Shown one piece after another: positions 1 to 64,000 of a stretch of 64,000 bases of DNA (its first letter is position 1; every line of letters starts with the position of its first letter). This stretch comes from a virus: positions 1 to 64,000 of the IMG/VR virus record IMGVR_UViG_3300050821_020196; one strand, given 5' to 3'. The notes under the pieces were generated by a model. It ran no database searches. It had not been told where the DNA came from and worked only from the letters and a program-made list of their open reading frames with translations. Position numbers and translations under genes: made by a program.

Positions 1-8
1 CTTCGTCG

Positions 9-638
9 ATGGCGAAGAACAATCCCAACAGGCCGCCTAATCAATCATTTCAACAAGGATGCGCACGACTCCGATACACAACCTTTGACAATATCTCCTA
101 TCCGGCTAACCCGGAGGCTTACGTGCCGCTCGTGGTAAGCCTTATGAGCGGCACGGTGCTCTCCGAGAGCTGGGGGCAAGTCCGGGGCGATTACGGGAGG
201 AACGGCATCTTCGATGCCGTCGCCATTATTACCGGGCTAACGGAGACGAAGGATTTCCCCAAGGTTTACCAACTCGTACGAAAGGCGTACGAGGAGTTTA
301 AACGCCTCCCGGCCCTAAGCGAGGCGGAATACCAGCAAAGCGTCGTCGAGGCCGTTTACGAAGCGAAGAAGCGATGCCTCCCCTATTTCCCGGCGAGCCG
401 GGAAACCTTTAGCGCTCGGCAACTATGGGACCCGCTCCCGATCGAGGTCCGGGAGGAGGAGTTCGGGGGAAGTTTCTTCCGGTTTAGCGACTTCCTAAAG
501 GATCTGGCCCGGGAAGATCCGACCGAGGGCCTTTTTCGGGTCGAACGCATCGCGAACGGTCACGGTAGCCGGTTTCGTCTTAGCGGGAACGAGGAGAATA
601 CATCCCAGCATCAGAAACTCCTCTCTTCTAAGGGGTAA
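9..638 (+). CDS. Hypothetical phage protein, possibly 5'-truncated
   Basis: A protein of at least 209 residues with no family I recognise. The frame is open back to the window edge (two serine codons precede the first ATG), so the true start may lie outside. The N-terminal 25 residues are polar and Asn/Pro/Gln-rich; the middle is mixed alpha-helical with a patch of aromatic and charged residues, and the tail is basic and polar. It sits alone before a 330-base non-coding stretch rich in inverted repeats. No membrane segment or signal peptide is visible. It could be the C-terminal part of a larger early protein. Confidence 0.6.
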   Translation: MAKNNPNRPPNQSFQQGCARLRYTTFDNISYPANPEAYVPLVVSLMSGTVLSESWGQVRGDYGRNGIFDAVAIITGLTETKDFPKVYQLVRKAYEEFKRLPALSEAEYQQSVVEAVYEAKKRCLPYFPASRETFSARQLWDPLPIEVREEEFGGSFFRFSDFLKDLAREDPTEGLFRVERIANGHGSRFRLSGNEENTSQHQKLLSSKG

Positions 639-970
639 AAATACATCCCATACCCCAGTAAATGGCATTAGAACCGGAAAAGTACATTCCAGCGACCATA
701 CTTTCCTCTCTTCTATCCCCTATCGTAGTAGGTGTAGCTGTAGTAACGTACGTTTTAGAAATCTTAACGAGGAAAGTATGGTTTCCCCTTTGTTAAGATT
801 TCTAAAACGGGGCCTTACTACCCGCGCCTCCTAACCCGCGATACGGGATAAGCGGTTCGCGGGCTCGCTTCGCGACCACCGCCGCCCCGCTGGCGCGTCA
901 TTCGACTCCCGGAGCACGGGGGAGAAGGGGGTTCGGGAGAATTCTCCCGATCCATGCGAGGAGGGGGGAG
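639..970. other. Intergenic stretch with long inverted repeats
   Basis: No convincing gene is seen. The left half holds a long imperfect hairpin (741-820) and an upstream 13-base segment complementary to the hairpin loop. The right half is GC-rich with short dyads. It separates a plus-strand gene from a minus-strand gene whose 3' ends both point into it, so transcription termination is one plausible role. Confidence 0.6.
741..820 (+). promoter_or_regulatory. Large hairpin with 18-bp perfect arms and possible loop pairing
   Basis: Positions 751-768 and 792-809 are perfect inverted repeats of 18 bases. Flanking 741-746 and 815-820 (TAGTAA and TTACTA) extend the stem after an internal mismatch. 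Inside the loop, GGAAA (771-775) and TTTCC (782-786) can form a further short stem. Bases 769-781 are exactly complementary to 696-708 upstream, giving a competing 13-bp pairing. This looks like a structured RNA or terminator/attenuator, but there is no clear U-tract. Function unknown. Confidence 0.55.
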
Positions 971-1231
971 TTATCCCGGATCGTTATCCCCGTGTAGCTG
1001 GTCATGACGGACGAGGGTCTCCATTAATCGGAGGGCCTCTTTTCCCGGGATGAGTTTTTTGCCGGAGATTGGTTCGTTCGTCTCCGCGTCGTATATCGCG
1101 TAAGCATCGCGATTCTTTAACTGGAAATAACGGTACCCTTTTTCCCGGGCCATTTTTACCAGCTGGTCATGTATTCCATGTCGACCGGCATTCGCTAACC
1201 GGTACTTCAGTTCTTCGATGGAGAGAGGCAT
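971..1231 (-). CDS. Small hypothetical protein
   Basis: An 86-residue soluble protein, rich in charged residues, with no signal peptide or membrane segment. The N-terminal half looks helical (Leu/Ala/Lys/Glu pattern), followed by a Tyr/Phe-rich strand-like section. I do not recognise a family. It is transcribed against the neighbours on both sides. The start ATG at 1231 is the natural first start; the 170-base gap to the divergent glycosyltransferase gene could hold both promoters. Confidence 0.6.
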   Translation of the reverse strand: MPLSIEELKYRLANAGRHGIHDQLVKMAREKGYRYFQLKNRDAYAIYDAETNEPISGKKLIPGKEALRLMETLVRHDQLHGDNDPG

Positions 1232-1401
1232 ATCTCAATTATAACGGTAGCGGAACCGACACCTTTATCCCGGAGCGGCCTTTAATGGCATCCCGGAGGT
1301 GACTCACTTATTCCGCGCTCCGCACCCCGGTTTTAACTAATGGCCCAGTAAGTATGACTGATTGTTCTCCGTCTGCGATGTAAGAGGGTATTTTTCTGGG
1401 T

Positions 1402-2505
1402 ATGACTCCCCCGACCGTCTGCTTAGCCATGATCGTCCGCGACGAGGCCCCGGTTATCCGGCGATGCCTCCTCTCCGTGCTCCCCTTAATCGATACTTTC
1501 GTTATCGTGGATACCGGCTCGACCGACGAGACGCTAAAGATAGCCCGGGAAACGCTAGGGAGCCTCCAGGGCGCGTTTTACGAGCGACCGTGGGTAAACT
1601 TCGCGGTTAACCGTTCGGAGGCGCTAGAATTCGCTTATACGAAGCCGGAGAAGTCGGACTACGTTCTAATTATCGACGCCGACGAGGTGCTTTCCATTCC
1701 GGACGGCTTCGAGCTACCGGTGCTCGATAAGCACGCTTACTCTTTCCCGGTCTACTCCGGCGACATCGTTTATTATAAGATTCAGCTGGTCGATAACTCC
1801 CTCGAATGGGAATACCGGTGCCCGGTGCACGAGTACATCTACTCCCCGCAAGCCTCCTCCGAGGGAGTGCTCGACGGGATACGCACCTTCCGTTATGCCG
1901 ACGGAGCCCGGGCCCGCGATCCCCTGACCTACAAGAAAGACGCTCTCCTCCTCGAAAAGGCGCTCCTAGAGGAGCCGAATAATACCCGTTACGTTTTCTA
2001 CCTGGCCCAGAGTTACCGGGACGCCGGGGAACTCGATCTCGCTCTCCGTTATTACCGGCGGCGGGGCCGGATGGGGGGATGGATCGAGGAGGTCTATTAT
2101 TCGAAGTACCAGGTCGCCGAGCTAAAGGCTCGTCTCGGAGATTCGGCTCCGGAAGTCTTAACCGCTTATCTCGACGCTTTCCGGACTAAGCCGAGCCGTA
2201 TGGAGCCGCTCTACCGGATCGGCCTCTATTATTCTTCTATGGGAGAGTACGATCTCGCCTACCTTTTCCTTTCCCGGGCCATGACGATTCCTTTCCCGGA
2301 GAACGACCGCCTTTACGTCGAGCGGGACCTCTACCGTTTCCTCCTGCCGCTCGAATTCGCGGTTTCCGCTTTTTATGTCGGTTATGATGACGAGGCCCTC
2401 GACGTTTACGATGCTCTTCTCGCGGAAAGGGAACTCCCCGATCCGCTCCGGGCGCTCGGAGAACGTAATCGGAAATTTAGTCTCGACCGGCTCGGGAGTT
2501 TCTAG
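1402..2505 (+). CDS. Family 2 glycosyltransferase with TPR-like C-terminal half
   Basis: A 367-residue protein. The N-terminus has the GT-A fold start seen in GT2 enzymes: a short beta strand followed by MIVRDE, then VDTGSTD around residues 36-42, and an IDADE metal-binding motif (a DXD variant) near residues 93-97. From about residue 180 the protein becomes helical with repeated Tyr/Ala/Leu spacing, as in tetratricopeptide repeats. This GT2-plus-TPR layout is known in bacterial and phage enzymes that glycosylate proteins or surface glycans. The acceptor here is unknown: host surface, virion protein or modified DNA are all possible. It converges with the minus-strand gene at 2509, with stops 3 bases apart. 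Confidence 0.85.
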   Translation: MTPPTVCLAMIVRDEAPVIRRCLLSVLPLIDTFVIVDTGSTDETLKIARETLGSLQGAFYERPWVNFAVNRSEALEFAYTKPEKSDYVLIIDADEVLSIPDGFELPVLDKHAYSFPVYSGDIVYYKIQLVDNSLEWEYRCPVHEYIYSPQASSEGVLDGIRTFRYADGARARDPLTYKKDALLLEKALLEEPNNTRYVFYLAQSYRDAGELDLALRYYRRRGRMGGWIEEVYYSKYQVAELKARLGDSAPEVLTAYLDAFRTKPSRMEPLYRIGLYYSSMGEYDLAYLFLSRAMTIPFPENDRLYVERDLYRFLLPLEFAVSAFYVGYDDEALDVYDALLAERELPDPLRALGERNRKFSLDRLGSF

Positions 2506-2508
2506 CTC

Positions 2509-3204
2509 TTAGACGAACTCCCAATCGTGCTTTAGCGGCAAGGGAGGGTAACCGATCGATTTAACCGGTACGATGTAGCCCGGTTTCGCCTTCGGATAGA
2601 AGAAGAGTTTCCCCGCTACCCTCTCCATGCTTTCGAGGAGATGCATAATCGAGGATTCCATGCAGTGGATTTCCCGGGCCGTCTTTAGGTAGGGGACGTG
2701 GTCGAGGAGGCTCTCCGTAAAGGGCGGTCGGTAACCCTCGACCGGTACGACGTAACCCCGGGAGGCGTCGTCGTGGACGAAGATCTCCGGGCCCTCGACC
2801 GGCTCGATTTCCCGGGCGAGCGCGGTTATCGGGCAATAATCCCAGCGAGCGCTAAAGGGAGTGCCTCCCTTTACCCCGAAGCCCCGGTACCAGGCCATGG
2901 GCGGCCCGAAAAGAGTGTATTTCGGGTAGAGTTCCCGCACCTTCGGGTCGCCGGTAAAGACGGCATCCGTAACTTGGATGCCGGGATAGTTGCGGTAGAA
3001 GGCGCTTACCGAGGCCCGCCATTTCGAGGAGCAGTTAACCCGGATCGGCTCCCCGCGTTTTAGATGGGCGTAGACCGCGCCCCCGCTAATGATAATGCTA
3101 TCGCCGAGAGCGAGGCCGTCGAGTTCGTGCGGGAAGAGGGGAGGAGCGGCGTTCACCGCGATAAATACTACTCCCGATTCGGACCGTGAAGTTGATAAAT
3201 TCAA
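2509..3204 (-). CDS. Hypothetical protein, weakly like GT9-type glycosyltransferases
   Basis: A 231-residue protein. The stretch around residues 30-75 (LGDSIIISGG, then a strand ending NYPGIQV) resembles the Rossmann start of ADP-heptose-type GT-B transferases, and a later HCMESS segment near residue 180 resembles their nucleotide-sugar-binding C-terminal region. The match is by eye only and the protein is shorter than typical GT9 enzymes (about 350 residues). It lies beside a clear GT2 gene on the opposite strand, which makes a role in glycosylation reasonable but unproven. Confidence 0.65.
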   Translation of the reverse strand: MNLSTSRSESGVVFIAVNAAPPLFPHELDGLALGDSIIISGGAVYAHLKRGEPIRVNCSSKWRASVSAFYRNYPGIQVTDAVFTGDPKVRELYPKYTLFGPPMAWYRGFGVKGGTPFSARWDYCPITALAREIEPVEGPEIFVHDDASRGYVVPVEGYRPPFTESLLDHVPYLKTAREIHCMESSIMHLLESMERVAGKLFFYPKAKPGYIVPVKSIGYPPLPLKHDWEFV

Positions 3205-3293
3205 TATCCCTATCGATACACTAACTGGATGTTTTACAAGAACTAACTTAATCCATTAACTTTCTCGTTAAAATACCCTTAGATTCTCCTTTA

Positions 3294-3306
3294 CTATACC
3301 GTATAG
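3294..3306. promoter_or_regulatory. Dyad CTATACCGTATAG in AT-rich promoter region
   Basis: A perfect 6-base dyad around a central C, followed by a second half-site (CTATACC) near 3323. It lies in an AT-rich 142-base gap between the divergent genes at 3204 and 3347, where promoters are expected. This is consistent with an operator; the regulator is not identified. Confidence 0.4.
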
Positions 3307-3346
3307 CGAACGTACTACCTTCCTATACCGCAAAGTTAATAAACGA

Positions 3347-4432
3347 ATGCACCTCTTCGACCCCAAATTAATGGGCAAAGTCCGCCGGGCTTACAGGAAG
3401 GCTGGGATCGACCCGACGGAGGAGCAAGCCTCCGCTTTCTTAGACGAACTCCTTACTTTAAACGTGCCGGTGCTTAACCGTAGCTCCTCCCGAATCGCTA
3501 AGGTTCTCCGGGGAGAGGTCCCCATAGCTAGTTTAATCGCCTCCGCTTCGGCGGCCCCCAATAGCCCCGTAGGGCGCGTTACGAGCGTTTCCGCTCTCGC
3601 GACCCGTTCGGCGGGGGAAAGCATCCAGGAGAAGCTCCGCAAGGCCCTTCTCGTCCTTCTCGAAGAGCACCGGGTCGCCGGAACGATCCCTACCTCCGCC
3701 CGCTTCCTTTTTTACGAGTTGGTCGCTCGGGGCATTATAAGCAAAAAGGTGGAAAACGGGCGGGCCGATTCGCCCATGTCGAAGGCGCTTACCACCCTCC
3801 GCAAGCGGGGGGAGATCCCTTGGAGCTGGATCGCCGACGAGACGAGATCGGTTACCGATTTCCGGGGCGTAACCTCGGTTAAAGTGGGGGTTTTCGATAC
3901 CCTAGACGGTATTCGGCTCGATCTTTGGGATAAGGAAGCCCCGTTTATCCTAACCGAGAGCCGCTCCCTAGCCGGGGTTCTTCATGGTTTAGCTTACCAG
4001 TACGGGGTGCAGATCGCGGCGACCAATGGTCAGTGCCAAGGGTTCTTGCATACCGATGTCGCCCCCGCCCTCCATGCCGACGCGATCGTTCTCTACTTCG
4101 GCGACCTCGATCTTTGCGGCGGCGACATCGAGGGGAATAACCGCTCGGTTCTAGAGTCGATCGTGGGCCCTCTCCAATGGGAACGTCTCGCCCTAACCCC
4201 GGCTCAGGTACGGCAATACAGCCTTCCGAGCATTACGAAAACGGATAAGCGCTTTAAGGCCGGGGGCGGCGTTCACCAAGCGGTCGAAACGGAGGCCCTT
4301 AGCCAGAGCGTTATCGTGCAAATTCTCGAAGACCGCCTCCTCGCGCTTCTCCCGGAGCCGCTAGAGGATGTAAACGCCCGGGCCGACGCGGAGCGGGAGA
4401 TTATCCGTAAAGTTTTAGAGGATAACCTATAA
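3347..4432 (+). CDS. Toprim protein resembling topoisomerase VI subunit A / Spo11
   Basis: A 361-residue protein. Residues 110-170 resemble the winged-helix region of TopoVI-A relatives: TSARFLFYELV with Tyr123 where the strand-cleaving tyrosine would sit, then a segment reading GEIPWSWIADETR. Residues 200-265 look like a Toprim domain: Glu204 in ILTESRS and the acidic pair in YFGDLDLCG (Asp253, Asp255). The stretch LALTPAQVRQYSLP that follows is typical of this phage/actinobacterial TopoVI-A-like family. No B subunit (GHKL ATPase) gene is present nearby. Such proteins may cut or nick DNA, but biochemical roles are not settled. AT-rich upstream region with a dyad operator. Confidence 0.75.
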   Translation: MHLFDPKLMGKVRRAYRKAGIDPTEEQASAFLDELLTLNVPVLNRSSSRIAKVLRGEVPIASLIASASAAPNSPVGRVTSVSALATRSAGESIQEKLRKALLVLLEEHRVAGTIPTSARFLFYELVARGIISKKVENGRADSPMSKALTTLRKRGEIPWSWIADETRSVTDFRGVTSVKVGVFDTLDGIRLDLWDKEAPFILTESRSLAGVLHGLAYQYGVQIAATNGQCQGFLHTDVAPALHADAIVLYFGDLDLCGGDIEGNNRSVLESIVGPLQWERLALTPAQVRQYSLPSITKTDKRFKAGGGVHQAVETEALSQSVIVQILEDRLLALLPEPLEDVNARADAEREIIRKVLEDNL

Positions 4433-4543
4433 GCGAAATACCACCACTGTTCCTTTCCGAGCATGAGGTAAAGGAAAATGAAATCCTTTCGACGGGCTAA
4501 AGGTTAAAACGAGCCACGGTGAAAAATGAGTGACGATTAATTT

Positions 4544-4759
4544 ATGAATGACGATTTAACTGAAATGATAACGAAAAGCGATCTTCAGGAGCTAAGAACC
4601 TGGGTGATTAAGCGGGAGATAAAAGCCATCTGGTGGTTCGCTTATATCATGCTGGGCTTTTGGGCGATGATCCTCTTCTCGGCCTGGGTTCTCGTTAACG
4701 TAACAACTTTCTCCCTTAATTGGAGAATGGACGAACTTTTGTCCCGCTTAGCTAAATGA
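4544..4759 (+). CDS. Small single-pass membrane protein
   Basis: A 71-residue protein with a charged N-terminal 28 residues, one hydrophobic segment at about residues 29-52 (Trp/Phe/Ile/Leu-rich) and a short polar tail. The layout (helical soluble N-terminus then one membrane span) is common among phage accessory proteins. No family recognised. It could be an inner-membrane moron protein or part of superinfection exclusion, but nothing specific supports that. Confidence 0.65.
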   Translation: MNDDLTEMITKSDLQELRTWVIKREIKAIWWFAYIMLGFWAMILFSAWVLVNVTTFSLNWRMDELLSRLAK

Positions 4760-4846
4760 GTTTTTAGGAGGCAAATTTAACGGACGCCTCCGCACGCCCG
4801 GGAAGAGAAGCGGAAGGTTTCGCATGGAGGCGAAAAATCCTACGAA

Positions 4847-5515
4847 ATGAACCTCGATATGCGAAATAAGATAAGAACCCTGTTTATGGCCGCGCTCGGC
4901 CTGGTAATGAGCGCACAGATGACCTTCAGCGCCTCTCCGGCGGCTTCCGGCGGGAATACGGTCATCTCCTACCTCCCCTATACGATAACCGCTCCCGGGA
5001 CCTACGTTCTAAAAGCGAATCTAAGCTACCCGAGCGACGGCAACGTGCCTCCGGCGATAACCGTCGGTCCCAATCTAACCGGCCCGGTAACGCTCGACTT
5101 AAAAAACTTTTCCCTTATCGGTTCCGGGCTCTACATCGGCTCGGTTACCGGGATCGTGGTACCCCGGGGTAACCAGTTTACTATAACCGTGCAAAACGGG
5201 ACGGTAACGAAATTCGATTGCGGGATCTCCGCGACGGACGCGGGCAATCTTACGCTAAAGAACATAAACTTTACCAGTAATACGGAGGGGCTCGTCTTTA
5301 CCCGGGTCGGGGGAGCGACGGTTACGAATTGCGCCTTCGTCGGACCGGCTCCGGATTGCAACGGGATTATCGATTCCGGTTCGGACGGAGCGGTTAACCT
5401 CTACGACTCGGTTACTTTCTCGAAGATCGACCACCCGCTTATCGTCGGCGGCACGCAGGACGACGGCGCGTTTACCTTAAATTTTAAGGCCACCCCGGTT
5501 AAGGCGACAAAATAA
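4847..5515 (+). CDS. Secreted beta-helix-like protein, paralogue of 6193-6879
   Basis: A 222-residue protein with a signal peptide (basic start, hydrophobic core to about residue 28, then SAS-like cleavage region). The mature part carries YLPYTITAPGTYVL, then repeated strand-turn patterns with Asn, Gly and Val (LDLKNFSLIG, ITVQNGTVTKF, LTLKNINF, ATVTNCAF) typical of right-handed parallel beta-helices. It shares the same start of the mature domain with the protein at 6193. It sits in a block of three separately terminated secreted genes in the prophage, suggesting lysogenic-conversion cargo expressed from the host. Ligand or substrate unknown; no catalytic motif of polysaccharide lyases is evident. 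Confidence 0.75.
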   Translation: MNLDMRNKIRTLFMAALGLVMSAQMTFSASPAASGGNTVISYLPYTITAPGTYVLKANLSYPSDGNVPPAITVGPNLTGPVTLDLKNFSLIGSGLYIGSVTGIVVPRGNQFTITVQNGTVTKFDCGISATDAGNLTLKNINFTSNTEGLVFTRVGGATVTNCAFVGPAPDCNGIIDSGSDGAVNLYDSVTFSKIDHPLIVGGTQDDGAFTLNFKATPVKATK

Positions 5516-5534
5516 TCTCCCCTAAACCCTCGAT

Positions 5535-5583
5535 CGGGGGCCGGTGCGAAGTTTTTCTCGCCCGGCTCCCGGTCCCCTTTTTT
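5535..5583 (+). terminator. Imperfect hairpin followed by T-run
   Basis: A GC-rich imperfect stem (about 11 bp with bulges) ends in a C/T-rich run with six T residues just before the next gene's start at 5588. It fits an intrinsic terminator for the secreted protein gene ending at 5515. Confidence 0.6.
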
Positions 5584-5587
5584 CTCT

Positions 5588-6133
5588 ATGATAAAGCAAA
5601 CCCTACTGGCCCTCGCGAGCCTCGCAATCGCGATTACGGCGCAAGCCGCTCCTCCTTTTCCCGTCTCTACTTCTACGGCAACGCCGGTTAACGTCGTAGA
5701 TGCACGTAACGCGGTCTTGCAACAAATAACCGTTACCGCAACCGGGACCGGAACTCCAACTAGCGCGGGGTCCGGAACCGGGACCGCATCGGTGCCTATT
5801 CCGGCGGGTAAAATTTTCGTGCTAGAATTCGTTTCGTTTTCTTTTTCGTTACCGTCTACACCCAGCGGCGAAAGCCTTAACGTTAAAAGTTTATCTTTAA
5901 GCGTCAATGGTCCCCACCTAGACGGTTCCACGGGTCCGGTCGAATACCAATTACCAATACCTTCTAATAGTGCTGGTGTTGATGCTTCTTTCTCCTTTGC
6001 TAGCAATCAAGTACTCCGCCTCTACGCGCAACCGGGAACGACGATCGACGTCCATCTTACGGTGCAAAGTGCCGGGGGCCCGCTATCGGCGTCCGCCTCC
6101 GTCTCCCTTTGCGGTTATCTCGTCAACAAATAA
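5588..6133 (+). CDS. Secreted hypothetical beta-rich protein
   Basis: A 181-residue protein with a clear signal peptide: MIKQ start, Ala/Leu core and an AQA-A cleavage site near residue 20. The mature protein is Thr/Ser/Val/Gly-rich with alternating strand patterns, and a near-C-terminal Cys. It looks like a jelly-roll or immunoglobulin-like beta sandwich, but I do not recognise a family. The signal peptide is close to that of the protein at 6193, and the gene lies between the two beta-helix paralogues with its own terminator, so it is probably part of the same cargo block. Confidence 0.7.
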   Translation: MIKQTLLALASLAIAITAQAAPPFPVSTSTATPVNVVDARNAVLQQITVTATGTGTPTSAGSGTGTASVPIPAGKIFVLEFVSFSFSLPSTPSGESLNVKSLSLSVNGPHLDGSTGPVEYQLPIPSNSAGVDASFSFASNQVLRLYAQPGTTIDVHLTVQSAGGPLSASASVSLCGYLVNK

Positions 6134-6151
6134 GTCTCCTCCCCGGAAGAG

Positions 6152-6172
6152 CCCCGCTCCGGCGGGGTTTTT
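6152..6172 (+). terminator. Intrinsic terminator
   Basis: Perfect 6-bp GC stem (CCCCGC / GCGGGG) with a 4-base loop and a following run of five T. Ends the transcript of the gene at 5588-6133. Confidence 0.85.
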
Positions 6173-6192
6173 CTTAGGAAATTAATCCTGAT

Positions 6193-6879
6193 ATGCTTAA
6201 AAAACTCCTTTTCTCTTTAATGGCCTTCGCGAGCCTCGCACTTACGGCGCAAGCCGCTCCCCCGGAAACCATCTCCTATCTACCTTTTACAATCTCCGCC
6301 CCGGGCACTTACATTTTAGCTAGGGATCTAACATTCTCTAATAGCGGCTCGGCGATTAATATCTCTTTCGGCCCTTCCGGTCCCGTAGTTATCGATTTTA
6401 AAGGCCACACTATTACCGGTCCCGGATTTATCACCGCTCCCGGTTTAAATTTTCAAAGTACGGCAATAACGGTAGGGGGAGAAAATCTTTACCCGATTAC
6501 CATCCGGAACGGTACCCTCTCCAATTTCGAAGGCGGTATAAGGACCGCTGGCGGTTGTAGTGCCACTAATAATCTTACCATCGAATCGATGATCTTTAAC
6601 CTTCCTACGAGCCATGGTGCGTTCGGTTCGGGCGGTTCGGGAGTTTCTTTCGACGGTGCGTCTAATTGTCGCGTTAAAAATTGTACCTTTAACGCGGTAA
6701 GCACCGATCCCTCCGGAAGTTCCGGAATAGGGGATAACGATCCGCAAGGGGGCAATAGCTACGAGAACAATACCTTTAACGGCGTCTCGGCCCCCTTTTC
6801 CATTACCACCGATTTCGACTGTGGCATAGACCAGATAGTTCTCGATGCTAAGTACCGTCCGGAAAAACCGAAGCGATAG
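6193..6879 (+). CDS. Secreted beta-helix-like protein, paralogue of 4847-5515
   Basis: A 228-residue protein with a signal peptide (MLKK start, hydrophobic core, AQA-A cleavage site at about residue 21). The mature domain begins ISYLPFTISAPGTYIL, closely matching its neighbour at 4847, and continues with beta-helix-like repeats (VVIDFKGHTITG, ITIRNGTLSNF, LTIESMIF, CRVKNCTF). Two Cys-containing turns may form a disulfide. Likely exported to periplasm or surface. No enzyme active site recognised; carbohydrate binding or adhesion would be typical for such folds. Confidence 0.75.
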   Translation: MLKKLLFSLMAFASLALTAQAAPPETISYLPFTISAPGTYILARDLTFSNSGSAINISFGPSGPVVIDFKGHTITGPGFITAPGLNFQSTAITVGGENLYPITIRNGTLSNFEGGIRTAGGCSATNNLTIESMIFNLPTSHGAFGSGGSGVSFDGASNCRVKNCTFNAVSTDPSGSSGIGDNDPQGGNSYENNTFNGVSAPFSITTDFDCGIDQIVLDAKYRPEKPKR

Positions 6880-6895
6880 TACCCGATAAAAGAAA

Positions 6896-6940
6896 CGGCT
6901 CTCGATCTAACCTCACCCGAGGAAGCGAGAGCCGCTTTTC
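6896..6940 (+). terminator. Intrinsic terminator
   Basis: Perfect 9-bp stem (CGGCTCTCG at 6896-6904 with CGAGAGCCG at 6926-6934) followed by a short T-run. A closely similar stem recurs at 9602-9646. Confidence 0.75.
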
Positions 6941-7120
6941 GATATAATTAATAACTAATAAGGTTCCTTTTTATAGAACGAAACCGCTTCTCGTGCATCT
7001 CCTCTTTTTCCTTTTTCTTCTCTTTATCCTGGCGACGTCCCGGATGCGGAGTTGCGGTTGTTTAATTTTGCTTCTTCTAATCGTTCTCCTATCCGGTATA
7101 GTAACCTCGCACTCGCATTT

Positions 7121-7336
7121 ATGAAAGAAGAAAAGGAAAAGGAATCCCCGGAAACCGCCGTTCCGAAAGGGGTAAGCGCTTACATGCGCAAGCTCGCCCG
7201 CAAGTCGCACGCCGCCCGTAAAGGCACCCCGAAGGCGATCGCTCACGCGAAGGACATGGCTTTAAAGAGCGCGGCGGCCCGTAAGAAGCGGGCGGAGGAA
7301 CGCCGCTTAGCCGGGACGACTCCGGAGGCGGCGTAA
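7121..7336 (+). CDS. Small basic protein, possibly nucleic-acid binding
   Basis: A 71-residue protein beginning MKEEKEKE, then a strongly basic, Ala/Lys/Arg-rich helix-forming body (about residues 18-62). The composition resembles histone-like or DNA-binding phage proteins; no specific family seen. An earlier in-frame start at 7052 exists, but the ATG at 7121 gives a better composition and follows an AT-containing leader. It is the first of a tight run of small plus-strand genes. Confidence 0.6.
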   Translation: MKEEKEKESPETAVPKGVSAYMRKLARKSHAARKGTPKAIAHAKDMALKSAAARKKRAEERRLAGTTPEAA

Positions 7337-7348
7337 TTAAATGCCGGA

Positions 7349-7561
7349 ATGTATACTTGGGCGAATGCCATGGTCCAATTCGACTACGACCCGGATAGCG
7401 GCCTCGTAACTCTTTGCGAGGTTATTAACGGGGAGCGGATTCGAACCATCGAGAGCCGTTACATCGAGCGCAATCTAAGCAAGAAGCAATTCTTCGATAA
7501 ACTTATAGAGGCGGTAAAATGCACCCCGGAAGAAGTGACATTGAAGGATTTAAAGGATTAG
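7349..7561 (+). CDS. Small hypothetical protein
   Basis: A 70-residue soluble protein with beta-rich first half (VQFDYDPDSGLVTLCEVINGERI) and a helical, charged second half. A GTAATTA heptamer lies at 7333-7339, 9 bases upstream of the start. It overlaps the next gene by 43 bases, an unusually long overlap, so one of the two starts may be wrong. Confidence 0.5.
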   Translation: MYTWANAMVQFDYDPDSGLVTLCEVINGERIRTIESRYIERNLSKKQFFDKLIEAVKCTPEEVTLKDLKD

Positions 7562-7794
7562 AGAACCTCGATCCCGGAGAGACCTATTCTTTTACCGGCG
7601 AACAGCTGGCCATGTTCATTCGCGGCTCCGTCGGGATCGCTAATGAGCTTTATACTAAGATGGGGACCGGCAACGACGAGGCGGTTTACCGGGAAACGAT
7701 CATGATGCAAATGGAGGGCCTCCTCGTCGAGCGGGAACTCGTCCGGCGCGGCATCGTAAAGAACCCTAAGCACCAACTCTATCCGCTCCCTTGA
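7519..7794 (+). CDS. Small hypothetical protein
   Basis: A 91-residue protein, acidic to neutral, mainly helical (GEQLAMFIRGSVGIANELYTKM and following). No family recognised. The start overlaps the preceding gene, and the stop overlaps the start of the downstream glycosyltransferase by 4 bases (7791-7794), a usual sign of translational coupling. Confidence 0.55.
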   Translation: MHPGRSDIEGFKGLENLDPGETYSFTGEQLAMFIRGSVGIANELYTKMGTGNDEAVYRETIMMQMEGLLVERELVRRGIVKNPKHQLYPLP

Positions 7795-8447
7795 ACGCCC
7801 AACTTTTTATCGTTACCTACGCGAAGGATCTCGATTGGCTAGCCGTCTCCTTGCGTTCGGTAGCGAAATATTGGAAGTCGGAGTACCCGCCGCTTATCGT
7901 GGCCAATATTGATAGCTGGGGGAAGCTCCCGCGCATCGTCCGCGAACTAAACGCCCGGGTGCATTGGGTAGACTTATGGTCGGACGGACGCCGGGACCAG
8001 GTCTACGTTAAGATGCACGCCGACGACTATATCGCCCCGGAGGCGGATTCGGTTCTTTACCTCGATAGCGACTGCCTTTTTTCGCGTCCGGTCGATCCTA
8101 GCCTACTCGTAGATCCGTCGGGGCGGCCCTACGTACGGATGCGATCCTACGCCTCCGCTTTAGACGAGGGGATAAACGGTCGGCGGCTAAACGAGATCGA
8201 GAACTGGTCTTATCGCGGCTATCGAGACGTTATCCGGGAAATTTTAACCGGGGAGTCTCCGGTCTACGAGTACATGCAAGCTATGCCCTACTTGTACTAC
8301 AAAGACACGGTTCGGCGCACCCGGGAAGCGATCGAGAAGCGGTGCGGGAAGAGGTTAAAAGAAGTCATGTTCGATTACCATTCCTCCCTCTTTTCCGAGT
8401 TTAATCTCTTCGGGGCTTACGCCGCCCGTTACGAGCCGGAGCGTTAA
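7791..8447 (+). CDS. Putative nucleotide-diphospho-sugar glycosyltransferase, interrupted by in-frame TAA
   Basis: A 218-residue product from a TTG start. It opens FIVTYAKDLDWLAVSLRSV as in GT-A enzymes and has LYLDSDCLF near residues 91-99, a classic DXD metal/nucleotide-sugar site. It resembles phage and bacterial DUF6492-like transferases. The frame stops at TAA (8445-8447) and then continues open for another 36 codons, so a single base change (for example TAC to TAA) could have truncated a roughly 255-residue enzyme. Third putative glycosyltransferase in the accessory region; acceptor unknown. Confidence 0.75.
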   Translation: MNAQLFIVTYAKDLDWLAVSLRSVAKYWKSEYPPLIVANIDSWGKLPRIVRELNARVHWVDLWSDGRRDQVYVKMHADDYIAPEADSVLYLDSDCLFSRPVDPSLLVDPSGRPYVRMRSYASALDEGINGRRLNEIENWSYRGYRDVIREILTGESPVYEYMQAMPYLYYKDTVRRTREAIEKRCGKRLKEVMFDYHSSLFSEFNLFGAYAARYEPER

Positions 8448-8558
8448 CGCTTCCTTTTGCCGGAGGAATACGGGCCGAAGTGCGTGCGCGAATTCCATAG
8501 CTGGACGCAAAGCCCGGAGGATAAAAAGAGCGAGATCGAGGAGATCCTATGCCGATAG
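8448..8558 (+). pseudogene. C-terminal remnant of the upstream glycosyltransferase
   Basis: These 36 codons follow the TAA at 8445-8447 in the same reading frame and end at TAG (8556-8558), overlapping the next gene's start by 10 bases, as intact adjacent phage genes often do. The encoded segment (RFLLPEEYGP, then EFHSWTQSPEDKK) looks like real protein. The simplest reading is a nonsense change in the parent gene; stop-codon readthrough is less likely. Confidence 0.6.
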
Positions 8559-8971
8559 TCTATAAGCCTTATTCGTGGTATAAGGAAGGGAAGTACATGG
8601 GAGAGGTTTACCTCTCGGAGATGAAGTTGTTTATTCCTAAGCCGCCTTCTCCGGAAACCGATCCTTTGCGCGATCCTCTACCGCTTCTCGCGAAATTAAG
8701 TATGAGTAATAAGCTCTACGGCAAGGTTTACTTGGATAACCAGTTCCTCGGCATCGCGGAGGTGAGCCTGGAAATGGTAACCCTAGCCGAGATCGCTTTT
8801 CCGTTAATGGGGGGGAAGAATGCGGATCTTCTTTTTCGCGGGAGTACCGGCGGCAACCCAGCCACGGGGATGGTAGATGTACGGATGCCGGTTTCGCTTT
8901 CCGTACTTCGCGATTTAATCCCGGTCCGGCACGAGCAAGTGCATACGGATAACCCGAACTACGACGAATAA
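8549..8971 (+). CDS. Hypothetical protein
   Basis: A 140-residue soluble protein of mixed alpha/beta character. It begins MPIVYKPYSWYKEGKYMGE, has a Pro-rich stretch near residues 33-47, and ends acidic. No family recognised. It overlaps the C-terminal remnant of the preceding glycosyltransferase gene, so the two were probably co-translated originally. Confidence 0.6.
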   Translation: MPIVYKPYSWYKEGKYMGEVYLSEMKLFIPKPPSPETDPLRDPLPLLAKLSMSNKLYGKVYLDNQFLGIAEVSLEMVTLAEIAFPLMGGKNADLLFRGSTGGNPATGMVDVRMPVSLSVLRDLIPVRHEQVHTDNPNYDE

Positions 8972-8994
8972 TTTATCTTTGACGAATTGACCGG

Positions 8995-9144
8995 ATGGAT
9001 AAGATCGACGGATTAGCCGCTAGCCTCGAAGAGGAATTAGCCAAGCTCGAAGCGAAGCTAGTGCGCACTTCCTTAGAGCAGAATTATATCTGGGCGATCC
9101 GGAGCCTTCTCCGGCAATATTACGCCGAGATTAAGGGCAAGTAA
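8995..9144 (+). CDS. Very small helical protein
   Basis: A 49-residue protein, MDKIDGLAASLEEELAKLEA and onward, with strong coiled-coil-like heptad spacing and a Tyr/Lys-rich end. Located 23 bases after the preceding gene in the same direction. The composition is coding-like, but there is no homology clue. Confidence 0.45.
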   Translation: MDKIDGLAASLEEELAKLEAKLVRTSLEQNYIWAIRSLLRQYYAEIKGK

Positions 9145-9150
9145 TCTTAC

Positions 9151-9182
9151 CGCCCGCATAGCTTAGCGGTAGTTCTCGGGCG
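9151..9182 (+). other. Hairpin resembling a tRNA 5' half
   Basis: CGCCCG (9151-9156) pairs with CGGGCG (9177-9182). The text between reads like the start of a tRNA (GCATAGCTTAGCGGTAGTTC), including a D-arm-like segment, but no anticodon or T-arm follows. It ends one base before the ATG at 9184, so the hairpin would sit over the start site of the downstream HTH gene. Confidence 0.35.
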
Positions 9183-9183
9183 T

Positions 9184-9573
9184 ATGAGAGAGAAGGTTCG
9201 CGACATTACCGCAAGTCGGCACGGCGGGAACGCGGAATCGGCTTTAGCCTTCCGCGATCTCCGCCCGCACCTTGCCGAGCAAACCGCCCGAGTAGCTTCG
9301 ATTATCCTTCAACATCCGCACGGTCTAACCGCGCAGGAAATCGAGAGGATCTCCGGCATTCCGTATAATTGTGTCTCCGCCCGTTGCGCGGAGTTAAAGG
9401 CGGAGGGTTTAGTCCTTCGCAAGAAATTGGGTACCAACCTCGAAGGAAAGCCGTTTTTCGAGCGGCGGAAAACCCGTTCCGGATCGCTAGCCGTCGTCCT
9501 AATCTGGAATCCGACGATTAGCCCGTCGACGATCGGCTGGGTGAAGGAACTCTTCGAAGCTCCCGCCTCCTAA
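9184..9573 (+). CDS. Winged-helix DNA-binding protein
   Basis: A 129-residue protein. Residues 38-85 form a winged helix-turn-helix: VASIILQHPHGLTAQEIERI, then SGIPYNCVSARCAELKAEGLV, followed by a basic wing. This matches the MarR/ArsR-like wHTH proteins often found in phage accessory regions. It may regulate nearby small genes. It is followed by a strong bidirectional terminator, so it ends its transcription unit. The start ATG lies directly behind a hairpin, which could restrict its translation. Confidence 0.7.
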   Translation: MREKVRDITASRHGGNAESALAFRDLRPHLAEQTARVASIILQHPHGLTAQEIERISGIPYNCVSARCAELKAEGLVLRKKLGTNLEGKPFFERRKTRSGSLAVVLIWNPTISPSTIGWVKELFEAPAS

Positions 9574-9601
9574 CCGCTAAAAACCGCTAACCCTGAAAAC
9601 G

Positions 9602-9646
9602 AAAAACGGCTCTCCTAATCCTCACCTAAGGTAGGGAGCCGTTTTT
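9602..9646. terminator. Bidirectional intrinsic terminator
   Basis: Perfect 11-bp arms (9602-9612 AAAAACGGCTC and 9636-9646 GAGCCGTTTTT) give a GC core with U-tracts on both strands. Closely related in sequence to the terminator at 6896-6940. Confidence 0.85.
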
Positions 9647-9670
9647 CGGTATATGCCCTGACTTTATTTT

Positions 9671-10015
9671 ATGAGAGAGTTTAACCTATCCGATCTTATA
9701 GAACGAGAACGAGCGCGTAGTTTTAAGCGTATGCCTCGGGCCCGCGTTCAACATCAGGTGAAGTATAGTAAAACGATGGAGCTAGGCAACGGTCAACGCT
9801 TCGAAATGTGCGCCAATTCCAAGAACGGTTATTTCACTACCATTTCCCGCAACGTTTTAAAGGATGCGCCGGTCGTGGTCGGTCCGACCGATCTAAACCG
9901 GGAGCAATGGCTAGAGCTAGCCGAGGTTTGTACGAAAATCGCGAGTCTAGTAAAAAGCCGGAATATTAAGGAATTTTTTAATCCGAACTCCCCGCTCGAT
10001 AGCGAGTTGTATTGA
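9671..10015 (+). CDS. Hypothetical protein
   Basis: A 114-residue soluble protein with a basic N-terminal half (residues 11-30 rich in Arg/Lys) and a helical C-terminal half. No family recognised. A T-rich segment (GACTTTATTTT) rather than a Shine-Dalgarno sequence precedes the start. It heads a run of four small genes after the terminator at 9602-9646. Confidence 0.55.
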   Translation: MREFNLSDLIERERARSFKRMPRARVQHQVKYSKTMELGNGQRFEMCANSKNGYFTTISRNVLKDAPVVVGPTDLNREQWLELAEVCTKIASLVKSRNIKEFFNPNSPLDSELY

Positions 10016-10030
10016 ACGTAATTAACCGCG

Positions 10031-10249
10031 ATGAACATGGTAGTTAAAGCGGTCATGGCGGTTAAAACCTTAATTATCGTGGCTTCCGCCGCCGCTTTAA
10101 TCCTGGAAGCCTTTATCGCGAAGGAGACTTTTAAAATTGAAAAAGATACCGATAACCTCGTGAAGATCGAAGGCCAGATCCGGGATCTCCTTTCTATGGC
10201 GGATAAATATGGCAAACCGTCCGCCACCCCTACCCCGGAGACGAAATAA
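10031..10249 (+). CDS. Small membrane-anchored protein
   Basis: A 72-residue protein with an N-terminal hydrophobic segment (about residues 5-28, Val/Ala/Ile/Leu-rich) followed by a charged helical tail and a Pro/Thr-rich end. The topology of one N-terminal span plus a periplasmic helix resembles inner-membrane spanins or pinholin partners, but no diagnostic motif is present. GTAATTA lies at 10018-10024, 6 bases before the start. The next two genes also encode membrane-linked small proteins, so a lysis role is possible. Confidence 0.55.
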   Translation: MNMVVKAVMAVKTLIIVASAAALILEAFIAKETFKIEKDTDNLVKIEGQIRDLLSMADKYGKPSATPTPETK

Positions 10250-10252
10250 TTT

Positions 10253-10627
10253 ATGCCCGATGAGGAAAAGAAGAGCACCGGTAAATCGACCGACTGGACG
10301 AAAATCGTCGGAGCGGTCGCCGGGGGAGTGCTTCTCGCTTTGCAAGGAGCCAATCTTTCCGAGGTTTCTCACGGCAACTCCAATGGCGAGAAGCGTATGG
10401 AGACGCTCCAGCAATTGTTAGTAATTTCGAAGAACATTGACGCTTCGCTTAAAAATCAGACCCAAATGCTAGAGCATGACGAGCAAAGCGCCTCTAATCA
10501 AAAAGTTATCCTGGACACGATAAATAAAGCGATTAGCGAACGGCGTACCCTCCTCCAGCAAAGCATTGACGAGTTAAGGAAAGAAAACCATCCGACGCCT
10601 TCCTCTACTCCTTCCCCGACGCCTTAA
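10253..10627 (+). CDS. Small protein with hydrophobic patch and coiled coil
   Basis: A 124-residue protein with a charged start, a short Gly/Ala/Val-rich hydrophobic patch (about residues 16-33), then a long helical, coiled-coil-like section and a Pro/Ser/Thr-rich tail. The same Pro/Thr tail style is seen in the preceding gene. It may be a membrane-associated helper in lysis or envelope interaction; no specific family assignment is possible. Confidence 0.5.
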   Translation: MPDEEKKSTGKSTDWTKIVGAVAGGVLLALQGANLSEVSHGNSNGEKRMETLQQLLVISKNIDASLKNQTQMLEHDEQSASNQKVILDTINKAISERRTLLQQSIDELRKENHPTPSSTPSPTP

Positions 10628-10629
10628 AT

Positions 10630-10854
10630 GTGTTTATGGAATTCTGGAAACTATGTCTAGCCTGGGGTTGTTTAACCATGTTTTTCGGAGTTCCGATCGT
10701 CCTTTTTACCTTGCATATTTGGAACCTACAAACGCCCGCCGCTTTTATCCAACATATTCAAGAATTTAAATATATTGGGGAATATCTTCGTACAATAACG
10801 GCGATTATCATTTCGCTCGCCGGACTACATACCGTCGAATTTTTTAAAAAGTGA
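10630..10854 (+). CDS. Small two-span membrane protein, holin-like
   Basis: A 74-residue protein with hydrophobic segments near residues 5-30 and 52-68 and a lysine-rich C-terminus. Size and topology are like class II holins, and it lies in a cluster of small membrane proteins. No endolysin gene is beside it; the only peptidoglycan-active candidates in this prophage are in the tape measure C-terminus. Holin is therefore only a suggestion. Confidence 0.5.
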   Translation: MFMEFWKLCLAWGCLTMFFGVPIVLFTLHIWNLQTPAAFIQHIQEFKYIGEYLRTITAIIISLAGLHTVEFFKK

Positions 10855-11006
10855 ACTGGCAACGCTATAAGATCTGTCTTTCGAACGGGTTAAAAGCGTC
10901 TTCCGCGCTAATCGCCGCCGTCGATATACCGGTCGATATGCAGGTTCTCGGCGATATGGTTTTATATCATTTTCCGGCTTACCGCATCCGTTTCTTTAAA
11001 AACTAA
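10851..11006 (+). CDS. Very small hypothetical protein
   Basis: A 51-residue protein from a GTG start overlapping the previous stop by 4 bases (GTGA), a hallmark of coupled translation. Sequence begins VNWQRYKICLSNG and ends with a basic, aromatic stretch. No family recognised. An imperfect GC-rich hairpin (about 11007-11046) follows and may end the transcript. Confidence 0.45.
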   Translation: MNWQRYKICLSNGLKASSALIAAVDIPVDMQVLGDMVLYHFPAYRIRFFKN

Positions 11007-11132
11007 GCGAGCCGGGTATTTACGCGATAGTACCCCGGTTCGCTCGGATGCCATCGCAAGTCTCTAAGCGGATCGGGGGAAGTGTTAAGATTTCATTTTC
11101 ACCGCACAAGTTACCGATGCCAATAATAATGG

Positions 11133-11513
11133 TTACCGTAGTCCCTCCAATGCGGCAAACGCATCGTGAATAGATAAGCGGCTGTAGTTGAGGAGTTCGA
11201 GATCGTTACTCGTCGGACTCGTCTTGCGAGCATACGGACGCCACTTCATATTGGCCGTACTACCGTTAACGAGATCGTTAAACTTCATGCAAACGCTAGC
11301 GTAGTTGCCGCATTTGATATTACATATATTCTCTCCGTCGAGCGGCGCGGACGGGTAGCCGTAATTAGGCTCTCCGCAAAGGATGTCCGCTTTTATTATG
11401 ACGTAAGCGCCCCAGTTGGGCATCATGCTCGGGCGCGCGTATAAGTGCCAGCGATTGCGATTCCGAATCAGCTGGTAAGTTCGGTCTTCGATAATTAAAT
11501 GTGTGGGAAGCAT
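11133..11513 (-). CDS. Hypothetical protein, minus strand
   Basis: A 126-residue soluble protein containing four Cys, two of them in an NIKCGNYASVCMKF segment around residues 65-79. The N-terminal part has a Trp/Tyr-rich beta pattern. No family recognised. It runs against the structural genes, from the AT-rich gap at 11514-11834, which could carry its promoter; early or lysogenic expression is possible. Confidence 0.5.
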   Translation of the reverse strand: MLPTHLIIEDRTYQLIRNRNRWHLYARPSMMPNWGAYVIIKADILCGEPNYGYPSAPLDGENICNIKCGNYASVCMKFNDLVNGSTANMKWRPYARKTSPTSNDLELLNYSRLSIHDAFAALEGLR

Positions 11514-11834
11514 TTGAGAAAATTACCGCCCGCTTTAACAAGTTGAAGACATTTTACGAAAAATTCCATCTAATAAGCCAATAAGGTCACTAATGACCTA
11601 GGGATTGAGGTACTCCGTCGTCAGCCAATAAGTCATAGGTTCTTTCAAAAAGCGCGATCGTTCAGCGGACGCTGGCGACGTGAATTTCGATTTAGGGTGA
11701 ATTAATTGTAATGTACGTCTCCAGCCAAAAATGTGTATTTTTACATTTAATGGTTGATTTGACCCGAAAAACGACGTGAACGTCGTTTTTAAGCGAGCTA
11801 GAATGTGCCCGATTTTGCGGGTATATATTTGAGT
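11514..11834. promoter_or_regulatory. AT-rich gap with dyad operator before the late operon
   Basis: No gene supported here. It holds a perfect dyad AGGTCA-CTAA-TGACCT (11584-11599) and, further on, a bidirectional terminator (11767-11790). It separates the minus-strand gene at 11133-11513 from the start of the packaging/head operon, so it is the natural site for divergent promoters and control. No regulator can be assigned. Confidence 0.5.
11767..11790. terminator. Bidirectional terminator
   Basis: 11-base arms AAAAACGACGT and ACGTCGTTTTT with almost no loop; U-tract on either strand. Insulates the head operon from upstream transcription. Confidence 0.8.
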
Positions 11835-12047
11835 ATGGCTTCTCAAAAAGAGATAAAGGACTTCTTGGATCGGAAGAGATCTCTCCGTATCCAGAGACAA
11901 GCGGAGCTAGGCGCATGGCTAGAGCAGGTAGCCGTTATGCAAGAAGCGCTAGGCCGCAAGCTAGAGGAGAAGGAACTATCCGAGGCTCTAATCCAGTACA
12001 ATAAAGTAAACCCTCCGGTAATTTACGATATTATCCCTAACGAATGA
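11835..12047 (+). CDS. Small helical protein before terminase
   Basis: A 70-residue protein starting MASQKEIKDFLDRKRSL, highly charged and helical. No family recognised. Its stop overlaps the start of the small terminase gene by 4 bases, so it is the first cistron of the packaging operon. A longer in-frame start at 11805 would add a poorly fitting 10-residue extension, so the ATG at 11835 is preferred. Confidence 0.6.
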   Translation: MASQKEIKDFLDRKRSLRIQRQAELGAWLEQVAVMQEALGRKLEEKELSEALIQYNKVNPPVIYDIIPNE

Positions 12048-12619
12048 GTGAGGTACTCGATTTCGGCGACCAGGAGGTAAGCTCCCGAGAACTCGGCAAC
12101 GTGCTCGGGCTCTCCCGGAGTGCTATAAACGCTCTCGTTAAGAGCCGGGTCTTCCAGACGGTACCCGGGCACGGGCGGGCGACTTATCTAAAGCTCGGGC
12201 CCTCCGTGCGTTCCTTCGTCATGTTCAAGGCCAATAACGCCGGGGATACGGAGAACGTAAAAGACATTCACGAAGCCCGCCTCCGCAAGCTCCGGGCGGA
12301 AGCGGAGGCGAAGCAACTCCTCGTCGCCCAACTTAAGCGGCAACTCTTCCGGGAAGAGGACATCCGCCAGATCGTCGGCGATATGTGCATCCGGGTGCGC
12401 TCGAAGATCCTCGCCATTCCCTCGAATACGACGGTGCTTATTACCGGGAAGACGAACCCGATCGAGGTAAAGACGGTGCTCGAACGAGCGGTGCGGGAAG
12501 TGCTCGCCGAGATTACCCCTTACTCCCCGGATACCTTCGCCGCCCGTAACCCGCTCGCCCTACCGGTAGATCCCTACGATGACGACGGCGGCGAACAAGG
12601 ATCTACTCCGGGCCCTTAG
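12044..12619 (+). CDS. Terminase small subunit (Nu1-like)
   Basis: A 191-residue protein. Residues 12-45 form an HTH (SSRELGNVLGLSRSAINALVKSR) like the Nu1/terminase small subunit DNA-binding domain, followed by a long charged helix (about residues 75-115) that in this family mediates oligomerisation. It recognises the packaging site and recruits the large subunit, whose gene overlaps its 3' end by 41 bases. Position and length are as expected for lambda-type packaging modules. Confidence 0.85.
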   Translation: MSEVLDFGDQEVSSRELGNVLGLSRSAINALVKSRVFQTVPGHGRATYLKLGPSVRSFVMFKANNAGDTENVKDIHEARLRKLRAEAEAKQLLVAQLKRQLFREEDIRQIVGDMCIRVRSKILAIPSNTTVLITGKTNPIEVKTVLERAVREVLAEITPYSPDTFAARNPLALPVDPYDDDGGEQGSTPGP

Positions 12620-14540
12620 GCTTTTTCAGGAACTTCATAAGCTTTTCGAGCCTCCGCCCATCCTCGATTTAGTAGCCTGGGCGAACTCGACCCGCCAGCT
12701 TACCTCCGAGGGGGCCGTCGAGCGGGGTTCTTTTAACTACGATAAGGTGCCCTACCTTATCGAGCCCTCCAATTGCTTTACCGATCCCCGGGTCGAACGG
12801 ATCGTTATTAAAGGTGCGGCGAGAACGGGTAAATCCGAGGCTCTTCTCGTTAATCCGCTCGGGTTCATAATCGAGCATGACCCGGGCCCGGTAATGATCG
12901 CCTACCCGGGCGAGGATCTTATCGAGAAGTTTTGCGGCCAGAAGCTCGTCCCCCTCCTCCGGGATAACCCGACGATTAATCCCCGGGTGCATAAGGGAGG
13001 CCGGACGGCGGAGGGGGGCACGAATAAGATGAAGCGGAAGACCTTCGACGGGGGTTCCGTGGAGGTTGTTAACGCCGACATAGGATCTAGCTTCCGTTTG
13101 GCGGATGTCCGTTACGCCTTCTTCGACGAGGTAGACGCGGCGAAGCCGAATTGCCAGGGGGAAGGTTCTCCGGTAAAGCTCCTAATTAAGCGGACCCAAA
13201 ATGCCCCGAACCGGAAGATCGTCCTCATTAGTAGCCCGACGGTCGCCGGGGGCTCTTTAATCGAGGACGCCTACTTAGATAGCAGCCGGGAGGTCTATAC
13301 GATCCCTTGCCCGTCCTGCGGTACTTACAACGAGCTTCTATGGAACTGGAAGAAGGAGGAAACCGGCTACCCTTCCGAGTGCGAGTTTCGAATGCGCTTT
13401 CGCGATGCCGCTATTTGTTGCGTCTCCTGCTACGAATATTTCAGCCAGTGGCAATGGCTATCGAAATCGCATCTTGGCAAATGGATAGCGACCAATCCGG
13501 GTTGGAAGAGCGGGAGGCACCGGGGTTTCTGGATCACTGGTCTCGTCAGCCCCTGGGTCTCCTGGGAGGTGCTCGTCGAAGAGTACCGGGAAGCCGTCGC
13601 TCTCCTAAAAGAAGGAAGACCGGCGGAGTTTATAACCTTTCTAAATACGGTGCTGGCCGAACTCTACGAGGAGGATCTCGGCGAACGGCTGGACGAGGAG
13701 GTCTTCTTCGCCCGGCGGGAAGTGTATCTCGACGAGATACCGGAGGGCGTTCTCTTAATAACTTGTGGCGTTGACACGCAAGACTCCTGGCTAGCTTATA
13801 GCATCCTCGGTTGGGGAAAAGACCACGAGTGCTGGTGCCTAGAGGCGGGGGTTATCGAGGGGGACCCGGCGGATAAGAAAACCTGGGAAACCTTCGACCG
13901 GGTTATCTATAACCGGGAGTGGATGCGGGGGGAAGAGGTGTTAAAGATCGATCGTACCTTTATCGATTCGGGCGGGCATAAGACGGATTTCGTCTACGAA
14001 AATTGCCGGGGTAGAGGACCTAGATTGTACCCTTGCCGGGGGATCGACGGAGAGGGCAAAAGCGTCATTATTAAGCGTTTCGATCCGAAGGAAGGCAAAC
14101 CATTCCGCTATGAAATTGCCACGGACATGACGAAAAACGAACTAGCTTCCCGCTTGCGGGTGCAAGATCACGGCCCGAGTTATTTTCATTTTCCCCGGGG
14201 CGAGGATGGGGAGGAGATACGCGGGTTCGATCTCAACTTTTTTAAGAGCCTCTGCGGCGAGCGTCAGAAGGAGCTAGTCGACGCGAAGGGCTTCTCCCGC
14301 ACCATTTGGACCCGCTTTCGGCGCAACGAGTACTGGGATACCTACCAGTACGCTTATTCCGCTCTCGTCTCCCTCGGCTCCGGCCACGCTTTAGAGCGGG
14401 CTTACGAGGACCGGATCGAGGAGGCACGGAAGAAGGCAAAGCCGAAGGAGGAGTTGCAACCGGCTTTCGGCGGTTTCCGCATGATGCCGGGGATGCGGAG
14501 CAATCCCGGGCCCAACGTGGACCCCTGGGGAGCCCGTTAA
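12579..14540 (+). CDS. Terminase large subunit (lambda GpA family)
   Basis: A 653-residue packaging ATPase/nuclease. Walker A is GAARTGKS at residues 79-86 and Walker B with catalytic Glu is FFDEVD at 181-186. A zinc-ribbon-like pair CPSC (244-247) and CVSC (281-284) sits between the domains, as in GpA. The nuclease domain starts near CGVDTQ (Asp399) and includes TFIDSGGH near residue 463. It pumps DNA into the prohead and makes cohesive ends in lambda-like phages. It overlaps the small subunit gene; the first ATG was kept because it gives the usual N-terminus. Confidence 0.97.
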   Translation: MTTAANKDLLRALRLFQELHKLFEPPPILDLVAWANSTRQLTSEGAVERGSFNYDKVPYLIEPSNCFTDPRVERIVIKGAARTGKSEALLVNPLGFIIEHDPGPVMIAYPGEDLIEKFCGQKLVPLLRDNPTINPRVHKGGRTAEGGTNKMKRKTFDGGSVEVVNADIGSSFRLADVRYAFFDEVDAAKPNCQGEGSPVKLLIKRTQNAPNRKIVLISSPTVAGGSLIEDAYLDSSREVYTIPCPSCGTYNELLWNWKKEETGYPSECEFRMRFRDAAICCVSCYEYFSQWQWLSKSHLGKWIATNPGWKSGRHRGFWITGLVSPWVSWEVLVEEYREAVALLKEGRPAEFITFLNTVLAELYEEDLGERLDEEVFFARREVYLDEIPEGVLLITCGVDTQDSWLAYSILGWGKDHECWCLEAGVIEGDPADKKTWETFDRVIYNREWMRGEEVLKIDRTFIDSGGHKTDFVYENCRGRGPRLYPCRGIDGEGKSVIIKRFDPKEGKPFRYEIATDMTKNELASRLRVQDHGPSYFHFPRGEDGEEIRGFDLNFFKSLCGERQKELVDAKGFSRTIWTRFRRNEYWDTYQYAYSALVSLGSGHALERAYEDRIEEARKKAKPKEELQPAFGGFRMMPGMRSNPGPNVDPWGAR

Positions 14541-14553
14541 CGTACTTTTCGGC

Positions 14554-14742
14554 ATGATCTCCGGTTTAATCGCTTGGCTTATTCTGGTTGTCATCGTTTG
14601 TCTCCTTTATTGGATCATTACGATGTTTGCTCCTCCCCCCATCCAACGCATCGTGCTCGTTGTTTGCGTCGTGGTTGTCGTTATCGGTTTAATTTATGAA
14701 GTTTTACTCCCGCTAACCGGTTATCACCCGGCGGTACGATAG
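14554..14742 (+). CDS. Small two-span membrane protein in head operon
   Basis: A 62-residue hydrophobic protein with two predicted membrane spans (about residues 4-24 and 31-53). Similar tiny membrane proteins appear between terminase and portal genes in several prophages, and holin is a possible role. GTACTTT at 14542-14548 lies 5 bases before the start instead of a Shine-Dalgarno sequence. Confidence 0.65.
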   Translation: MISGLIAWLILVVIVCLLYWIITMFAPPPIQRIVLVVCVVVVVIGLIYEVLLPLTGYHPAVR

Positions 14743-14770
14743 TTTTCCCCGGCCCGGCGTATTTACCGGC

Positions 14771-15004
14771 ATGGCAAGCGGTATAACCTTAGCGGAAGCT
14801 CAAGTTCTCCGGACGACGGCCTTTAAGGCCTACCAGAAAGCGCTAACGAGCAAAGCGGTGGATGCCGGGCAGCTAAAGACCCAGCGCCAATCGATCGAAG
14901 GGCTCCGGGCCGACTTCCAATACTGGGACCGCTATATGCAATTCCTTATGGGGAACGGCACCTCTATGGAATTCCGTTCCCTGGTTCCCCGAGGTCTTCT
15001 CTAA
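14771..15004 (+). CDS. gpW-like head-tail connector
   Basis: A 77-residue protein in the position of lambda W, directly between terminase and portal genes. It has a helix with conserved-looking spacing (TLAEAQVLRTTAFKAYQKAL) and SIEGLRADFQYWDRYMQFL, as in gpW/DUF6148-type small phage proteins. gpW stabilises packaged DNA and forms the site for tail joining. GTATTTA lies at 14759-14765, 5 bases upstream. Confidence 0.7.
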   Translation: MASGITLAEAQVLRTTAFKAYQKALTSKAVDAGQLKTQRQSIEGLRADFQYWDRYMQFLMGNGTSMEFRSLVPRGLL

Positions 15005-15007
15005 GCT

Positions 15008-16846
15008 ATGGCTAAACCGCCGGTAAAGCGCATCTCCGTTCCCCGCCCCCGCAACGCGGTTAATGGTCGTTTCGAGGCGAAGAACGCCTACATACCCGAT
15101 TTAACTACATCTCCCCCGGGCATGGGTTTCCGGCGGGGCACCGGTTATGGGGTAGGGGCGGCCAGTTGGGAAACCAATGCTACGAAAGCCTGGTCGAGCC
15201 GCCCGGGATCTCCGGATTCGGACATCGTCCTTAATATCGATCTTATTCGTTCCCGGAGCCGCGAATTATTCATGAATTCGCCGTTGGCGGCGGCGGTAGT
15301 TAATACTACGAGGGTCTATACCGTTTCGACCGGGATAAAACCGCTTCCGAAGATCAACTACAAGCGGTTAAAGATTACGGAGAAGGAGGCGGAGGAGTTT
15401 AACGAGGATTGGTCGGAGGAGTTTAACCTCTGGGCGAACTCCACGGCTTGCGACTGGTACCGGCGCATGAATTTCTACCAGCTGCAGGATTTAGCCATTG
15501 CTTCCATGCTTTTAAACGGTGATGCGCCCACGCTTTTGCCCTACCTCCAGCGCCCGGGCGATCTCTACGCGCTAAAGATCCGCATGATCGAGGCCGACCG
15601 CCTTTGCAACCCACTTTATTGGAATTACGACCGCAACATTCTCGGGGGAGTAGAACTCGGGGATACTGGGGAGGTTATTAGCTACCACGTACGGCAAATC
15701 CACCCCCACCAGAATTTCTATCCGGCGGCGGTAGTGGAGAAAATGTTCGATTGGGTAGAGATCGACGCCTACGGCAAGCTTACCGGGCGGCCCAACCTTC
15801 TTCTTATCTCCGAATACGAACGATGCGAGCAGCGGCGGGGGGTGCCGATCCTGGCGAAGATTATCGAAATCCTGGCCGATTTTACTCGTTTCGTTAAGGC
15901 GGAGGTAAGCGCCTCGGAGATGACGGCCCGCTTTATCGCCACCGTGGAAAGCGAATTCCCGGACGAAAATTTCCTCGAAAAACTGACGAAAGAGGAGCGG
16001 GACTCCCTCTACCGGGTAGGCCGCTACAACGTCATCGTCGACGAGAGCAATATCGTTAATTTCCTCCGCCCGGGCAATAAGCTGAACCTTCTAAAAAGCG
16101 AGCGGCCCTCCGGCACCTTCGATCCTTTCGTTACCGCTATTTCGAAGCTGGTCGGAGCGGCGTGCGGAGTGCCTTACGAGATCCTTTTAAGCTGTTTCTC
16201 TTCTTCCTATTCCGCTTCCCGGGCCGCGTTCAATTTGTTTGAGAAACGGATTAAGGTATTACAGAACATTATCATTTCCCAATTTTGCCAGCCGGTCTAC
16301 GAGCAGCTCATGGACGAGGCGGTGGAGGAGGGAATTATTAAGGCTCCCGGCTATTTCGAGGACCCGCGCATCCGGGCGGCTTATACCCGGTGCAAGTGGA
16401 TCGCCACTCCCATGGGGTCGATCGACCCAACTAAAGATATTCAAGCTTCTAAGGATCTTATTATTATCGGGGCCTCCGATTGCGAGGCGGAGGCGGCTAA
16501 GCTAACCGGGACGAATTATAAGCACAACGTCGCTCAGCTAGGTAAGGAAGTTAAGGAATTCCATGCCGAGGGGCTTAACCACCCCATGATCGAGACCCCG
16601 ATTACCCGTACGCAAAGGATTATGGACGAGTCGGTCGACGATACCGGCGCTCCTACTCCCGGGAAGCCGAAAGCCCCGCCTACCGCTCCGTCGGGGCCTT
16701 CTAAATCGCCTCCTCCCGCTCCGACCGCTCCTTCCCCGCCCCCGAGCCCGACTTCTTCGAAGCGTTACGTAACCTATACCCTCGATTACGACCACGAGCC
16801 CGAGCCCGGGGAGGTTCTCCGCTATTTAGAGTCGACCCGTACTTAA
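15008..16846 (+). CDS. Portal protein (lambda GpB family)
   Basis: A 612-residue protein. The N-terminal half has features of lambda-family portals: SRELFMNSPLAAAVVNTTRVY near residues 85-105, then LLNGDAP near 176 and MIEADRLCNPL near 196. A segment with a Ser/Tyr-rich SSSYSASRAAF near residue 400 matches the family hallmark SYSSARAA. The C-terminus is Pro/Ser-rich and probably disordered (about 555-585). It forms the dodecameric ring at the head vertex. Starts 4 bases after the connector gene. Confidence 0.95.
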   Translation: MAKPPVKRISVPRPRNAVNGRFEAKNAYIPDLTTSPPGMGFRRGTGYGVGAASWETNATKAWSSRPGSPDSDIVLNIDLIRSRSRELFMNSPLAAAVVNTTRVYTVSTGIKPLPKINYKRLKITEKEAEEFNEDWSEEFNLWANSTACDWYRRMNFYQLQDLAIASMLLNGDAPTLLPYLQRPGDLYALKIRMIEADRLCNPLYWNYDRNILGGVELGDTGEVISYHVRQIHPHQNFYPAAVVEKMFDWVEIDAYGKLTGRPNLLLISEYERCEQRRGVPILAKIIEILADFTRFVKAEVSASEMTARFIATVESEFPDENFLEKLTKEERDSLYRVGRYNVIVDESNIVNFLRPGNKLNLLKSERPSGTFDPFVTAISKLVGAACGVPYEILLSCFSSSYSASRAAFNLFEKRIKVLQNIIISQFCQPVYEQLMDEAVEEGIIKAPGYFEDPRIRAAYTRCKWIATPMGSIDPTKDIQASKDLIIIGASDCEAEAAKLTGTNYKHNVAQLGKEVKEFHAEGLNHPMIETPITRTQRIMDESVDDTGAPTPGKPKAPPTAPSGPSKSPPPAPTAPSPPPSPTSSKRYVTYTLDYDHEPEPGEVLRYLESTRT

Positions 16847-16855
16847 GGAGAGAAA

Positions 16856-18385
16856 ATGCCGGTTCCTAAGCCACAAAAAGGGGAGAAGAAAGACGATTTC
16901 ATGGCCCGTTGTATGCACGAAGTCTCGCAAAACCCGGACCGGGAAAACGACCAGAATGTGGCTATTTGCCTCGATACTTGGCGGAAGAAAGATACCCAGG
17001 ATGCCGTTATGAAAAAAGTCTTCGCGTTTAACGACCCCGAAAAGAAGGGGCTCCGCTGGGAACTCTCCCTTACCTCGGCAAAGGGGAAGAAGGAGGATAT
17101 GGAGGACGAGGATAAGGAAGACGACTTCGACGACGAGGAGGACGACGACGAGGATACCTACGACGCGGTAAAGAACGATGACTCGGAGGGCGGGGACGAC
17201 GAGGGCGGCGACGATAGCGAGATGCACGCCTCGGATAAGAGCGATTCCGCGAAGGATAAGAAGGAGGCTGGGGAACTCGGCAACGACGATAGCGCTAACG
17301 GCGGCGCGGACCCTCTCGGCGAAAATGTTGTCGCTAATCTCTCCATATATGGTGATATCGGCGAGAATTCCGATTCGGAAGCTTCGATTTCCGCCGCCGC
17401 ATTCCGTTCCGCGTTGGCCGAGGCGGGGAATATTTCGAAGTTGAATATCCATATTAACTCGGCGGGCGGCAACATGTATGACGGAATTAGCATCTCCAAC
17501 GCTATTTCCGAGCATCCGGCTCCTTCCGTAGCTTACGTCGACGGCCTAGCCGCCAGCGCGGCGACCATCGTCGCTCTCGGGGCGGATAAGACGGTTATGC
17601 GGGATAACTCGCATTACATGATCCATAATTCCTGGGCCGCCGCCGTCGGAGATGCGGATTTAATGACGAAGGCGGCTAACCACTTAAAGATAGCCGACGA
17701 GACCATCTCCTCCATGTACGCCAGGAAGACCGGCCTGGATAAAGAGGTTATCTTGAAAATGATGTCCAACGAGACCTGGATGACGGCCCGGCAAGCGAAA
17801 GCGAAGGGTTTCGCCGACTCGGTAAAGGGCACCGTCGGCAAGGCGGCGAGAGCGAGCGCGAACAACCAATTTATCTTTAACTCCGTCGCCCTCGACCTGT
17901 CGCACTTTAAGAATATCCCGGCTAAACTTACCCGGATGCGGGTTAAAAAGAGCCCCCCCAATAAAGTTTCTACCCCCGACGTAATTATCTCGGAATTTAC
18001 TATGACCTCATCCGCCGACATTAAAGCTAAGGCTCCCGAAGCGTACAACGAGATCTATGCTCTAGGCGCGGAGGAAGGAATTAAGCGCGAACGGGAACGC
18101 ATCGCCGAGATCGAGGCTTTCGACGCTCCGGAGTGCAAGGAAATCGTGGCCAAGGCCAAAGCGGACGGCTCTCTCGCTTCCGCCATTGCCGTGGAGTGCT
18201 TTAAGGCGGTTAACGCTCGCAAGCCGCAAGCGGTCTCCCCGGCAAATGCCCGCAAGCTGGACGCTAAGGATGTCAATTCCCTCGGGGCGGACATGAGCGA
18301 CGTCGATAAGAAGGAAATGAGCGCTCTCGAAAAGCGGGCGGCAGTAGCCGACCTCATCGCGGGTAAGAACGGCAACCGGAAATAA
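16856..18385 (+). CDS. Head maturation protease (ClpP type) with acidic linker and scaffold tail
   Basis: A 509-residue protein. Residues 1-45 form a small domain (KPQKGEKKDDFMARCM) seen at the front of other phage head proteins. Residues 78-155 are an extraordinarily acidic Asp/Glu linker. Residues 157-340 are a ClpP-like serine protease: INSAGGNMYDG near 200-210, nucleophile Ser234 in GLAASAAT and catalytic His257 in MIHNSW. The remaining C-terminal section, with coiled-coil-like charged helices, probably acts as internal scaffold, as in lambda C/Nu3. A strong GGAGAG precedes the start. Confidence 0.92.
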   Translation: MPVPKPQKGEKKDDFMARCMHEVSQNPDRENDQNVAICLDTWRKKDTQDAVMKKVFAFNDPEKKGLRWELSLTSAKGKKEDMEDEDKEDDFDDEEDDDEDTYDAVKNDDSEGGDDEGGDDSEMHASDKSDSAKDKKEAGELGNDDSANGGADPLGENVVANLSIYGDIGENSDSEASISAAAFRSALAEAGNISKLNIHINSAGGNMYDGISISNAISEHPAPSVAYVDGLAASAATIVALGADKTVMRDNSHYMIHNSWAAAVGDADLMTKAANHLKIADETISSMYARKTGLDKEVILKMMSNETWMTARQAKAKGFADSVKGTVGKAARASANNQFIFNSVALDLSHFKNIPAKLTRMRVKKSPPNKVSTPDVIISEFTMTSSADIKAKAPEAYNEIYALGAEEGIKRERERIAEIEAFDAPECKEIVAKAKADGSLASAIAVECFKAVNARKPQAVSPANARKLDAKDVNSLGADMSDVDKKEMSALEKRAAVADLIAGKNGNRK

Positions 18386-18397
18386 TCCTAAATTTTT

Positions 18398-18835
18398 ATG
18401 TCTATAGGTAGCGCAACTTTATACGGACCGAGGTCGTTCGCTAATATTTGGGGGGCGCAGGATTTTCCTTCCGAGACGGCGACTTACCTTATTAAAGGCG
18501 GCCAGACGGTTAGCATGTCGGGAGCGCCGACGGCGACTTACATCTTGCCGGGCACTATGATGGGGTTAACCGGAAGCGGTTCCGCTTCGAAAGCGGTTAT
18601 CCTCGACTCTACGGCGGGCGACGGCTCTCAGAATCCGGTCGGCGTTCTCCTTAGCGGCACGGAGACGGCGGGGGGAGATACTCCGGCGGCGATCGCCGTT
18701 AGCGGCTCCTTTAACGGCAACGCCCTCCATTTTAAGGGTAGCGATAGTTACGCCACCTTCGCGGCTAAGCTCATTGCCCAAAACATCTATATCGAATCCT
18801 CTATTCCCGCGCACGGCACCAACGCACCCGCTTAA
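18398..18835 (+). CDS. Head decoration protein (lambda gpD type)
   Basis: A 145-residue beta-rich protein between the protease and capsid genes. It contains the pattern YILPGTMMGLTG followed by a DGSQNPVGVLL segment, typical of gpD-fold decoration proteins that trimerise on the expanded capsid. Gene order C-D-E is the lambda order. The upstream region is T-rich (CTAAATTTTT) without a clear Shine-Dalgarno. Confidence 0.85.
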   Translation: MSIGSATLYGPRSFANIWGAQDFPSETATYLIKGGQTVSMSGAPTATYILPGTMMGLTGSGSASKAVILDSTAGDGSQNPVGVLLSGTETAGGDTPAAIAVSGSFNGNALHFKGSDSYATFAAKLIAQNIYIESSIPAHGTNAPA

Positions 18836-18847
18836 AGGGAAGACTTT

Positions 18848-19924
18848 ATGGCAATAAATCTGATCGATTTGTATGATACGTATTCGATGATCGAGGCGAT
18901 CAATAAATTGCCTACTCAATCGAGCTTCCTCCGAGATACGTTCTTCCCGAACCGCCGCTTCTCGCCGACGGAACACGTCCAGTTCGACTTCGCAAAAGAA
19001 GGTCGTTACCTGGCCCCGTTCTACGACCGGAACTCCAATCCGGCCTTAGCCGAGCGGCAAGGTTTCGAGACGCGGGATTTCGTTGCTCCGCCTTTCGGGG
19101 TTACCCGGGTACTGACCGTCGATGATATTGTTCGGCGTTGGATAGGAGAAGCGCCTTATACTTCGAGGACCCCGGTCGAACGGGGGGCCGAGATCCTAAA
19201 GCTCGATCTTCTAAAGAGCGACCTTCAGTGCTCCCGTACGGAGGAGTATTTCGCGGCCACCACGATACTCTACGGGACGATTTCCGGCCAGATCGCTACC
19301 CCGAACGGCATGATTAATGCCACGCCGATCGACTGGAAGTCCCAGCTCGGGCAAACGATTAATAATATCTCGGTTACCTGGACGAATGCGGGCGATCCCT
19401 TCGGCGACCTGGCCACTCTCTTTCTAGAGATCCAGCAACAATCCCTCGTGGTGCCGAATATCGTGGTCATGGACAATACGGCCTTCGGCCTTCTCCGCAA
19501 GAATCCGGAGTTGCAAAAGGAGCTGTATAGCTTCCGGGGAGATAGCGGCAACACGATCGCGGTTATCGCGCCGGATAGGCTTTCGGACAATGTCAGCTAT
19601 GCCGGGCGGCTCCGTTACCCGGCTATCGATCTTTACATTTACAACGAGTGGTACCTTAATAATAACAACGTTAGTACGCCTTTCTTGCCCCCGGGAACGG
19701 TAATCATGGGCAATACAAAATCCAACAATATTTTGTATTATGGGGCGATTACCCTCTGGCAGGGTGACCCGGTGGATGGCGCGTTTTCGACCTATACGGA
19801 TACGCCTAGAGTGCCGAAAGTGTACGCCGATATTAAAAACAATAGGCGCTACCTAGAGATGCACGCCCGGGCGCTGACCTGCCCGACGGATCTTACCGAG
19901 TGGGGGGTTTTAACCGTTTCCTAA
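18848..19924 (+). CDS. Major capsid protein (lambda gpE family)
   Basis: A 358-residue protein. Residues 15-45 read like gpE-family starts (MIEAINKLPTQSSFLRDTFFP) and residues 75-110 include APPFGVTRVLTVDDI. The C-terminal half has PFLPPGTVIMGN, a family feature. It forms the HK97-fold shell. The gene is followed by a strong terminator, so capsid expression can be separated from the tail genes. Related to the capsid protein of prophage 2 at 62479-63666, although only at family level. Confidence 0.95.
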   Translation: MAINLIDLYDTYSMIEAINKLPTQSSFLRDTFFPNRRFSPTEHVQFDFAKEGRYLAPFYDRNSNPALAERQGFETRDFVAPPFGVTRVLTVDDIVRRWIGEAPYTSRTPVERGAEILKLDLLKSDLQCSRTEEYFAATTILYGTISGQIATPNGMINATPIDWKSQLGQTINNISVTWTNAGDPFGDLATLFLEIQQQSLVVPNIVVMDNTAFGLLRKNPELQKELYSFRGDSGNTIAVIAPDRLSDNVSYAGRLRYPAIDLYIYNEWYLNNNNVSTPFLPPGTVIMGNTKSNNILYYGAITLWQGDPVDGAFSTYTDTPRVPKVYADIKNNRRYLEMHARALTCPTDLTEWGVLTVS

Positions 19925-19970
19925 AAATTTCTTTCGGTTAGCATATACATACATTGATTAGCGACATGGT

Positions 19971-20001
19971 AAAACCCCCGGCGAGCGGTGCCGGGGGTTT
20001 T
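19971..20001. terminator. Strong bidirectional terminator after capsid gene
   Basis: Perfect 12-base arms (AAAACCCCCGGC / GCCGGGGGTTTT) with a 7-base loop and T-rich tail. It would end most transcription from the head operon just before the joining and tail genes. Confidence 0.9.
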
Positions 20002-20027
20002 CTTTTGCCCCGGGGTAGTTATCCGGC

Positions 20028-20381
20028 ATGAGCTTAATGAGCGATTTCGCCTCGGAGATGGATGACGTCTTCTTCGATACCGAGGAGCTAGCCGAGTGCA
20101 TGGCCGTCTCGATTAACGATGGGACTGGGCACGAGAAGACGCTTATGCTCGGGGTAATCTGGCAAGGGGATCTCCTCCGGGACGCGATCGGAGTCGCGCA
20201 TACGGCGGCGCTCGGCGAATACGAGGCCGCCTTAACCGTGAACGCCGCCGATCTCCCGCGAAAGCCGACCAATAACGAGACGCTAAAAGTAAACGGAAAG
20301 AAGTACCGTATCGCGAAGGTGGTCTTCGGCCCGCAGGATCTTTTCTACGTTATCTACCTTTGCACCTACGCGACGAATTAA
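20028..20381 (+). CDS. Head-tail joining protein (gpFII-like)
   Basis: A 117-residue protein starting MSLMSDFASEMDDVFFDTEELAE, with a beta-rich core ending KYRIAKVVFGPQDLFYV. This pattern is that of small head-tail joining proteins placed after the capsid gene in lambda-like and Mu-like phages. GTAGTTA at 20015-20021 lies 6 bases before the start. Confidence 0.75.
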   Translation: MSLMSDFASEMDDVFFDTEELAECMAVSINDGTGHEKTLMLGVIWQGDLLRDAIGVAHTAALGEYEAALTVNAADLPRKPTNNETLKVNGKKYRIAKVVFGPQDLFYVIYLCTYATN

Positions 20382-20386
20382 ACCCT

Positions 20387-21034
20387 ATGCCGATAATTGT
20401 CGATGCCCGCGATTTCGCCCGTTGCCGGAGTAATCTCTTCGAGATCCCGAAGAAGGTGCCCTCCATCCTTTCCCGCTCGATTAACTATGCCCTCCGGCGG
20501 ACGAAGACTCTTATTCTATCGGAGAAGGGGCCGGTACGGAGCGTCTATAACGTTAGCCGGGCCTCTCTTAACAAGAAGGGGATTATTAAGACGAAATGGG
20601 CGGAGCCGAGCGATCCCCCCTACGGGGCGTTAATGATCGCCGGGAAACGGTTGCCGCTCTATGCCTTTCTCGGGAGGAAGATCGTCGGGCAACGCACCGG
20701 CTGGGGGCAACAAGTACAGGTAGAGGTCTTAAAAGGGCAACGGAAGACTCTCCCCCACGCCTTTATCGCCACCATGGAGAGCGGGCATACCGGGATTTGG
20801 GAGCGGACCGGAGAGTTCGCGATTAGTAAGCGCGGGCGTTACGTCGGCAAGCGGCGGGAGAAGATCCGGGAGCTTTTTACGATTAACGTCGCCCAGATGG
20901 TCGGGGGAGCCCGGGCAACGGAAACGGTGCAAGCCTACGCCCGGGCCCAGTACGAAAAGGAGGTCGTCCGGCTCTCCAACGTCGCCTTAAAGGCCTTCGC
21001 GGATAAGCAGAATAAGAAGCCCTCCGGCTTTTAG
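20387..21034 (+). CDS. Minor tail protein Z-like
   Basis: A 215-residue basic protein. The N-terminal half has a helix with RSINYALRRTKTLILSE and YNVSRASLNKKG, matching the Z family of tail completion proteins (prophage minor tail protein Z), where basic helices line the tail-tube end. The first ATG at 20360 would overlap the previous gene and adds a poor extension, so the ATG at 20387 was used. Position after the joining protein supports the call. Confidence 0.75.
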   Translation: MPIIVDARDFARCRSNLFEIPKKVPSILSRSINYALRRTKTLILSEKGPVRSVYNVSRASLNKKGIIKTKWAEPSDPPYGALMIAGKRLPLYAFLGRKIVGQRTGWGQQVQVEVLKGQRKTLPHAFIATMESGHTGIWERTGEFAISKRGRYVGKRREKIRELFTINVAQMVGGARATETVQAYARAQYEKEVVRLSNVALKAFADKQNKKPSGF

Positions 21035-21047
21035 TAATTAGAGGGGA

Positions 21048-21731
21048 ATGAGTACCCCTTTCGGCATCTATACTCCCGGCTCCTCGATCCCCCTAATCGA
21101 GGATCTCCTCGCCGATCATATCCGCCTCTGGACGAAGGACTCCCGCTATAAGGCGGTCGCCGGGGTGCTGGGAGACATTACCCGCCTTCCGGAGCCGCAA
21201 GCCCCGGTCGTTTTCGTGAACGACATCCCCATGACGGTTTATGGGGTGCTCGAAGGGTCGCGCAAAGCCAACGTGCCGTGCGTTATCGTCCAGCTCGTTT
21301 CTTGGGAAAACGGTCCGAAAGTGGGGACCATGACGGTGCATATCGGGGTCTTAACCTACGACGATGCGGAGGACATGCAGGGCCACCGGGACGTTATTTT
21401 AATAATGAGCCGGATCTGGTTCCAACTTTGGAAGCACCGTTTAATCGGTTACGCCGGGCAAGAGGAGTCGGACCGTTACCGCTATGTGCTAACCGAGCCC
21501 TGGATAAGCGCGGAGAGGGTCTGGCCGGGAGATAAACCGACCTACCCTTTTTATTTCGGCTCCCTAATTACACATTATTCGTTAATAACCCCGACCGCCC
21601 ATGGGTACGAAGGAGAGCCTTCGGCGGTGCGCGGGGGCGGCATTCCGGTGGTTACCTACCCCGGGGAACCCATCGTCGGCGGCGAGCCTTCCGAGGTGCC
21701 GTTGCTCCCGGATGGTACCCCAATGTGGTGA
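21048..21731 (+). CDS. Tail terminator / completion-like protein
   Basis: A 227-residue protein. Residues 15-50 and 75-115 show alternating strand and helix (LIEDLLADHIRLW, VIVQLVSWENGPKVGTMTVHIGVLTY) as in tail-terminator folds that measure a ring around the tube end. The C-terminal 50 residues are Gly/Pro-rich and probably flexible. In contractile phages this place is often filled by gp37-like or tail-completion proteins; the precise family is not certain. GTAATTA lies 7 bases before the start. Confidence 0.6.
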   Translation: MSTPFGIYTPGSSIPLIEDLLADHIRLWTKDSRYKAVAGVLGDITRLPEPQAPVVFVNDIPMTVYGVLEGSRKANVPCVIVQLVSWENGPKVGTMTVHIGVLTYDDAEDMQGHRDVILIMSRIWFQLWKHRLIGYAGQEESDRYRYVLTEPWISAERVWPGDKPTYPFYFGSLITHYSLITPTAHGYEGEPSAVRGGGIPVVTYPGEPIVGGEPSEVPLLPDGTPMW

Positions 21732-21792
21732 CACATTAGCGTATTTTCCGAGGGCAAAATAAAGTTTCCCTCTCGCTCGTAATTATCCGGCG

Positions 21793-22101
21793 ATGAGCGA
21801 AGCAACCGAAGCGCCGGGACCGATCGTTTTCGTAGGGCCTAACCAGCCGGGCGGCCTCCTAATGCATGGGCAGATCTTCGAGGCGGGCGTCGGTATTCCG
21901 CCTTATCTAGATTCGCTTTTAAAGGCGAGGCCCATCCTCCGGAACTATTTCGTCCCCGTCGGGAGGTATTCCGAGGCGGTAAAGCGGGTGCCGAACCTCC
22001 GTTACTTCCGCTCGGAGCAAATTTCCGCCGTGCCTAACCGCCGAGCTAACCGCACGGGCCGGGCCAATCTTACCCCTATGGGCGTTCGCAATCCACGGTA
22101 A
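21793..22101 (+). CDS. Small hypothetical tail-region protein
   Basis: A 102-residue basic protein, beginning MSEATEAPGPIVFVGPN, with a helical mid-part (LDSLLKARPILRNYFV) and an Arg/Asn-rich tail. No family recognised. Small proteins of this type are often found directly before the sheath gene. GTAATTA lies at 21779-21785, 7 bases before the start. Confidence 0.6.
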   Translation: MSEATEAPGPIVFVGPNQPGGLLMHGQIFEAGVGIPPYLDSLLKARPILRNYFVPVGRYSEAVKRVPNLRYFRSEQISAVPNRRANRTGRANLTPMGVRNPR

Positions 22102-22108
22102 CTCTTTT

Positions 22109-23695
22109 ATGTCAACTACCGCTACTTTCACTCACGGAGTCTATTACGTCCAGGAACCTACGGCGGCGGTGGGCGTCGTCGAGGCGAACGCTAGTCTTCC
22201 TTTCGTTTGCGGTCGGGCTCCGGTCCACACCTTGCCCCAGTTTCAATGGCAGCCGTACAACGTCTGGGCCGGTTCCGGGAGCGGGATTTCGCCTTACGCG
22301 AGCGTGGTTAACCAACCGATTTTTACTAATTCCTACCAGGACGTGGTCAACGGTTCCGACGCCGCCGGGCTTACCGCGCTCGGCTATTCGAGCGATTTCG
22401 CAACTTGGACTATCTCCGAGCACGTCGATGCCGCCTACCTAGAGAATAACGTCGCTCCGGCGGTTTACCAGAACGTCTTCGATCCCGCCGGGCAAGGCAA
22501 TTATACACAAATCGCGGCCACTCCTTTTACGGTTAGCAATAACCAGGTTACCATTAACGTCCCGAACGTTATCCTGACCTCCGTCGTTATTAAGAACTCC
22601 GGGAATACCGTGACGTATATTAACGGCACGGATTACGTCCTGAACTACGATAGCTCGGGGACCTTCGCTTCCCTTATCGTTACCGTCCTCGCCGCCGGGG
22701 CCGCTTCCGGGGCGACCTCCCTCTCCATCGCCTACGCTTACGCTCTCCCGCTTCAGGTCGGGGCGAACGCGGTTATCGGCGGTACCGATGCCCAAGGCCG
22801 CTATAGCGGCTTGCAAGCGATCGAGAACGTCTTCTGGGATTTTCAACAGGTGGTTGGGATTATCCTAGCTCCCGGGTTCTCCTCGAACCCGAATGTCGCG
22901 CAAGCCATGCTGGCCAAGGCTACTTCATTTAATGGCGTTTTTTCATGCATGGCCTACATCGACGTCGATACCTCACAAGTTACCGGTTACACGGGGGTTA
23001 ACGCCTGGAAGAATACAAATAATATTTTTAGTAAGTACCAGATGCTCTTCTGGCCGATGGCGGAACTCGGGAATAAGACCTACCATTTAAGCGTTTTAGC
23101 CGCCGTTACCCAGGCCGTAACCGACTTTAATAATGGGAACGTGCCTTTCGCTTCCTCCTCCAACCAGCCGCTAGCGGCGACCGCTCTCGTCCTCGCTAAC
23201 GGGGCGCAAGTTACTATGACGAACGTGCAAGCGAACGTCTTAAACGCTATCGGTTGCACGACCGCGCTTAACTTTATCGGCGGCTTCCGGCTTTGGGGGA
23301 ACCTAACCGCCGTCGGATTGTCGGATACGGATATTCACGACGAGTTCCAATGCATCCAGAGGATGTTTCAATTTGTAGGCAACTCCCTCGTTTTGACATT
23401 GTGGCAATTTTGCGATCGCCCTGGAAATAACCGGAACATTGAGGCGATTACGGAGACGATCGTCCTTTTCCTCGACGCGCTTACTTCGCAAGGGGCGCTT
23501 ATCGACGGCAACGCTAGCTTTAATCCGGCGGATAACCCGATCGAGAATTTAATGCAGGGAACATTTTCCTGGAATTTACAGATGGCTCCGCCGCCTCCGA
23601 TGCAGACGATCCGGGCCCTCCTAAATTACGACTTGGATATGTTGCAGGAGCTATTCGCGAATAGCGGCATCGCCAACCCGACCTCGCTTACCTAA
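22109..23695 (+). CDS. Contractile tail sheath protein
   Basis: A 528-residue protein. The N-terminus reads FTHGVYYVQEPTA, VVEANASLPFVCGRAPV, matching the usual sheath opening (G..V.E...G....I......I..VG.AP). The C-terminal 120 residues (DTDIHDEFQCIQRMFQFVGNSL) show the DUF2586/sheath C-terminal pattern. It surrounds the tube and contracts to drive it through the envelope. Followed directly by the tube gene, as in P2 (FI, FII). Confidence 0.93.
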   Translation: MSTTATFTHGVYYVQEPTAAVGVVEANASLPFVCGRAPVHTLPQFQWQPYNVWAGSGSGISPYASVVNQPIFTNSYQDVVNGSDAAGLTALGYSSDFATWTISEHVDAAYLENNVAPAVYQNVFDPAGQGNYTQIAATPFTVSNNQVTINVPNVILTSVVIKNSGNTVTYINGTDYVLNYDSSGTFASLIVTVLAAGAASGATSLSIAYAYALPLQVGANAVIGGTDAQGRYSGLQAIENVFWDFQQVVGIILAPGFSSNPNVAQAMLAKATSFNGVFSCMAYIDVDTSQVTGYTGVNAWKNTNNIFSKYQMLFWPMAELGNKTYHLSVLAAVTQAVTDFNNGNVPFASSSNQPLAATALVLANGAQVTMTNVQANVLNAIGCTTALNFIGGFRLWGNLTAVGLSDTDIHDEFQCIQRMFQFVGNSLVLTLWQFCDRPGNNRNIEAITETIVLFLDALTSQGALIDGNASFNPADNPIENLMQGTFSWNLQMAPPPPMQTIRALLNYDLDMLQELFANSGIANPTSLT

Positions 23696-23714
23696 CCCTT
23701 AGTACTTATCGATT

Positions 23715-24230
23715 ATGCAGATTCCAGACGCCGTTCACGGGTTTAACGTTTACACGGGTGCCGGTGCGCTCTTTGTGGGGGTGGCAGATTCAACTTTGCC
23801 GAATATCCAGTTAATGACTGACAGCATCAAAGGGGCTAATATTGCAGGATCGGTAAAATTCCCGATTATGGGATTCGCGAACGACATGGCTTTAGCATTG
23901 TCGTTCTATTCGGTAACGGACGGCTACTTCTCCCTCTTCGCCCAGACGGGCATCCAGTTGGTCCTCCGGGCCGGTATTCAGTACTCGGACAACTCCAATA
24001 ATACCCTTTTTGACATCCCCCGCCGGATCGTGGCTTTTTGTTATCCGACCGGGTTTAACTTAGGGAAATTCGAACCGGCGGTTAAGCAAGGGACGGTCGT
24101 CGATCTCTCGGTTAGCAAGATCGCCATCTATTTCCGCAACAACAACAAGGTGGCCGACATCGATCCGCTTAATACGAAGTGGGAGGTTTACGGCACGGAT
24201 TACCTCGCTCCTTTGCGGAATATGATTTAA
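23715..24230 (+). CDS. Tail tube protein (P2 FII-like)
   Basis: A 171-residue protein with features of contractile-tail tube proteins: MQIPDAVHGFNVYTGAGALFVGVADS and later PRRIVAFCYPTGFNLGKFEPAVKQGT, then a C-terminal WEVYGTDYLAPLRNMI typical of the P2 FII end (VNGVDQLAAIRAALG-like). It forms the inner tube. GTACTTA lies 6 bases before the start. No tail assembly chaperone gene follows, which is unusual. Confidence 0.92.
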   Translation: MQIPDAVHGFNVYTGAGALFVGVADSTLPNIQLMTDSIKGANIAGSVKFPIMGFANDMALALSFYSVTDGYFSLFAQTGIQLVLRAGIQYSDNSNNTLFDIPRRIVAFCYPTGFNLGKFEPAVKQGTVVDLSVSKIAIYFRNNNKVADIDPLNTKWEVYGTDYLAPLRNMI

Positions 24231-24318
24231 AAGCTCGCTCCTATAGAGACCATAGTAAAAAGCCCTGGGATGAGAGACCCAAAGCGCCCTCCTGGGCGGA
24301 TTTAACGATAAGCTGCAA

Positions 24319-26559
24319 ATGACGGTTAAGCAGTGGGACGCCTTAGGGGACGTCCTCGCCGACCAGACTACCCAGTCGAAGGGCCGGATTAAATCCTTCG
24401 CCGCCGAACTAGAGTATCTCGGCTTTACCCGCCAGGGGATCGAAACCCTAACCGCTAAGTTCTCCGATTTCGATACCGTATACCATAAGGCCATGGACCC
24501 CTCCCAGGCGGAGGCCTTCTACACCGTGGCCGGGAAGATCGCCCAGGGGCGGGGAGAGAACGTCCGGCTCCAATTCCAGAGGCTAGCCGAACTCGGGATT
24601 AGTCTTACCCCGGATCTAGAGCCGGAATTACAAGCCGCCCGGCGGAGCAACCGCCCGATGGACGAGGTGCTCCGGGTGCTAACCGAGCACATGCGCACGA
24701 CGCCGGAACAGGCCCTCGCCGAACGGGCGAAGCCGGAGGGGCAGATCGAGGTCCTGCAGAACCGGTTAAACGGGGAGGCCACCCGGATTTACAAGATCCT
24801 GGTTGATGACTTATTCGGCCCGCTAGCGACCTTTATTAATACGAAGCTCGGCAATCCGGACGACCCGGGTAGCGGTCTCTACCGGTTTAACCAGTTTATC
24901 GATAAAATGGGGACGGAGCTAGAGCCCAAGATCGAGGGGATGATTACCTTTATCGATCAACATTGGAAGCAAATTTCGGATACCATCGTCGGAACGACCA
25001 AGTTCGTCGAGGAGCATTGGAAAGGGATCGTCGAAACGATCGTCGGGGTAAAGCTAGGCGTTTGGGTAGCGCATACCTCGGCCATGATCGCGCATACCGT
25101 AGCTCTCTTTAAGGCTTCCGGGGTTAATATCCCGGGGTTAGGGCTTTTAGGAGGAGCCGGAGCGCCCATCGCCGGGATTACCGGAATAGTGGCGGCGGAG
25201 AAGGCCATTCTCGACCCGTTGGTTAAGAGCCGTCCCGATCTCTATAATAAGGAAAAGGGGATCTATAATTGGAGCCTCATCGCCCCGGAGGGGATGAGCG
25301 CGGAGGATCTTAATAAGCCGCCCGGCATGGCCGAGGGGGGAGTCGTTACCTCCCCGACCATGATCCTCGCCGGGGAGCGGGGGCGGGAGGCCATCGTCCC
25401 CCTGGGGGATACCGACCCCCGCTTAACTAGGGCCTTTATCGACCTTCCCGACGTCTTAAAGGATCTCGAAGATACGCTCGCGACCCTAACCGGGGGTGCA
25501 CCCGGCGGAGGGGGCCCGGGAGGGGGAGGCGGAGCCCCCGGCGGAGGAGGAGGCGGCGGAGGGGGAGGCATGGGCGGGTACAACCCGGCGACCTGGGATA
25601 CCTACCTCGAATCGGAGGCGACGAAGTACGGGATTAGCCCGCTTTTACTTAAAGCGATCGCCCGGCAAGAGGGAGTCGCTCCCGGGGATTTTAACCCGCT
25701 CGGCCTTTCTCCTGGAGGGGGAGGGCCTACCCATTACGGGAGCGTAGAAGCCGGTTCGGCGGGGATCGACGCCTTTATCGCGAAGAACTTATCCCGCTTT
25801 AGGGGTGCGACCGGGGATCTAGACTCCTTTGCTCATTGGTATTCCCCGATCGGGGCCTCTAACGACCCGAACCGGACCAACGCCGGGGAGGCTTCCGGCA
25901 TCCGTTACTGGATGGATCGCCTTTCTTCGGCGGGCGGCCCGGGGACGAAGCCCGGGGAGGGGATCGACGAGGACGTGCAATGGAACCGGGTCGACGGTAT
26001 GACGGGGCAAAAGTGGGGGGTCGCTACCTTTCCGGATGGGACGAAGATTCCGGTTACTAGCGGCGGGGCGCGAGGCCGGGGGGCCTTGCCGGACGACGTT
26101 TATAGCATGCGGGACTATACGCAACAGTCCGGGATTACTAACGCTACCCAGTGGGGGAACGCCCGCTACGTTTACCAACTTACCAATAGCCGGGGCGTCG
26201 ACGATCTCTTTCGCGAGCACCCGGACCGCTCCGGGAAGACCATGGGCTGTATCGGGGTTTACGATTCGGAGGGCGACGCTCTTCTTCTCCAGAACGAGGT
26301 CATGCAAAGGATGAAGGAGAAAGGCGGTTTACTTAAGGTGCGCACCCATACCGGGCCGCTAGTAAACGGGGGAGATAGTACCCCGGTCGTTAACGTCGGC
26401 GACACTCACGTGCATATTAACGGCGACGGGCACGACGCGGCGGCCATCGGGGAGCACGTGGCGAAGGCCATCGCGGTACAAAAGATGCACATCCAGGACG
26501 CCTTAGCGAAGGCCATGACCAATCTCCGCAACCATGAAAAAAGGGTCGCGTTTGCTTGA
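24319..26559 (+). CDS. Tape measure protein, apparently lacking the N-terminal part, with peptidoglycan-active C-terminal domains
   Basis: A 746-residue product. It begins where the middle of a tape measure protein would be (VKQWDALGDVLADQTTQSKGR, then LAELGISLTP), has a hydrophobic mid-part (about 225-285), and VTSPTMILAGERGREAIVPL typical of tape measure C-terminal regions. After a glycine-rich linker (about 390-420) comes a lysozyme/lytic-transglycosylase-like domain (ISPLLLKAIARQEG) and then a domain with GKTMGCIGVYD reminiscent of L,D-transpeptidase/DUF2778 folds. The frame is open back only to 24274. Only about 90 bases separate it from the tube gene, leaving no room for chaperones or the usual N-terminal part. 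Confidence 0.85.
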   Translation: MTVKQWDALGDVLADQTTQSKGRIKSFAAELEYLGFTRQGIETLTAKFSDFDTVYHKAMDPSQAEAFYTVAGKIAQGRGENVRLQFQRLAELGISLTPDLEPELQAARRSNRPMDEVLRVLTEHMRTTPEQALAERAKPEGQIEVLQNRLNGEATRIYKILVDDLFGPLATFINTKLGNPDDPGSGLYRFNQFIDKMGTELEPKIEGMITFIDQHWKQISDTIVGTTKFVEEHWKGIVETIVGVKLGVWVAHTSAMIAHTVALFKASGVNIPGLGLLGGAGAPIAGITGIVAAEKAILDPLVKSRPDLYNKEKGIYNWSLIAPEGMSAEDLNKPPGMAEGGVVTSPTMILAGERGREAIVPLGDTDPRLTRAFIDLPDVLKDLEDTLATLTGGAPGGGGPGGGGGAPGGGGGGGGGGMGGYNPATWDTYLESEATKYGISPLLLKAIARQEGVAPGDFNPLGLSPGGGGPTHYGSVEAGSAGIDAFIAKNLSRFRGATGDLDSFAHWYSPIGASNDPNRTNAGEASGIRYWMDRLSSAGGPGTKPGEGIDEDVQWNRVDGMTGQKWGVATFPDGTKIPVTSGGARGRGALPDDVYSMRDYTQQSGITNATQWGNARYVYQLTNSRGVDDLFREHPDRSGKTMGCIGVYDSEGDALLLQNEVMQRMKEKGGLLKVRTHTGPLVNGGDSTPVVNVGDTHVHINGDGHDAAAIGEHVAKAIAVQKMHIQDALAKAMTNLRNHEKRVAFA

Positions 26560-26565
26560 CGAAGT

Positions 26566-27066
26566 TTAGTGTTCTCCGGGTTGAGAAAGATATTCAGCTA
26601 CCTTTTTTCTGGCATTGAATTTTTGAGTTTTAGCGTCGGCCCAACGAACATTCCAAGGGTAATATCCTTCCCAGGGATTAATCCGATCCAGACTCATCCC
26701 TTCCGGTTTACTACCAATTAAGTTGGTAATGCCTAACATAAAGGTTTCGAAGCAATGCCAAGGCTCCCAAACGGTAACCCCGAGAGCGCCGTATATTCTG
26801 TACCGGTTAGATTTTGGATTATAACAACGATAGAGCATTAAATAGTGACCGTTGAATAATTCATGACCCCAAAATCCATGCTTAACACCATTTTTGTTAC
26901 CTGTAGATTTAAGTCTTAATTTAGCCCGGTATTCTTCGGTTCTTTCGAAGACTCCCGCTTTTCCTTTAAGGTAGGATCGGTCGGGATGGCTCTTATTGTA
27001 AAGCCGGATAGCCTCGGTTATTTTTGCTTGGTGCTCGGGAGTACGTTGCAGTTTTCGTTTATCCAT
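26566..27066 (-). CDS. HNH-type homing endonuclease, antisense in tail module
   Basis: A 166-residue protein starting MDKRKLQRTPEHQAKITEAI. The C-terminal half has the pattern of a widespread phage HNH/AP2-like endonuclease family: RCYNPKSNRYRIYGALGVTV, WEPWHCFETFMLG, LDRINPWEGYYPWNVRWAD and QKFNAR. Free-standing endonucleases of this kind insert between phage genes and spread by cutting phages that lack them. It lies opposite in direction to its neighbours, 6 bases after the tape measure stop. The start at 27066 is preferred to an upstream extension (to 27360), which would overlap the next gene antisense. Confidence 0.8.
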   Translation of the reverse strand: MDKRKLQRTPEHQAKITEAIRLYNKSHPDRSYLKGKAGVFERTEEYRAKLRLKSTGNKNGVKHGFWGHELFNGHYLMLYRCYNPKSNRYRIYGALGVTVWEPWHCFETFMLGITNLIGSKPEGMSLDRINPWEGYYPWNVRWADAKTQKFNARKKVAEYLSQPGEH

Positions 27067-27144
27067 TCTTATAATAGAACGGCCTTTGCTTAGATACTCC
27101 GATTCGCACGTACGGTCTTTTGCCGAAGCGTATTTAGACGGGAG

Positions 27145-28908
27145 ATGGCGAATAATTCCGATTTCCCGCAATCGATCGATAATTTCTTCGATCCGGATCC
27201 AACCACGCCGTTGGATGACGCGACCAATCCGCACCATCTTATCGAAGGGCGGCAAAACGATGCGATAGCCTCTATTCAGACGAAGGTGGGGATTGATAAT
27301 TCGGGAGACCCGAATTCGCTCGATTTTATTATCCGCAACCTGAATGCGGTGGTAACGCAAACGACGGCGCTCTTTACCCTCCCTCCGGCGGACGGAACGA
27401 CGACGGTTACGGTCGCGGTTATCTCCACGGCTAACCTAGAGGTCGGCTTCGGGGTCTTTATCCCCAATGCCGGGCTCTTCGCGGTAAATGCCATTGTCGA
27501 TGGCACCCATGTTACCCTCGTCCTCCTTCCTTATCCGGGGAACGTTTTTACCGGCAATATCCTACCTAACTCCGAGGTTTATAACGTCGGCGTTTCCTCT
27601 CCGGCAACGTCGGGGATGCTCGGCCTTCTTCCGATTCCTCCCGGGGACCCGGGCAAGATCCTCCTCGGTAACGCGACTTGGGGCACGCCCGCCGGGTCGT
27701 TACCGCAACCTCCTCCCTCTAGCGGGGCGGGGTCGGCAACGACGGTCTGGTTGCAGGGGACGGATAGCTGGCAAACATTGCCCCAGCACGCTTATACGAG
27801 CGCTCCCTTTACCGTTCCTTCGGCGGGGGGTACGGTTAGCGTTTCGATCTATCCGGCGGACTGGCCGATCGTGGGGGGCGATGTCTATTTTTCGGACGGC
27901 ACTTCCCGGGGCTTCATGGATATTATTTCCGCCGCCGGGAGCCCGGTTACCTCCCTAATTCTCGCGAATAATGGTAACGCCGTCCAAGGGGCTAATGTTA
28001 ATGCCAACGCGGTTATTAAGCTCGCCGGAGTGCCCCGGGCTTCTTTCGGCAAGGACGGCCTCTTAATCGCTCCCATTAACGACGGGATCTCCTTTCTCCG
28101 GAGCGATAACGCCTGGGCGGTTCCGCCCCAGCCAACCTTGCCCCCGGGAGTTATTCTCCCCTTCGCCGTAGCGACCCCTCCTTCGGGATACCTTCTTTGC
28201 GACGGGACGAGTTACGGGACCAATGTTTACCCCAATTTATTTAACGCCATTGGGTACACTTTCGGCGGTTCGGGCGTTTCGTTTAATGTTCCCGATTTAC
28301 GGGGAAGAACCCCTATCGGGGCCGGGCAAGGGACCGGTTTAACTAACCGGGTCTTAGGGGCGACGCTAGGAGAAGAGACGCACCTCTTAACCGTGGCAAA
28401 AATGGCTTCTCATACCCACGGCATGGATCACAGCCATAATATCGCCGCCGGGCAATTTAGCCATACCCATTCTAAAACCGATCCTGGCCATGTGCATAGC
28501 ATGGACCATTATCATAATATTTCGGCGGGGATCTTTACCCATACTCACGTCGATGCCGGGCACGCGCATAGTTATAATCAACCTCTGCATACTTCCGGAC
28601 CTACGCTAGTAGCCGGTTCCGGTTTTACCTATGGGGCGGAAAATACCGGTATCGGGGCCGCCGCTATTCAAAATTGGAATTCTCCCGCTTCGAATACCGT
28701 CTACGCTAGCCAAACCAACGCCGCCTGGGTGAATACGGTAGCGGCGGCGACGGGAATTAGCATCGTAGCGGCTACCCTCCCCGCCGGAGTAACGGCGACG
28801 GCGAGCGCGACCAACGCCGCCTACGCTAATACCGGGAGCCAAGGCGGTGGGACTGGGCATAACACGATGCCCCCCGCCCTCGTCTTAACCTACATAATTA
28901 AATATTGA
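27145..28908 (+). CDS. Tail collar-domain adhesin with His-rich tip
   Basis: A 587-residue protein. A phage tail collar domain lies at about residues 334-395 (VILPFAVATPPSGYLLCDG, then FNVPDLRGRTPIGAG). Directly after it (about 420-480) are many HTH/HSH/HVH motifs, like the His clusters that bind metal ions in trimeric short tail fibres of T4 gp12 type. The N-terminal part is Thr/Gly/Asn-rich and repetitive. It is probably a trimeric receptor-binding fibre. Its place between tape measure and baseplate, next to the antisense genes, is unusual and suggests an inserted cassette. Confidence 0.85.
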   Translation: MANNSDFPQSIDNFFDPDPTTPLDDATNPHHLIEGRQNDAIASIQTKVGIDNSGDPNSLDFIIRNLNAVVTQTTALFTLPPADGTTTVTVAVISTANLEVGFGVFIPNAGLFAVNAIVDGTHVTLVLLPYPGNVFTGNILPNSEVYNVGVSSPATSGMLGLLPIPPGDPGKILLGNATWGTPAGSLPQPPPSSGAGSATTVWLQGTDSWQTLPQHAYTSAPFTVPSAGGTVSVSIYPADWPIVGGDVYFSDGTSRGFMDIISAAGSPVTSLILANNGNAVQGANVNANAVIKLAGVPRASFGKDGLLIAPINDGISFLRSDNAWAVPPQPTLPPGVILPFAVATPPSGYLLCDGTSYGTNVYPNLFNAIGYTFGGSGVSFNVPDLRGRTPIGAGQGTGLTNRVLGATLGEETHLLTVAKMASHTHGMDHSHNIAAGQFSHTHSKTDPGHVHSMDHYHNISAGIFTHTHVDAGHAHSYNQPLHTSGPTLVAGSGFTYGAENTGIGAAAIQNWNSPASNTVYASQTNAAWVNTVAAATGISIVAATLPAGVTATASATNAAYANTGSQGGGTGHNTMPPALVLTYIIKY

Positions 28909-28917
28909 TTCCCCCCC

Positions 28918-29754
28918 CTAGAACGTCCAGACCGAGGGCGAGCAGATAAAGTTCGGGTTGCCGAAGCTCCCGTAGGGAAGAAGGGAGCTATCCGCGAAGT
29001 AGATTAACCCGGTAAGGAAGCTGGTAGCGGTAAAGAAGGAAGAGGCGATCGAGAGCGCGTTAGCTATCCAGTTATTTTTATAAGCGAAGTCGCCGAAAAC
29101 CCCCGCCGCTCCCATCTCGCAAACGAAAACATTTTTCGTGGCGTCGGCGGTAGCGGCGGCGTTGAACTTCGCGCTTACGATGTCGCTAAAGGCTTGCGGG
29201 TTTCCGTAAACGAAGGTGTCGTAGGGGGCGTAGGAGTAGGCGGAGATCCCGATAATGTCTACCACGTCTCCGAGGGGGTAGTAGAGGAAGGCGTTAGCCG
29301 CCCCGTCCGGGCTCCAGATGTAAGTCGCCGGGAAGGCCGAGGGAAGGAGGATCTTAAGCCGGTTTACGACGTAGCGGTAGGCGGCGATATAGCCGTTCGG
29401 GTCATTGGTCGCCCAGTCGTAGACCCCCCGATTAGCCGGTAGCTCCATCCCCGGCCCCCAACGGAAGTAGACGCTTACCCGGGCGGAAGCGAGATCGGCG
29501 GCGAGCGCGTTAATCGTCGCGTCGTAGAGCCCGGCGGCGATGTCGGATAAGAGGGTCGCGCTCGACGAGGCGAGGGCGAAATCGGTAAAGGGGAGAACGG
29601 TTAAAAGAAGGGTGCGCCCCCGGTTGGTAGCCCCTAAGGCGGCGTTGTAAGCCGTGCCGGGGGTATAGCCGCTCCAATTGAGGAAGACGTGTTCGTAAGT
29701 AAGGTTAGTCGCGTTGCGAAAAAGGCCCCGAGGATCGTAGACGCCGAGTTGCAT
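28918..29754 (-). CDS. Glycoside hydrolase family 26-like (beta-mannanase-type) protein
   Basis: A 278-residue protein, without signal peptide, that fits a TIM-barrel glycosidase. YFRWGPGME around residues 97-104 offers Glu104 as acid/base, placed where GH26 enzymes have it, followed by an aromatic/Asn stretch and YIAAYRYVVNRL. DIIGISAYSY (165-174) and VFVCEMGAAG with Glu213 as nucleophile candidate complete the pattern. GH26 members cleave mannans or related beta-1,4 glycans. It is antisense inside the tail operon, and its start lies only 20 bases from the divergent sigma-like gene, so its promoter must lie within or beside that gene. It may be an auxiliary metabolic gene or a virion-linked depolymerase. 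Confidence 0.75.
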   Translation of the reverse strand: MQLGVYDPRGLFRNATNLTYEHVFLNWSGYTPGTAYNAALGATNRGRTLLLTVLPFTDFALASSSATLLSDIAAGLYDATINALAADLASARVSVYFRWGPGMELPANRGVYDWATNDPNGYIAAYRYVVNRLKILLPSAFPATYIWSPDGAANAFLYYPLGDVVDIIGISAYSYAPYDTFVYGNPQAFSDIVSAKFNAAATADATKNVFVCEMGAAGVFGDFAYKNNWIANALSIASSFFTATSFLTGLIYFADSSLLPYGSFGNPNFICSPSVWTF

Positions 29755-29774
29755 CGACCGTTAAATACTTCTAG

Positions 29775-30767
29775 ATGGGTAATTCAGTTCGAGCGGATGG
29801 CTTAAGTCTTACCCCGGAGGGGAAAGTGCGCACCGTCTTCCATCCGGAGGGGGTTTCCGAAAAGGAGCTTTTCTTTAATGAGGAAAAGGTGGCCGCCCTT
29901 ATCGTCGAGTACCAACGGGGGAAAGAGGAACGGGTCTGGCAGGAGATCGTGCTCGAAAGCCTCTCCGCCATCGAGGCCTTAATTAAGCATTACCGCTTTC
30001 ACCAGTACGACGAGGTGGAGGCCATCCGGGGAGATTGCATTATAAAGCTCCGCCGAATAATCGAGGTTTACGATCCGGCCCGGGGGCGGGCTTTCTCGCA
30101 TATTTTTTGGTCGTTAAAAAATTTCCTGATAAGCTTCGCCCGCAATTCCCGCCGCCGGAGCGAAACTTTTAGCGGCTTAGAGGAGTTTGGGGATACGCTT
30201 GCCGCCTCGACGCTTTATGGGTTAGAGCTAAGCGAACACTTTAAAACCCGGGTGCTCCGGATCGAGACCCGTTTTTCGCTCCCGATCGAGAAGGAGGCCA
30301 TCCGCTTCTTAATCGTCTATTTCCTTCTAGAGGGCCTAGGCAATGCCCGGCCCCGTCTTCTCCCTTTCCTTTGCGGGCATTATGGCTTCCCCCGGGGAGA
30401 GGCGGAGCTACTCTACGCCTACGCCTCCGTTCTCCTCCGGGGAGCCCTTTTCGAGGAGTACCCGACCCAACTCGGTTTCGATTTCGAAGAGCTAAGGCAT
30501 AGCCGCAAAGGAAAACGCTTTTTCGAAATCGCCCGCATCGTAGGCCGGGAGAATTTCTTGAAGTTGATCTACATTTTCGGGGGGGTTACCGTCCGTCTCC
30601 CGGAAAAGGGGGAAGAAGCTCGTTTAAAGGCCGCCGCCCGCTTTCTCGCTTCGTTAGGAACGGTTTCGAAGGAGCCTCCGCTAAAGAGGGGAGAGGCGGA
30701 GGAAACCCTCCTCTCCGGGGCGCTAAAGGGCTTCGATCGCACCGGGCCGCTCTTCGAGGAAACTTAA
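29775..30767 (+). CDS. Sigma-factor-like protein (late-transcription sigma candidate)
   Basis: A 330-residue protein. Residues 40-125 match the region 2 pattern of phage sigma factors of the T4 gp55 type: an acidic start, ALIKHYRFHQYDEVEAIRGD, then DPARGRAFSHIFWSLKNFLI and a basic end FARNSRRRS, where such proteins contact -10 DNA. The remaining 200 residues have no clear region 4. In T4-like phages this factor directs late transcription from a simple -10-like element. Here it sits between the antisense glycosidase and the LysM gene; the GTANTTA motif before many genes could be its target. Confidence 0.65.
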   Translation: MGNSVRADGLSLTPEGKVRTVFHPEGVSEKELFFNEEKVAALIVEYQRGKEERVWQEIVLESLSAIEALIKHYRFHQYDEVEAIRGDCIIKLRRIIEVYDPARGRAFSHIFWSLKNFLISFARNSRRRSETFSGLEEFGDTLAASTLYGLELSEHFKTRVLRIETRFSLPIEKEAIRFLIVYFLLEGLGNARPRLLPFLCGHYGFPRGEAELLYAYASVLLRGALFEEYPTQLGFDFEELRHSRKGKRFFEIARIVGRENFLKLIYIFGGVTVRLPEKGEEARLKAAARFLASLGTVSKEPPLKRGEAEETLLSGALKGFDRTGPLFEET

Positions 30768-30794
30768 AAAGAGGGGAATTAGTATTTTAGGGGG

Positions 30795-31160
30795 ATGGCA
30801 AACGACGTTCTCCTGGATAACCCGGGCACTCTTTTCGATTGGCCGAACGAGCCCTTCGATTCGGGCCCTTGGCCCGCGCCCTACTCCGGACCGACTTCCG
30901 CTCCTCTTCTAGAGGACGCTACCGGTTACCCTTTTAGCGTCGCTTCGCTTTACCGGTGCGTTGCCGGGGATACCCCGGACCTAGTTTCCTTTAAGTGCTA
31001 CGCCTCGGAGTGGTACTCCAACGTCATCTTGGACGCCAATCCCGGCTATAACGCGACGACCATCTTCGACGGCGGCTCCATTCTTTATATCCCGCCGATC
31101 TACCAGGCCCGCTCGCTCCCGTTGCCGCCCTGGTTAACCGGGCAGGTCTTAACCTCATGA
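30795..31160 (+). CDS. LysM-type tail protein (P2 gpX-like)
   Basis: A 121-residue protein. Residues 45-105 fit a LysM/gpX domain (YRCVAGDTPDLVSFKCYAS, then NPGYNATTIFDGGSILYIPP). In P2 and related tails, gpX is a baseplate hub protein. The stop overlaps the next gene's start by 4 bases. GTATTTT lies 6 bases upstream of the start. Confidence 0.85.
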   Translation: MANDVLLDNPGTLFDWPNEPFDSGPWPAPYSGPTSAPLLEDATGYPFSVASLYRCVAGDTPDLVSFKCYASEWYSNVILDANPGYNATTIFDGGSILYIPPIYQARSLPLPPWLTGQVLTS

Positions 31161-32185
31161 ATCTCGGCTCGGCAGTTCTCGGTGCTCTTTCCGTCTTTAA
31201 TAAACCGGCTTGCACCGGTCGGGTCATTCTGGTCTACACCCCGAAGGCGGCGGGGGCGGTAGGAGTGGATATAAGCTCGCTAATCTCTAATAACTTAATC
31301 GAATTTAGTTATAAGGATTACCTCTCCTTCCATAACGACCCGATCGAGATTATTATTTCCGACCCGGACCGGCGTTTCTCGACGGAATGGACCTTCGACA
31401 TCGGGGGAAGGTTAGACGTTACCCTCGAACAGGATAATTGGGGGACCATCGGTACCACCCAGGTCCAGCTAGGCATCTTCTTTATCGACGAGATCCAGAT
31501 CGACGGCCCTCCCAATCTCGTCCACGTGCGGGCGACCACCTACGACCCGGCGCTCATCCTAAAGTACCAGCCGAATACTACTCGCATGGAGGCCAGTCAA
31601 CCGGCCAATACGCAAGGGGGAAATTTCCTTCTCCAGGAACCGGCCACCGGCACCGGCACGACCTTAAAGGATTTCGCGGCTAAGGTGGCAAAGGAAGGCA
31701 ATTACTCTCTTCAGTACATCGCCCCGATTAACCCGGCGATTAATACCATCGGGCAAACGGAACTCTCCGATTTCGTCGCTCTAGAGAAGCATTGTCGCTC
31801 CTTTAACCTGATCTGTAAGCCGAATAAAGGCATCCTTTTTATCGCCGACGAATTGCAATTAGAGCAACTGGCCCCCTCCTATACGATAATGGCTCCTACC
31901 TCTACGGCGGCGGGAGGAATTAATAACGGGGGGATCGAACACTGGTCTCTCGTGGTAAGCGTGCAGGATACCTACTACGCGGCGGTGCTCCGGAAATTGA
32001 ATCCCAATACCGGTTCGGTTACCTCGGCGACTTATTCCGACCCGAATAGCAAATCGGGAGCGGCTTTAAAGAATACGAAATCGGATACCACGGTTAAGGG
32101 CACGGCGGACGTTATCCCCCTCGTCGGCCCGGATACGACGACCGGCGACCCGACGGCGAATAATCCCTTCGGAACTACGGCTTAA
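31157..32185 (+). CDS. Late control / baseplate hub protein (P2 gpD-like)
   Basis: A 342-residue protein with the gpD/VgrG N-terminal pattern: VDISSLISNNLIEFSYKD, DPIEIIISDPDRRFSTEW and LDVTLEQDNW. It builds the hub above the spike in contractile tails. The C-terminal 60 residues are polar and Thr-rich. A second small gene directly follows (32193) that may carry the part corresponding to the C-terminal domain of longer gpD proteins. Confidence 0.85.
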   Translation: MNLGSAVLGALSVFNKPACTGRVILVYTPKAAGAVGVDISSLISNNLIEFSYKDYLSFHNDPIEIIISDPDRRFSTEWTFDIGGRLDVTLEQDNWGTIGTTQVQLGIFFIDEIQIDGPPNLVHVRATTYDPALILKYQPNTTRMEASQPANTQGGNFLLQEPATGTGTTLKDFAAKVAKEGNYSLQYIAPINPAINTIGQTELSDFVALEKHCRSFNLICKPNKGILFIADELQLEQLAPSYTIMAPTSTAAGGINNGGIEHWSLVVSVQDTYYAAVLRKLNPNTGSVTSATYSDPNSKSGAALKNTKSDTTVKGTADVIPLVGPDTTTGDPTANNPFGTTA

Positions 32186-32192
32186 TTTTTTT

Positions 32193-32747
32193 ATGGCAGA
32201 TCCAGCCCCCGTCAGCGGCAATTTTCTTATTCAGGAACCGGTTAGCGCTAACACGAATAACCTAGATCTTAAGCGTCAACAGGCATTACTCCACGAGAAA
32301 AATAAAAGCGCCCATAAAACGCATATCGTGCTTCCGCTCGACATCCGGCTCGCCTCCGGGATCGTCGTTTACCTCGATCCGGGCTGGGGGCCGGAGTTCT
32401 CCGGCAATTGGTTAATCGAGGAGTGCACTCACCGGATCGGCTCCGCCGGGGAAACCATGCTCGAAATGCATAAGTGCATGGGCTGGTCGCCCGACCCGCC
32501 GGTGAACTCCGCCGGGCCGAATGCCTCTCCTACCGCCGCCGCCGTGGCAACCCCGGAAAGCGGTTCTCCGACTCCGCTAAACGTCCAGCTAGGGACCAAC
32601 GTAAGCGCGGTGCCTCCGGGAAGCGTTTATAACCCGTTGCCCGCTTCCCCGCTCGCTCCGGCGGCCTCCGCCCAGATCCCGACTTTTACGGAGACGGTAA
32701 ACGAAGAGCTACTCGCCCCGAGCGGCACCGGTCTCGGCGGTACCTAA
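32193..32747 (+). CDS. Small baseplate hub-associated protein
   Basis: A 184-residue protein. Residues 30-105 (LHEKNKSAHKTHIVLPLDI, WLIEECTHRIGSAGETMLEM) resemble the final domain of gpD-type late control proteins, suggesting the ancestral hub is encoded by two genes here. The C-terminal third is Pro/Ala/Ser-rich and likely disordered. Only 7 bases separate it from the hub gene, and its start is preceded by a run of seven T. Confidence 0.6.
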   Translation: MADPAPVSGNFLIQEPVSANTNNLDLKRQQALLHEKNKSAHKTHIVLPLDIRLASGIVVYLDPGWGPEFSGNWLIEECTHRIGSAGETMLEMHKCMGWSPDPPVNSAGPNASPTAAAVATPESGSPTPLNVQLGTNVSAVPPGSVYNPLPASPLAPAASAQIPTFTETVNEELLAPSGTGLGGT

Positions 32748-32756
32748 AACTTATCA

Positions 32757-33503
32757 ATGTCGGACCCCATCTTTAACGACTTCGGGACGCGGGGAGAGCT
32801 GCCTAATATCCGGCAGATTTACCGCGTGGGACTGGTCGTCGCCCAAGATCCGGTCCATTGCATGGTTCGGGTAAATTATCCGGACCGGGACGATATGGTA
32901 TCCCCTTGGCTCCCGATCATGCAGAAAAGCACGGCGGGCACGCAGGATTTTTGGCTCCCCCGAATCGGGGAGCAAGTGCACGTCTTGCACACCATGGACG
33001 GGGATAGCCAAGGGGTCGTGCTCGGCGCTTCCTATTCGAGCGGTAATCCGACGACTTACGACGCCCGGGTAGCCTCGACTTCGCCCAATGCTCCGGGAAA
33101 AGGTCCTAACCCGGCGACTGGCGGTCCGAGTACCCGATCTCCGAGTAGCCCGAATGCCCGGCATCTCGTTTTCGAGGATGGCGCTATTTTCGAGCACAAC
33201 CCGGATAACGGGACGACGACGGCGAATACCCAGGGGCCTTTCCAGATCGCCACTACCGGCTACGTGCACGTTTATGCCGGGGCGACGATCGACGTTACCG
33301 CCGGGAGTACCATTACCATTAAGGGCGGGGGGACGGTCTTGATAACCGCCCCGCTTATTAACGCCAATGGAGTGCTTATCGACGCCAATGGCAACGTTAC
33401 TATTCCCGGGACTTTGCATGTTACGGGGGCTTCAACTTTCGCCCGGGGCGGTTCGGCCACGCCAAACATTACCAATACCTCCGGGAGCGGTGGGGGCTCT
33501 TAA
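32757..33503 (+). CDS. Baseplate spike protein (P2 gpV / gp5-like)
   Basis: A 248-residue protein. Residues 22-95 form the OB-fold N-terminal domain of baseplate spikes (VGLVVAQDPVHCMVRVNYPDRD, SPWLPIMQ, FWLPRIGEQVHVLHTMDG, GVVLGASYS). The second half is Thr/Gly/Val-rich with regular strand repeats (ATIDVTAGSTITIKGGGTVLI), as in the triple beta-helix needle. It punctures the outer membrane at contraction. Confidence 0.92.
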   Translation: MSDPIFNDFGTRGELPNIRQIYRVGLVVAQDPVHCMVRVNYPDRDDMVSPWLPIMQKSTAGTQDFWLPRIGEQVHVLHTMDGDSQGVVLGASYSSGNPTTYDARVASTSPNAPGKGPNPATGGPSTRSPSSPNARHLVFEDGAIFEHNPDNGTTTANTQGPFQIATTGYVHVYAGATIDVTAGSTITIKGGGTVLITAPLINANGVLIDANGNVTIPGTLHVTGASTFARGGSATPNITNTSGSGGGS

Positions 33504-33527
33504 AATGCCTTCCTCGTATTTCTTAGC

Positions 33528-34439
33528 ATGTCGATCGCGTTTTGGGGTCCGATTCCGTTAAGCTGGTCCGGCCTAGGGGGGCCCGCCCCGACGCAAAACA
33601 TTTCCCGCAAAAGTTCGATTAAGTACCACGACCACCCGATCGCCCTAAGCTATCCTCTAACCGAGTTCGTCGGTTACGAACTCCGGCAAGTGCGGTTAAC
33701 CTGCCACCTTTGGTACCCATACACGATCGCCCCTAATCTCGCTTACGCCGCCCTAGCTCAACTCCTCGATCTCCGGGTGCCGATGCCGCTCTTTATTAAT
33801 GGCTCCTTACAGGGGCGAGGCGGCTCCCTCTTTACCCTCCGGGGAATAAACGAAACCTGGGAAGTACACGGGATTAAGGCTAAGTTCGAGCTGGAGTTCA
33901 CGGAGTACATGACGACGGTCTCCGGCAACCAGTTCCTGGCTATTGCCTCGACCGCTCTCTCGCTTATCCCCGGCCTCGGGAACGCGGCGGGAATCGTCGG
34001 CAGAATAAGTGCTCTTCCGGCGCTCGGGAACGCCTTAGGCGGGACGGTCGGCCCCTTAAGCGGGATCGTAAACGCCGTCTCCGGCACGGTTAACGCCGTC
34101 TCCGGCACCCTCTCTAGCGTAGCCGGGCAGATTTCCGGCGGCCTGGCGGCGAGCGTTTTCGGCGGCGGGGGTCTCGGGGGATTAATCCCGGCGGGAGTAG
34201 CGGCTATTGCCGGAGGGCCGGGAGCGGCTATCGGCACTCTCGTTTCGAACGCCGTCGGGGTCGTCTCTTCCCCGGCGGTCGCTTCCGTTGCCGGAGCGGC
34301 GGCGACCTCGGTTATTAATTCTTCCGGCACGGCGGGGGAAGCCTTCCATGGCGATCTCGCTAGCGGCACCGGCTTACCGGGGGCGGTCGGCAATGCCGTT
34401 TCCGGAGCGGTCAAGGCCTCCGTAACGAGTATTACTTAA
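33528..34439 (+). CDS. Tail protein U-like (P2 gpU) with Gly/Ala-rich tail
   Basis: A 303-residue protein. The first 130 residues fit gpU-type tail proteins: a start with GPIPLSW, an SRKSSIKYHDHPI segment, LRQVRLTCHLWYP and LRGINETWEVHGIKAKFELEFTEY. The remaining 170 residues are Gly/Ala/Val-rich and low complexity, not part of the standard family (about 150 residues). It is placed after the spike instead of directly after the tape measure as in P2. Confidence 0.75.
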   Translation: MSIAFWGPIPLSWSGLGGPAPTQNISRKSSIKYHDHPIALSYPLTEFVGYELRQVRLTCHLWYPYTIAPNLAYAALAQLLDLRVPMPLFINGSLQGRGGSLFTLRGINETWEVHGIKAKFELEFTEYMTTVSGNQFLAIASTALSLIPGLGNAAGIVGRISALPALGNALGGTVGPLSGIVNAVSGTVNAVSGTLSSVAGQISGGLAASVFGGGGLGGLIPAGVAAIAGGPGAAIGTLVSNAVGVVSSPAVASVAGAAATSVINSSGTAGEAFHGDLASGTGLPGAVGNAVSGAVKASVTSIT

Positions 34440-34451
34440 ACTTTTTACGTT

Positions 34452-34919
34452 ATGGCCTTTAATCTGGCGATCAATATTCAAGTAAAAGGGAAGCAAATGG
34501 GCATCGCTTCCGGCCCGATTAATTGGAATCCGGATCAGGGGAGCGCGGAGGAGATCGTCCAATGCGTAAAGATGATTCTTTTTACCCCCATCTTTAGTCA
34601 GGTGCTCGACCGGCGGCTGGGAGTGAATATGAACTTCCTCGACCTCCCGCAAAATAAGGGCATGGCGCTCATGCGCTTCGCCATGTCGATGGCTATCCAG
34701 GTTTTCGAGCCCCGCTTCGTCGTCGAGCAAATCCTCTTTAGCGGGGGCGACCCGAGCGACCCGGGCACCGTAGTAGCCAATATCCTCGGGCACCTTAATA
34801 CCTCCGCCCCGGTGCCCTCGACGGCGAATGCCGTGCTCGGGAGCGGTCTCCTAACCTACGTCTGTACGACGGATGTTAATGGTAACCCTCTCGTTAATAC
34901 GGCGCTGGTAAGCTCCTAA
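34452..34919 (+). CDS. Baseplate wedge protein (gpW / gp25-like)
   Basis: A 155-residue protein. The central part (EEIVQCVKMILFTPIFSQVLDRRLGVN, then FVVEQILFSGGD) matches the GPW/gp25 family: helix, then DR..G, a strand and a C-terminal domain. It joins sheath, wedge and hub in the baseplate. The gene lies in the classical W-J-I order. Confidence 0.9.
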   Translation: MAFNLAINIQVKGKQMGIASGPINWNPDQGSAEEIVQCVKMILFTPIFSQVLDRRLGVNMNFLDLPQNKGMALMRFAMSMAIQVFEPRFVVEQILFSGGDPSDPGTVVANILGHLNTSAPVPSTANAVLGSGLLTYVCTTDVNGNPLVNTALVSS

Positions 34920-34934
34920 CGTACTTATTCCGCA

Positions 34935-36211
34935 ATGGCCGATATTTCTCCGCTTCCCGCCTTCTCCGGTCTCCCGCCGCTGGCCTTCGCGGTCAAGGAC
35001 CCCACGCTGATAGTGACGAATATTATCGCCGCCACGGAAGCCTTCTATCTCCAGAATACCGGCAAGGCCATCTCTCTCGCCGAGGCCGATCCCCGCCGTC
35101 TCTTCCAGCTAGTTAACGCCGCCCTCTTTTCCCAACAGAGGGTGCTCATGGATTTTTGCAATAAGCAAAATTTGGTTGCCTTTAGCCAAGCCCCCTTCCT
35201 CGACGCCCTAGCCGGAAACTGGGGCTACGATCATAATGGCAATCTAATCGCCGAGCGCAAGGCGGCCACGTCGGCGCAGACGACGATGCAATTTAGCGTC
35301 CCGGCCCCGCTGACCACTGTCTTAACCATTCCGGCGAGCACCCAGATCGGAGCGGCTAGCGGAGCGGTCTTCCTTACCGACGCCGACGCCAATATACCGC
35401 TCGGGAGTACGACGATTATAGTCTCGGCCAGTTGTAGCGTGCCGGGATCGGTCGGCAACGGCTTCCTAGCCGGACAGGTTATCCAACCGGTCAACTGGCC
35501 GCAAACGCTTACGGTTAACAACGTTAGCGCAACGAATATCGATACTTCCGTCGGCGGTTTCGACGCGGAGAACGATTTCGATTTCGCTAACCGCCAGCTT
35601 CTATCCCGGACGGCTTCGGGGGCGCGGGTCCGATCGGCCCTTATAAGCGGGCCATTGCCGGAACGAAGACGGCCATTCTCGACTCGGCGATTATCGGCCC
35701 CCAGGTGCCGCAACTTCTCTCCCCGACCTATAACGGCGGTCCTCCCTTCCCGGCGGGCACGGTCAATATTTACGTTATCGAGCAAGGGGCGAACGGCCCA
35801 GGGATGCCCAACGCCTCCACCCTCGCCGCCGTGCAAGCGGCGTGCGATGACGACTGGACGCGACCGACGACGGATTACGTCTTCTGCCAGGCCCCCTCCG
35901 GAGTTCCCTTTAGCGTAAGTGTGCAATGGTTTTGCGACGTCGATAACCTCCCCAACCAGACGAACATCGCCCAGGCCATGCTCAATACGGCGAATAGCTA
36001 CGCTCTTTGGCAATCGTCGAAGATCGGGCGCTCGCTTAACCCCTCCTACGCTACCCAACAATTTATGGCCACCGGAGCCTCTTCGGTAAAGGTGATCTCC
36101 CCCGTCTATACCGATCTTCAACCGTATCAGGTCCCCGTTCTAGCCGCTACTTCCGGGGTGCCCAATATCTCGGTCGCCTTTATGGGACTGGCCTCCGACC
36201 TAGTAAATTAG
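34935..36211 (+). CDS. Baseplate wedge protein (gpJ-like), one-base frameshift in a G-tract
   Basis: Two frames together encode a gpJ-family protein of about 425 residues. The first frame (from 34935) carries DPTLIVTNIIAATEAFY to FDAENDFDFANRQLLSRTAS; the second carries GPYKRAIAG, then PAGTVNIYVIEQG and the C-terminal wedge domain to 36211. Adding one G to the G5 run at 35618-35622 gives a seamless reading across the junction (SGGAGPIGPYKRA). Thus either a base is missing in the assembly, the gene is a pseudogene, or slippage joins the frames. The product would be essential for the baseplate. Confidence 0.85.
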
Positions 36212-36213
36212 CA

Positions 36214-36798
36214 ATGGCCACCTTCCTCCCTAACGTTAGCTTTACCGATCTCCTTAGCCCGGCCTTAGCCGGAGATCCGGTCGCCTATGCCATGGCGCAA
36301 GCGCTCGACGCGGAGATGCAGGACATTTCCCGGGCCATCCGTACCGGGCTAACCCTTTGCAATCTGGAAGAACAACCGGATCTTGTCCTCGATTACCTAG
36401 CCGTCCAGTTCGCCGTCTGGGGGTACTCGACGACCTTCCCCCTCGACCAGAAAGTGAGCATGATCCGCAATTCCGTTTATTGGAATTCCTTTAAAGGCAC
36501 GGCGGGCTTAATGAAGTCGGCGATTACCCTTATCTTTGCCAATGTCACGATAATCCCTTGGTTCCAGTACGATCTAACGCAACCTTACCATTTTCGCATC
36601 GCCTGTGCGACTCCGCCCACTTCCGACCAGATCGAGGTCATGAACATTTACGTTAACCAGCTAAAGAGCGTCCGGGATTACTTCGAGGGCTTTTTCGAAA
36701 CCTTTTTCTCGACCAGCTCCCTCTTCGTGGGGATCTCCGAGTACACGATTATTGGAAGTTACATCGGTCCCGTGCCCCGGGGCTTCCCGTCCATTTAG
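36214..36798 (+). CDS. Tail protein I-like baseplate protein (gpI)
   Basis: A 194-residue protein. Residues 20-130 match P2 gpI: PVAYAMAQALDAEMQDISRAI, LDYLAVQFAVWGYSTTFPLDQKV, SMIRNSVYWNSFKGTAGLMKSAI. gpI completes the wedge at which fibres attach. Starts two bases after the gpJ stop; GTAAATTA (36203-36210) lies directly before it. Confidence 0.9.
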   Translation: MATFLPNVSFTDLLSPALAGDPVAYAMAQALDAEMQDISRAIRTGLTLCNLEEQPDLVLDYLAVQFAVWGYSTTFPLDQKVSMIRNSVYWNSFKGTAGLMKSAITLIFANVTIIPWFQYDLTQPYHFRIACATPPTSDQIEVMNIYVNQLKSVRDYFEGFFETFFSTSSLFVGISEYTIIGSYIGPVPRGFPSI

Positions 36799-36814
36799 TA
36801 CTTAGAAAATAACG

Positions 36815-38656
36815 ATGCCTGTCTATACCCAGACCACGACGAACAACGGGTTAACCGCTCTCGCCGCCACTTTTACCTCGGCGTTGCTCAATATTACCCG
36901 GGTAGCGGTCGGTAGTGGCCTCCAAAATAATCCAGCGACGGCGAACGCGCTGGCCATGGAACAGATCCACTCCGTTATCGTGGCCGGAAAGACGGTAACC
37001 ACGACCGGGAATATCGAGATCTCGGTTATTATTTCCAACGCCTCGGTAACCTCCGGTTTCAACATAACCGAGATCGGCATTTTCGGTACCTCCGGCACCG
37101 GGCCGGAGCAAATGCTTATCTACGTTACCGATTCCTCCCCGGTACCGCTTCCGCCCTTCTCCGCCGGAACGACCAACATCTACGACTACTTCGGGATCGG
37201 CATCGCCAATACGGATAACGTGACGGTGACCGTGGCGACGAATGCCTACGCCCTCCAGTCCCAATTCGTTACCCATCTCGGCGATCCGGCGGCGCACCCG
37301 CAAGCCTTTTTAAATCCCTTCAATTTAAGCACGACTTCTAAGCAAGGGATGATCCGGTCGCTTAACGGATCGATTAATTATTACCTCGCCGGGGACGGAA
37401 GCTGGCAGCCCATCGTCCCGCTAATAACCTCCTTTACCAATTTATTCGTCGACCCCTCTTACAATAATATTGCTCCCAATTTTAGCTCCCTACCTAACGC
37501 CATGAATTATCTCCGGGGGTTTTCTATCGCCTCCGGGGTCGGCGTTAATATTAACATGAACGCGGCGGTCTATAGTACCCCCGCTTCCATTAACCTCGAC
37601 CACATTAACGGGACCCAGATTCAAATCCTGGGCCCTCTCAATCCGGACGGCTCCTTCTCCGGCATCGGGGCGATTAGTGGAAGTCAGTATAATTGGAGCG
37701 TTCAGTTAACCGGATGTACGAATGCGGCGACGACGAAAGTGGGCAATTATATAACCTGCTGGAACGCCAATTCGAGTACCAGCGCGGGTCTCGCCCTAAC
37801 CGGTTGCTTCCGGGTTATCGCCGTAAGCGGGTCGAACATTACCGTCTATATCCCTTCGAAGTTTACCTCCTGGCCCGCCATGGGGAGCGTCTCCGGGAGT
37901 TTCTCCGTGCAAAGCGTCGTCTTAAGCATGGGGAAAAACCAGGAAGTTGTTATCGGCACTCACGGCCTCGGCCTAATGCGCTCGATCGCCATCGTAGCCG
38001 GAGTCCTTCCTAGTCAATTCCTCGGCATGGGCGGCCTTACCTGTAGCGGCCCTTTCTACTTTAACCGGGTAGGGGTAGCCGGGTTTATTCCCGGGCCCGG
38101 GTTCGTAGCTAACGGCGAATACATCGGTTTTAACTTCGGGCCGGGAGCGGCGGGAACGATGTTCTTTTGCGCCTCCTCCGGTAACATGCACGGGATAACT
38201 TCCTCCGGTGCGCAGGTAAATACGATCTGGTGCGCCTTCTCGCATAATACCGTCTACGGCATGTGGATGCAGAGCGGGAACATTGCCCCTTGTTACGATT
38301 ACGTTAGCCCGGGGGGCAACGCTTATACCTTTTCCGTGGATAACGGGAATATCGGGATTATCGTCAATGCCAATTCCGTCTTTACCCTCCAGGCCGGTTG
38401 GGAATCGAGCGTAGAGGTCTACGGCCTAGCTATCTCTTTCTATAACGGAAGCTGGGGGGTCTGGGTAGGGGAGAAGTCGCTTACGAATGCCTCCTCCGGC
38501 ACCTTAGATTACATCTATTCCGGGAATAACGTTAACGGGGATCTCGCCGTCTCCGGGATTAGCGTTGCCGATGCGGCTATGGCCGGGTCGCACATCCTTA
38601 ACCAGCCGGTGGGCACCTTTAACGCTAACGGAGTAATTAACGCCGCCATGGTTTAA
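36815..38656 (+). CDS. Tail fibre protein (gpH-like, DUF3751 N-terminus)
   Basis: A 613-residue fibre. The first 160 residues match the phage tail-collar/fibre N-terminal domain (TNNGLTALAATFTSALLNITRVAVGSG, TEIGIFGTSG, YFGIGIANTDNVTVTV), which attaches to the baseplate. The remainder is Gly/Asn/Thr/Ser-rich with beta-helix-like strand pairs and is the likely receptor-binding portion. No chaperone gene is evident after it. GTACTTA lies 10 bases before the start. Confidence 0.9.
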   Translation: MPVYTQTTTNNGLTALAATFTSALLNITRVAVGSGLQNNPATANALAMEQIHSVIVAGKTVTTTGNIEISVIISNASVTSGFNITEIGIFGTSGTGPEQMLIYVTDSSPVPLPPFSAGTTNIYDYFGIGIANTDNVTVTVATNAYALQSQFVTHLGDPAAHPQAFLNPFNLSTTSKQGMIRSLNGSINYYLAGDGSWQPIVPLITSFTNLFVDPSYNNIAPNFSSLPNAMNYLRGFSIASGVGVNINMNAAVYSTPASINLDHINGTQIQILGPLNPDGSFSGIGAISGSQYNWSVQLTGCTNAATTKVGNYITCWNANSSTSAGLALTGCFRVIAVSGSNITVYIPSKFTSWPAMGSVSGSFSVQSVVLSMGKNQEVVIGTHGLGLMRSIAIVAGVLPSQFLGMGGLTCSGPFYFNRVGVAGFIPGPGFVANGEYIGFNFGPGAAGTMFFCASSGNMHGITSSGAQVNTIWCAFSHNTVYGMWMQSGNIAPCYDYVSPGGNAYTFSVDNGNIGIIVNANSVFTLQAGWESSVEVYGLAISFYNGSWGVWVGEKSLTNASSGTLDYIYSGNNVNGDLAVSGISVADAAMAGSHILNQPVGTFNANGVINAAMV

Positions 38657-38668
38657 AAATAGAGATAT

Positions 38669-38857
38669 ATGGATACTTCAGCCGAAAAAGCTCGCATTGC
38701 AAATATCGAGACCCGGGTAACGATTAATGGCGCTCCGAGCGGGGCGGTTTCGTCGAATGCCCCGGTAACCCTCGCCTCTCCTCCGAAACCGGCCCTCCCG
38801 AATATTTCCCCGACGATCGTCGAGGAGTTCGCACCGATTACGGTCGGAAGAGCGTAA
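38669..38857 (+). CDS. Small hypothetical fibre-region protein
   Basis: A 62-residue protein starting MDTSAEKARIANIETRVTIN, helical at first and then Pro/Ala-rich. No family recognised. It lies 12 bases after the fibre gene and 1 base before the next, so it is co-transcribed with the fibre cluster. Confidence 0.5.
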   Translation: MDTSAEKARIANIETRVTINGAPSGAVSSNAPVTLASPPKPALPNISPTIVEEFAPITVGRA

Positions 38858-38858
38858 A

Positions 38859-39242
38859 ATGATCGATCCCTTCCAGGTAACCCAGAAGGTTTGGCGAAAC
38901 CAGATCTTCGAGCTAGTCGTTCAGATCCCGACCCCCTCTTCCCGGATCGGTTGCCTAGATCTATCCCTTTACGACGTGCGGGCGGTTATCTCCCGGGTTA
39001 ATCCGCTCCAGTGTTGCGGCTTCGGGGCTCCGTTATATACCTCGGTTAACCCGCCCCTTAGCGTAAAGAATACGGCGGCGACTTTCGTCTTCTCCGCGGC
39101 CGAGACGGCAAGTCTAACCCTCGGCAATTCGTCCCACCGTTACCAGGTCCAATACGCTCCCTCCGGGGATCTAACCGCGAGCACCGTCGCCCTCGCCGGA
39201 CCGCTCGACGTAAGCGACTCGCCGCCTTTTCTAAGTTTATGA
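38859..39242 (+). CDS. Hypothetical beta-rich fibre-region protein
   Basis: A 127-residue protein, MIDPFQVTQKVWRNQIFELV and on, with alternating strands and two Cys pairs. Its beginning (a short start, then a strand pair) resembles the upper baseplate/fibre-attachment domains (BppU-like) of other phages, and so does the following gene. It overlaps that gene by 4 bases (ATGA). Likely a structural or attachment protein, not proven. Confidence 0.55.
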   Translation: MIDPFQVTQKVWRNQIFELVVQIPTPSSRIGCLDLSLYDVRAVISRVNPLQCCGFGAPLYTSVNPPLSVKNTAATFVFSAAETASLTLGNSSHRYQVQYAPSGDLTASTVALAGPLDVSDSPPFLSL

Positions 39243-39766
39243 GTAATTGTAGCGCCAGTGCTAACGCGGCGGCGAACGCCAACCCGAACCTGCCCTACCG
39301 GGTGAACGATTTCTCGACTTACCCGATTGCCTTCTTTGCCTCCATTTTCCAAGGGGACGACTTCCTTCTCCCGATTAGTTTTTATTCGACGAACGGGGGC
39401 GGGGAGGATCTTACCGGGCAAACCTTCGCCCTGAGCGTGGACTGGAAATTCTACCAGCGTGATTGGGGGTGGAGAGAGTACATGAATAAGCCTTTCCTCC
39501 TCTATAGCCAGGTGCTAGTGGGAGATCCGTCGGGCAATCTTTTCTTTAATATCCCCGGTTACGGGGGAAGCGGCTTGCCCTATCTCCCGGGCTGGTGTGG
39601 GTGCTTCGGGACCCCTTGCGCGACGCTTCCGATCGGTACCTTAGCCCTCGAAGTAAAGCGCTGGTTCCCGGTTAGCGGGGTGCGGGTTACTACGCTTAAG
39701 GGAAACCTCGTCGTTAAGCGCTCGGTAAATTATATGGCGACTCCGGTCTATCCGGCTCCGGCGTAA
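39239..39766 (+). CDS. Hypothetical beta-rich fibre-region protein, BppU-like start
   Basis: A 175-residue protein. The section IFQGDDFLLPISFYSTNGGGEDLTGQTFALSVDWK resembles the N-terminal domain of upper baseplate proteins that anchor adhesins. Four Cys residues occur in a WCGCFGTPC segment. Placed directly before the collagen-like giant, it could be that protein's adaptor. Confidence 0.55.
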   Translation: MSNCSASANAAANANPNLPYRVNDFSTYPIAFFASIFQGDDFLLPISFYSTNGGGEDLTGQTFALSVDWKFYQRDWGWREYMNKPFLLYSQVLVGDPSGNLFFNIPGYGGSGLPYLPGWCGCFGTPCATLPIGTLALEVKRWFPVSGVRVTTLKGNLVVKRSVNYMATPVYPAPA

Positions 39767-39776
39767 TTAACGAGCG

Positions 39777-42700
39777 ATGGCTGGCGTTAACATAACCGAA
39801 ATCGTCCCCAGTACCCCTTTAGCCGTCGTCGAAAGTAGCGGCGTCCAGGGGCCGGTCGGCCCCCCCCGGCCCGACCGGACCGAAAGGAGTTCCCGGGAGC
39901 ACCGCCTCCGTTTCGGAAGACCCGAACAACATCGCCATCCTGGGCACGGACGCCCTCCTTTATGTTCCGGGGCCGAGCAACGGAAATGCCTCGAACGGGG
40001 AAGTGGTTACCGGGAACGATACCCGGTTAAGCGACTCCCGGAATCCCCTCCCGCATCGTGCTACGCACGAGCACGGCGGTTCCGATCCGGTAACGGTTAC
40101 CTATGCCGATCTCGCCGGAATCCCCGCTTCCTTCGCCCCTTCCGCTCACGCCTCCTCCCACGAAAGTGCCGGGAGCGATCCGATCGGGCTCGATACGCTC
40201 GCCTCTCCTTCGGATAACTCGAATCTTAACGCGACCGCGAACGCTCACGGGCTCCTCCGCAAGCTGGATAATAACGCTAGTCATTATTTAGACGGGACGG
40301 GATCGTGGAGTCTCCCCCCGGTTAATACCGGCCCTACGGGTCCCTCGGGAGTTACGGGCCCGACGGGAGCGGTAGGGCCGACGGGCCCGGTCGGACCGGC
40401 GGGAAATCCGGGTCCGACGGGGCCGACGGGCGCTACCGGGGCCACTGGAGCCGCTTCGACCGTTCCCGGACCGACCGGAGCCGCCGGGGTAACCGGCCCG
40501 GCGGGCCCGGCGGGAACGACCGGCCCGGCGGGCGTTACCGGTCCGACCGGTCCGACCGGAGTTGCCGGGCAATCGTTTACTTTTCGCGGAAGTTGGTCGT
40601 CTTCGACCGCCTATTCCCTCCTGGATACCGTTACCCGTTCCGGGTCGAGTTACGTTTGCATTTTAGCCAATACGAATGTCGACCCGGCCCTCGATCCGAG
40701 TCGCTGGTCATTAATGGCGGCGATGGGTGTTACGGGTCCGAGCGGGGCCACCGGTCCGGCGGGGGCGACCGGAAGCACCGGTCCCCAAGGCGTTGCCGGG
40801 CCAACGGGCTCCCAAGGGATTCAAGGTTCTACGGGCCCGGCGGGGCCGACCGGGCCGACCGGCACGAGCGTTAGCTTAAAAGGATCGGTCGCGACTTCCT
40901 CCGCCTTACCGCCGACCGGGAATACCTTCGGGGACCTATGGATCGCTACCGATACCGGGGAAGGCTGGGTTTGGAGCCCGCCCGGGCAATGGGAAAACGT
41001 CGGCCACATTCAAGGGCCTCCCGGCCCTACCGGGGGTACGGGCCCGACGGGGCCGCAGGGGATCGCCGGGGCAACCGGCCCGCAAGGCATTCAGGGCACC
41101 CCGGGAATGACGGGGGCAACCGGCCCGGCGGGAACGAGCGTGCTCCTTAAGGGCACCGTTGCCACTTCTTCTAGTCTTCCGTCGAGCGGGAATAGCTTCG
41201 GGGACTTATGGATAACGGCGGATACCGGGCACGGCTGGGTTTGGACGAGCCCGGGCACCTGGGTAGACGTCGGCCCCATTCAGGGACCGGCGGGCGCAAC
41301 GGGGGCAACGGGAAGTACGGGTCCGCAAGGAGTCGCGGGCACTCCGGGAACGCAAGGCCCGGTGGGAAATACGGGCCCGGCGGGGCCGACCGGGCCGACC
41401 GGCCCGCAAGGGAATCAGGGGCCGACCGGGGCGGCGGGCACCCCCGGTGCGACCGGCCCAACCGGTCCGGCGGGCGTAACGGGCGCAACGGGTGCGACGG
41501 GAGGTGCGGGAAATCCGGGCCCCAATGGCCCAACCGGTCCGGCGGGAGCGACCGGGGCCACGGGCCCGGCGGGCACCCCCGGTGCCACGGGCCCGGCGGG
41601 CGCATCGTTCGTTTGGCGGGGGATTTGGTCGAGCGCGGTGGCATACGTCCCTTTCGATAGCGTTTCGCAAAATGGTTCGACTTACGTCGCCGTTTTAGCT
41701 TCGACGAATAGCGATCCCAGCTCCGACGGCGGCGTGCACTGGCAGTTAATGGCTAGCGCCGGAATTACCGGGGCAACCGGCCCGACCGGGCCGACCGGCC
41801 CCCAAGGCGTTGCCGGGGCCACGGGACCGACGGGAAACCAAGGGCCGATCGGGAATACCGGGCCGACCGGGCCGACCGGCACGGGTACCCCCGGTGCGTC
41901 GGGGCCGACGGGCCCGACCGGGGCAACCGGCCCGGCGGGGCCGAACGTCGTTAGTACCGACGCGAATAATAAAGCTATCCTCGGCTCGGATAGCCATGTC
42001 TTCGTTTTAGGCACGGCTCCGGGAGTAGGTGCGACCGGCCATAGCCAAGTCGTAAGTGGTGATGATCCGGCGCTAACCAATTCTAGAACGCCTCTTCCGC
42101 ACGCGATTACTCACCGGGCGGGTTCGGGGGACGCGCTCGCGATCGACGTACTCGCCGCCCCGAGCGACAATGCGAATTTAAACGTCTCGACGTCGGCCCA
42201 CGGGCTCGCTCCGAAGCTCTCCGGCAACTCCGGTCAGTATCTCGACGGCACGGGGGCCTGGTCGGTGCCCGCCGGAACGGGAGGAGGCGGAGGCGGAGGA
42301 ACGGTTATTACCCTTCCTTCTTCGGCTCCGCCGATTACTCCGCCGCGAGTAGCGACTTATTTCGTTGCCCAGGCCAGCGCCGGAAGCGGAAGCGGGCTTA
42401 GCATCGGCAATCCCGTCTCGGTCTCTACCTTTAACGCGAATAGCGCCCTGGCCGCCGGAACGGTCGTTCAATTTAATGGCACGCTAACCACCGGGATTAA
42501 CCCCAGTTGTAGCGGGGCCGCCGCCAACCCGATCTACCTGGATTTCCGGCTAGCCACGGTTACGACGACGGTAACGATTAATAACCGGAGCTACCTTACC
42601 CTCCTCGGCGGTACCACGAGCCCCTCTTCGGCGAACGATATTTTCGGTATGTCCGGTTGCACCGGGATTACCATCGATAGTTGGACTTATCTCGGCACTA

Positions 42701-44889
42701 GCCTCAGCAATTATCTTAATGCCGGGCTAATCGGCACCTGCACGAATACCATTATCTCGAATTGTGTTCTTCACAATTTCGCCATGGGATTCGCCGGGGA
42801 TAACAATAATGGCTTCCTCATTATTGGCAACGATCTCCTAACCAATACCAACGCGGGTGGTCAGTGCGATATTATTCACCTCGGTAGCGCGCTTAACATC
42901 ACCATTGAGCGAAATAAGATCGTCCAGCGGGCTCCGGGCAACCCGACGACGAGGCATAACGATTGCATCCAGACGTATACGACCGGCACGGCCAATCCCA
43001 ATAACTGGATTGTCCGCTATAACTGGATAGAAAATCAACAAACGACGGCCAATAGCTCCGGGGATTGTTCCTGGCATATTATGCAGGATATGCAGGACGC
43101 GGGAAGTCTCCCGGCCTTAAAGATCTACGGCAACGTCTATGTCGGGAGCGGCAACGCCTCTAACAATGGTATCCTTTGCAACCGCAACGGGGCCTCCGGG
43201 GGAACTTTTTATCTCTACGGGAATACCTTCGCGATTACCCCGAACGACTCCCCGGTTAATACCGTCCGCTTCTTAAACGATGCCGGGCCGGGCACTCTTT
43301 ACGCCCGGAATAATGCCGGGCAGAGGGCCGCCCAACGGGGAACGGATCTCGAATGGGACCTTACCCCCGGGGGAAGCGGGTTCGATTATAACTTCTGGTA
43401 CAACTGGTTCGGATCCAATACCGAGCCCGACTCCCTTTTCTCCGGGCCGCACGGTTTCTTTTCCGGAAGCCCGCCGACCACTTCTCCTTTTAACAATTTT
43501 AGCGGAGGCGACTTTAGCCCGGCCACCGGGAGCCCGCTTATCGGAGCGGGCGACATCACCATCGGCTCCGAGTTCCAATACGGTCTCCAGCCGGGGACGA
43601 CTTTCCCGAATCCGACGGTTATCCAGCGGGCAGCTTCCGCTTACGACGTCGGCGCGTTCGTCGCCACTCCGGCCCTTACCGGAGGCGGAGGCACCGGAGG
43701 AGGAGGTACTGGCGCTCCAGGCGAAAACGCTTTTACGGTTACCGCAAGCGACTCGACCGGCACTTTTACCGTGCCTCAGGTTGGCTCCTCGACGACGGTT
43801 AACGTAACCAACGCCGACTTTATAGTTCCTGGCCAGATTGTTTACATCGCCGGAGCGGGCGGACCGGGAACCGCTGGAGCGCTTCAAGTACAGGCCGTCG
43901 TGGGCAAAACGCTTACTTTATATAACCCCATTCCCCCTCCTTCCGGGTCTTCCCCGGGAAGCGGCGGGATAGTTTATTCCGGGGTTAGCTCGGTAAGCGT
44001 CGTCGGCAATACCATCTCCCTCGTTAACGATCTCGCTAACCCGGGCAATTTAAAAGTCTACGGGACCAATCCCTCCGGAGTACTCGGTTGGAGTGCCATC
44101 TCCGGGCTACCGGTAAATTATGCCTCTCTCGTCGGTACGCAACCGGCTCCCCCGCCGCACGCCGCTTCGCACGAAAGCGGAGGGGTCGACGTTATCCCGC
44201 TCGATACCCTCGGCTCGCCGACCGACATTACCACGCTCAATGCTTCGACGAGCGCTCACGGTCTTCTCCGCAAACTAGACGGAACGGCGACCCATTATTT
44301 AGACGGCACCGGAGCCTGGAGCACCCCCGCCGGAGGTGCGACGGGAGCTACGGGCCCGACTGGGCCGACGGGAAAGAATTGTTATACAACGACCAGTGGG
44401 CCCTTTACCGTCCCCAGCTCGGGGACGGTAACGGTTTCCGTCGTCGATGCCGGATGGGCCGTTCCCGGGGAGATGGCCTATTTTAGTGGTGCGGGCGGAT
44501 CGGGTTTAGCCGGGGCGCTAGAGATCGTTTCTATCGCCGGAAATACCCTAACCCTCGGATTGCCGACGCCGCCGAGCTACGCGCCTCCGGCGGTCGACCT
44601 TACCGTTTTTATCGAGAGCCCGACGAATAAGACTTACGTCCTCGACCTCGGCCTTCCCGCTCCTTGTACGATTACTTCGATTTTAATTAAGACCGTCTCC
44701 GGTACCTGCACGGCGGCTTTAAACCGCAACGGCTCGGCCATTACCGGAGCGAGCGCTCTTTCCGTTAGTAGCACGCTAACCTCGGTAACTCTAGGCCAAG
44801 CTTGCTCCGCCGGGGATACGATAACCCTAGTTATAAGCGCGAACTCTAGCTCCGTCGATCTAGCCGCTTCCGTCCACATGCAACCGTAG
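39777..44889 (+). CDS. Giant collagen-like tail fibre with beta-helix region, frameshifted at a C8 run
   Basis: Read through a one-base frameshift, this gene encodes about 1,700 residues. The first frame gives [29 protein letters not shown]; after C8 (39860-39867) the second frame continues [15 protein letters not shown] and onward. With seven C the frames fuse exactly. Gly-X-Y collagen repeats fill four blocks separated by paired modules: two like carbohydrate-binding CBM5/12-type domains ([11 protein letters not shown] / [11 protein letters not shown]) and two with [17 protein letters not shown] right-handed beta-helix segment (about 42350-43650) and a C-terminal jelly-roll-like part follow. 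It is a likely receptor-binding fibre. Internal ATG at 40003 could also start a shorter protein. Confidence 0.9.
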
Positions 44890-44901
44890 AACGAATGTCG
44901 A

Positions 44902-45432
44902 ATGTCGAATAGCCTGATCATGGTTGGCATGCGCCCGCGCTACTCGCTTTTCCTCCCCTCCGAGGTTCCGGCGGGTAATGGCCCGCTTGCCGGATCGCTC
45001 AATGCCGGGATCGCTTTCTTCGTTTCCGTCGCGTGCAACCTCCTCGCCATGCGGTTTTATAAGCGGTCCGACGATACCGATACTAGCCACACGGTAAACC
45101 TTTGGGACGTGTCCGGTCGGACTAGTTTAGCTTCGCAAGCCTCCTCCGGAGAACCGGCCTCCGGCTGGGTGGAAGTTCCGTTAACCACTCCCGTTCCGTT
45201 GACGGCGAATAAGGCCTACTACGTTACCTTCTTCATGCCGGGCGGCTTCTATAGCTATACGGACGGTTACTTCACCTCGGCGGTTACCCGGGGGCCGATT
45301 ACCGGGTATGCGGACGGGACGGTGCCGGGAGGGATCGTAAATAATACTGGCATTTATCATTTCGGTTCCGTTCCGACCTTCCCGGATTCCGGATATGCAG
45401 CCAACTATTGGGCGGACGTGGTGGTCGATTAA
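44902..45432 (+). CDS. DUF4082-type beta-sandwich protein
   Basis: A 176-residue protein matching the DUF4082 pattern: VACNLLAMRFYKRSDDTDTS, VNLWDVSGRTSLA, SGWVEVPLTTPVPLTANKAY, YVTFFMPGGFYSYT and the final NYWADVVVD. The domain is found next to carbohydrate-binding modules on surface proteins. In this phage it is probably a fibre tip or adhesin. Small tandem repeat ATGTCGA occurs around the start; a later ATG at 44929 is an alternative. Confidence 0.85.
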   Translation: MSNSLIMVGMRPRYSLFLPSEVPAGNGPLAGSLNAGIAFFVSVACNLLAMRFYKRSDDTDTSHTVNLWDVSGRTSLASQASSGEPASGWVEVPLTTPVPLTANKAYYVTFFMPGGFYSYTDGYFTSAVTRGPITGYADGTVPGGIVNNTGIYHFGSVPTFPDSGYAANYWADVVVD

Positions 45433-45468
45433 ATAAGAAAAATTTTCCTTTTCCGTAATTAAAGGTAT

Positions 45469-46077
45469 ATGGCAAACATTCCCGGCGTAGCAATTCCCGG
45501 TTCGGTCGTGGTAAGCGGAAGCGGCGTTTCGCCTGGAGGTGCTCAAGGTATCCAAGGACCTGCCGGGGCAAGCGGAGGCGGAAGCGGTTCCGGAGGGACG
45601 AAAACTTGGTCGAAATTTAATGCCAATGATGGCCAACCTCCGGCGACCAATTATGCCGTTTGGGGAACTCGTAATTCTACATCTTTTCTAGCTTTTAACG
45701 ACACGACCGCCTGGGCGACGGTCTTTATCGGCATCGTGCCCGAATCCGCCGTCGTTAGTAGCGGCGTCCTCATCCGGATTTTTTGGATATCAGCATCGAG
45801 TTCTTCCGGCGCGGTGCAATGGGGAGCGCAAATCGATTCCATGACCGCCGGGAGCAATCCGACGAGCGATAGTTTCGATACGGCGGCGACGGTCTTTACT
45901 ACGACGTCGGGGAGCAACGGCGTTATTACGATCTCCTCGATTACCTTAACCTCGATCGACGGGATCGGGATCGGCGACGGTTACCGGCTTAAAATTTATC
46001 GCGACGCGTCGAACTCGAACGACAGCATGGCTGGCGACGCCCAGGTTCTCGCGGTAGAGATCCGAAGCGCCAACTAA
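45469..46077 (+). CDS. Short collagen-linked adhesin
   Basis: A 202-residue protein with a brief collagen-like segment (QGIQGPAGASGGGSGSGG) at about residues 26-44, followed by a 150-residue beta-rich domain. Residues after that resemble a trimeric fibre tip. It probably forms another receptor-binding component of the distal fibre cluster. The start follows AAAGGTAT with no good Shine-Dalgarno spacing. Confidence 0.65.
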   Translation: MANIPGVAIPGSVVVSGSGVSPGGAQGIQGPAGASGGGSGSGGTKTWSKFNANDGQPPATNYAVWGTRNSTSFLAFNDTTAWATVFIGIVPESAVVSSGVLIRIFWISASSSSGAVQWGAQIDSMTAGSNPTSDSFDTAATVFTTTSGSNGVITISSITLTSIDGIGIGDGYRLKIYRDASNSNDSMAGDAQVLAVEIRSAN

Positions 46078-46084
46078 TCGCACT

Positions 46085-46756
46085 ATGGCCCGCTCTTTAG
46101 TTAAGACTAACTCCCAGCGGATCCAGATCGCGACCTCCCTTATCGGGGCGACCGGAGTTCCGGTCTCCATGTCGATGTGGTACAACCAACCGGCGGCCAT
46201 CGCCGCCGATCAGGTTCTCGCCGCTCTCTCTAATTCGGGAGTCGGGGCGGCTAGCTTAGACATTGTCGTTTACAACTCCGATAAGTTAGTGCGAGCCGAG
46301 GCACAAGAAGGGGGGACGGACGACGATACGGCCAAGTCCTCGACGACGGTCGGCTCGGTGGCCAATACCTGGTTCCATATACTGGGCGTTTACGGAGCGA
46401 ACAATGCGAGAACCTGCTACGTTAACGGCGCTAATCCCGGGAGTTCCTCCGTTACGGTAAACGTTACCGGGCTTAATACCTCGACGATCGGGGGCACGAA
46501 TAATACCGGAGGGCCCTTCTCCTCGAATGCCACCTTCGCTTTTTTTGCGTTCTACAACATTGCTTTGATCGCACAAGATGCGCTTTCGCTCGCCTCCGGG
46601 GCACATCCGAGGAAAGTGCGCCCGGGAAATTTGCTCTCGATCGTTAATCTTACCGGGAGCAATAATCCCGAGCCGGATTATGTCGCGAATACGACCTGGG
46701 CTTTCGTCGGGACCGGCGTTCCTAGCGAAGTAGCTAATCCCCGAATTTATTGGTAG
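46085..46756 (+). CDS. LamG / concanavalin-like lectin domain protein
   Basis: A 223-residue protein with the LamG-like beta-jelly-roll pattern: MSMWYNQPAAIAADQVL, WFHILGVYGANNARTCYVNGA, FAFFAFYNIALIAQDALSLASGAHP. Such domains bind glycans or proteins. It is the last gene of the fibre block, tail-to-tail with the integrase gene (stops 3 bases apart). Confidence 0.8.
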   Translation: MARSLVKTNSQRIQIATSLIGATGVPVSMSMWYNQPAAIAADQVLAALSNSGVGAASLDIVVYNSDKLVRAEAQEGGTDDDTAKSSTTVGSVANTWFHILGVYGANNARTCYVNGANPGSSSVTVNVTGLNTSTIGGTNNTGGPFSSNATFAFFAFYNIALIAQDALSLASGAHPRKVRPGNLLSIVNLTGSNNPEPDYVANTTWAFVGTGVPSEVANPRIYW

Positions 46757-46759
46757 CGG

Positions 46760-47923
46760 TTAAATAATCGCGAAGTACGCCTCCGCCGTCTCCCGGTCGA
46801 CGACCTCCCAGTAGTGCTCGCGGAGCATGCGCTCGGAGTGGTCGGCTTGTCCCGCCGTCCAGGTTAAACCCTTTAACGCGACGCCGTAGGAGCAAAAGGA
46901 ATGCCGGAGCACGTTCTGTGGCCAGGGGGAGATACCGGCTTTCCCCGCCGCCTTCGTCATTACGATCTGCAAGCCGGGCCGGGGAGGGAGAACAGGACCC
47001 GAGCATGTCTCGGGAATTCCCGAGACATCCTTAGGAATTCCTAAAGATGAAGCGAGGATCGTCGCCAGATTTTCCGGGATTTCGATAAGCTTGCGCTTGC
47101 CGTTCTTCGACTTGCCGAAGGGGAGGTCGATAAGCCGCCGGTCGAGCTTTATCTCGCTCCAATCGAGCCGCTCGGCCTCCGCTCGCCGCAAGCCGGTAAA
47201 GGCGGAGATCGCGAAGAAAGGAACGAACTCCGGGCGGAGGGCGAGAAGGAACTTTGCCAGTTGCTCCGGGGTAAGCACCGAAACTTGCCGTCCCCGCTTT
47301 GCCGGATCGTTAAAGGGAACCACTTCGGCGAGGGGGTTGCTCGGGAGAAGGTGCCAGCTTTTGGCCATGTTAAGCGCGTTTTGTATGTAGCCCAGGTGCC
47401 GGTTTCTGGTTTTTATCGCCAGGTCGAGGCCGGAGAGCCAGCTCTTTATCCCGTTCTCGGTAAGGAGGGAGAGGGTCTCCTCGCCGAAACGGCCCTCGAA
47501 TTTGCGCAAGGTCTCCCGCATCGATTCGGCGTGGCGCTCGGAAATCTCTTTCGTCGCGAGGCGACGCTCGAATTCATTGGCTACCCGTGCGCAGAGGGCC
47601 CGTACGCTGCCCGAAGAGGAAAGCCGGTCTAAATGATTCCGGTAGAAGTGCACCGCCTCGTAGAGGGTTTTATCGTAGGGCCGGAGCATTTCAATGCACT
47701 CGGCGGCCATGACCCGTTGCGTGTCGGTAAGGGAGGTACGGGTGCCGAAGGCGGCGATCTGATCGTTTAGATTGCGGGCGGCGGCTTTCGCTTCCTTTTC
47801 GGTAACGAAGTAGTACCGTTCCCGCTTGCCGGTAGGGCGGCCCTCGATTTTCCATTCCTTTTTCCCGTTGGGGGAAGAGAGTTTAAAAACGCGGAAAGAC
47901 TTGGACGACGGCGGGCGCGGCAT
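46760..47923 (-). CDS. Tyrosine-type site-specific integrase
   Basis: A 387-residue recombinase. Residues 1-60 are a basic arm-binding region, about 80-190 a SAM-like core-binding domain, and 215-387 the catalytic domain: Arg246 in TGLRRAE, Lys in KSKNGKRK (271-278), Arg340-His341 in NVLRHSFCSY, His362 and nucleophile Tyr371 in HYWEVV. It integrates and excises the prophage at tRNA-Glu, whose 3' end lies 104 bases away. The reading direction is away from the tRNA. Confidence 0.96.
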   Translation of the reverse strand: MPRPPSSKSFRVFKLSSPNGKKEWKIEGRPTGKRERYYFVTEKEAKAAARNLNDQIAAFGTRTSLTDTQRVMAAECIEMLRPYDKTLYEAVHFYRNHLDRLSSSGSVRALCARVANEFERRLATKEISERHAESMRETLRKFEGRFGEETLSLLTENGIKSWLSGLDLAIKTRNRHLGYIQNALNMAKSWHLLPSNPLAEVVPFNDPAKRGRQVSVLTPEQLAKFLLALRPEFVPFFAISAFTGLRRAEAERLDWSEIKLDRRLIDLPFGKSKNGKRKLIEIPENLATILASSLGIPKDVSGIPETCSGPVLPPRPGLQIVMTKAAGKAGISPWPQNVLRHSFCSYGVALKGLTWTAGQADHSERMLREHYWEVVDRETAEAYFAII

Positions 47924-48026
47924 AGGTTATTCAACCTACGCCCGTTTACGCCCATAATTAAGGTTTTTCCAGTCTTTTCGCGTCGCTTCCCGTCGCTTCG
48001 CCCCTGGGGAAGGGTTACATCCCAAG

Positions 48027-48099
48027 CGACCCTAACGGGATTCGAACCCGTGTTACCGCCGTGAAAGGGCGGTGTCCTGGGCCACTGGACGATAGGGTC
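48027..48099 (-). tRNA. tRNA-Glu (UUC), prophage attachment site
   Basis: On the minus strand: acceptor GACCCTA/TAGGGTC, D-arm with GTCC/GGAC, anticodon stem CCGCC/GGCGG with loop CTTTCAC (anticodon TTC), and T-arm with GGTTCGAATCC. Discriminator G. Its 3' end faces the integrase gene, so the prophage probably recombined within this end, leaving the tRNA intact. Confidence 0.96.
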
Positions 48100-48258
48100 G
48101 TTCAGGGAGAGCGGAATATGGCAGTAAGAGCAGGGTGCGCAAGCGAAAAGTGCGCCGGCACCCTGCAGGCCGCGCCGGAGCGACAAACCCGAACTTGCAT
48201 TCACGATCCGTTAACTCTGCTGCTCCCAAACTCCTGACTCCCGGCTCCTGACTCCTGA

Positions 48259-49560
48259 TCACTGCTTTGCCCGTTTCGCAATGATCATGGACGCAGTACG
48301 TCGTATCGCCCCCTGGTGTTGAGCCATTGCTCTAGAGGCGCGTGCCACCAAGGCGGAGGCAGCCGATGGATTTCGCAGCAAATCCGCGAGCGTCGAGACA
48401 AGAGCGTCGGCAGAATGCAGCTGAACTATCCCTCCGGCTTTTCGCAGTTCATCTACGATGTATTGAAAATTCTCCATGTGTGGGCCCACCACCACCGGCT
48501 TGCTGGCCAGGATCGGTTCAACCGGATTCTGTCCCCCTTTGCCGTAGAAGCTTTTGCCAACGACCACCACCGTCGCCGTGGAATACCAATCCCGGAGTTC
48601 TCCGGTCGTGTTGACCAGTAAGACAGACGGATCATGCCGGAAATCCGGTTCGGAACGCAGAGTGAAGCGGACGTTTCGGGCTCGCAGGAGTTGCGCGATC
48701 TCAGGGGTTCGTTCGACGTGGCGTGGAACCAGGATGAGAAAGAGTTGAGGGAATTCAGTCAAAAGCAATTGAAACCCTGAGAGCAGCAGATCCTCTTCGC
48801 CGGGATGCAGACTGCCACCCAGCAGGATCGGGCGGGCCGCTTTCACCCCGTGTTGTTCCAGCCAGCGAGAAAAGCGCAAGTCGATTCCGGCCGCCAAATT
48901 TTCCGTGTCATATTTCATGCTCCCGGTCACGGTGATGCGACTGGCAGGCACGCCAACCCGTTTCCAGCGTTCGGCGTCGACTGGATCTTGCGCACAGAGG
49001 GTCGTCAGATTCTGCCAGAAAAGAGTCTGCGCGATATTTCGTAGCTTGATGTAGCGCTGTTCTGACCGTCGCGAAAGTCGGGCATTTGCCAGGTATACAG
49101 GGGATCGGTGCTCCTTGGCCAAAGCCAGAAATGAAGGCCATAAATCGGAGTCAATCAGGATCGCTTCATGCGGCCGGATCTTTTGCCAGCAGGCTTTTAC
49201 AATAGGGTAGAAGTCGATCGGATTATAAATGATTTCGATCCATGGCCGGTTTTCGCTTCGCTGTTGTCCCAGTGCGAATCCCGTCGAAGTGGTGGTTGAA
49301 ATGACCGCCTTAAAATCGGGAAATTGCCGCTTAAGTTCTTCAATCAGGCGAAGCGCCATCACGATTTCTCCGACACTGACGGCGCGAATCCAGGTCCATC
49401 CGCCTTCAGCAAATCGGTCAGCCAATCCTTTCGGGTAAACGCCGAACCGTTGCGTAAAGCTCCGGAGGTAGCCGCCGCGCCTGAGCATCCGTCTCAGGTA
49501 GAATGGGAAGGAAACGAGGAGCGCAAGCGGCAGCAGAATATTGTAGAGGATTAACAGCAT
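48259..49560 (-). CDS. waaA: 3-deoxy-D-manno-octulosonic acid (Kdo) transferase
   Basis: A 433-residue GT-B enzyme that adds Kdo to lipid A on the inner membrane. Start MLLILYNILLPLALLVSF gives the N-terminal membrane anchor. The acceptor part has SVGEIVMALRLIEEL. Conserved C-terminal motifs are visible: GGSLHPGEED, PRHVER and GKGGQNPVEP. The ATG at 49560 overlaps the rsmD stop by one base, so the two are coupled. A longer reading frame (to 49671) overlaps rsmD and is not needed. Confidence 0.95.
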   Translation of the reverse strand: MLLILYNILLPLALLVSFPFYLRRMLRRGGYLRSFTQRFGVYPKGLADRFAEGGWTWIRAVSVGEIVMALRLIEELKRQFPDFKAVISTTTSTGFALGQQRSENRPWIEIIYNPIDFYPIVKACWQKIRPHEAILIDSDLWPSFLALAKEHRSPVYLANARLSRRSEQRYIKLRNIAQTLFWQNLTTLCAQDPVDAERWKRVGVPASRITVTGSMKYDTENLAAGIDLRFSRWLEQHGVKAARPILLGGSLHPGEEDLLLSGFQLLLTEFPQLFLILVPRHVERTPEIAQLLRARNVRFTLRSEPDFRHDPSVLLVNTTGELRDWYSTATVVVVGKSFYGKGGQNPVEPILASKPVVVGPHMENFQYIVDELRKAGGIVQLHSADALVSTLADLLRNPSAASALVARASRAMAQHQGAIRRTASMIIAKRAKQ

Positions 49561-50117
49561 CAGCCGGGGAGTTTCTTGTGAATACAAAATAGCAGTTTGG
49601 TGGCGCCGTATTTTTTGGCTCGAATAATCTCCCAAAACCGTGAAGCGCTGACTTCCTTGATCGGTGAACATTCAAGGACCACAAGACCTTCGGGTTCGAC
49701 GGCGGCCACCAGAAATTTGTCTTCTAAAAGTTCTCCGGCAATATCTCGGTCACCGGCTTTTTTGGCATAGGGCGGATCAGCAAACACCAACCGATATCGT
49801 TCCTGATGCTTTTCTAGAAACCGAAAAGCGTCGTCCCGAAACACTTTGCCGTCGAGTTTTGTTCTGGCAAGGTTTGATCGAATCGCTTCGATGGACTTCG
49901 GGTGGTCATCCACGAAAACAGCATCAGCGGCGCCTCGGCTCAATGCTTCAATTCCGTACCCGCCGCTTCCGGCGAAAAGATCAAGAACGTGTGCGCCAAT
50001 AACGAAGTCTCCGAGGGCCGAAAAAGCGGCTTCTCGCACCCTATCCATGGTCGGACGCAAATCGTGGGCCGGAGTTTTTAACAGGATACCGCCAGCCGAC
50101 CCGGCAATGACTCTCAT
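49560..50117 (-). CDS. rsmD: 16S rRNA (guanine966-N2)-methyltransferase
   Basis: A 185-residue methyltransferase starting MRVIAGSAGG, the usual RsmD N-terminus. Then LRPTMDRVREAAFSAL, the SAM-binding LDLFAGSGGYGIEALSRGA, and the catalytic motif FADPPYAKK. It methylates G966 of 16S rRNA. The ATG at 50117 was chosen over a longer reading because it matches the family start. Upstream (50118-50374) shows no gene. Confidence 0.95.
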   Translation of the reverse strand: MRVIAGSAGGILLKTPAHDLRPTMDRVREAAFSALGDFVIGAHVLDLFAGSGGYGIEALSRGAADAVFVDDHPKSIEAIRSNLARTKLDGKVFRDDAFRFLEKHQERYRLVFADPPYAKKAGDRDIAGELLEDKFLVAAVEPEGLVVLECSPIKEVSASRFWEIIRAKKYGATKLLFCIHKKLPG

Positions 50118-50374
50118 AAGGAGCCACGGAACGCAATCCGTTGTCGTCCTCCGGCGCACGGATACCTTGGCTTGTGTGCGAGAAAAAATCGCAATGTAGA
50201 AAGCATGGCACAGAGGTCACAGAGGGGGGATGTGATCGCCGGCCCGAGAATTCTGTTGATAACACCGTGACCTCCGGACGAGATCGCCAGTGAAACGACC
50301 TGATTTGTTGCGTCGATCACAGCGGGAACGATCAGCTTCGCAGACGACGAGCACAAGAATGAACTGCGGCCACG

Positions 50375-52027
50375 TCAACCGTTTGAGGGTCTTCCGGCTC
50401 GCTCGGGACCAGATGGCACCCGATCACGCCGCTTCTCTTTGTGGTCCGGGTGGAAAAGCTTTTTCATTAGTTTGCTTTTGTCGCCGATGATCCTCTCAAA
50501 GAGATCGGTCTGCGGCTTCAGCACCGATCCAGTGACCTGAAAATCGAGATACCGCCCATCCCCATCCTTTGATTTTGCAAAATTTTCTTCCAGTTCATTC
50601 GGAATTTTCTGGCTGAGAAATTGGCTGACCGTTAAACGACCGTTCAGGTCAAGTTTTTGCGCAGATTCGACTTTTCCCCAGAGGTTCACTTGAACGTTTT
50701 TTGAGATCAACTGCAACGAATCGACTTTGATGTCTTGCCCGACCACGCTGAATTTCGAGAGAGCCTGTTCGAGCTCAAGTCGTTGCAATTCGTCGATCCG
50801 AGTCCACCGTCCGAGCTCTTTCAGTACCGGGTATTGATCGAGGTAGCCCGTTTTGATCTCCAGACTGCCATCGCCCGAGGCGAGCGACGGATTTTTCATG
50901 AACCCTGCCAGCTGAAAATTCCCTTGCAGAGTACCGTGCGCCCGATCAAGGATCCCTCCGGCCCGGCTGCTAATTTCATTGATATTCACATCAGCCACCT
51001 GAGCGTGCAGCTGATACGGTATTTGGGAGTTGGTCAGATCCGCATGAAAACTCCCGTGGATTTCGCCTCCGGAAATTTGTGCGGTGATGTCCTCCAAATC
51101 GAGGGCCCCGTTGGAACACTTCACCGGCGAGGCTACATCTTCCACATTAATCGAATCTCCAATGGCCGCGCTCGAAATCCGCACTTTCCCGACATATTCC
51201 CCTTTGTGCGATTGCACGAATCCTTCGACGTCGCGTAGGGTTGCTGCCGGAACGCCTTTCGCCCCTAATAAGTAAATCGTGATATTCCGAATCTTAAACT
51301 TCCGAATCTCCACCCAAAAGCTTCCCGGGATGCCATTCTCGGCGGGCGAGGCCTTTCCGGGTCGAGCAGCCCCAGTGACCAGGTCCGCTTTGGTGGGAGA
51401 CGATTTGCCGGAATTCGCTGGAGGGATCGGCCGGACCACAGGGGCTTCCTCCGCTTCTTCATTTGACTCGGGCCGGCCGGCGGTCGGAATTCGGAACTCC
51501 GCTCCGCTCAAAATTACTTGGCGGACGATCAGTTTGCGCCGGAAAAGCGGCAGATAATTGCACTGGATCCAAAGGTCTTGCGCTTTCATGACCGGATAGT
51601 CCGCAGACGGATCCTGAACCGAAACATCCTCCAGATGAAAGCCGCTCCAGGGCGTGAAACTGATGCGAAAAACGGAAACCGGATAGCCGAGATTTTCGCT
51701 AACGATTTCTCGCAGTCTTAGCTGAGTGTCGGGAGATTGAACATAAAGGTTAATGGCCAGCAATCCTAGTCCGACCAGGCCGCCTATCGCGACAACAACA
51801 ATCAGCACCGGCTGGACAATGCGTTTCACTCCACCGTGGAAAACGCCCGCGGTAGAGCTCGAGAGAAATTCCCTAATCGACGAGAACAAGGTCTGGATTC
51901 TTTTGAATCCAATCGGTTCGGCCGTCAGGGACGCGAATCTTTCACGCAGCGCCCAAAACCAGTCACGGAGCTGACCGAGGACTTTTCTACCGAATATAGA
52001 TTGAAAGCGCAAGAGACAGAATGTCAA
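50375..52027 (-). CDS. AsmA-like membrane-anchored protein
   Basis: A 550-residue protein from TTG. A hydrophobic anchor lies at about residues 71-93 (QPVLIVVVAIGGLVGLGLLA), followed by a long periplasmic part of beta-rich repeats (LRLREIVSENLGYPVSVFRI, FHLEDVSVQDPSA, and later DLNGRLTVSQFLSQKIPNEL), typical of the AsmA/DUF748 family. AsmA-like proteins are thought to help move lipids to the outer membrane. The start is uncertain: GTG at 51829, just before the anchor, is an alternative. Confidence 0.8.
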   Translation of the reverse strand: MTFCLLRFQSIFGRKVLGQLRDWFWALRERFASLTAEPIGFKRIQTLFSSIREFLSSSTAGVFHGGVKRIVQPVLIVVVAIGGLVGLGLLAINLYVQSPDTQLRLREIVSENLGYPVSVFRISFTPWSGFHLEDVSVQDPSADYPVMKAQDLWIQCNYLPLFRRKLIVRQVILSGAEFRIPTAGRPESNEEAEEAPVVRPIPPANSGKSSPTKADLVTGAARPGKASPAENGIPGSFWVEIRKFKIRNITIYLLGAKGVPAATLRDVEGFVQSHKGEYVGKVRISSAAIGDSINVEDVASPVKCSNGALDLEDITAQISGGEIHGSFHADLTNSQIPYQLHAQVADVNINEISSRAGGILDRAHGTLQGNFQLAGFMKNPSLASGDGSLEIKTGYLDQYPVLKELGRWTRIDELQRLELEQALSKFSVVGQDIKVDSLQLISKNVQVNLWGKVESAQKLDLNGRLTVSQFLSQKIPNELEENFAKSKDGDGRYLDFQVTGSVLKPQTDLFERIIGDKSKLMKKLFHPDHKEKRRDRVPSGPERAGRPSNG

Positions 52028-52223
52028 TCAGTTAGCCGCGATTTTACGCTAAAATTCCAGCGATATCGGAAAGGTTTGTCCATCAGGCATTCTAAATAAC
52101 TTCGGCCGGTTGAGGTTACTTTCGGTGCTGATAAAGTAGTCTGCGGGCGCAGCGCTGTCTCGAATAGTTTTTAAGGCCGGTTAGACATAAGTCTCAAGCC
52201 TGTTTTCGGTGCACCTAGCGCCA

Positions 52224-54971
52224 ATGTTCCCTGGACCCCGAGGAAGACAGCTTGGCCTCAAGAAGCTATCTTTCGTCTCGATGGCCGAAATTGATGCCCC
52301 CAAGTTAGTGGAAGACCTTTGGGATCCGTCCGCAGGGCGCAAGGTATGGGGAAGACTGGTTTCCGCAAATCAAGACATGGCGCAAGCGCTGATCGCTTCT
52401 CCCGACCGCGCTAGTGCGATCTTGAACTTTTTGATTTTTTCTCCGATCTCGGTGGAGAAAATCTGCCGGCGGCCAGAGCTATTGGATTGGTTGAGTCACT
52501 CTGACGTGAAAAATCCGAAGGCGACTTCCCGGCCAAGCTGGCAGGGTGACAGGTCGGATCTTTCGTTTCGCGATCTCAGGCTCTGGAAATCTCAGGAAAT
52601 GCTTCGAATCGCTTTTCGGGATATCAGCGGGCTGGCCGGGTTTGCCGAAACGACGCGAGATATCACGGCGGTCGCCGAGCGTTGCGTCTCCGAGGTCTAT
52701 GCGACCTGTTTCGAAAACCTGGCCGGCAAACGAGGCCGGCCGGAGACTGGTTTCTGCATTTTAGCCATGGGCAAATTTGGCGGTACTGAGCTGAACTACA
52801 GCTCGGATATCGATGTTATTTTCTTTTACGGCGACGAAGGAAATGTCAGTTCCCGATTGACCCACCACGAGTTTTTTACGCGTTTGGCCGAGAGCATCAT
52901 TCGGATTTTCTCGGCCACGGCGGATCCTTTGTTTCGGATTGACGTCCGCCTTCGGCCCGAAGGTGGAAACGGACCGCTGGTTCGATCGCTGGCCAGCATG
53001 GAGAATTATTACGCCGGATACGGTGAGACGTGGGAACGGATGGCTTTGATCAAGGCGCGGGGTGTGGCTGGAGACAATGAACTGCTCTACGAGTTCAACC
53101 AACGATTGCAGCCTTTTATTTTTCCACGAATCGTTTCTGCCGATCTGTTGGACGAAATTGCGGCGGTCAAAGTTCGGATCGAAAGAGACGTTGTCGGTCC
53201 TGCGGAGCTCCACCGTAACGTGAAACTAGGATTTGGAGGCATTCGGGAAATTGAGTTTATCTTGCAAACCTTGCAGCTTTTGCACGGAGCTAGAAATGCC
53301 TTCCTGCAGGAGCGAAACAGTCTCAAAACTCTGGTTGCGTTGGAGCAGTTGAATATCCTTCCGCCGAACGAAGTGCGCCTGCTCCGTGACGCTTACATTT
53401 TTCTGCGGTCGGTCGAGCATCGTTTGCAAATCCAAAACGAGCAACAGACGCACACCTTGCCGGCTCGCAGAGAGGCCTGGCTCGGAATTGTCCGTACTCT
53501 TGGGTATGACCAGGCGCCCCCTTTCGCAGAAGCCTTGCAATCGCATACCTCAGCGGTGCGGTCGGTTTTTGACCGGTTGCTGAAAAGTAGCGAAGCGAGA
53601 TCGAAAGAATCATCGCGTGATCTTTCCGGCTTTCGCGATCCCGAACGCGCTGTGCGCGCATTGACGGCGTTGCGCGAAGGACCTTCCGCCGTCCATGTGG
53701 CACCTCGAACTCGGCGTCTCTTTGCAAAGCTTGAGCCGGAATTGCTGGCCTGGTGTGCGCGGGTGGCTGAACCGGATGCCGCGTTGAATCGTTTGGTTCG
53801 TTTTGTCGAGGCCTACGGCACTCGAGGGCTGCTTTTTGAAACGATGCTGGCCAACCCAAAATTGCTGGAGTTGCTGGTACGCCTTTTTGACGCCAGCGCC
53901 ATTTTCAGCGACGTAGTGATCCGGCGCCCCCAGCTGATTGAGGAGATAACGCGTGGCAAGACGCTTGGATTGTCGATTTCCAAAGAGCAGTTTCTGGAGG
54001 ATCTCAGACGCAACGAAGAGAAATTGGCGCCGCTCGTCTGGGTCCGCGTCTATCGAAGCAGCGCGGTGGTCCGAATTCTTCTGCGGGATATCCTCGGAAT
54101 GGCTTCTCAGGAAGAGCTGCAGTTTGAGATGACGAACCTGGCCGAGGCCTGCTTGGTTTATTGTTGCCGGCAACTGGCCAGACCAGACCAGATTTCGGTG
54201 CTCGCCTTGGGAAAATTTGGAGGTCGCGAACTGCTCTATGGAGCCGACCTGGATCTGGTTTTCGTTGGAAATGAGGTCAGCGCCGGTGAGCAATTGATTC
54301 AAGCGATGGGAGCAAAAACGGCGGAAGGCGTCGCCTTTCCGCTGGACGGACGTCTGCGACCAGACGGTGAAAAAGGCGTGCTGGTCACGCCGCTGGCCGC
54401 ATATCGAGAATATTTCGATCAACGGGCGCACTTTTGGGAAGCGCAAGCCCTGACCAGGGCTCGTGCCGTGTACGGACCCGAAGCGTCATCCCTGAATGCA
54501 TCCGTCGGGGAAATCTGGACCCGCTGGAGCAGACAAGCCGATTTGAAATCGGAAGTTCAAAAAATGTATCGAAGGATCGTCAAGGAACGCGCCAAAGGGG
54601 ACGATCTTCAACACTTCAAAACGGGAAAAGGTGGTCTGATTGGAATTGAATTCCTGGTTCAATATCTCCAGATGAAGCATCAGGTGCAGGAGACGAATAC
54701 CCTTCGAGCCGTTGAGAAACTGACGGGTATTCTGGATCCACAAGAAAGTGTGCTCCTGCGTACCACCTACGGTTTTTTGCGCCGCATCGAATCAGTGTTG
54801 CGACGTGTTTCAAATAGCCCGATCTCTCAACTTCCCTCCGGTGCCGACGATCTGCGGGTATTGGCTATCCGGATGGGGTTTGCCAGTCAGGAGGAGTTTC
54901 TGGGCCAGTACGCCGCGCGACGGCGCGAAGTCGAGACAATCATCGAGAATCATTTTCAACCGCTGTCATAA
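52224..54971 (+). CDS. glnE: Glutamine synthetase adenylyltransferase / deadenylase
   Basis: About 915 residues. Two nucleotidyltransferase domains are visible: MGKFGGTELNYSSDIDVIF in the first half and LGKFGGRELLYGADLDLVF in the second, each with a helical GlnD-like region following (LGFGGIREIEFILQTLQL; TGKGGLIGIEFLVQYLQM). The bifunctional enzyme adds AMP to or removes it from glutamine synthetase under PII control. Starts at GTG 52209, ATG 52224 or ATG 52281 are all possible; no Shine-Dalgarno decides. Confidence 0.95.
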   Translation: MFPGPRGRQLGLKKLSFVSMAEIDAPKLVEDLWDPSAGRKVWGRLVSANQDMAQALIASPDRASAILNFLIFSPISVEKICRRPELLDWLSHSDVKNPKATSRPSWQGDRSDLSFRDLRLWKSQEMLRIAFRDISGLAGFAETTRDITAVAERCVSEVYATCFENLAGKRGRPETGFCILAMGKFGGTELNYSSDIDVIFFYGDEGNVSSRLTHHEFFTRLAESIIRIFSATADPLFRIDVRLRPEGGNGPLVRSLASMENYYAGYGETWERMALIKARGVAGDNELLYEFNQRLQPFIFPRIVSADLLDEIAAVKVRIERDVVGPAELHRNVKLGFGGIREIEFILQTLQLLHGARNAFLQERNSLKTLVALEQLNILPPNEVRLLRDAYIFLRSVEHRLQIQNEQQTHTLPARREAWLGIVRTLGYDQAPPFAEALQSHTSAVRSVFDRLLKSSEARSKESSRDLSGFRDPERAVRALTALREGPSAVHVAPRTRRLFAKLEPELLAWCARVAEPDAALNRLVRFVEAYGTRGLLFETMLANPKLLELLVRLFDASAIFSDVVIRRPQLIEEITRGKTLGLSISKEQFLEDLRRNEEKLAPLVWVRVYRSSAVVRILLRDILGMASQEELQFEMTNLAEACLVYCCRQLARPDQISVLALGKFGGRELLYGADLDLVFVGNEVSAGEQLIQAMGAKTAEGVAFPLDGRLRPDGEKGVLVTPLAAYREYFDQRAHFWEAQALTRARAVYGPEASSLNASVGEIWTRWSRQADLKSEVQKMYRRIVKERAKGDDLQHFKTGKGGLIGIEFLVQYLQMKHQVQETNTLRAVEKLTGILDPQESVLLRTTYGFLRRIESVLRRVSNSPISQLPSGADDLRVLAIRMGFASQEEFLGQYAARRREVETIIENHFQPLS

Positions 54972-55087
54972 ACGCGAGAAGCTTCTTGTGTTCGACTCGT
55001 GACTCTTCTGCCTAAACCTGAGAAACCGGTGGAATCTGTGGTTCCAACTTCTTTGACTAAATCCGCTCTGCCTACCATTCTACACTT

Positions 55088-56074
55088 ATGAAATCCCCAG
55101 TGAAAGTTGCTGTGACCGGGGCTGCCGGTCAGATTGGTTATTCGCTCCTGTTTCGCATCGCTTCCGGTTCAATGTTCGGTCCGGATCAACCGGTTGAATT
55201 GAAGTTGATCGAAATTCCGGAAGCCTTGAAAGCTCTTGAGGGCGTCGTGATGGAGTTACAAGACTGTGCGTTTCCATTGATCACGAAACTCTCCCCGACC
55301 TCTGATCTCTCGGAAGGTTTTGGCGGTGTGGACTGGGCTTTGCTGGTCGGAAGCGTGCCTCGTAAGCAGGGGATGGAACGCAAGGATCTCCTGGGGATCA
55401 ACGGGAAAATATTTATTGGTCAAGGGCGCGCCATCGAAAAGAACGCGGCTCCCGACGTCCGTGTCCTGGTGGTTGGAAATCCGTGCAACACCAATTGCCT
55501 GATCGCGATGAACAATGCGAAAGGCGTACCAGCCGACCGCTGGTTTGCCATGACCCGGCTAGATGAAAATCGCGCGAAATCACAGTTGGCGGCCAAGGCT
55601 GGGACCCACGTAACGGCGGTCACGAATCTGGCGATTTGGGGGAACCATTCCGCGACTCAGTACCCGGATTTCTACAACGCGAAGATCAACGGCAAGCCGG
55701 TGCCCTCCGTCATTCCGGACGAGAACTGGTTGCAAAACACCTTTATTCCCGTTGTCCAGCAGCGTGGAGCCGCCATTATCAAGGCAAGAGGCGCTTCTTC
55801 CGCAGCCTCCGCCGCCAATGCCGTGGTTGACACCGTTCATTCTCTGGTAACGCCGACACCCGAGGGTGATTGGCACAGTGTGGGAATCTGTTCAGATGGC
55901 AGCTACGGAGTGGAGGAGGGGATCATCAGCTCTTTCCCGATCCGCACCGCCGGTAACAACGGCCGCGAAGTGGTGCAGAACGTGATGTTGAATAATTTCA
56001 GTCGCCACAAGATCGACGCCACGGTTGGCGAGCTCCTGGAAGAAAAAGCCCTGGTTGCAGAGCTTCTTGGATAG
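55088..56074 (+). CDS. mdh: Malate dehydrogenase
   Basis: A 328-residue NAD-dependent enzyme of the cytosolic-like (type 2) group. NAD-binding loop [11 protein letters not shown] at residues 9-19; Arg92 and Arg98 in [11 protein letters not shown] bind the carboxylates; NPCN at 131-134; Asp159 in RLDEN and His187 in [12 protein letters not shown] form the catalytic pair. It interconverts malate and oxaloacetate in the TCA cycle. Length is usual for the group. Confidence 0.97.
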
Positions 56075-56351
56075 CCTCGAGATCGTGATTGTGCTCGTGC
56101 TGTTATCAGGCTTGATCGAGGCCGGTCGGAGGCGCCGCTAAAGGAAGCAATCGAGCACGCACGACTGACAAGGGAGAATTAACGTTCCTCCGCAACACAC
56201 CTTCGGGTGAAGGACAACCAGAAACGGAGACCCCTGATTTCCCCTTTCTGCGAGGAAGCCGACGGCATCATCCCACTGAAAACTGGCAACTGACACTGAC
56301 AACTTTGATTGACTCCTCCCGAACTCGTAATATCTTCCGCTCTCTCGAAAC

Positions 56352-56424
56352 GCACCGCTAGCTCAATTGGCAGAGCAAGTGACTCTTAATCACTGGGTTG
56401 TTGGTTCGATTCCAACGCGGTGCA
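56352..56424 (+). tRNA. tRNA-Lys (CUU), likely attachment site of prophage 2
   Basis: Acceptor GCACCGC/GCGGTGC, D-arm GCTC/GAGC, anticodon stem AGTGA/TCACT with loop CTCTTAA (anticodon CTT), T-arm GTTGG/CCAAC with loop TTCGATT. Discriminator A. Phage-type genes begin 114 bases after its 3' end, matching the usual integration position. Confidence 0.96.
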
Positions 56425-56537
56425 GTTCGGCCTCCAGAGCCGATTCGCGGTCTATCAAGACCGCTGACTGATCATCCAATCAAGGGCATTCAGTGCCCCT
56501 TTAGTGCCTCAACATTGAGCGTCAAGGGGGAGGCACC

Positions 56538-57251
56538 ATGAAGCCGATCCCCACGCTATCCGAACTGGAAAGCGCAGTCGAGCGACACAATCTGTCGTTT
56601 GTCGAAGCTGGCGAGGCCTTGGCCGAGATCCGAGCTTTCCGCTTTACCGAAATGGAAGGGTCGGAGGCCGAGGAACGGTTTGAGCAGGTGACCAGTTTTA
56701 GCAGCTTCCGCAACTATTGCCTGGCCAAGTGGGGTCTACCCTTCCAGCGAGTCAGGCAGTTGATCAACGCAGCGGAAGTCTTCCGCCTTCTGGAAGCCAA
56801 GAGGTCAACGCCCGTTGACCCCCTCCCCAAGACCGAGTTCACCATTCGACCGTTGACCGCTTTACGAATGCCAAGCGGCGAATTCGATGCCGAAGGTGCG
56901 CATGCCGTCTGGAACAAGGTGGTGGCCATCTTTCTCGGTAACCCCAGCGCCAAGCAAGTCGGCTTGGCCGTTCAAGCTTACAAGGCAGGTCGGCTGGACG
57001 GCCTCAAGGAGGAGCCAGCGGAGCCCGAGCTAAAACAGGAACCCGCTCCAACACCCGAGATAGAGGAGCCCGAGCAGGAGGAGGAGCCGGAACCCGAATC
57101 CGAATATACGGAGGCGCAGACCAAATTACGCGAGACGCTAGCTAGCACCTTAGCTAAGGTAGTTGCTAGAATACAAAAATCTGGGGAGCTAACTGACGCG
57201 CAGATCCGCAGGGTAGTGCGAGATGTTCTGGAGGAGATGGGAGCCGGCTAA
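56538..57251 (+). CDS. Hypothetical phage early protein with acidic region
   Basis: A 237-residue protein with a strong Shine-Dalgarno (GGGGGAGG). The N-terminal 100 residues are helical (LSELESAVERHNLSFVEAGEALAEI, SFSSFRNYCLAKWGLPFQRVRQLI), in the style of DUF3102/ParB-like DNA-binding helices. Residues 158-195 are Glu/Pro-rich and disordered; the C-terminus is a basic-acidic helix. It could be a DNA-binding partition or early control protein. Function not established. Confidence 0.7.
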   Translation: MKPIPTLSELESAVERHNLSFVEAGEALAEIRAFRFTEMEGSEAEERFEQVTSFSSFRNYCLAKWGLPFQRVRQLINAAEVFRLLEAKRSTPVDPLPKTEFTIRPLTALRMPSGEFDAEGAHAVWNKVVAIFLGNPSAKQVGLAVQAYKAGRLDGLKEEPAEPELKQEPAPTPEIEEPEQEEEPEPESEYTEAQTKLRETLASTLAKVVARIQKSGELTDAQIRRVVRDVLEEMGAG

Positions 57252-57315
57252 CATAGGTTAGGCGGTCACACAACGCGAGCGCTGAGAGGAGGGGAAGGAG
57301 ATCTCCTTGGGCGCA

Positions 57316-57344
57316 TTGACAACAGACTCAGACTATGTTATAGT
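57316..57344 (+). promoter_or_regulatory. Sigma-70-type promoter, likely leaderless
   Basis: TTGACA (57316-57321), 17-base spacer, TATAGT (57339-57344). The ATG of the HTH gene begins at 57350, so the predicted transcription start falls at or beside the start codon and the mRNA should have no leader. Confidence 0.75.
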
Positions 57345-57349
57345 ATTAG

Positions 57350-57577
57350 ATGGACCAACGATACCTAGACACTAGCGATTGGCCGAAACAGGCTAATCTG
57401 ACCGACTGGGCTCGCCTCTTAGGGCTCTCCAAGAATACAATGTATAAATATGTGGGCAACGGGAAGCTGCACACTAGCAAGCAGTTTAATGGCATTCGCC
57501 TGGCCACCCGCGAGGCGATTATGGCCTGCTGGAACATCAAGCATCGGGAGGTTAAGTCAGCGGAGGCGCGGCGGTGA
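57350..57577 (+). CDS. Excisionase-like helix-turn-helix protein
   Basis: A 75-residue protein. Residues 17-62 form a MerR/AlpA-type HTH (TDWARLLGLSKNTMYKYVGNGKL then IRLATREAIMACW), as in phage excisionases and small transcription regulators. It probably controls excision or early genes. The promoter upstream would give a leaderless transcript. Confidence 0.75.
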   Translation: MDQRYLDTSDWPKQANLTDWARLLGLSKNTMYKYVGNGKLHTSKQFNGIRLATREAIMACWNIKHREVKSAEARR

Positions 57578-57663
57578 AGACTCCCAAGGGGAAACTACAA
57601 GCAGCGCCCGTTCCCAGCAAGAATAAGCCTATTAGGGCAAAGAAGCGCGGGAGGCGAAAATGA
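57574..57663 (+). CDS. Possible very small basic protein
   Basis: A 29-residue lysine/arginine-rich sequence from GTG, overlapping both neighbours by 4 bases (GTGA with the previous stop, ATGA with the next start). The overlaps suggest it is real and coupled, but the sequence is too short to be sure. Confidence 0.35.
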   Translation: MKTPKGKLQAAPVPSKNKPIRAKKRGRRK

Positions 57664-57845
57664 AGGCCAAGCCCAGCGTTAATACCGTAATCCACAGGCT
57701 GGTTAGGGACCTAGGGCGCATTCCGGAGGAGGCTTGCGAGGGCCAGGCCTACTTTTACATCGAATGGGAGCAAGTCAGACATAGCCTACGCGAGAGGCTC
57801 CGAGAGCGTCTCGTGGAAGTATGGTGCTCGGATTCAGAGGATTAG
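57660..57845 (+). CDS. Small hypothetical protein
   Basis: A 61-residue helical protein beginning MKAKPSVNTVIHRLVRDLGRI, with many Arg and Glu in the second half. No family recognised. It lies in a row of overlapping small early genes. Confidence 0.5.
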   Translation: MKAKPSVNTVIHRLVRDLGRIPEEACEGQAYFYIEWEQVRHSLRERLRERLVEVWCSDSED

Positions 57846-57847
57846 CT

Positions 57848-58346
57848 ATGAATGAAAAGTGGCTACCGGTCGTAGGCTATGAAGAACTATACCTAGTTAG
57901 TAACTTAGGGAGGGTTATGAGAATAGCCAGCGACACGAGCAGGACTAAAAGGCCTATCGCTAGGCTCAAAACAAGGCAGGCTGCTGAAACCGACTCTCCA
58001 TCGGAGATACCTAGTAGTGACTCTATTTAAAGAGACCAAAAGGAGGCAGCGTTTTATTCACCACATAGTAGGAGACGCATTTATCGGTCCAAGGCCTGCG
58101 GGTTGCCTACTGCATCACAGAGATGAGGATAGAATGAATAACAATGTGGGAAACCTTAAATACCTAACACCAGCAAAGCACAGTCTGCTTCACAACGCAA
58201 TAATCTCACAGGAGGAAGTGACAGAAATCAGGACACTAGCAGCGGAAGGCGTGCGACAGTGTGACCTAGCCAAGTATTTTGGGATTAGCGGCGGACACAT
58301 TCACAGTATCGTCAGAAATAAACGGCGACGGGGAGGACGAGGATGA
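57848..58346 (+). pseudogene. NUMOD4-HNH homing endonuclease, frameshifted
   Basis: The first frame has the NUMOD4 motif (WLPVVGYEELYLVSNLGRVMRI); the second has the HNH core: FIHHIVGDAFIGPRPAGCLLHH and DEDRMNNNVGNLKYLTPAKH, ending with a small HTH (CDLAKYFGISGGHIHSIVRN). Removing one A from the A4 run at 57968-57971 joins the frames as RLKQGRLLKPTLHRRYLVV, exactly what the family predicts. Either the gene is broken or one extra base was called. Without repair, the domains would be separate products. Confidence 0.75.
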
Positions 58347-58450
58347 GAAACTATGACCGGTTCCCTTATCATTACTGGCTAATAGCTATAATAGCCTATG
58401 CCCTGGCATTAACGGCAGTTATAATCAGCCTAACCAAGGCGAAACTATGA
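58343..58450 (+). CDS. Tiny membrane protein
   Basis: A 35-residue protein, MRNYDRFPYHYWLIAIIAYA and on, with one hydrophobic span. It overlaps the preceding stop and, by ATGA, the primase start at 58447, so translation is coupled to both. Function unknown. Confidence 0.55.
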   Translation: MRNYDRFPYHYWLIAIIAYALALTAVIISLTKAKL

Positions 58451-59427
58451 GCAGGATTAGTAGGGCGTTTGATGAGCCGCTAGAAAAGCCCCCCTATTGG
58501 CCGATTAGGGACTATTGCGAGGCCGTATTAGGGAGGCGATTCGGCGGTTGGGGCAGAGTCTTCGCTCATTGCCCCTTCACTTCGCCGGTGGACGAGGGAG
58601 GAGGCAAAGCCTTTGTGATAGACGAGGCCTTCAACAACGCCACTTGCTTCGGACAGTGTGACAGGAAGACTTGGACCCCTTTTGACCTACATCGGGAGGT
58701 GTTTCAGTTCCCGAACTGGAAAGCCGCACTAGCGGACTTTAAGGCGCGGCTGGGGCATAATGTAGCCACAAATCCCTCTCCCCTGCCTGAACTAACTAGG
58801 AGGCCTCCTCCGGAGAGCAAAGCCGACAGGGGACTAATAGCGAAGAAATTGGCGGAGCAGGCAAACATAACAGCGGTCAAGATAAGGAACATCGGGGAGG
58901 ACGGAAGAGCAGAGAGAGAATTAGTGGCATTATGGGGAGAGGCGCGATTGGCGATCGCCCAGAGTTACCAGAGCGTGTTTGTCGGTGAAACCGCCAAACG
59001 GTGGCTGAGAAATGAGCGATTAGCGAGGCGAGTTCAATTCCTCTGCTGCTGGTCGATTAAGGAGGGGCATAACTGGGTGACCAATCGGACGGTGGAGGAG
59101 CCGATTATGCTAGACATAGAGTTTGACGACGAACCGGAGCCGGACAACCAGTTGCGACTAATCTGGGCGCTACGGAAGAGTTGGAGGATGTGGAAGATAC
59201 CGCTATTTAGCATCTGCTGGTCGGCTGGTAAGAGTTACCACGCGCTCTTTTATGTTAGAGGTTGTAGCGACAGTGACTTGGAGTTGTTAAGGGGAGGAGC
59301 GGCTAGGTTAGGAGCCTGCGAGGCCTCTATGAGGCCTCACCAATGGGTTAGGTTTCCGGGGGGCTGGCGACCGGGGAAGGGTAGGCAATCAGTGTTATAC
59401 TTGAAGGGGGACTTGCTAGGAGGCTGA
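58447..59427 (+). CDS. Primase with CHC2-like zinc finger and AEP-like domain
   Basis: A 326-residue protein. Residues 38-82 form a CHC2-type zinc finger: His41, Cys42, Cys67 and Cys71 in FAHCPFTSP and NATCFGQCDRK. The C-terminal half resembles archaeo-eukaryotic primases: LDIEFDD (Asp223, Glu225, Asp227) as metal motif and SAGKSYHALFYV (Ser263, His265) as the sxH-type motif, then MRPHQWVRFPGGWRPGKG. It makes primers for phage replication, working with the RepA-like ATPase that follows. Confidence 0.75.
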   Translation: MSRISRAFDEPLEKPPYWPIRDYCEAVLGRRFGGWGRVFAHCPFTSPVDEGGGKAFVIDEAFNNATCFGQCDRKTWTPFDLHREVFQFPNWKAALADFKARLGHNVATNPSPLPELTRRPPPESKADRGLIAKKLAEQANITAVKIRNIGEDGRAERELVALWGEARLAIAQSYQSVFVGETAKRWLRNERLARRVQFLCCWSIKEGHNWVTNRTVEEPIMLDIEFDDEPEPDNQLRLIWALRKSWRMWKIPLFSICWSAGKSYHALFYVRGCSDSDLELLRGGAARLGACEASMRPHQWVRFPGGWRPGKGRQSVLYLKGDLLGG

Positions 59428-59505
59428 GAGTGTGTTAGATTAGCTGCGGCTATGACAGGCAACGACCAACTAACGAAAGGAACTAGTAAACGATGAAGGA
59501 GAACT

Positions 59506-60729
59506 ATGAAAGATGGAAAAAGTGGAGCGCCGGGGGCTATACCCGACGCCCACGACAATGAAGGCAACTATGACGGCCCCAATGTACCATACAAAAAAGC
59601 GTCTGTCAAGTTAGGCCGAAGGGAGGCCTCCTCAGGGGGTCTTAACAGCCACTCGGACTCGTTCCGAGTAGTAGGGGAAGTGTTAGCAAGCGAGAAGCAA
59701 CTAGCGGAACAGTTTCGCCAGGAATTCGGCGCTAGGCACCCGAGCGAGATGGAGGACGAGATGCCTGAGCAGGCTCTGGAAGGCTTGCTCTACCGGCAGC
59801 AAGTAATGATGATTAGCGGGGGAGCCAAGCGTTATAAGTCCTGGGTGCTGGCTCAACTAATTGTGTGCGTGGCGACAGGGGCAGACTTCCTAGGCTTCCC
59901 GGTAAATAAAGGCAAAGCGCTATACATTAATCTTGAACTGTTTGAAGCTGAAGCGAAGAACCGGCTGAGGCTAATTAGCAAGGCGATGGGTTTCGCTAAG
60001 ATACCGGAAAATAACATCGATGTGGTTAGTTTCAAGGGTAAGAAACTAACAACCGCCAAGTTGATGAAATACGCAGAGGGAATGCGAGCCGCTGGCTATG
60101 TGCTAGTCGTGGTTGACCCCATCTATAAACCTTACATAGGAAGGGATGAGAACTCCATAGAGGGCGTGTCGGGTATCTTACACGAGTTTGAAGTGCTAGC
60201 GATGGCTATCAACGCATCGGCTGTCTTTGCTCATCACTTCTCCAAGGGGCCACAAGCCTATAAGGAAGCGATGGACCGAGCGTCAGGGAGTGGCGGGTTC
60301 AGCCGTAGTCCTGACACACTGCTAGCACTAACCAAGAACGAGGCGGAGAAGGGAATAACCGTGGAAATAGACTTACGCAGTTTCCCGCCGATTAAGCCAT
60401 TCGGCATCAGGCATAGGTTCCCTATCTTTGAGCGGGACGACACCATAGACCCTGCGAAGGTAGTGGACCGGGAGAAGAAGCCACGAAAGCACCCTGACGA
60501 GTTAATGTTGATACCGCTGAGGGTAAAGCCGGAAGGCCTACGCTATACCGAGTGGTTTAAGGCTATCAACGGCGGGAAGAAAGTCATCTCCGATTCACAG
60601 TTTGAGCGTCGAGTGAAAGAATTGAAGCAAGAGAAGAAAGTCGTCGTTGGGATTAACAAGTGTTACAAAGAGGCGGAGGCGGTGGAAGTCGCACAGTTTG
60701 TTGAGGGTCTTGGGGGTGACCAGTCGTGA
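59506..60729 (+). CDS. RepA-like replicative ATPase / helicase
   Basis: A 407-residue protein. Walker A GGAKRYKS at residues 105-112; LYINLELF near 140; Walker B VLVVVDPIYKP with Asp204; and AHHFSKG near 243, the pattern of AAA_25/RepA hexameric helicases. A C-terminal winged-helix-like part is likely. Shine-Dalgarno AAGGAG four bases before the start. Just downstream is a cluster of CACCCCCAG repeats, so it may act at the origin there. Confidence 0.85.
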   Translation: MKDGKSGAPGAIPDAHDNEGNYDGPNVPYKKASVKLGRREASSGGLNSHSDSFRVVGEVLASEKQLAEQFRQEFGARHPSEMEDEMPEQALEGLLYRQQVMMISGGAKRYKSWVLAQLIVCVATGADFLGFPVNKGKALYINLELFEAEAKNRLRLISKAMGFAKIPENNIDVVSFKGKKLTTAKLMKYAEGMRAAGYVLVVVDPIYKPYIGRDENSIEGVSGILHEFEVLAMAINASAVFAHHFSKGPQAYKEAMDRASGSGGFSRSPDTLLALTKNEAEKGITVEIDLRSFPPIKPFGIRHRFPIFERDDTIDPAKVVDREKKPRKHPDELMLIPLRVKPEGLRYTEWFKAINGGKKVISDSQFERRVKELKQEKKVVVGINKCYKEAEAVEVAQFVEGLGGDQS

Positions 60730-60766
60730 TACGTATTATTAAGAAAGCGAAATACGTGGCACGATT

Positions 60767-60875
60767 CACCCCCAGCACCCCCAGCACCCCCAGAGAACCC
60801 CCAGGGGGTCCACTAAGTAAACTAAGCGCTGCTGGGGTGGGGGGTGAAACTTCCGTTCACCCCCAGCACCCCCAA
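60767..60875 (+). repeat. Cluster of 9-bp CACCCCCAG repeats, candidate origin iterons
   Basis: Three perfect tandem copies (60767-60775, 60776-60784, 60785-60793), a near copy (AACCCCCAG, 60796-60804), another perfect copy (60858-60866) and a near copy CACCCCCAA (60867-60875). A partly inverted G-rich segment lies between (60832-60846). It sits between the RepA gene stop and the next likely start. The two arrays would be read in different frames if translated, which argues for DNA function. The complementary strand is rich in G-runs able to form quadruplexes. Confidence 0.6.
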
Positions 60876-60920
60876 CGCCTTAGAGGGGGTGGTGGTAAAG
60901 AGGGTAGACGGAGACAGTTT

Positions 60921-61334
60921 ATGATAAAGAAAAGCAGAAGACAACAAGCAACGGTTCCCGACAACTGCCACATCTGGGGCAATGACGAGGAGGAAGCCGC
61001 ACGGCCAGTGGAGAAGCAACTAGACCCCAAGGTGAGGGAGGCACTAGGGGTAATGGCGGATAAGGTAAGGGGTAGGGCCAGGGAGCGAACCGATGAGTTA
61101 AAGGAGGAACTGGCAGGGATAATAGGGGTATTTATGGAAGATTACCCTAATTGCAGCCGACACGATTACTTGCGGGGACTGGGGACCAGTTGGGACGGAC
61201 TGCTGAGTAAACTGTGTGAGGCTCTTTATCAGCACATCGGTGATGTTGATGTGGAGCGCTCAGCCAGAAACCTAAGCGATAAGATACTGGCCTTGGAGAA
61301 GCCGGTGCGCATCAAGCGTCAAGGGAGAGATTAG
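60921..61334 (+). CDS. Hypothetical protein after the origin repeats
   Basis: A 137-residue charged protein beginning MIKKSRRQQATVPDNCHIWG, with a long helix (about residues 35-75) and a second helical half. No family recognised. A longer reading from 60726 would add a low-complexity N-terminus translated from the repeats and is judged less likely. Confidence 0.55.
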   Translation: MIKKSRRQQATVPDNCHIWGNDEEEAARPVEKQLDPKVREALGVMADKVRGRARERTDELKEELAGIIGVFMEDYPNCSRHDYLRGLGTSWDGLLSKLCEALYQHIGDVDVERSARNLSDKILALEKPVRIKRQGRD

Positions 61335-61476
61335 TGGCGTGGCGCAAACTGCGGGGGAGACAGGAAGGACCCGAGCAGCGACTTGCGGGAATAAAGGGTC
61401 CTGCCCCGCATTGGGCTACGAATCACGCTGCGACGCGGCCACTGCTCTGGCCTATTCCGTAACCAAAAAGCGAATT

Positions 61477-61605
61477 ATGAAGAAACGAGATAAGAGGAAG
61501 CGGGAGCACGGCACGCACCCAGAGACGGCTCGCCGTCGAAAGGCCAGAAGCGAGAGGTGGAGGAAGGCTCTGGCCCCTGAGCCTGAAAGAGAGGACAAGC
61601 CATAA
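61477..61605 (+). CDS. Very small basic protein
   Basis: A 42-residue sequence starting MKKRDKRKREHGTHPETARRRKARS, extremely basic. It may be a nucleic-acid-binding peptide. The longer in-frame alternative from 61339 has a poor N-terminus. The stretch 61335-61476 shows no other clear gene. Confidence 0.4.
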   Translation: MKKRDKRKREHGTHPETARRRKARSERWRKALAPEPEREDKP

Positions 61606-61640
61606 AACTATTAATGTAGCACCGGTCTAACATAAATATT

Positions 61641-62159
61641 ATGAAACCACAAGCACGCGAGATTGAAGAGTTCAGACGCAGCCTGCTATCGGCGGAGTCG
61701 TTTCGCGCCTTAGCGAATGATGAATGGCCTCCTGACCTACGGAAGGCTCTTAATAATAGCGAGGCTTCGGGGCTGGATGTTGATAAATATATAACGATGG
61801 TTCGCATCGTCGCGATGAATAGATTTCTGCTGAACCATAGCAGCATCGCCTTTCTAGTCCATACTAATGTCGGCTCTCACGGGAAGGAGAGTCTCGTCCA
61901 TCCGATTAAACCCTTGGTCGACAAGACCATATACCAGCGCGGTCAGTCAATGACCGGGGTCAACTTTGACCTAGCAGCCGTGCGGCTGCACCCTGAGAGC
62001 GGAGACTACCTGCTGGTCTGTTCATATAGAGAGGACATTAACCTGATTGAAGCCGCTCCTGCTGAGCCTTGGTTGGGAGGCGAAATAAGGGAGCCAGGCA
62101 CTCCTGAGGGCTTCGTGCGGCTGGCGCTGGCCCTTTGCGAGATAGATGCTGCCGGTTAG
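61641..62159 (+). CDS. Hypothetical protein
   Basis: A 172-residue soluble protein with a helical N-terminus (MKPQAREIEEFRRSLLSAESF) and a mixed alpha/beta middle (AVRLHPESGDYLLVCSY). No family recognised. CTAACAT at 61627-61633 lies seven bases before the ATG, as also seen at 62446-62452 before the short frame at 62460. It might be an anti-repressor or immunity-type protein, but nothing specific shows it. Confidence 0.6.
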   Translation: MKPQAREIEEFRRSLLSAESFRALANDEWPPDLRKALNNSEASGLDVDKYITMVRIVAMNRFLLNHSSIAFLVHTNVGSHGKESLVHPIKPLVDKTIYQRGQSMTGVNFDLAAVRLHPESGDYLLVCSYREDINLIEAAPAEPWLGGEIREPGTPEGFVRLALALCEIDAAG

Positions 62160-62478
62160 GGCTTTCCGAGGGGGAGGGCCAAGAGGAGAGCAGGCCTCTT
62201 GGCCCCAAGCAGGAACTAACTGTTTAACAGCGAAAGAGTCAGCTTATGAGTTTGACTCACCCACACTTTAACATTGGCCTAGCCTTTTGTCAAGGGTCCG
62301 TGGAAGCGCAGGCTTGACAAAAGGCTAGGCCAATGTTAGATTGTGGGTTGCCACTCTCTGTTAAGTAACTGGTGGCGTTCCTTCTTGGGAGGAGGGGCGC
62401 TGCCGGTAAGAGAGACCGGGGAGGGGGCAGAGCAGGAATAGAAGACTAACATTAAACATATGAAAGACGATTGCGCTT
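62160..62478. promoter_or_regulatory. Intergenic region before the head module, with 26-bp perfect inverted repeat
   Basis: No gene is supported beyond a 12-codon frame (62460-62498) overlapping the capsid gene start. The main feature is a 26-base perfect inverted repeat: arms 62269-62294 and 62313-62338 with an 18-base loop. There is no U-tract after it. CTAACAT at 62446-62452 could be a -10-like element. The region separates early and structural genes, so it may carry the late promoter and a terminator or operator. Confidence 0.65.
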
Positions 62479-63666
62479 ATGAGAAAGCAGACAGTTAGGA
62501 GAACGGAAAGCGGCTGGCAAGAGTTCGCCCAACAGCAGCAGCAGGAGAACGGAGTCCAAGCCGGTCAGCGACCGCGAGTGGGCCAGAGAGCAGACAATGG
62601 CGCTCCGCGTTATACTAATGCGGATATGGTAGTGCTAGGCAATTCCTTTGACACTAATAGCATCATCGAGGCGATTCAGCGCTGGATACCGCCAGCGCAC
62701 TGGTTTATGGACCAGTTCTTCCCCTTCGACCGGATTAGTGACAGTGACCTAATAACCCTGGATTATTATAAACAGGGGCGGTTAGTCGGGGGTCACATCC
62801 ATCCGGCTAAGAGAGGGTTGGCCAGACCGCGAAAGCCCTATTTCACCAGCACCTACTCGCCTCCTCCCATCAAACTGGTTAGGGACTTGGATGCCCAGAG
62901 CCTCGCGAAAAGACGGATAGGCCGTAATGCCTTTGAGGGCTCCCCCGATGACGGGGCTATTCTGGCCGAAGATACCACGGAACTGCTCAACGAAATCATT
63001 AATGCCCACGAACTAATGTGTGCTCAGTTAATGATGACCGGCCAACTAATTATTGAGGACTGGGACGATAGAACAGTCATTGATACTATAACCCTGCCGG
63101 GAGTGCCTAATAGCGTGGTGGTAGCAGACGCGGATAAATGGGACAGGCCTAACAGCCCTTCGCCCTTCCTGCTCATCAAGGCTCTTCAAAGAATGATTAG
63201 CGGCTCGATGGGCGACTCCGCCGACATTATCTGTATGGGGAGCGCAGCGGCTGATGCTTTTGAAGAACATCCGGAAGTCAAGGCAGCCTATAATTTGCTA
63301 TTTTTCCGCCAAGGGATGCTTCGAGCTACTGAGACGGAGAATACGGCGGTTTACTCGCTAGGGGACTACCGGGGGGTTCCTATTTATGTCAACGAGCAGA
63401 GTTATCTGGACCGGGACGGTAACACCAAGCCGTTTTTCCCGCCGGACACGCTGCTGGTGGCTAGCCGCAAGCAGTTTGGACTAATGGCCTTCGCCGCTTG
63501 TTATCAGACGGAGCCCGAGACTAATAGTGTAGAAGCGATTGCTGCGAAGTATGCGCCACAATACTGGCTCGACCACGGAGCCGACTGTCGCCGCTTCCGA
63601 CTTCAATCAAGGGGTTTACCCTGCCTTCACGATGCTGAGTCGTTTGTCGTCGCCAAAGTGGTTTAG
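62479..63666 (+). CDS. Major capsid protein (gpE family)
   Basis: A 395-residue protein. Residues 47-90 (NADMVVLGNSFDTNSIIEAI, then WFMDQFFPFDRIS) and SPPPIKLVRDLDAQSLAKR near 127 resemble the gpE family, as does IYVNEQSYLDRDGNTKPFFPPDTLLVAS near residue 305. The N-terminal 45 residues are Gln/Arg-rich and probably a disordered or scaffold-like tail. No terminase or portal genes precede it in the window, so the head module order differs from prophage 1. Confidence 0.85.
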   Translation: MRKQTVRRTESGWQEFAQQQQQENGVQAGQRPRVGQRADNGAPRYTNADMVVLGNSFDTNSIIEAIQRWIPPAHWFMDQFFPFDRISDSDLITLDYYKQGRLVGGHIHPAKRGLARPRKPYFTSTYSPPPIKLVRDLDAQSLAKRRIGRNAFEGSPDDGAILAEDTTELLNEIINAHELMCAQLMMTGQLIIEDWDDRTVIDTITLPGVPNSVVVADADKWDRPNSPSPFLLIKALQRMISGSMGDSADIICMGSAAADAFEEHPEVKAAYNLLFFRQGMLRATETENTAVYSLGDYRGVPIYVNEQSYLDRDGNTKPFFPPDTLLVASRKQFGLMAFAACYQTEPETNSVEAIAAKYAPQYWLDHGADCRRFRLQSRGLPCLHDAESFVVAKVV

Positions 63667-63705
63667 GAGCAGAACTAACAACAATAGAGAAAGGTAATGT
63701 TTATT

Positions 63706-64000
63706 ATGAGTGTTACACCGAGGAACGCGGAGAACCCGCAAGCGCGGATGTGGACCGGCTGGCAAGGCGCAGCCGCTAGTCCTACCCCTGACCAAGACAT
63801 CTGGGGAGCGCAGATAGTAGGGAAAGTCATCAAATCGGCCACAGTTAGCCAGGACATTGAAGGGGTGATGCCGCGAGGCTCTATCCTGACGGTAGACCCC
63901 GCTAGCAGCAAGTGCGTCTTAGCGACTGACGCCGCTGACCCTAACCTAGTAGGGGTGCTGGTCCACGACCTAGTGTTTACCGCTGACGAAACTGGCAATA
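63706..64000 (+). CDS. Possible head decoration protein, truncated by window end
   Basis: At least 98 residues, starting MSVTPRNAENPQARMWTGW. The part LTVDPASSKCVLATDAADPNLVGVLVHDLVF follows the pattern of decoration/capsid-stabilising proteins (set-point loop, then a Gly-Val-Leu strand), and it comes directly after the capsid gene. An in-frame ATG at 63697 is possible. Runs off the right edge. Confidence 0.6.
   Translation, partial: MSVTPRNAENPQARMWTGWQGAAASPTPDQDIWGAQIVGKVIKSATVSQDIEGVMPRGSILTVDPASSKCVLATDAADPNLVGVLVHDLVFTADETGN

Follow-up and report, generated by a model that had tools for sequence, protein, structure and literature searches.

The closest described cellular system is the arabinose-polysaccharide operon of Sinorhizobium meliloti, with the gene order uxs1-uxe-apsS-apsH1-apsE-apsH2 (PMC7902896); from this order, we read apsE as its GH26 gene. 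Viruses of mangrove and tundra soil have been predicted to carry GH26 genes (PMC6460857, PMC10127799), and viral GH26 is routinely classed with the plant-carbon auxiliary genes. The protein described here resembles the glycoside hydrolases of soil viruses in being a virus-borne enzyme, or candidate enzyme, of the GH-A clan. The initial annotation had invoked mannan-degrading enzymes from soil viromes, and a viral endomannanase with demonstrated activity does exist in permafrost soil, but that assayed enzyme is a GH5 and not a GH26 (PMC6786970).

The window, that is, the entire stretch of 64,000 nucleotides analyzed here, belongs to a record of 70,526 bp, which comprises a soil prophage integrated at tRNA-Glu, followed by genes of the host and by an element of 12 kb that resembles a satellite. 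The prophage encodes terminase, portal, protease, capsid, sheath, baseplate, and integrase. The relevant features (G001 designates a related phage described below) are as follows.

27145-28908, plus strand: tail collar fibre, convergent neighbour (Pfam PF07484, 4.2e-18; PHROG tail families; orthologue in G001)
28918-29754, minus strand: GH26-fold protein without signal peptide, 278 aa from ATG (Pfam, AlphaFold, Foldseek)
29775-30767, plus strand: weakly sigma-70/late-activator-like protein, divergent neighbour (phrog_836, E 0.008; TIGR02937, E 0.079, which is below the cut-off; G001 orthologue with 36% identity)
46760-47923, minus strand: prophage integrase beside tRNA-Glu (phrog_1, 4.9e-31)
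48026-48099: tRNA-Glu, next to the prophage integrase
48026-56424: cellular genes between the two integrated elements (WaaA-like, RsmD-like as judged by eye, AsmA, GlnE, malate dehydrogenase)

The GH26 gene is a real gene with an unbroken reading frame of 278 codons; only 10 bp lie between it and the stop codon of the collar-fibre gene, and 20 bp between it and the divergent gene that starts at position 29775. It had been described as lying antisense between tail genes. It is indeed antisense within the tail module, with the collar fibre to its left, but its right neighbour showed no recognisable tail-gene identity in PHROG and profile searches. This sigma-70/late-activator-like gene itself lies within the tail module; in G001, it and the next gene have exchanged places. 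Codon usage of the GH26 gene correlates better with that of the phage late genes (0.83) than with that of the host genes (0.64), in contrast to the low-GC HNH endonuclease gene nearby (26566-27057, minus strand; GC 43% versus ∼56% in its surroundings), which is likely a recent insertion. The antisense orientation suggests that the GH26 gene is transcribed on its own, perhaps in the lysogen. Promoters or terminators scoring above chance were not found for it, so that the promoter previously proposed within the divergent gene could only be inferred. That the gene resides on an invertible segment was considered and rejected, its flanks being devoid of inverted repeats of note.

Assignment of the 278-aa protein to GH26 was narrow at the level of the Pfam model (PF02156; 21.1 bits versus a curated cut-off of 20.2), and a PHROG search with it returned no match. 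The AlphaFold model, built on an alignment of five sequences, contained eight barrel strands (mean pLDDT 77.6, pTM 0.82), and this (β/α)8 barrel was nearest to GH26 structures, which, together with the Pfam match, upholds the GH26-like homology and the complete fold pattern asserted by the initial annotation. The top solved structure by both profile and fold was CtLic26A, the GH26 lichenase of Clostridium thermocellum (2vi0, 2bvd). It was the best PDB match in Foldseek (E 6.5e-14), and the best seven matches were all chains holding it; GH26 lichenases were followed by a β-1,3-xylanase and then by mannanases (4e-8). Comparison of the family profile with PDB sequences produced the same ranking (lichenase, 3e-34; best mannanase, 8e-11). 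No viral GH26 match was found in the structural library. CtLic26A is a secreted enzyme of the cellulosomal type; it is only ∼20% identical to the phage protein and possesses both catalytic glutamates. Judged by profile and fold of its nearest solved relatives, the phage protein is not a mannanase by descent. The earlier designation as mannanase is contradicted both by these lichenase structures and by the nearest relatives, which are GH26 proteins of synthase operons.

Using tblastn, relatives were found in 125 plasmid records, mainly of Sinorhizobium and Rhizobium (30-38% identical); across the relatives as a whole, G001 included, identity was 30-39% over almost the full length. In the annotated records, genes for UDP-glucuronate decarboxylase, GalE, and a GT2 synthase precede that for GH26. 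Operons of this UDP-sugar/GT2 synthase/GH26 type occur in Rhizobium, Phyllobacterium, Sulfitobacter, Loktanella, Sinorhizobium, and Microvirga, the gene set of the latter being similar to the rhizobial ones. In Burkholderia multivorans, a single frame (positions 4162-6801 of record L007) encodes a GT2 synthase fused to a GH26 domain. By sequence comparison, the closest cellular relatives of the phage protein are GH26 proteins of the ApsE type, whose genes adjoin that for a GT2 polysaccharide synthase or, in one case, form a single frame with it. With these, the phage protein shares homology over the full length (30-35% identity), the start of the GH26 domain, and the nucleophile region. It differs from them in lacking the N-terminal hydrophobic segment, the R-x3-E acid/base motif, and the synthase neighbour: its GH26 domain begins at Met1 with no hydrophobic segment preceding it, which agrees with the absence of a signal peptide noted before, and its gene is surrounded by phage tail-module genes instead of a GT2 synthase gene. 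No fibre fusion or attachment domain was seen within the 278 residues.

Scanning viral sequences with an alignment of the cellular relatives identified G001, a soil phage, which remained the sole phage relative in all viral scans, whether run with single proteins or with alignments.

5995-6801 of L017 (IMGVR_UViG_3300047160_020601): GH26 gene of G001, antisense to tail genes, 268 aa, 39% identity

In a blastp comparison of all ORFs, G001 largely shared the gene order of the prophage over a long set that includes the portal, head, sheath, baseplate, and fibre genes; exceptions were the sigma-like and LysM-like genes, which are swapped, and the terminase, which lies on the opposite strand. Its GH26 protein also lacks an export signal, and its gene likewise runs antisense to the tail genes, tightly enclosed by its neighbours (22 bp to the divergent gene; 38-bp overlap with the convergent gene). 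The proteins of the two phages group together in a clade (support 99/97). They differ in that the G001 protein retains the acid/base glutamate (RWGQEME), and in that its gene is located after the second fibre cluster, whereas that of the window follows the collar fibre; the gene has therefore either moved or been acquired twice. Neither phage protein had near relatives among annotated phages, where the only related match was an “endoglucanase” of GX15bay, 23% identical to the Burkholderia protein (E 0.04). Two IMG/VR contigs (L015 and L016), with GH26 proteins 45% and 42% identical to cellular ones, were rejected as viral relatives and taken as bacterial DNA around prophages. A search for kin based on the portal yielded one 58% fragment and distant phages; GH26 was absent from all 14 of these records searched, most of which are fragments.

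A probable departure from the family concerns the active site, for which Glu104 and Glu213 had been proposed as the catalytic pair.

29116-29118, minus strand: codon of Glu213, the conserved nucleophile (invariant alignment column)
29437-29461, minus strand: last part of strand 4 with the subsequent loop, R98 W99 G100 P101 G102 M103 E104 L105 (codons CGT TGG GGG CCG GGG ATG GAG CTA), with Gly102 probably at the position of the relatives' acid/base glutamate

Glu213 was borne out, as it aligns with the invariant nucleophile of strand 7. In contrast, Glu104 is probably not the acid/base. In each of the 16 relatives compared (cellular proteins, G001, and CtLic26A), strand 4 ends with R-x3-E, corresponding to Arg197 and Glu201 of BoMan26B (PMC6556568). 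All three multi-sequence alignments, and that with G001, placed Gly102 in the acid/base column, to which the profile alignment assigned it with a posterior of ∼0.8-0.9, suggesting that the catalytic residue was probably lost in the window copy. The spacing from R98 to G102 and that from E104 to W114 both correspond to the family, which would place a 2-residue insertion after Gly102 or just before Met103. The model does not choose between Gly102 and Glu104, because its pLDDT is below 50 at residues 104-111 and because the underlying alignment already placed Gly102. Furthermore, where the cellular relatives share a glutamate with CtLic26A (EPW/EPY), the window protein has Leu54 and that of G001 a glutamine, indicating that the phage lineage altered the pocket in other ways, too. 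A compensated frameshift within the catalytic loop was considered as well; by eye, the other frames did not restore R-x3-E. Still, a frameshift elsewhere in the record means that sequence errors are possible.

The reading that best accommodates these data, to which we assign a probability of roughly one half, is that GH26 is long-resident cargo of a temperate, contractile-tailed phage lineage and a compact, signal-less member of the ApsE-like clade, the G001 copy being an active hydrolase and that of the window an impaired or a binding form. This reading is favoured by the common clade with G001, the collinearity of the two phages, the antisense orientation in both, and the codon usage matching that of the late genes, as well as by the synthase operons of the cellular relatives and the constant R-x3-E spacing. 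With both catalytic glutamates intact, the G001 copy is probably active, while the window copy, its acid/base position probably being Gly102, would be weakly active or inactive on the natural polymer; its role, if any, may be that of a polysaccharide-binding protein. Lacking Sec export, the window protein could not contact surface polymers as long as the cell is alive; access to sugar polymers would require lysis or carriage on the virion. The protein may be a depolymerase of the virion, as considered before, or one released by lysis. For its ligand, a surface or matrix polysaccharide of bacteria, in this reading the surface polysaccharide of the host, would then be the likeliest candidate, and not plant mannan; the operons in which the cellular genes reside, the lack of an export signal, and a catalytic residue that was probably lost all point to a bacterial surface polymer. 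Against this reading, an enzyme released by lysis would ordinarily be co-expressed with the late genes, which is difficult to reconcile with an antisense gene.

The alternative of an active GH26 with a shifted acid/base, in which insertion of Pro-Gly at the end of strand 4 moves the catalytic glutamate to position 104, appears unlikely, although it would preserve activity in an otherwise equipped pocket (R98, W114, Y173, and E213 are all present). One pairwise MAFFT alignment, with the Microvirga protein, does match Glu104 to the acid/base glutamate by means of a 2-residue insertion before Glu104, and the insertion could be placed in this way, as it results in the 10 residues to Trp114 found in most relatives. 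However, none of the relatives has an insertion between the strand-4 arginine and the glutamate, and the profile posterior and the remaining alignments favour Gly102. A similarly doubtful alternative is that the gene is a functionless, decaying passenger of a degenerating prophage. A frameshift near 35.6 kb divides the baseplate J-like gene (34935-36211) in two, whereas its G001 orthologue is intact; the split is either real decay or an assembly error. If real, it would be in line with decay, as would the probable loss of the acid/base, but the 278-codon frame is intact, the other conserved positions of the protein are retained, and the other structural genes appear intact. We also give little credence to a more specific course of events, namely, that the phage lineage took up a synthase-coupled hydrolase and dropped its export signal, with one branch becoming a non-catalytic polysaccharide-binding protein, either virion-borne or released by lysis. 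Least tenable, and very improbable, is a mannanase that the virus contributes as an auxiliary metabolic gene, releasing mannan of plants or microbes to the benefit of the host: GH26 comprises many mannanases, its Pfam model was matched, and a viral GH26 from mangrove soil has been annotated as one (PMC6460857), but profile and model are much nearer to lichenases, a protein without signal peptide would not be exported from the living cell, the acid/base is probably lost, and the relatives belong to polymer-synthesis operons.

As this case illustrates, annotating GH26 by family name alone misleads, and the pair formed by G001 and the window phage constitutes a natural test of an active versus an impaired form. 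Elsewhere in the record, the 12-kb element (56385-68474, of which 56385-64000 lies within the window) is flanked by direct repeats of the tRNA-Lys 3′ end and carries genes for an integrase, a primase-like AAA protein, a phage capsid protein E, and head decoration. Terminase, portal, and tail genes were not found among its genes searched, and it looks like a phage satellite. Within the prophage, the tail fibre encoded at 40003-44889 (1628 aa) contains collagen-like GPTGATG repeats and coincides with a local GC peak of 71%, and a glycosyltransferase gene (1402-2505) matches a moron PHROG (β-1,4-glycosyltransferase).
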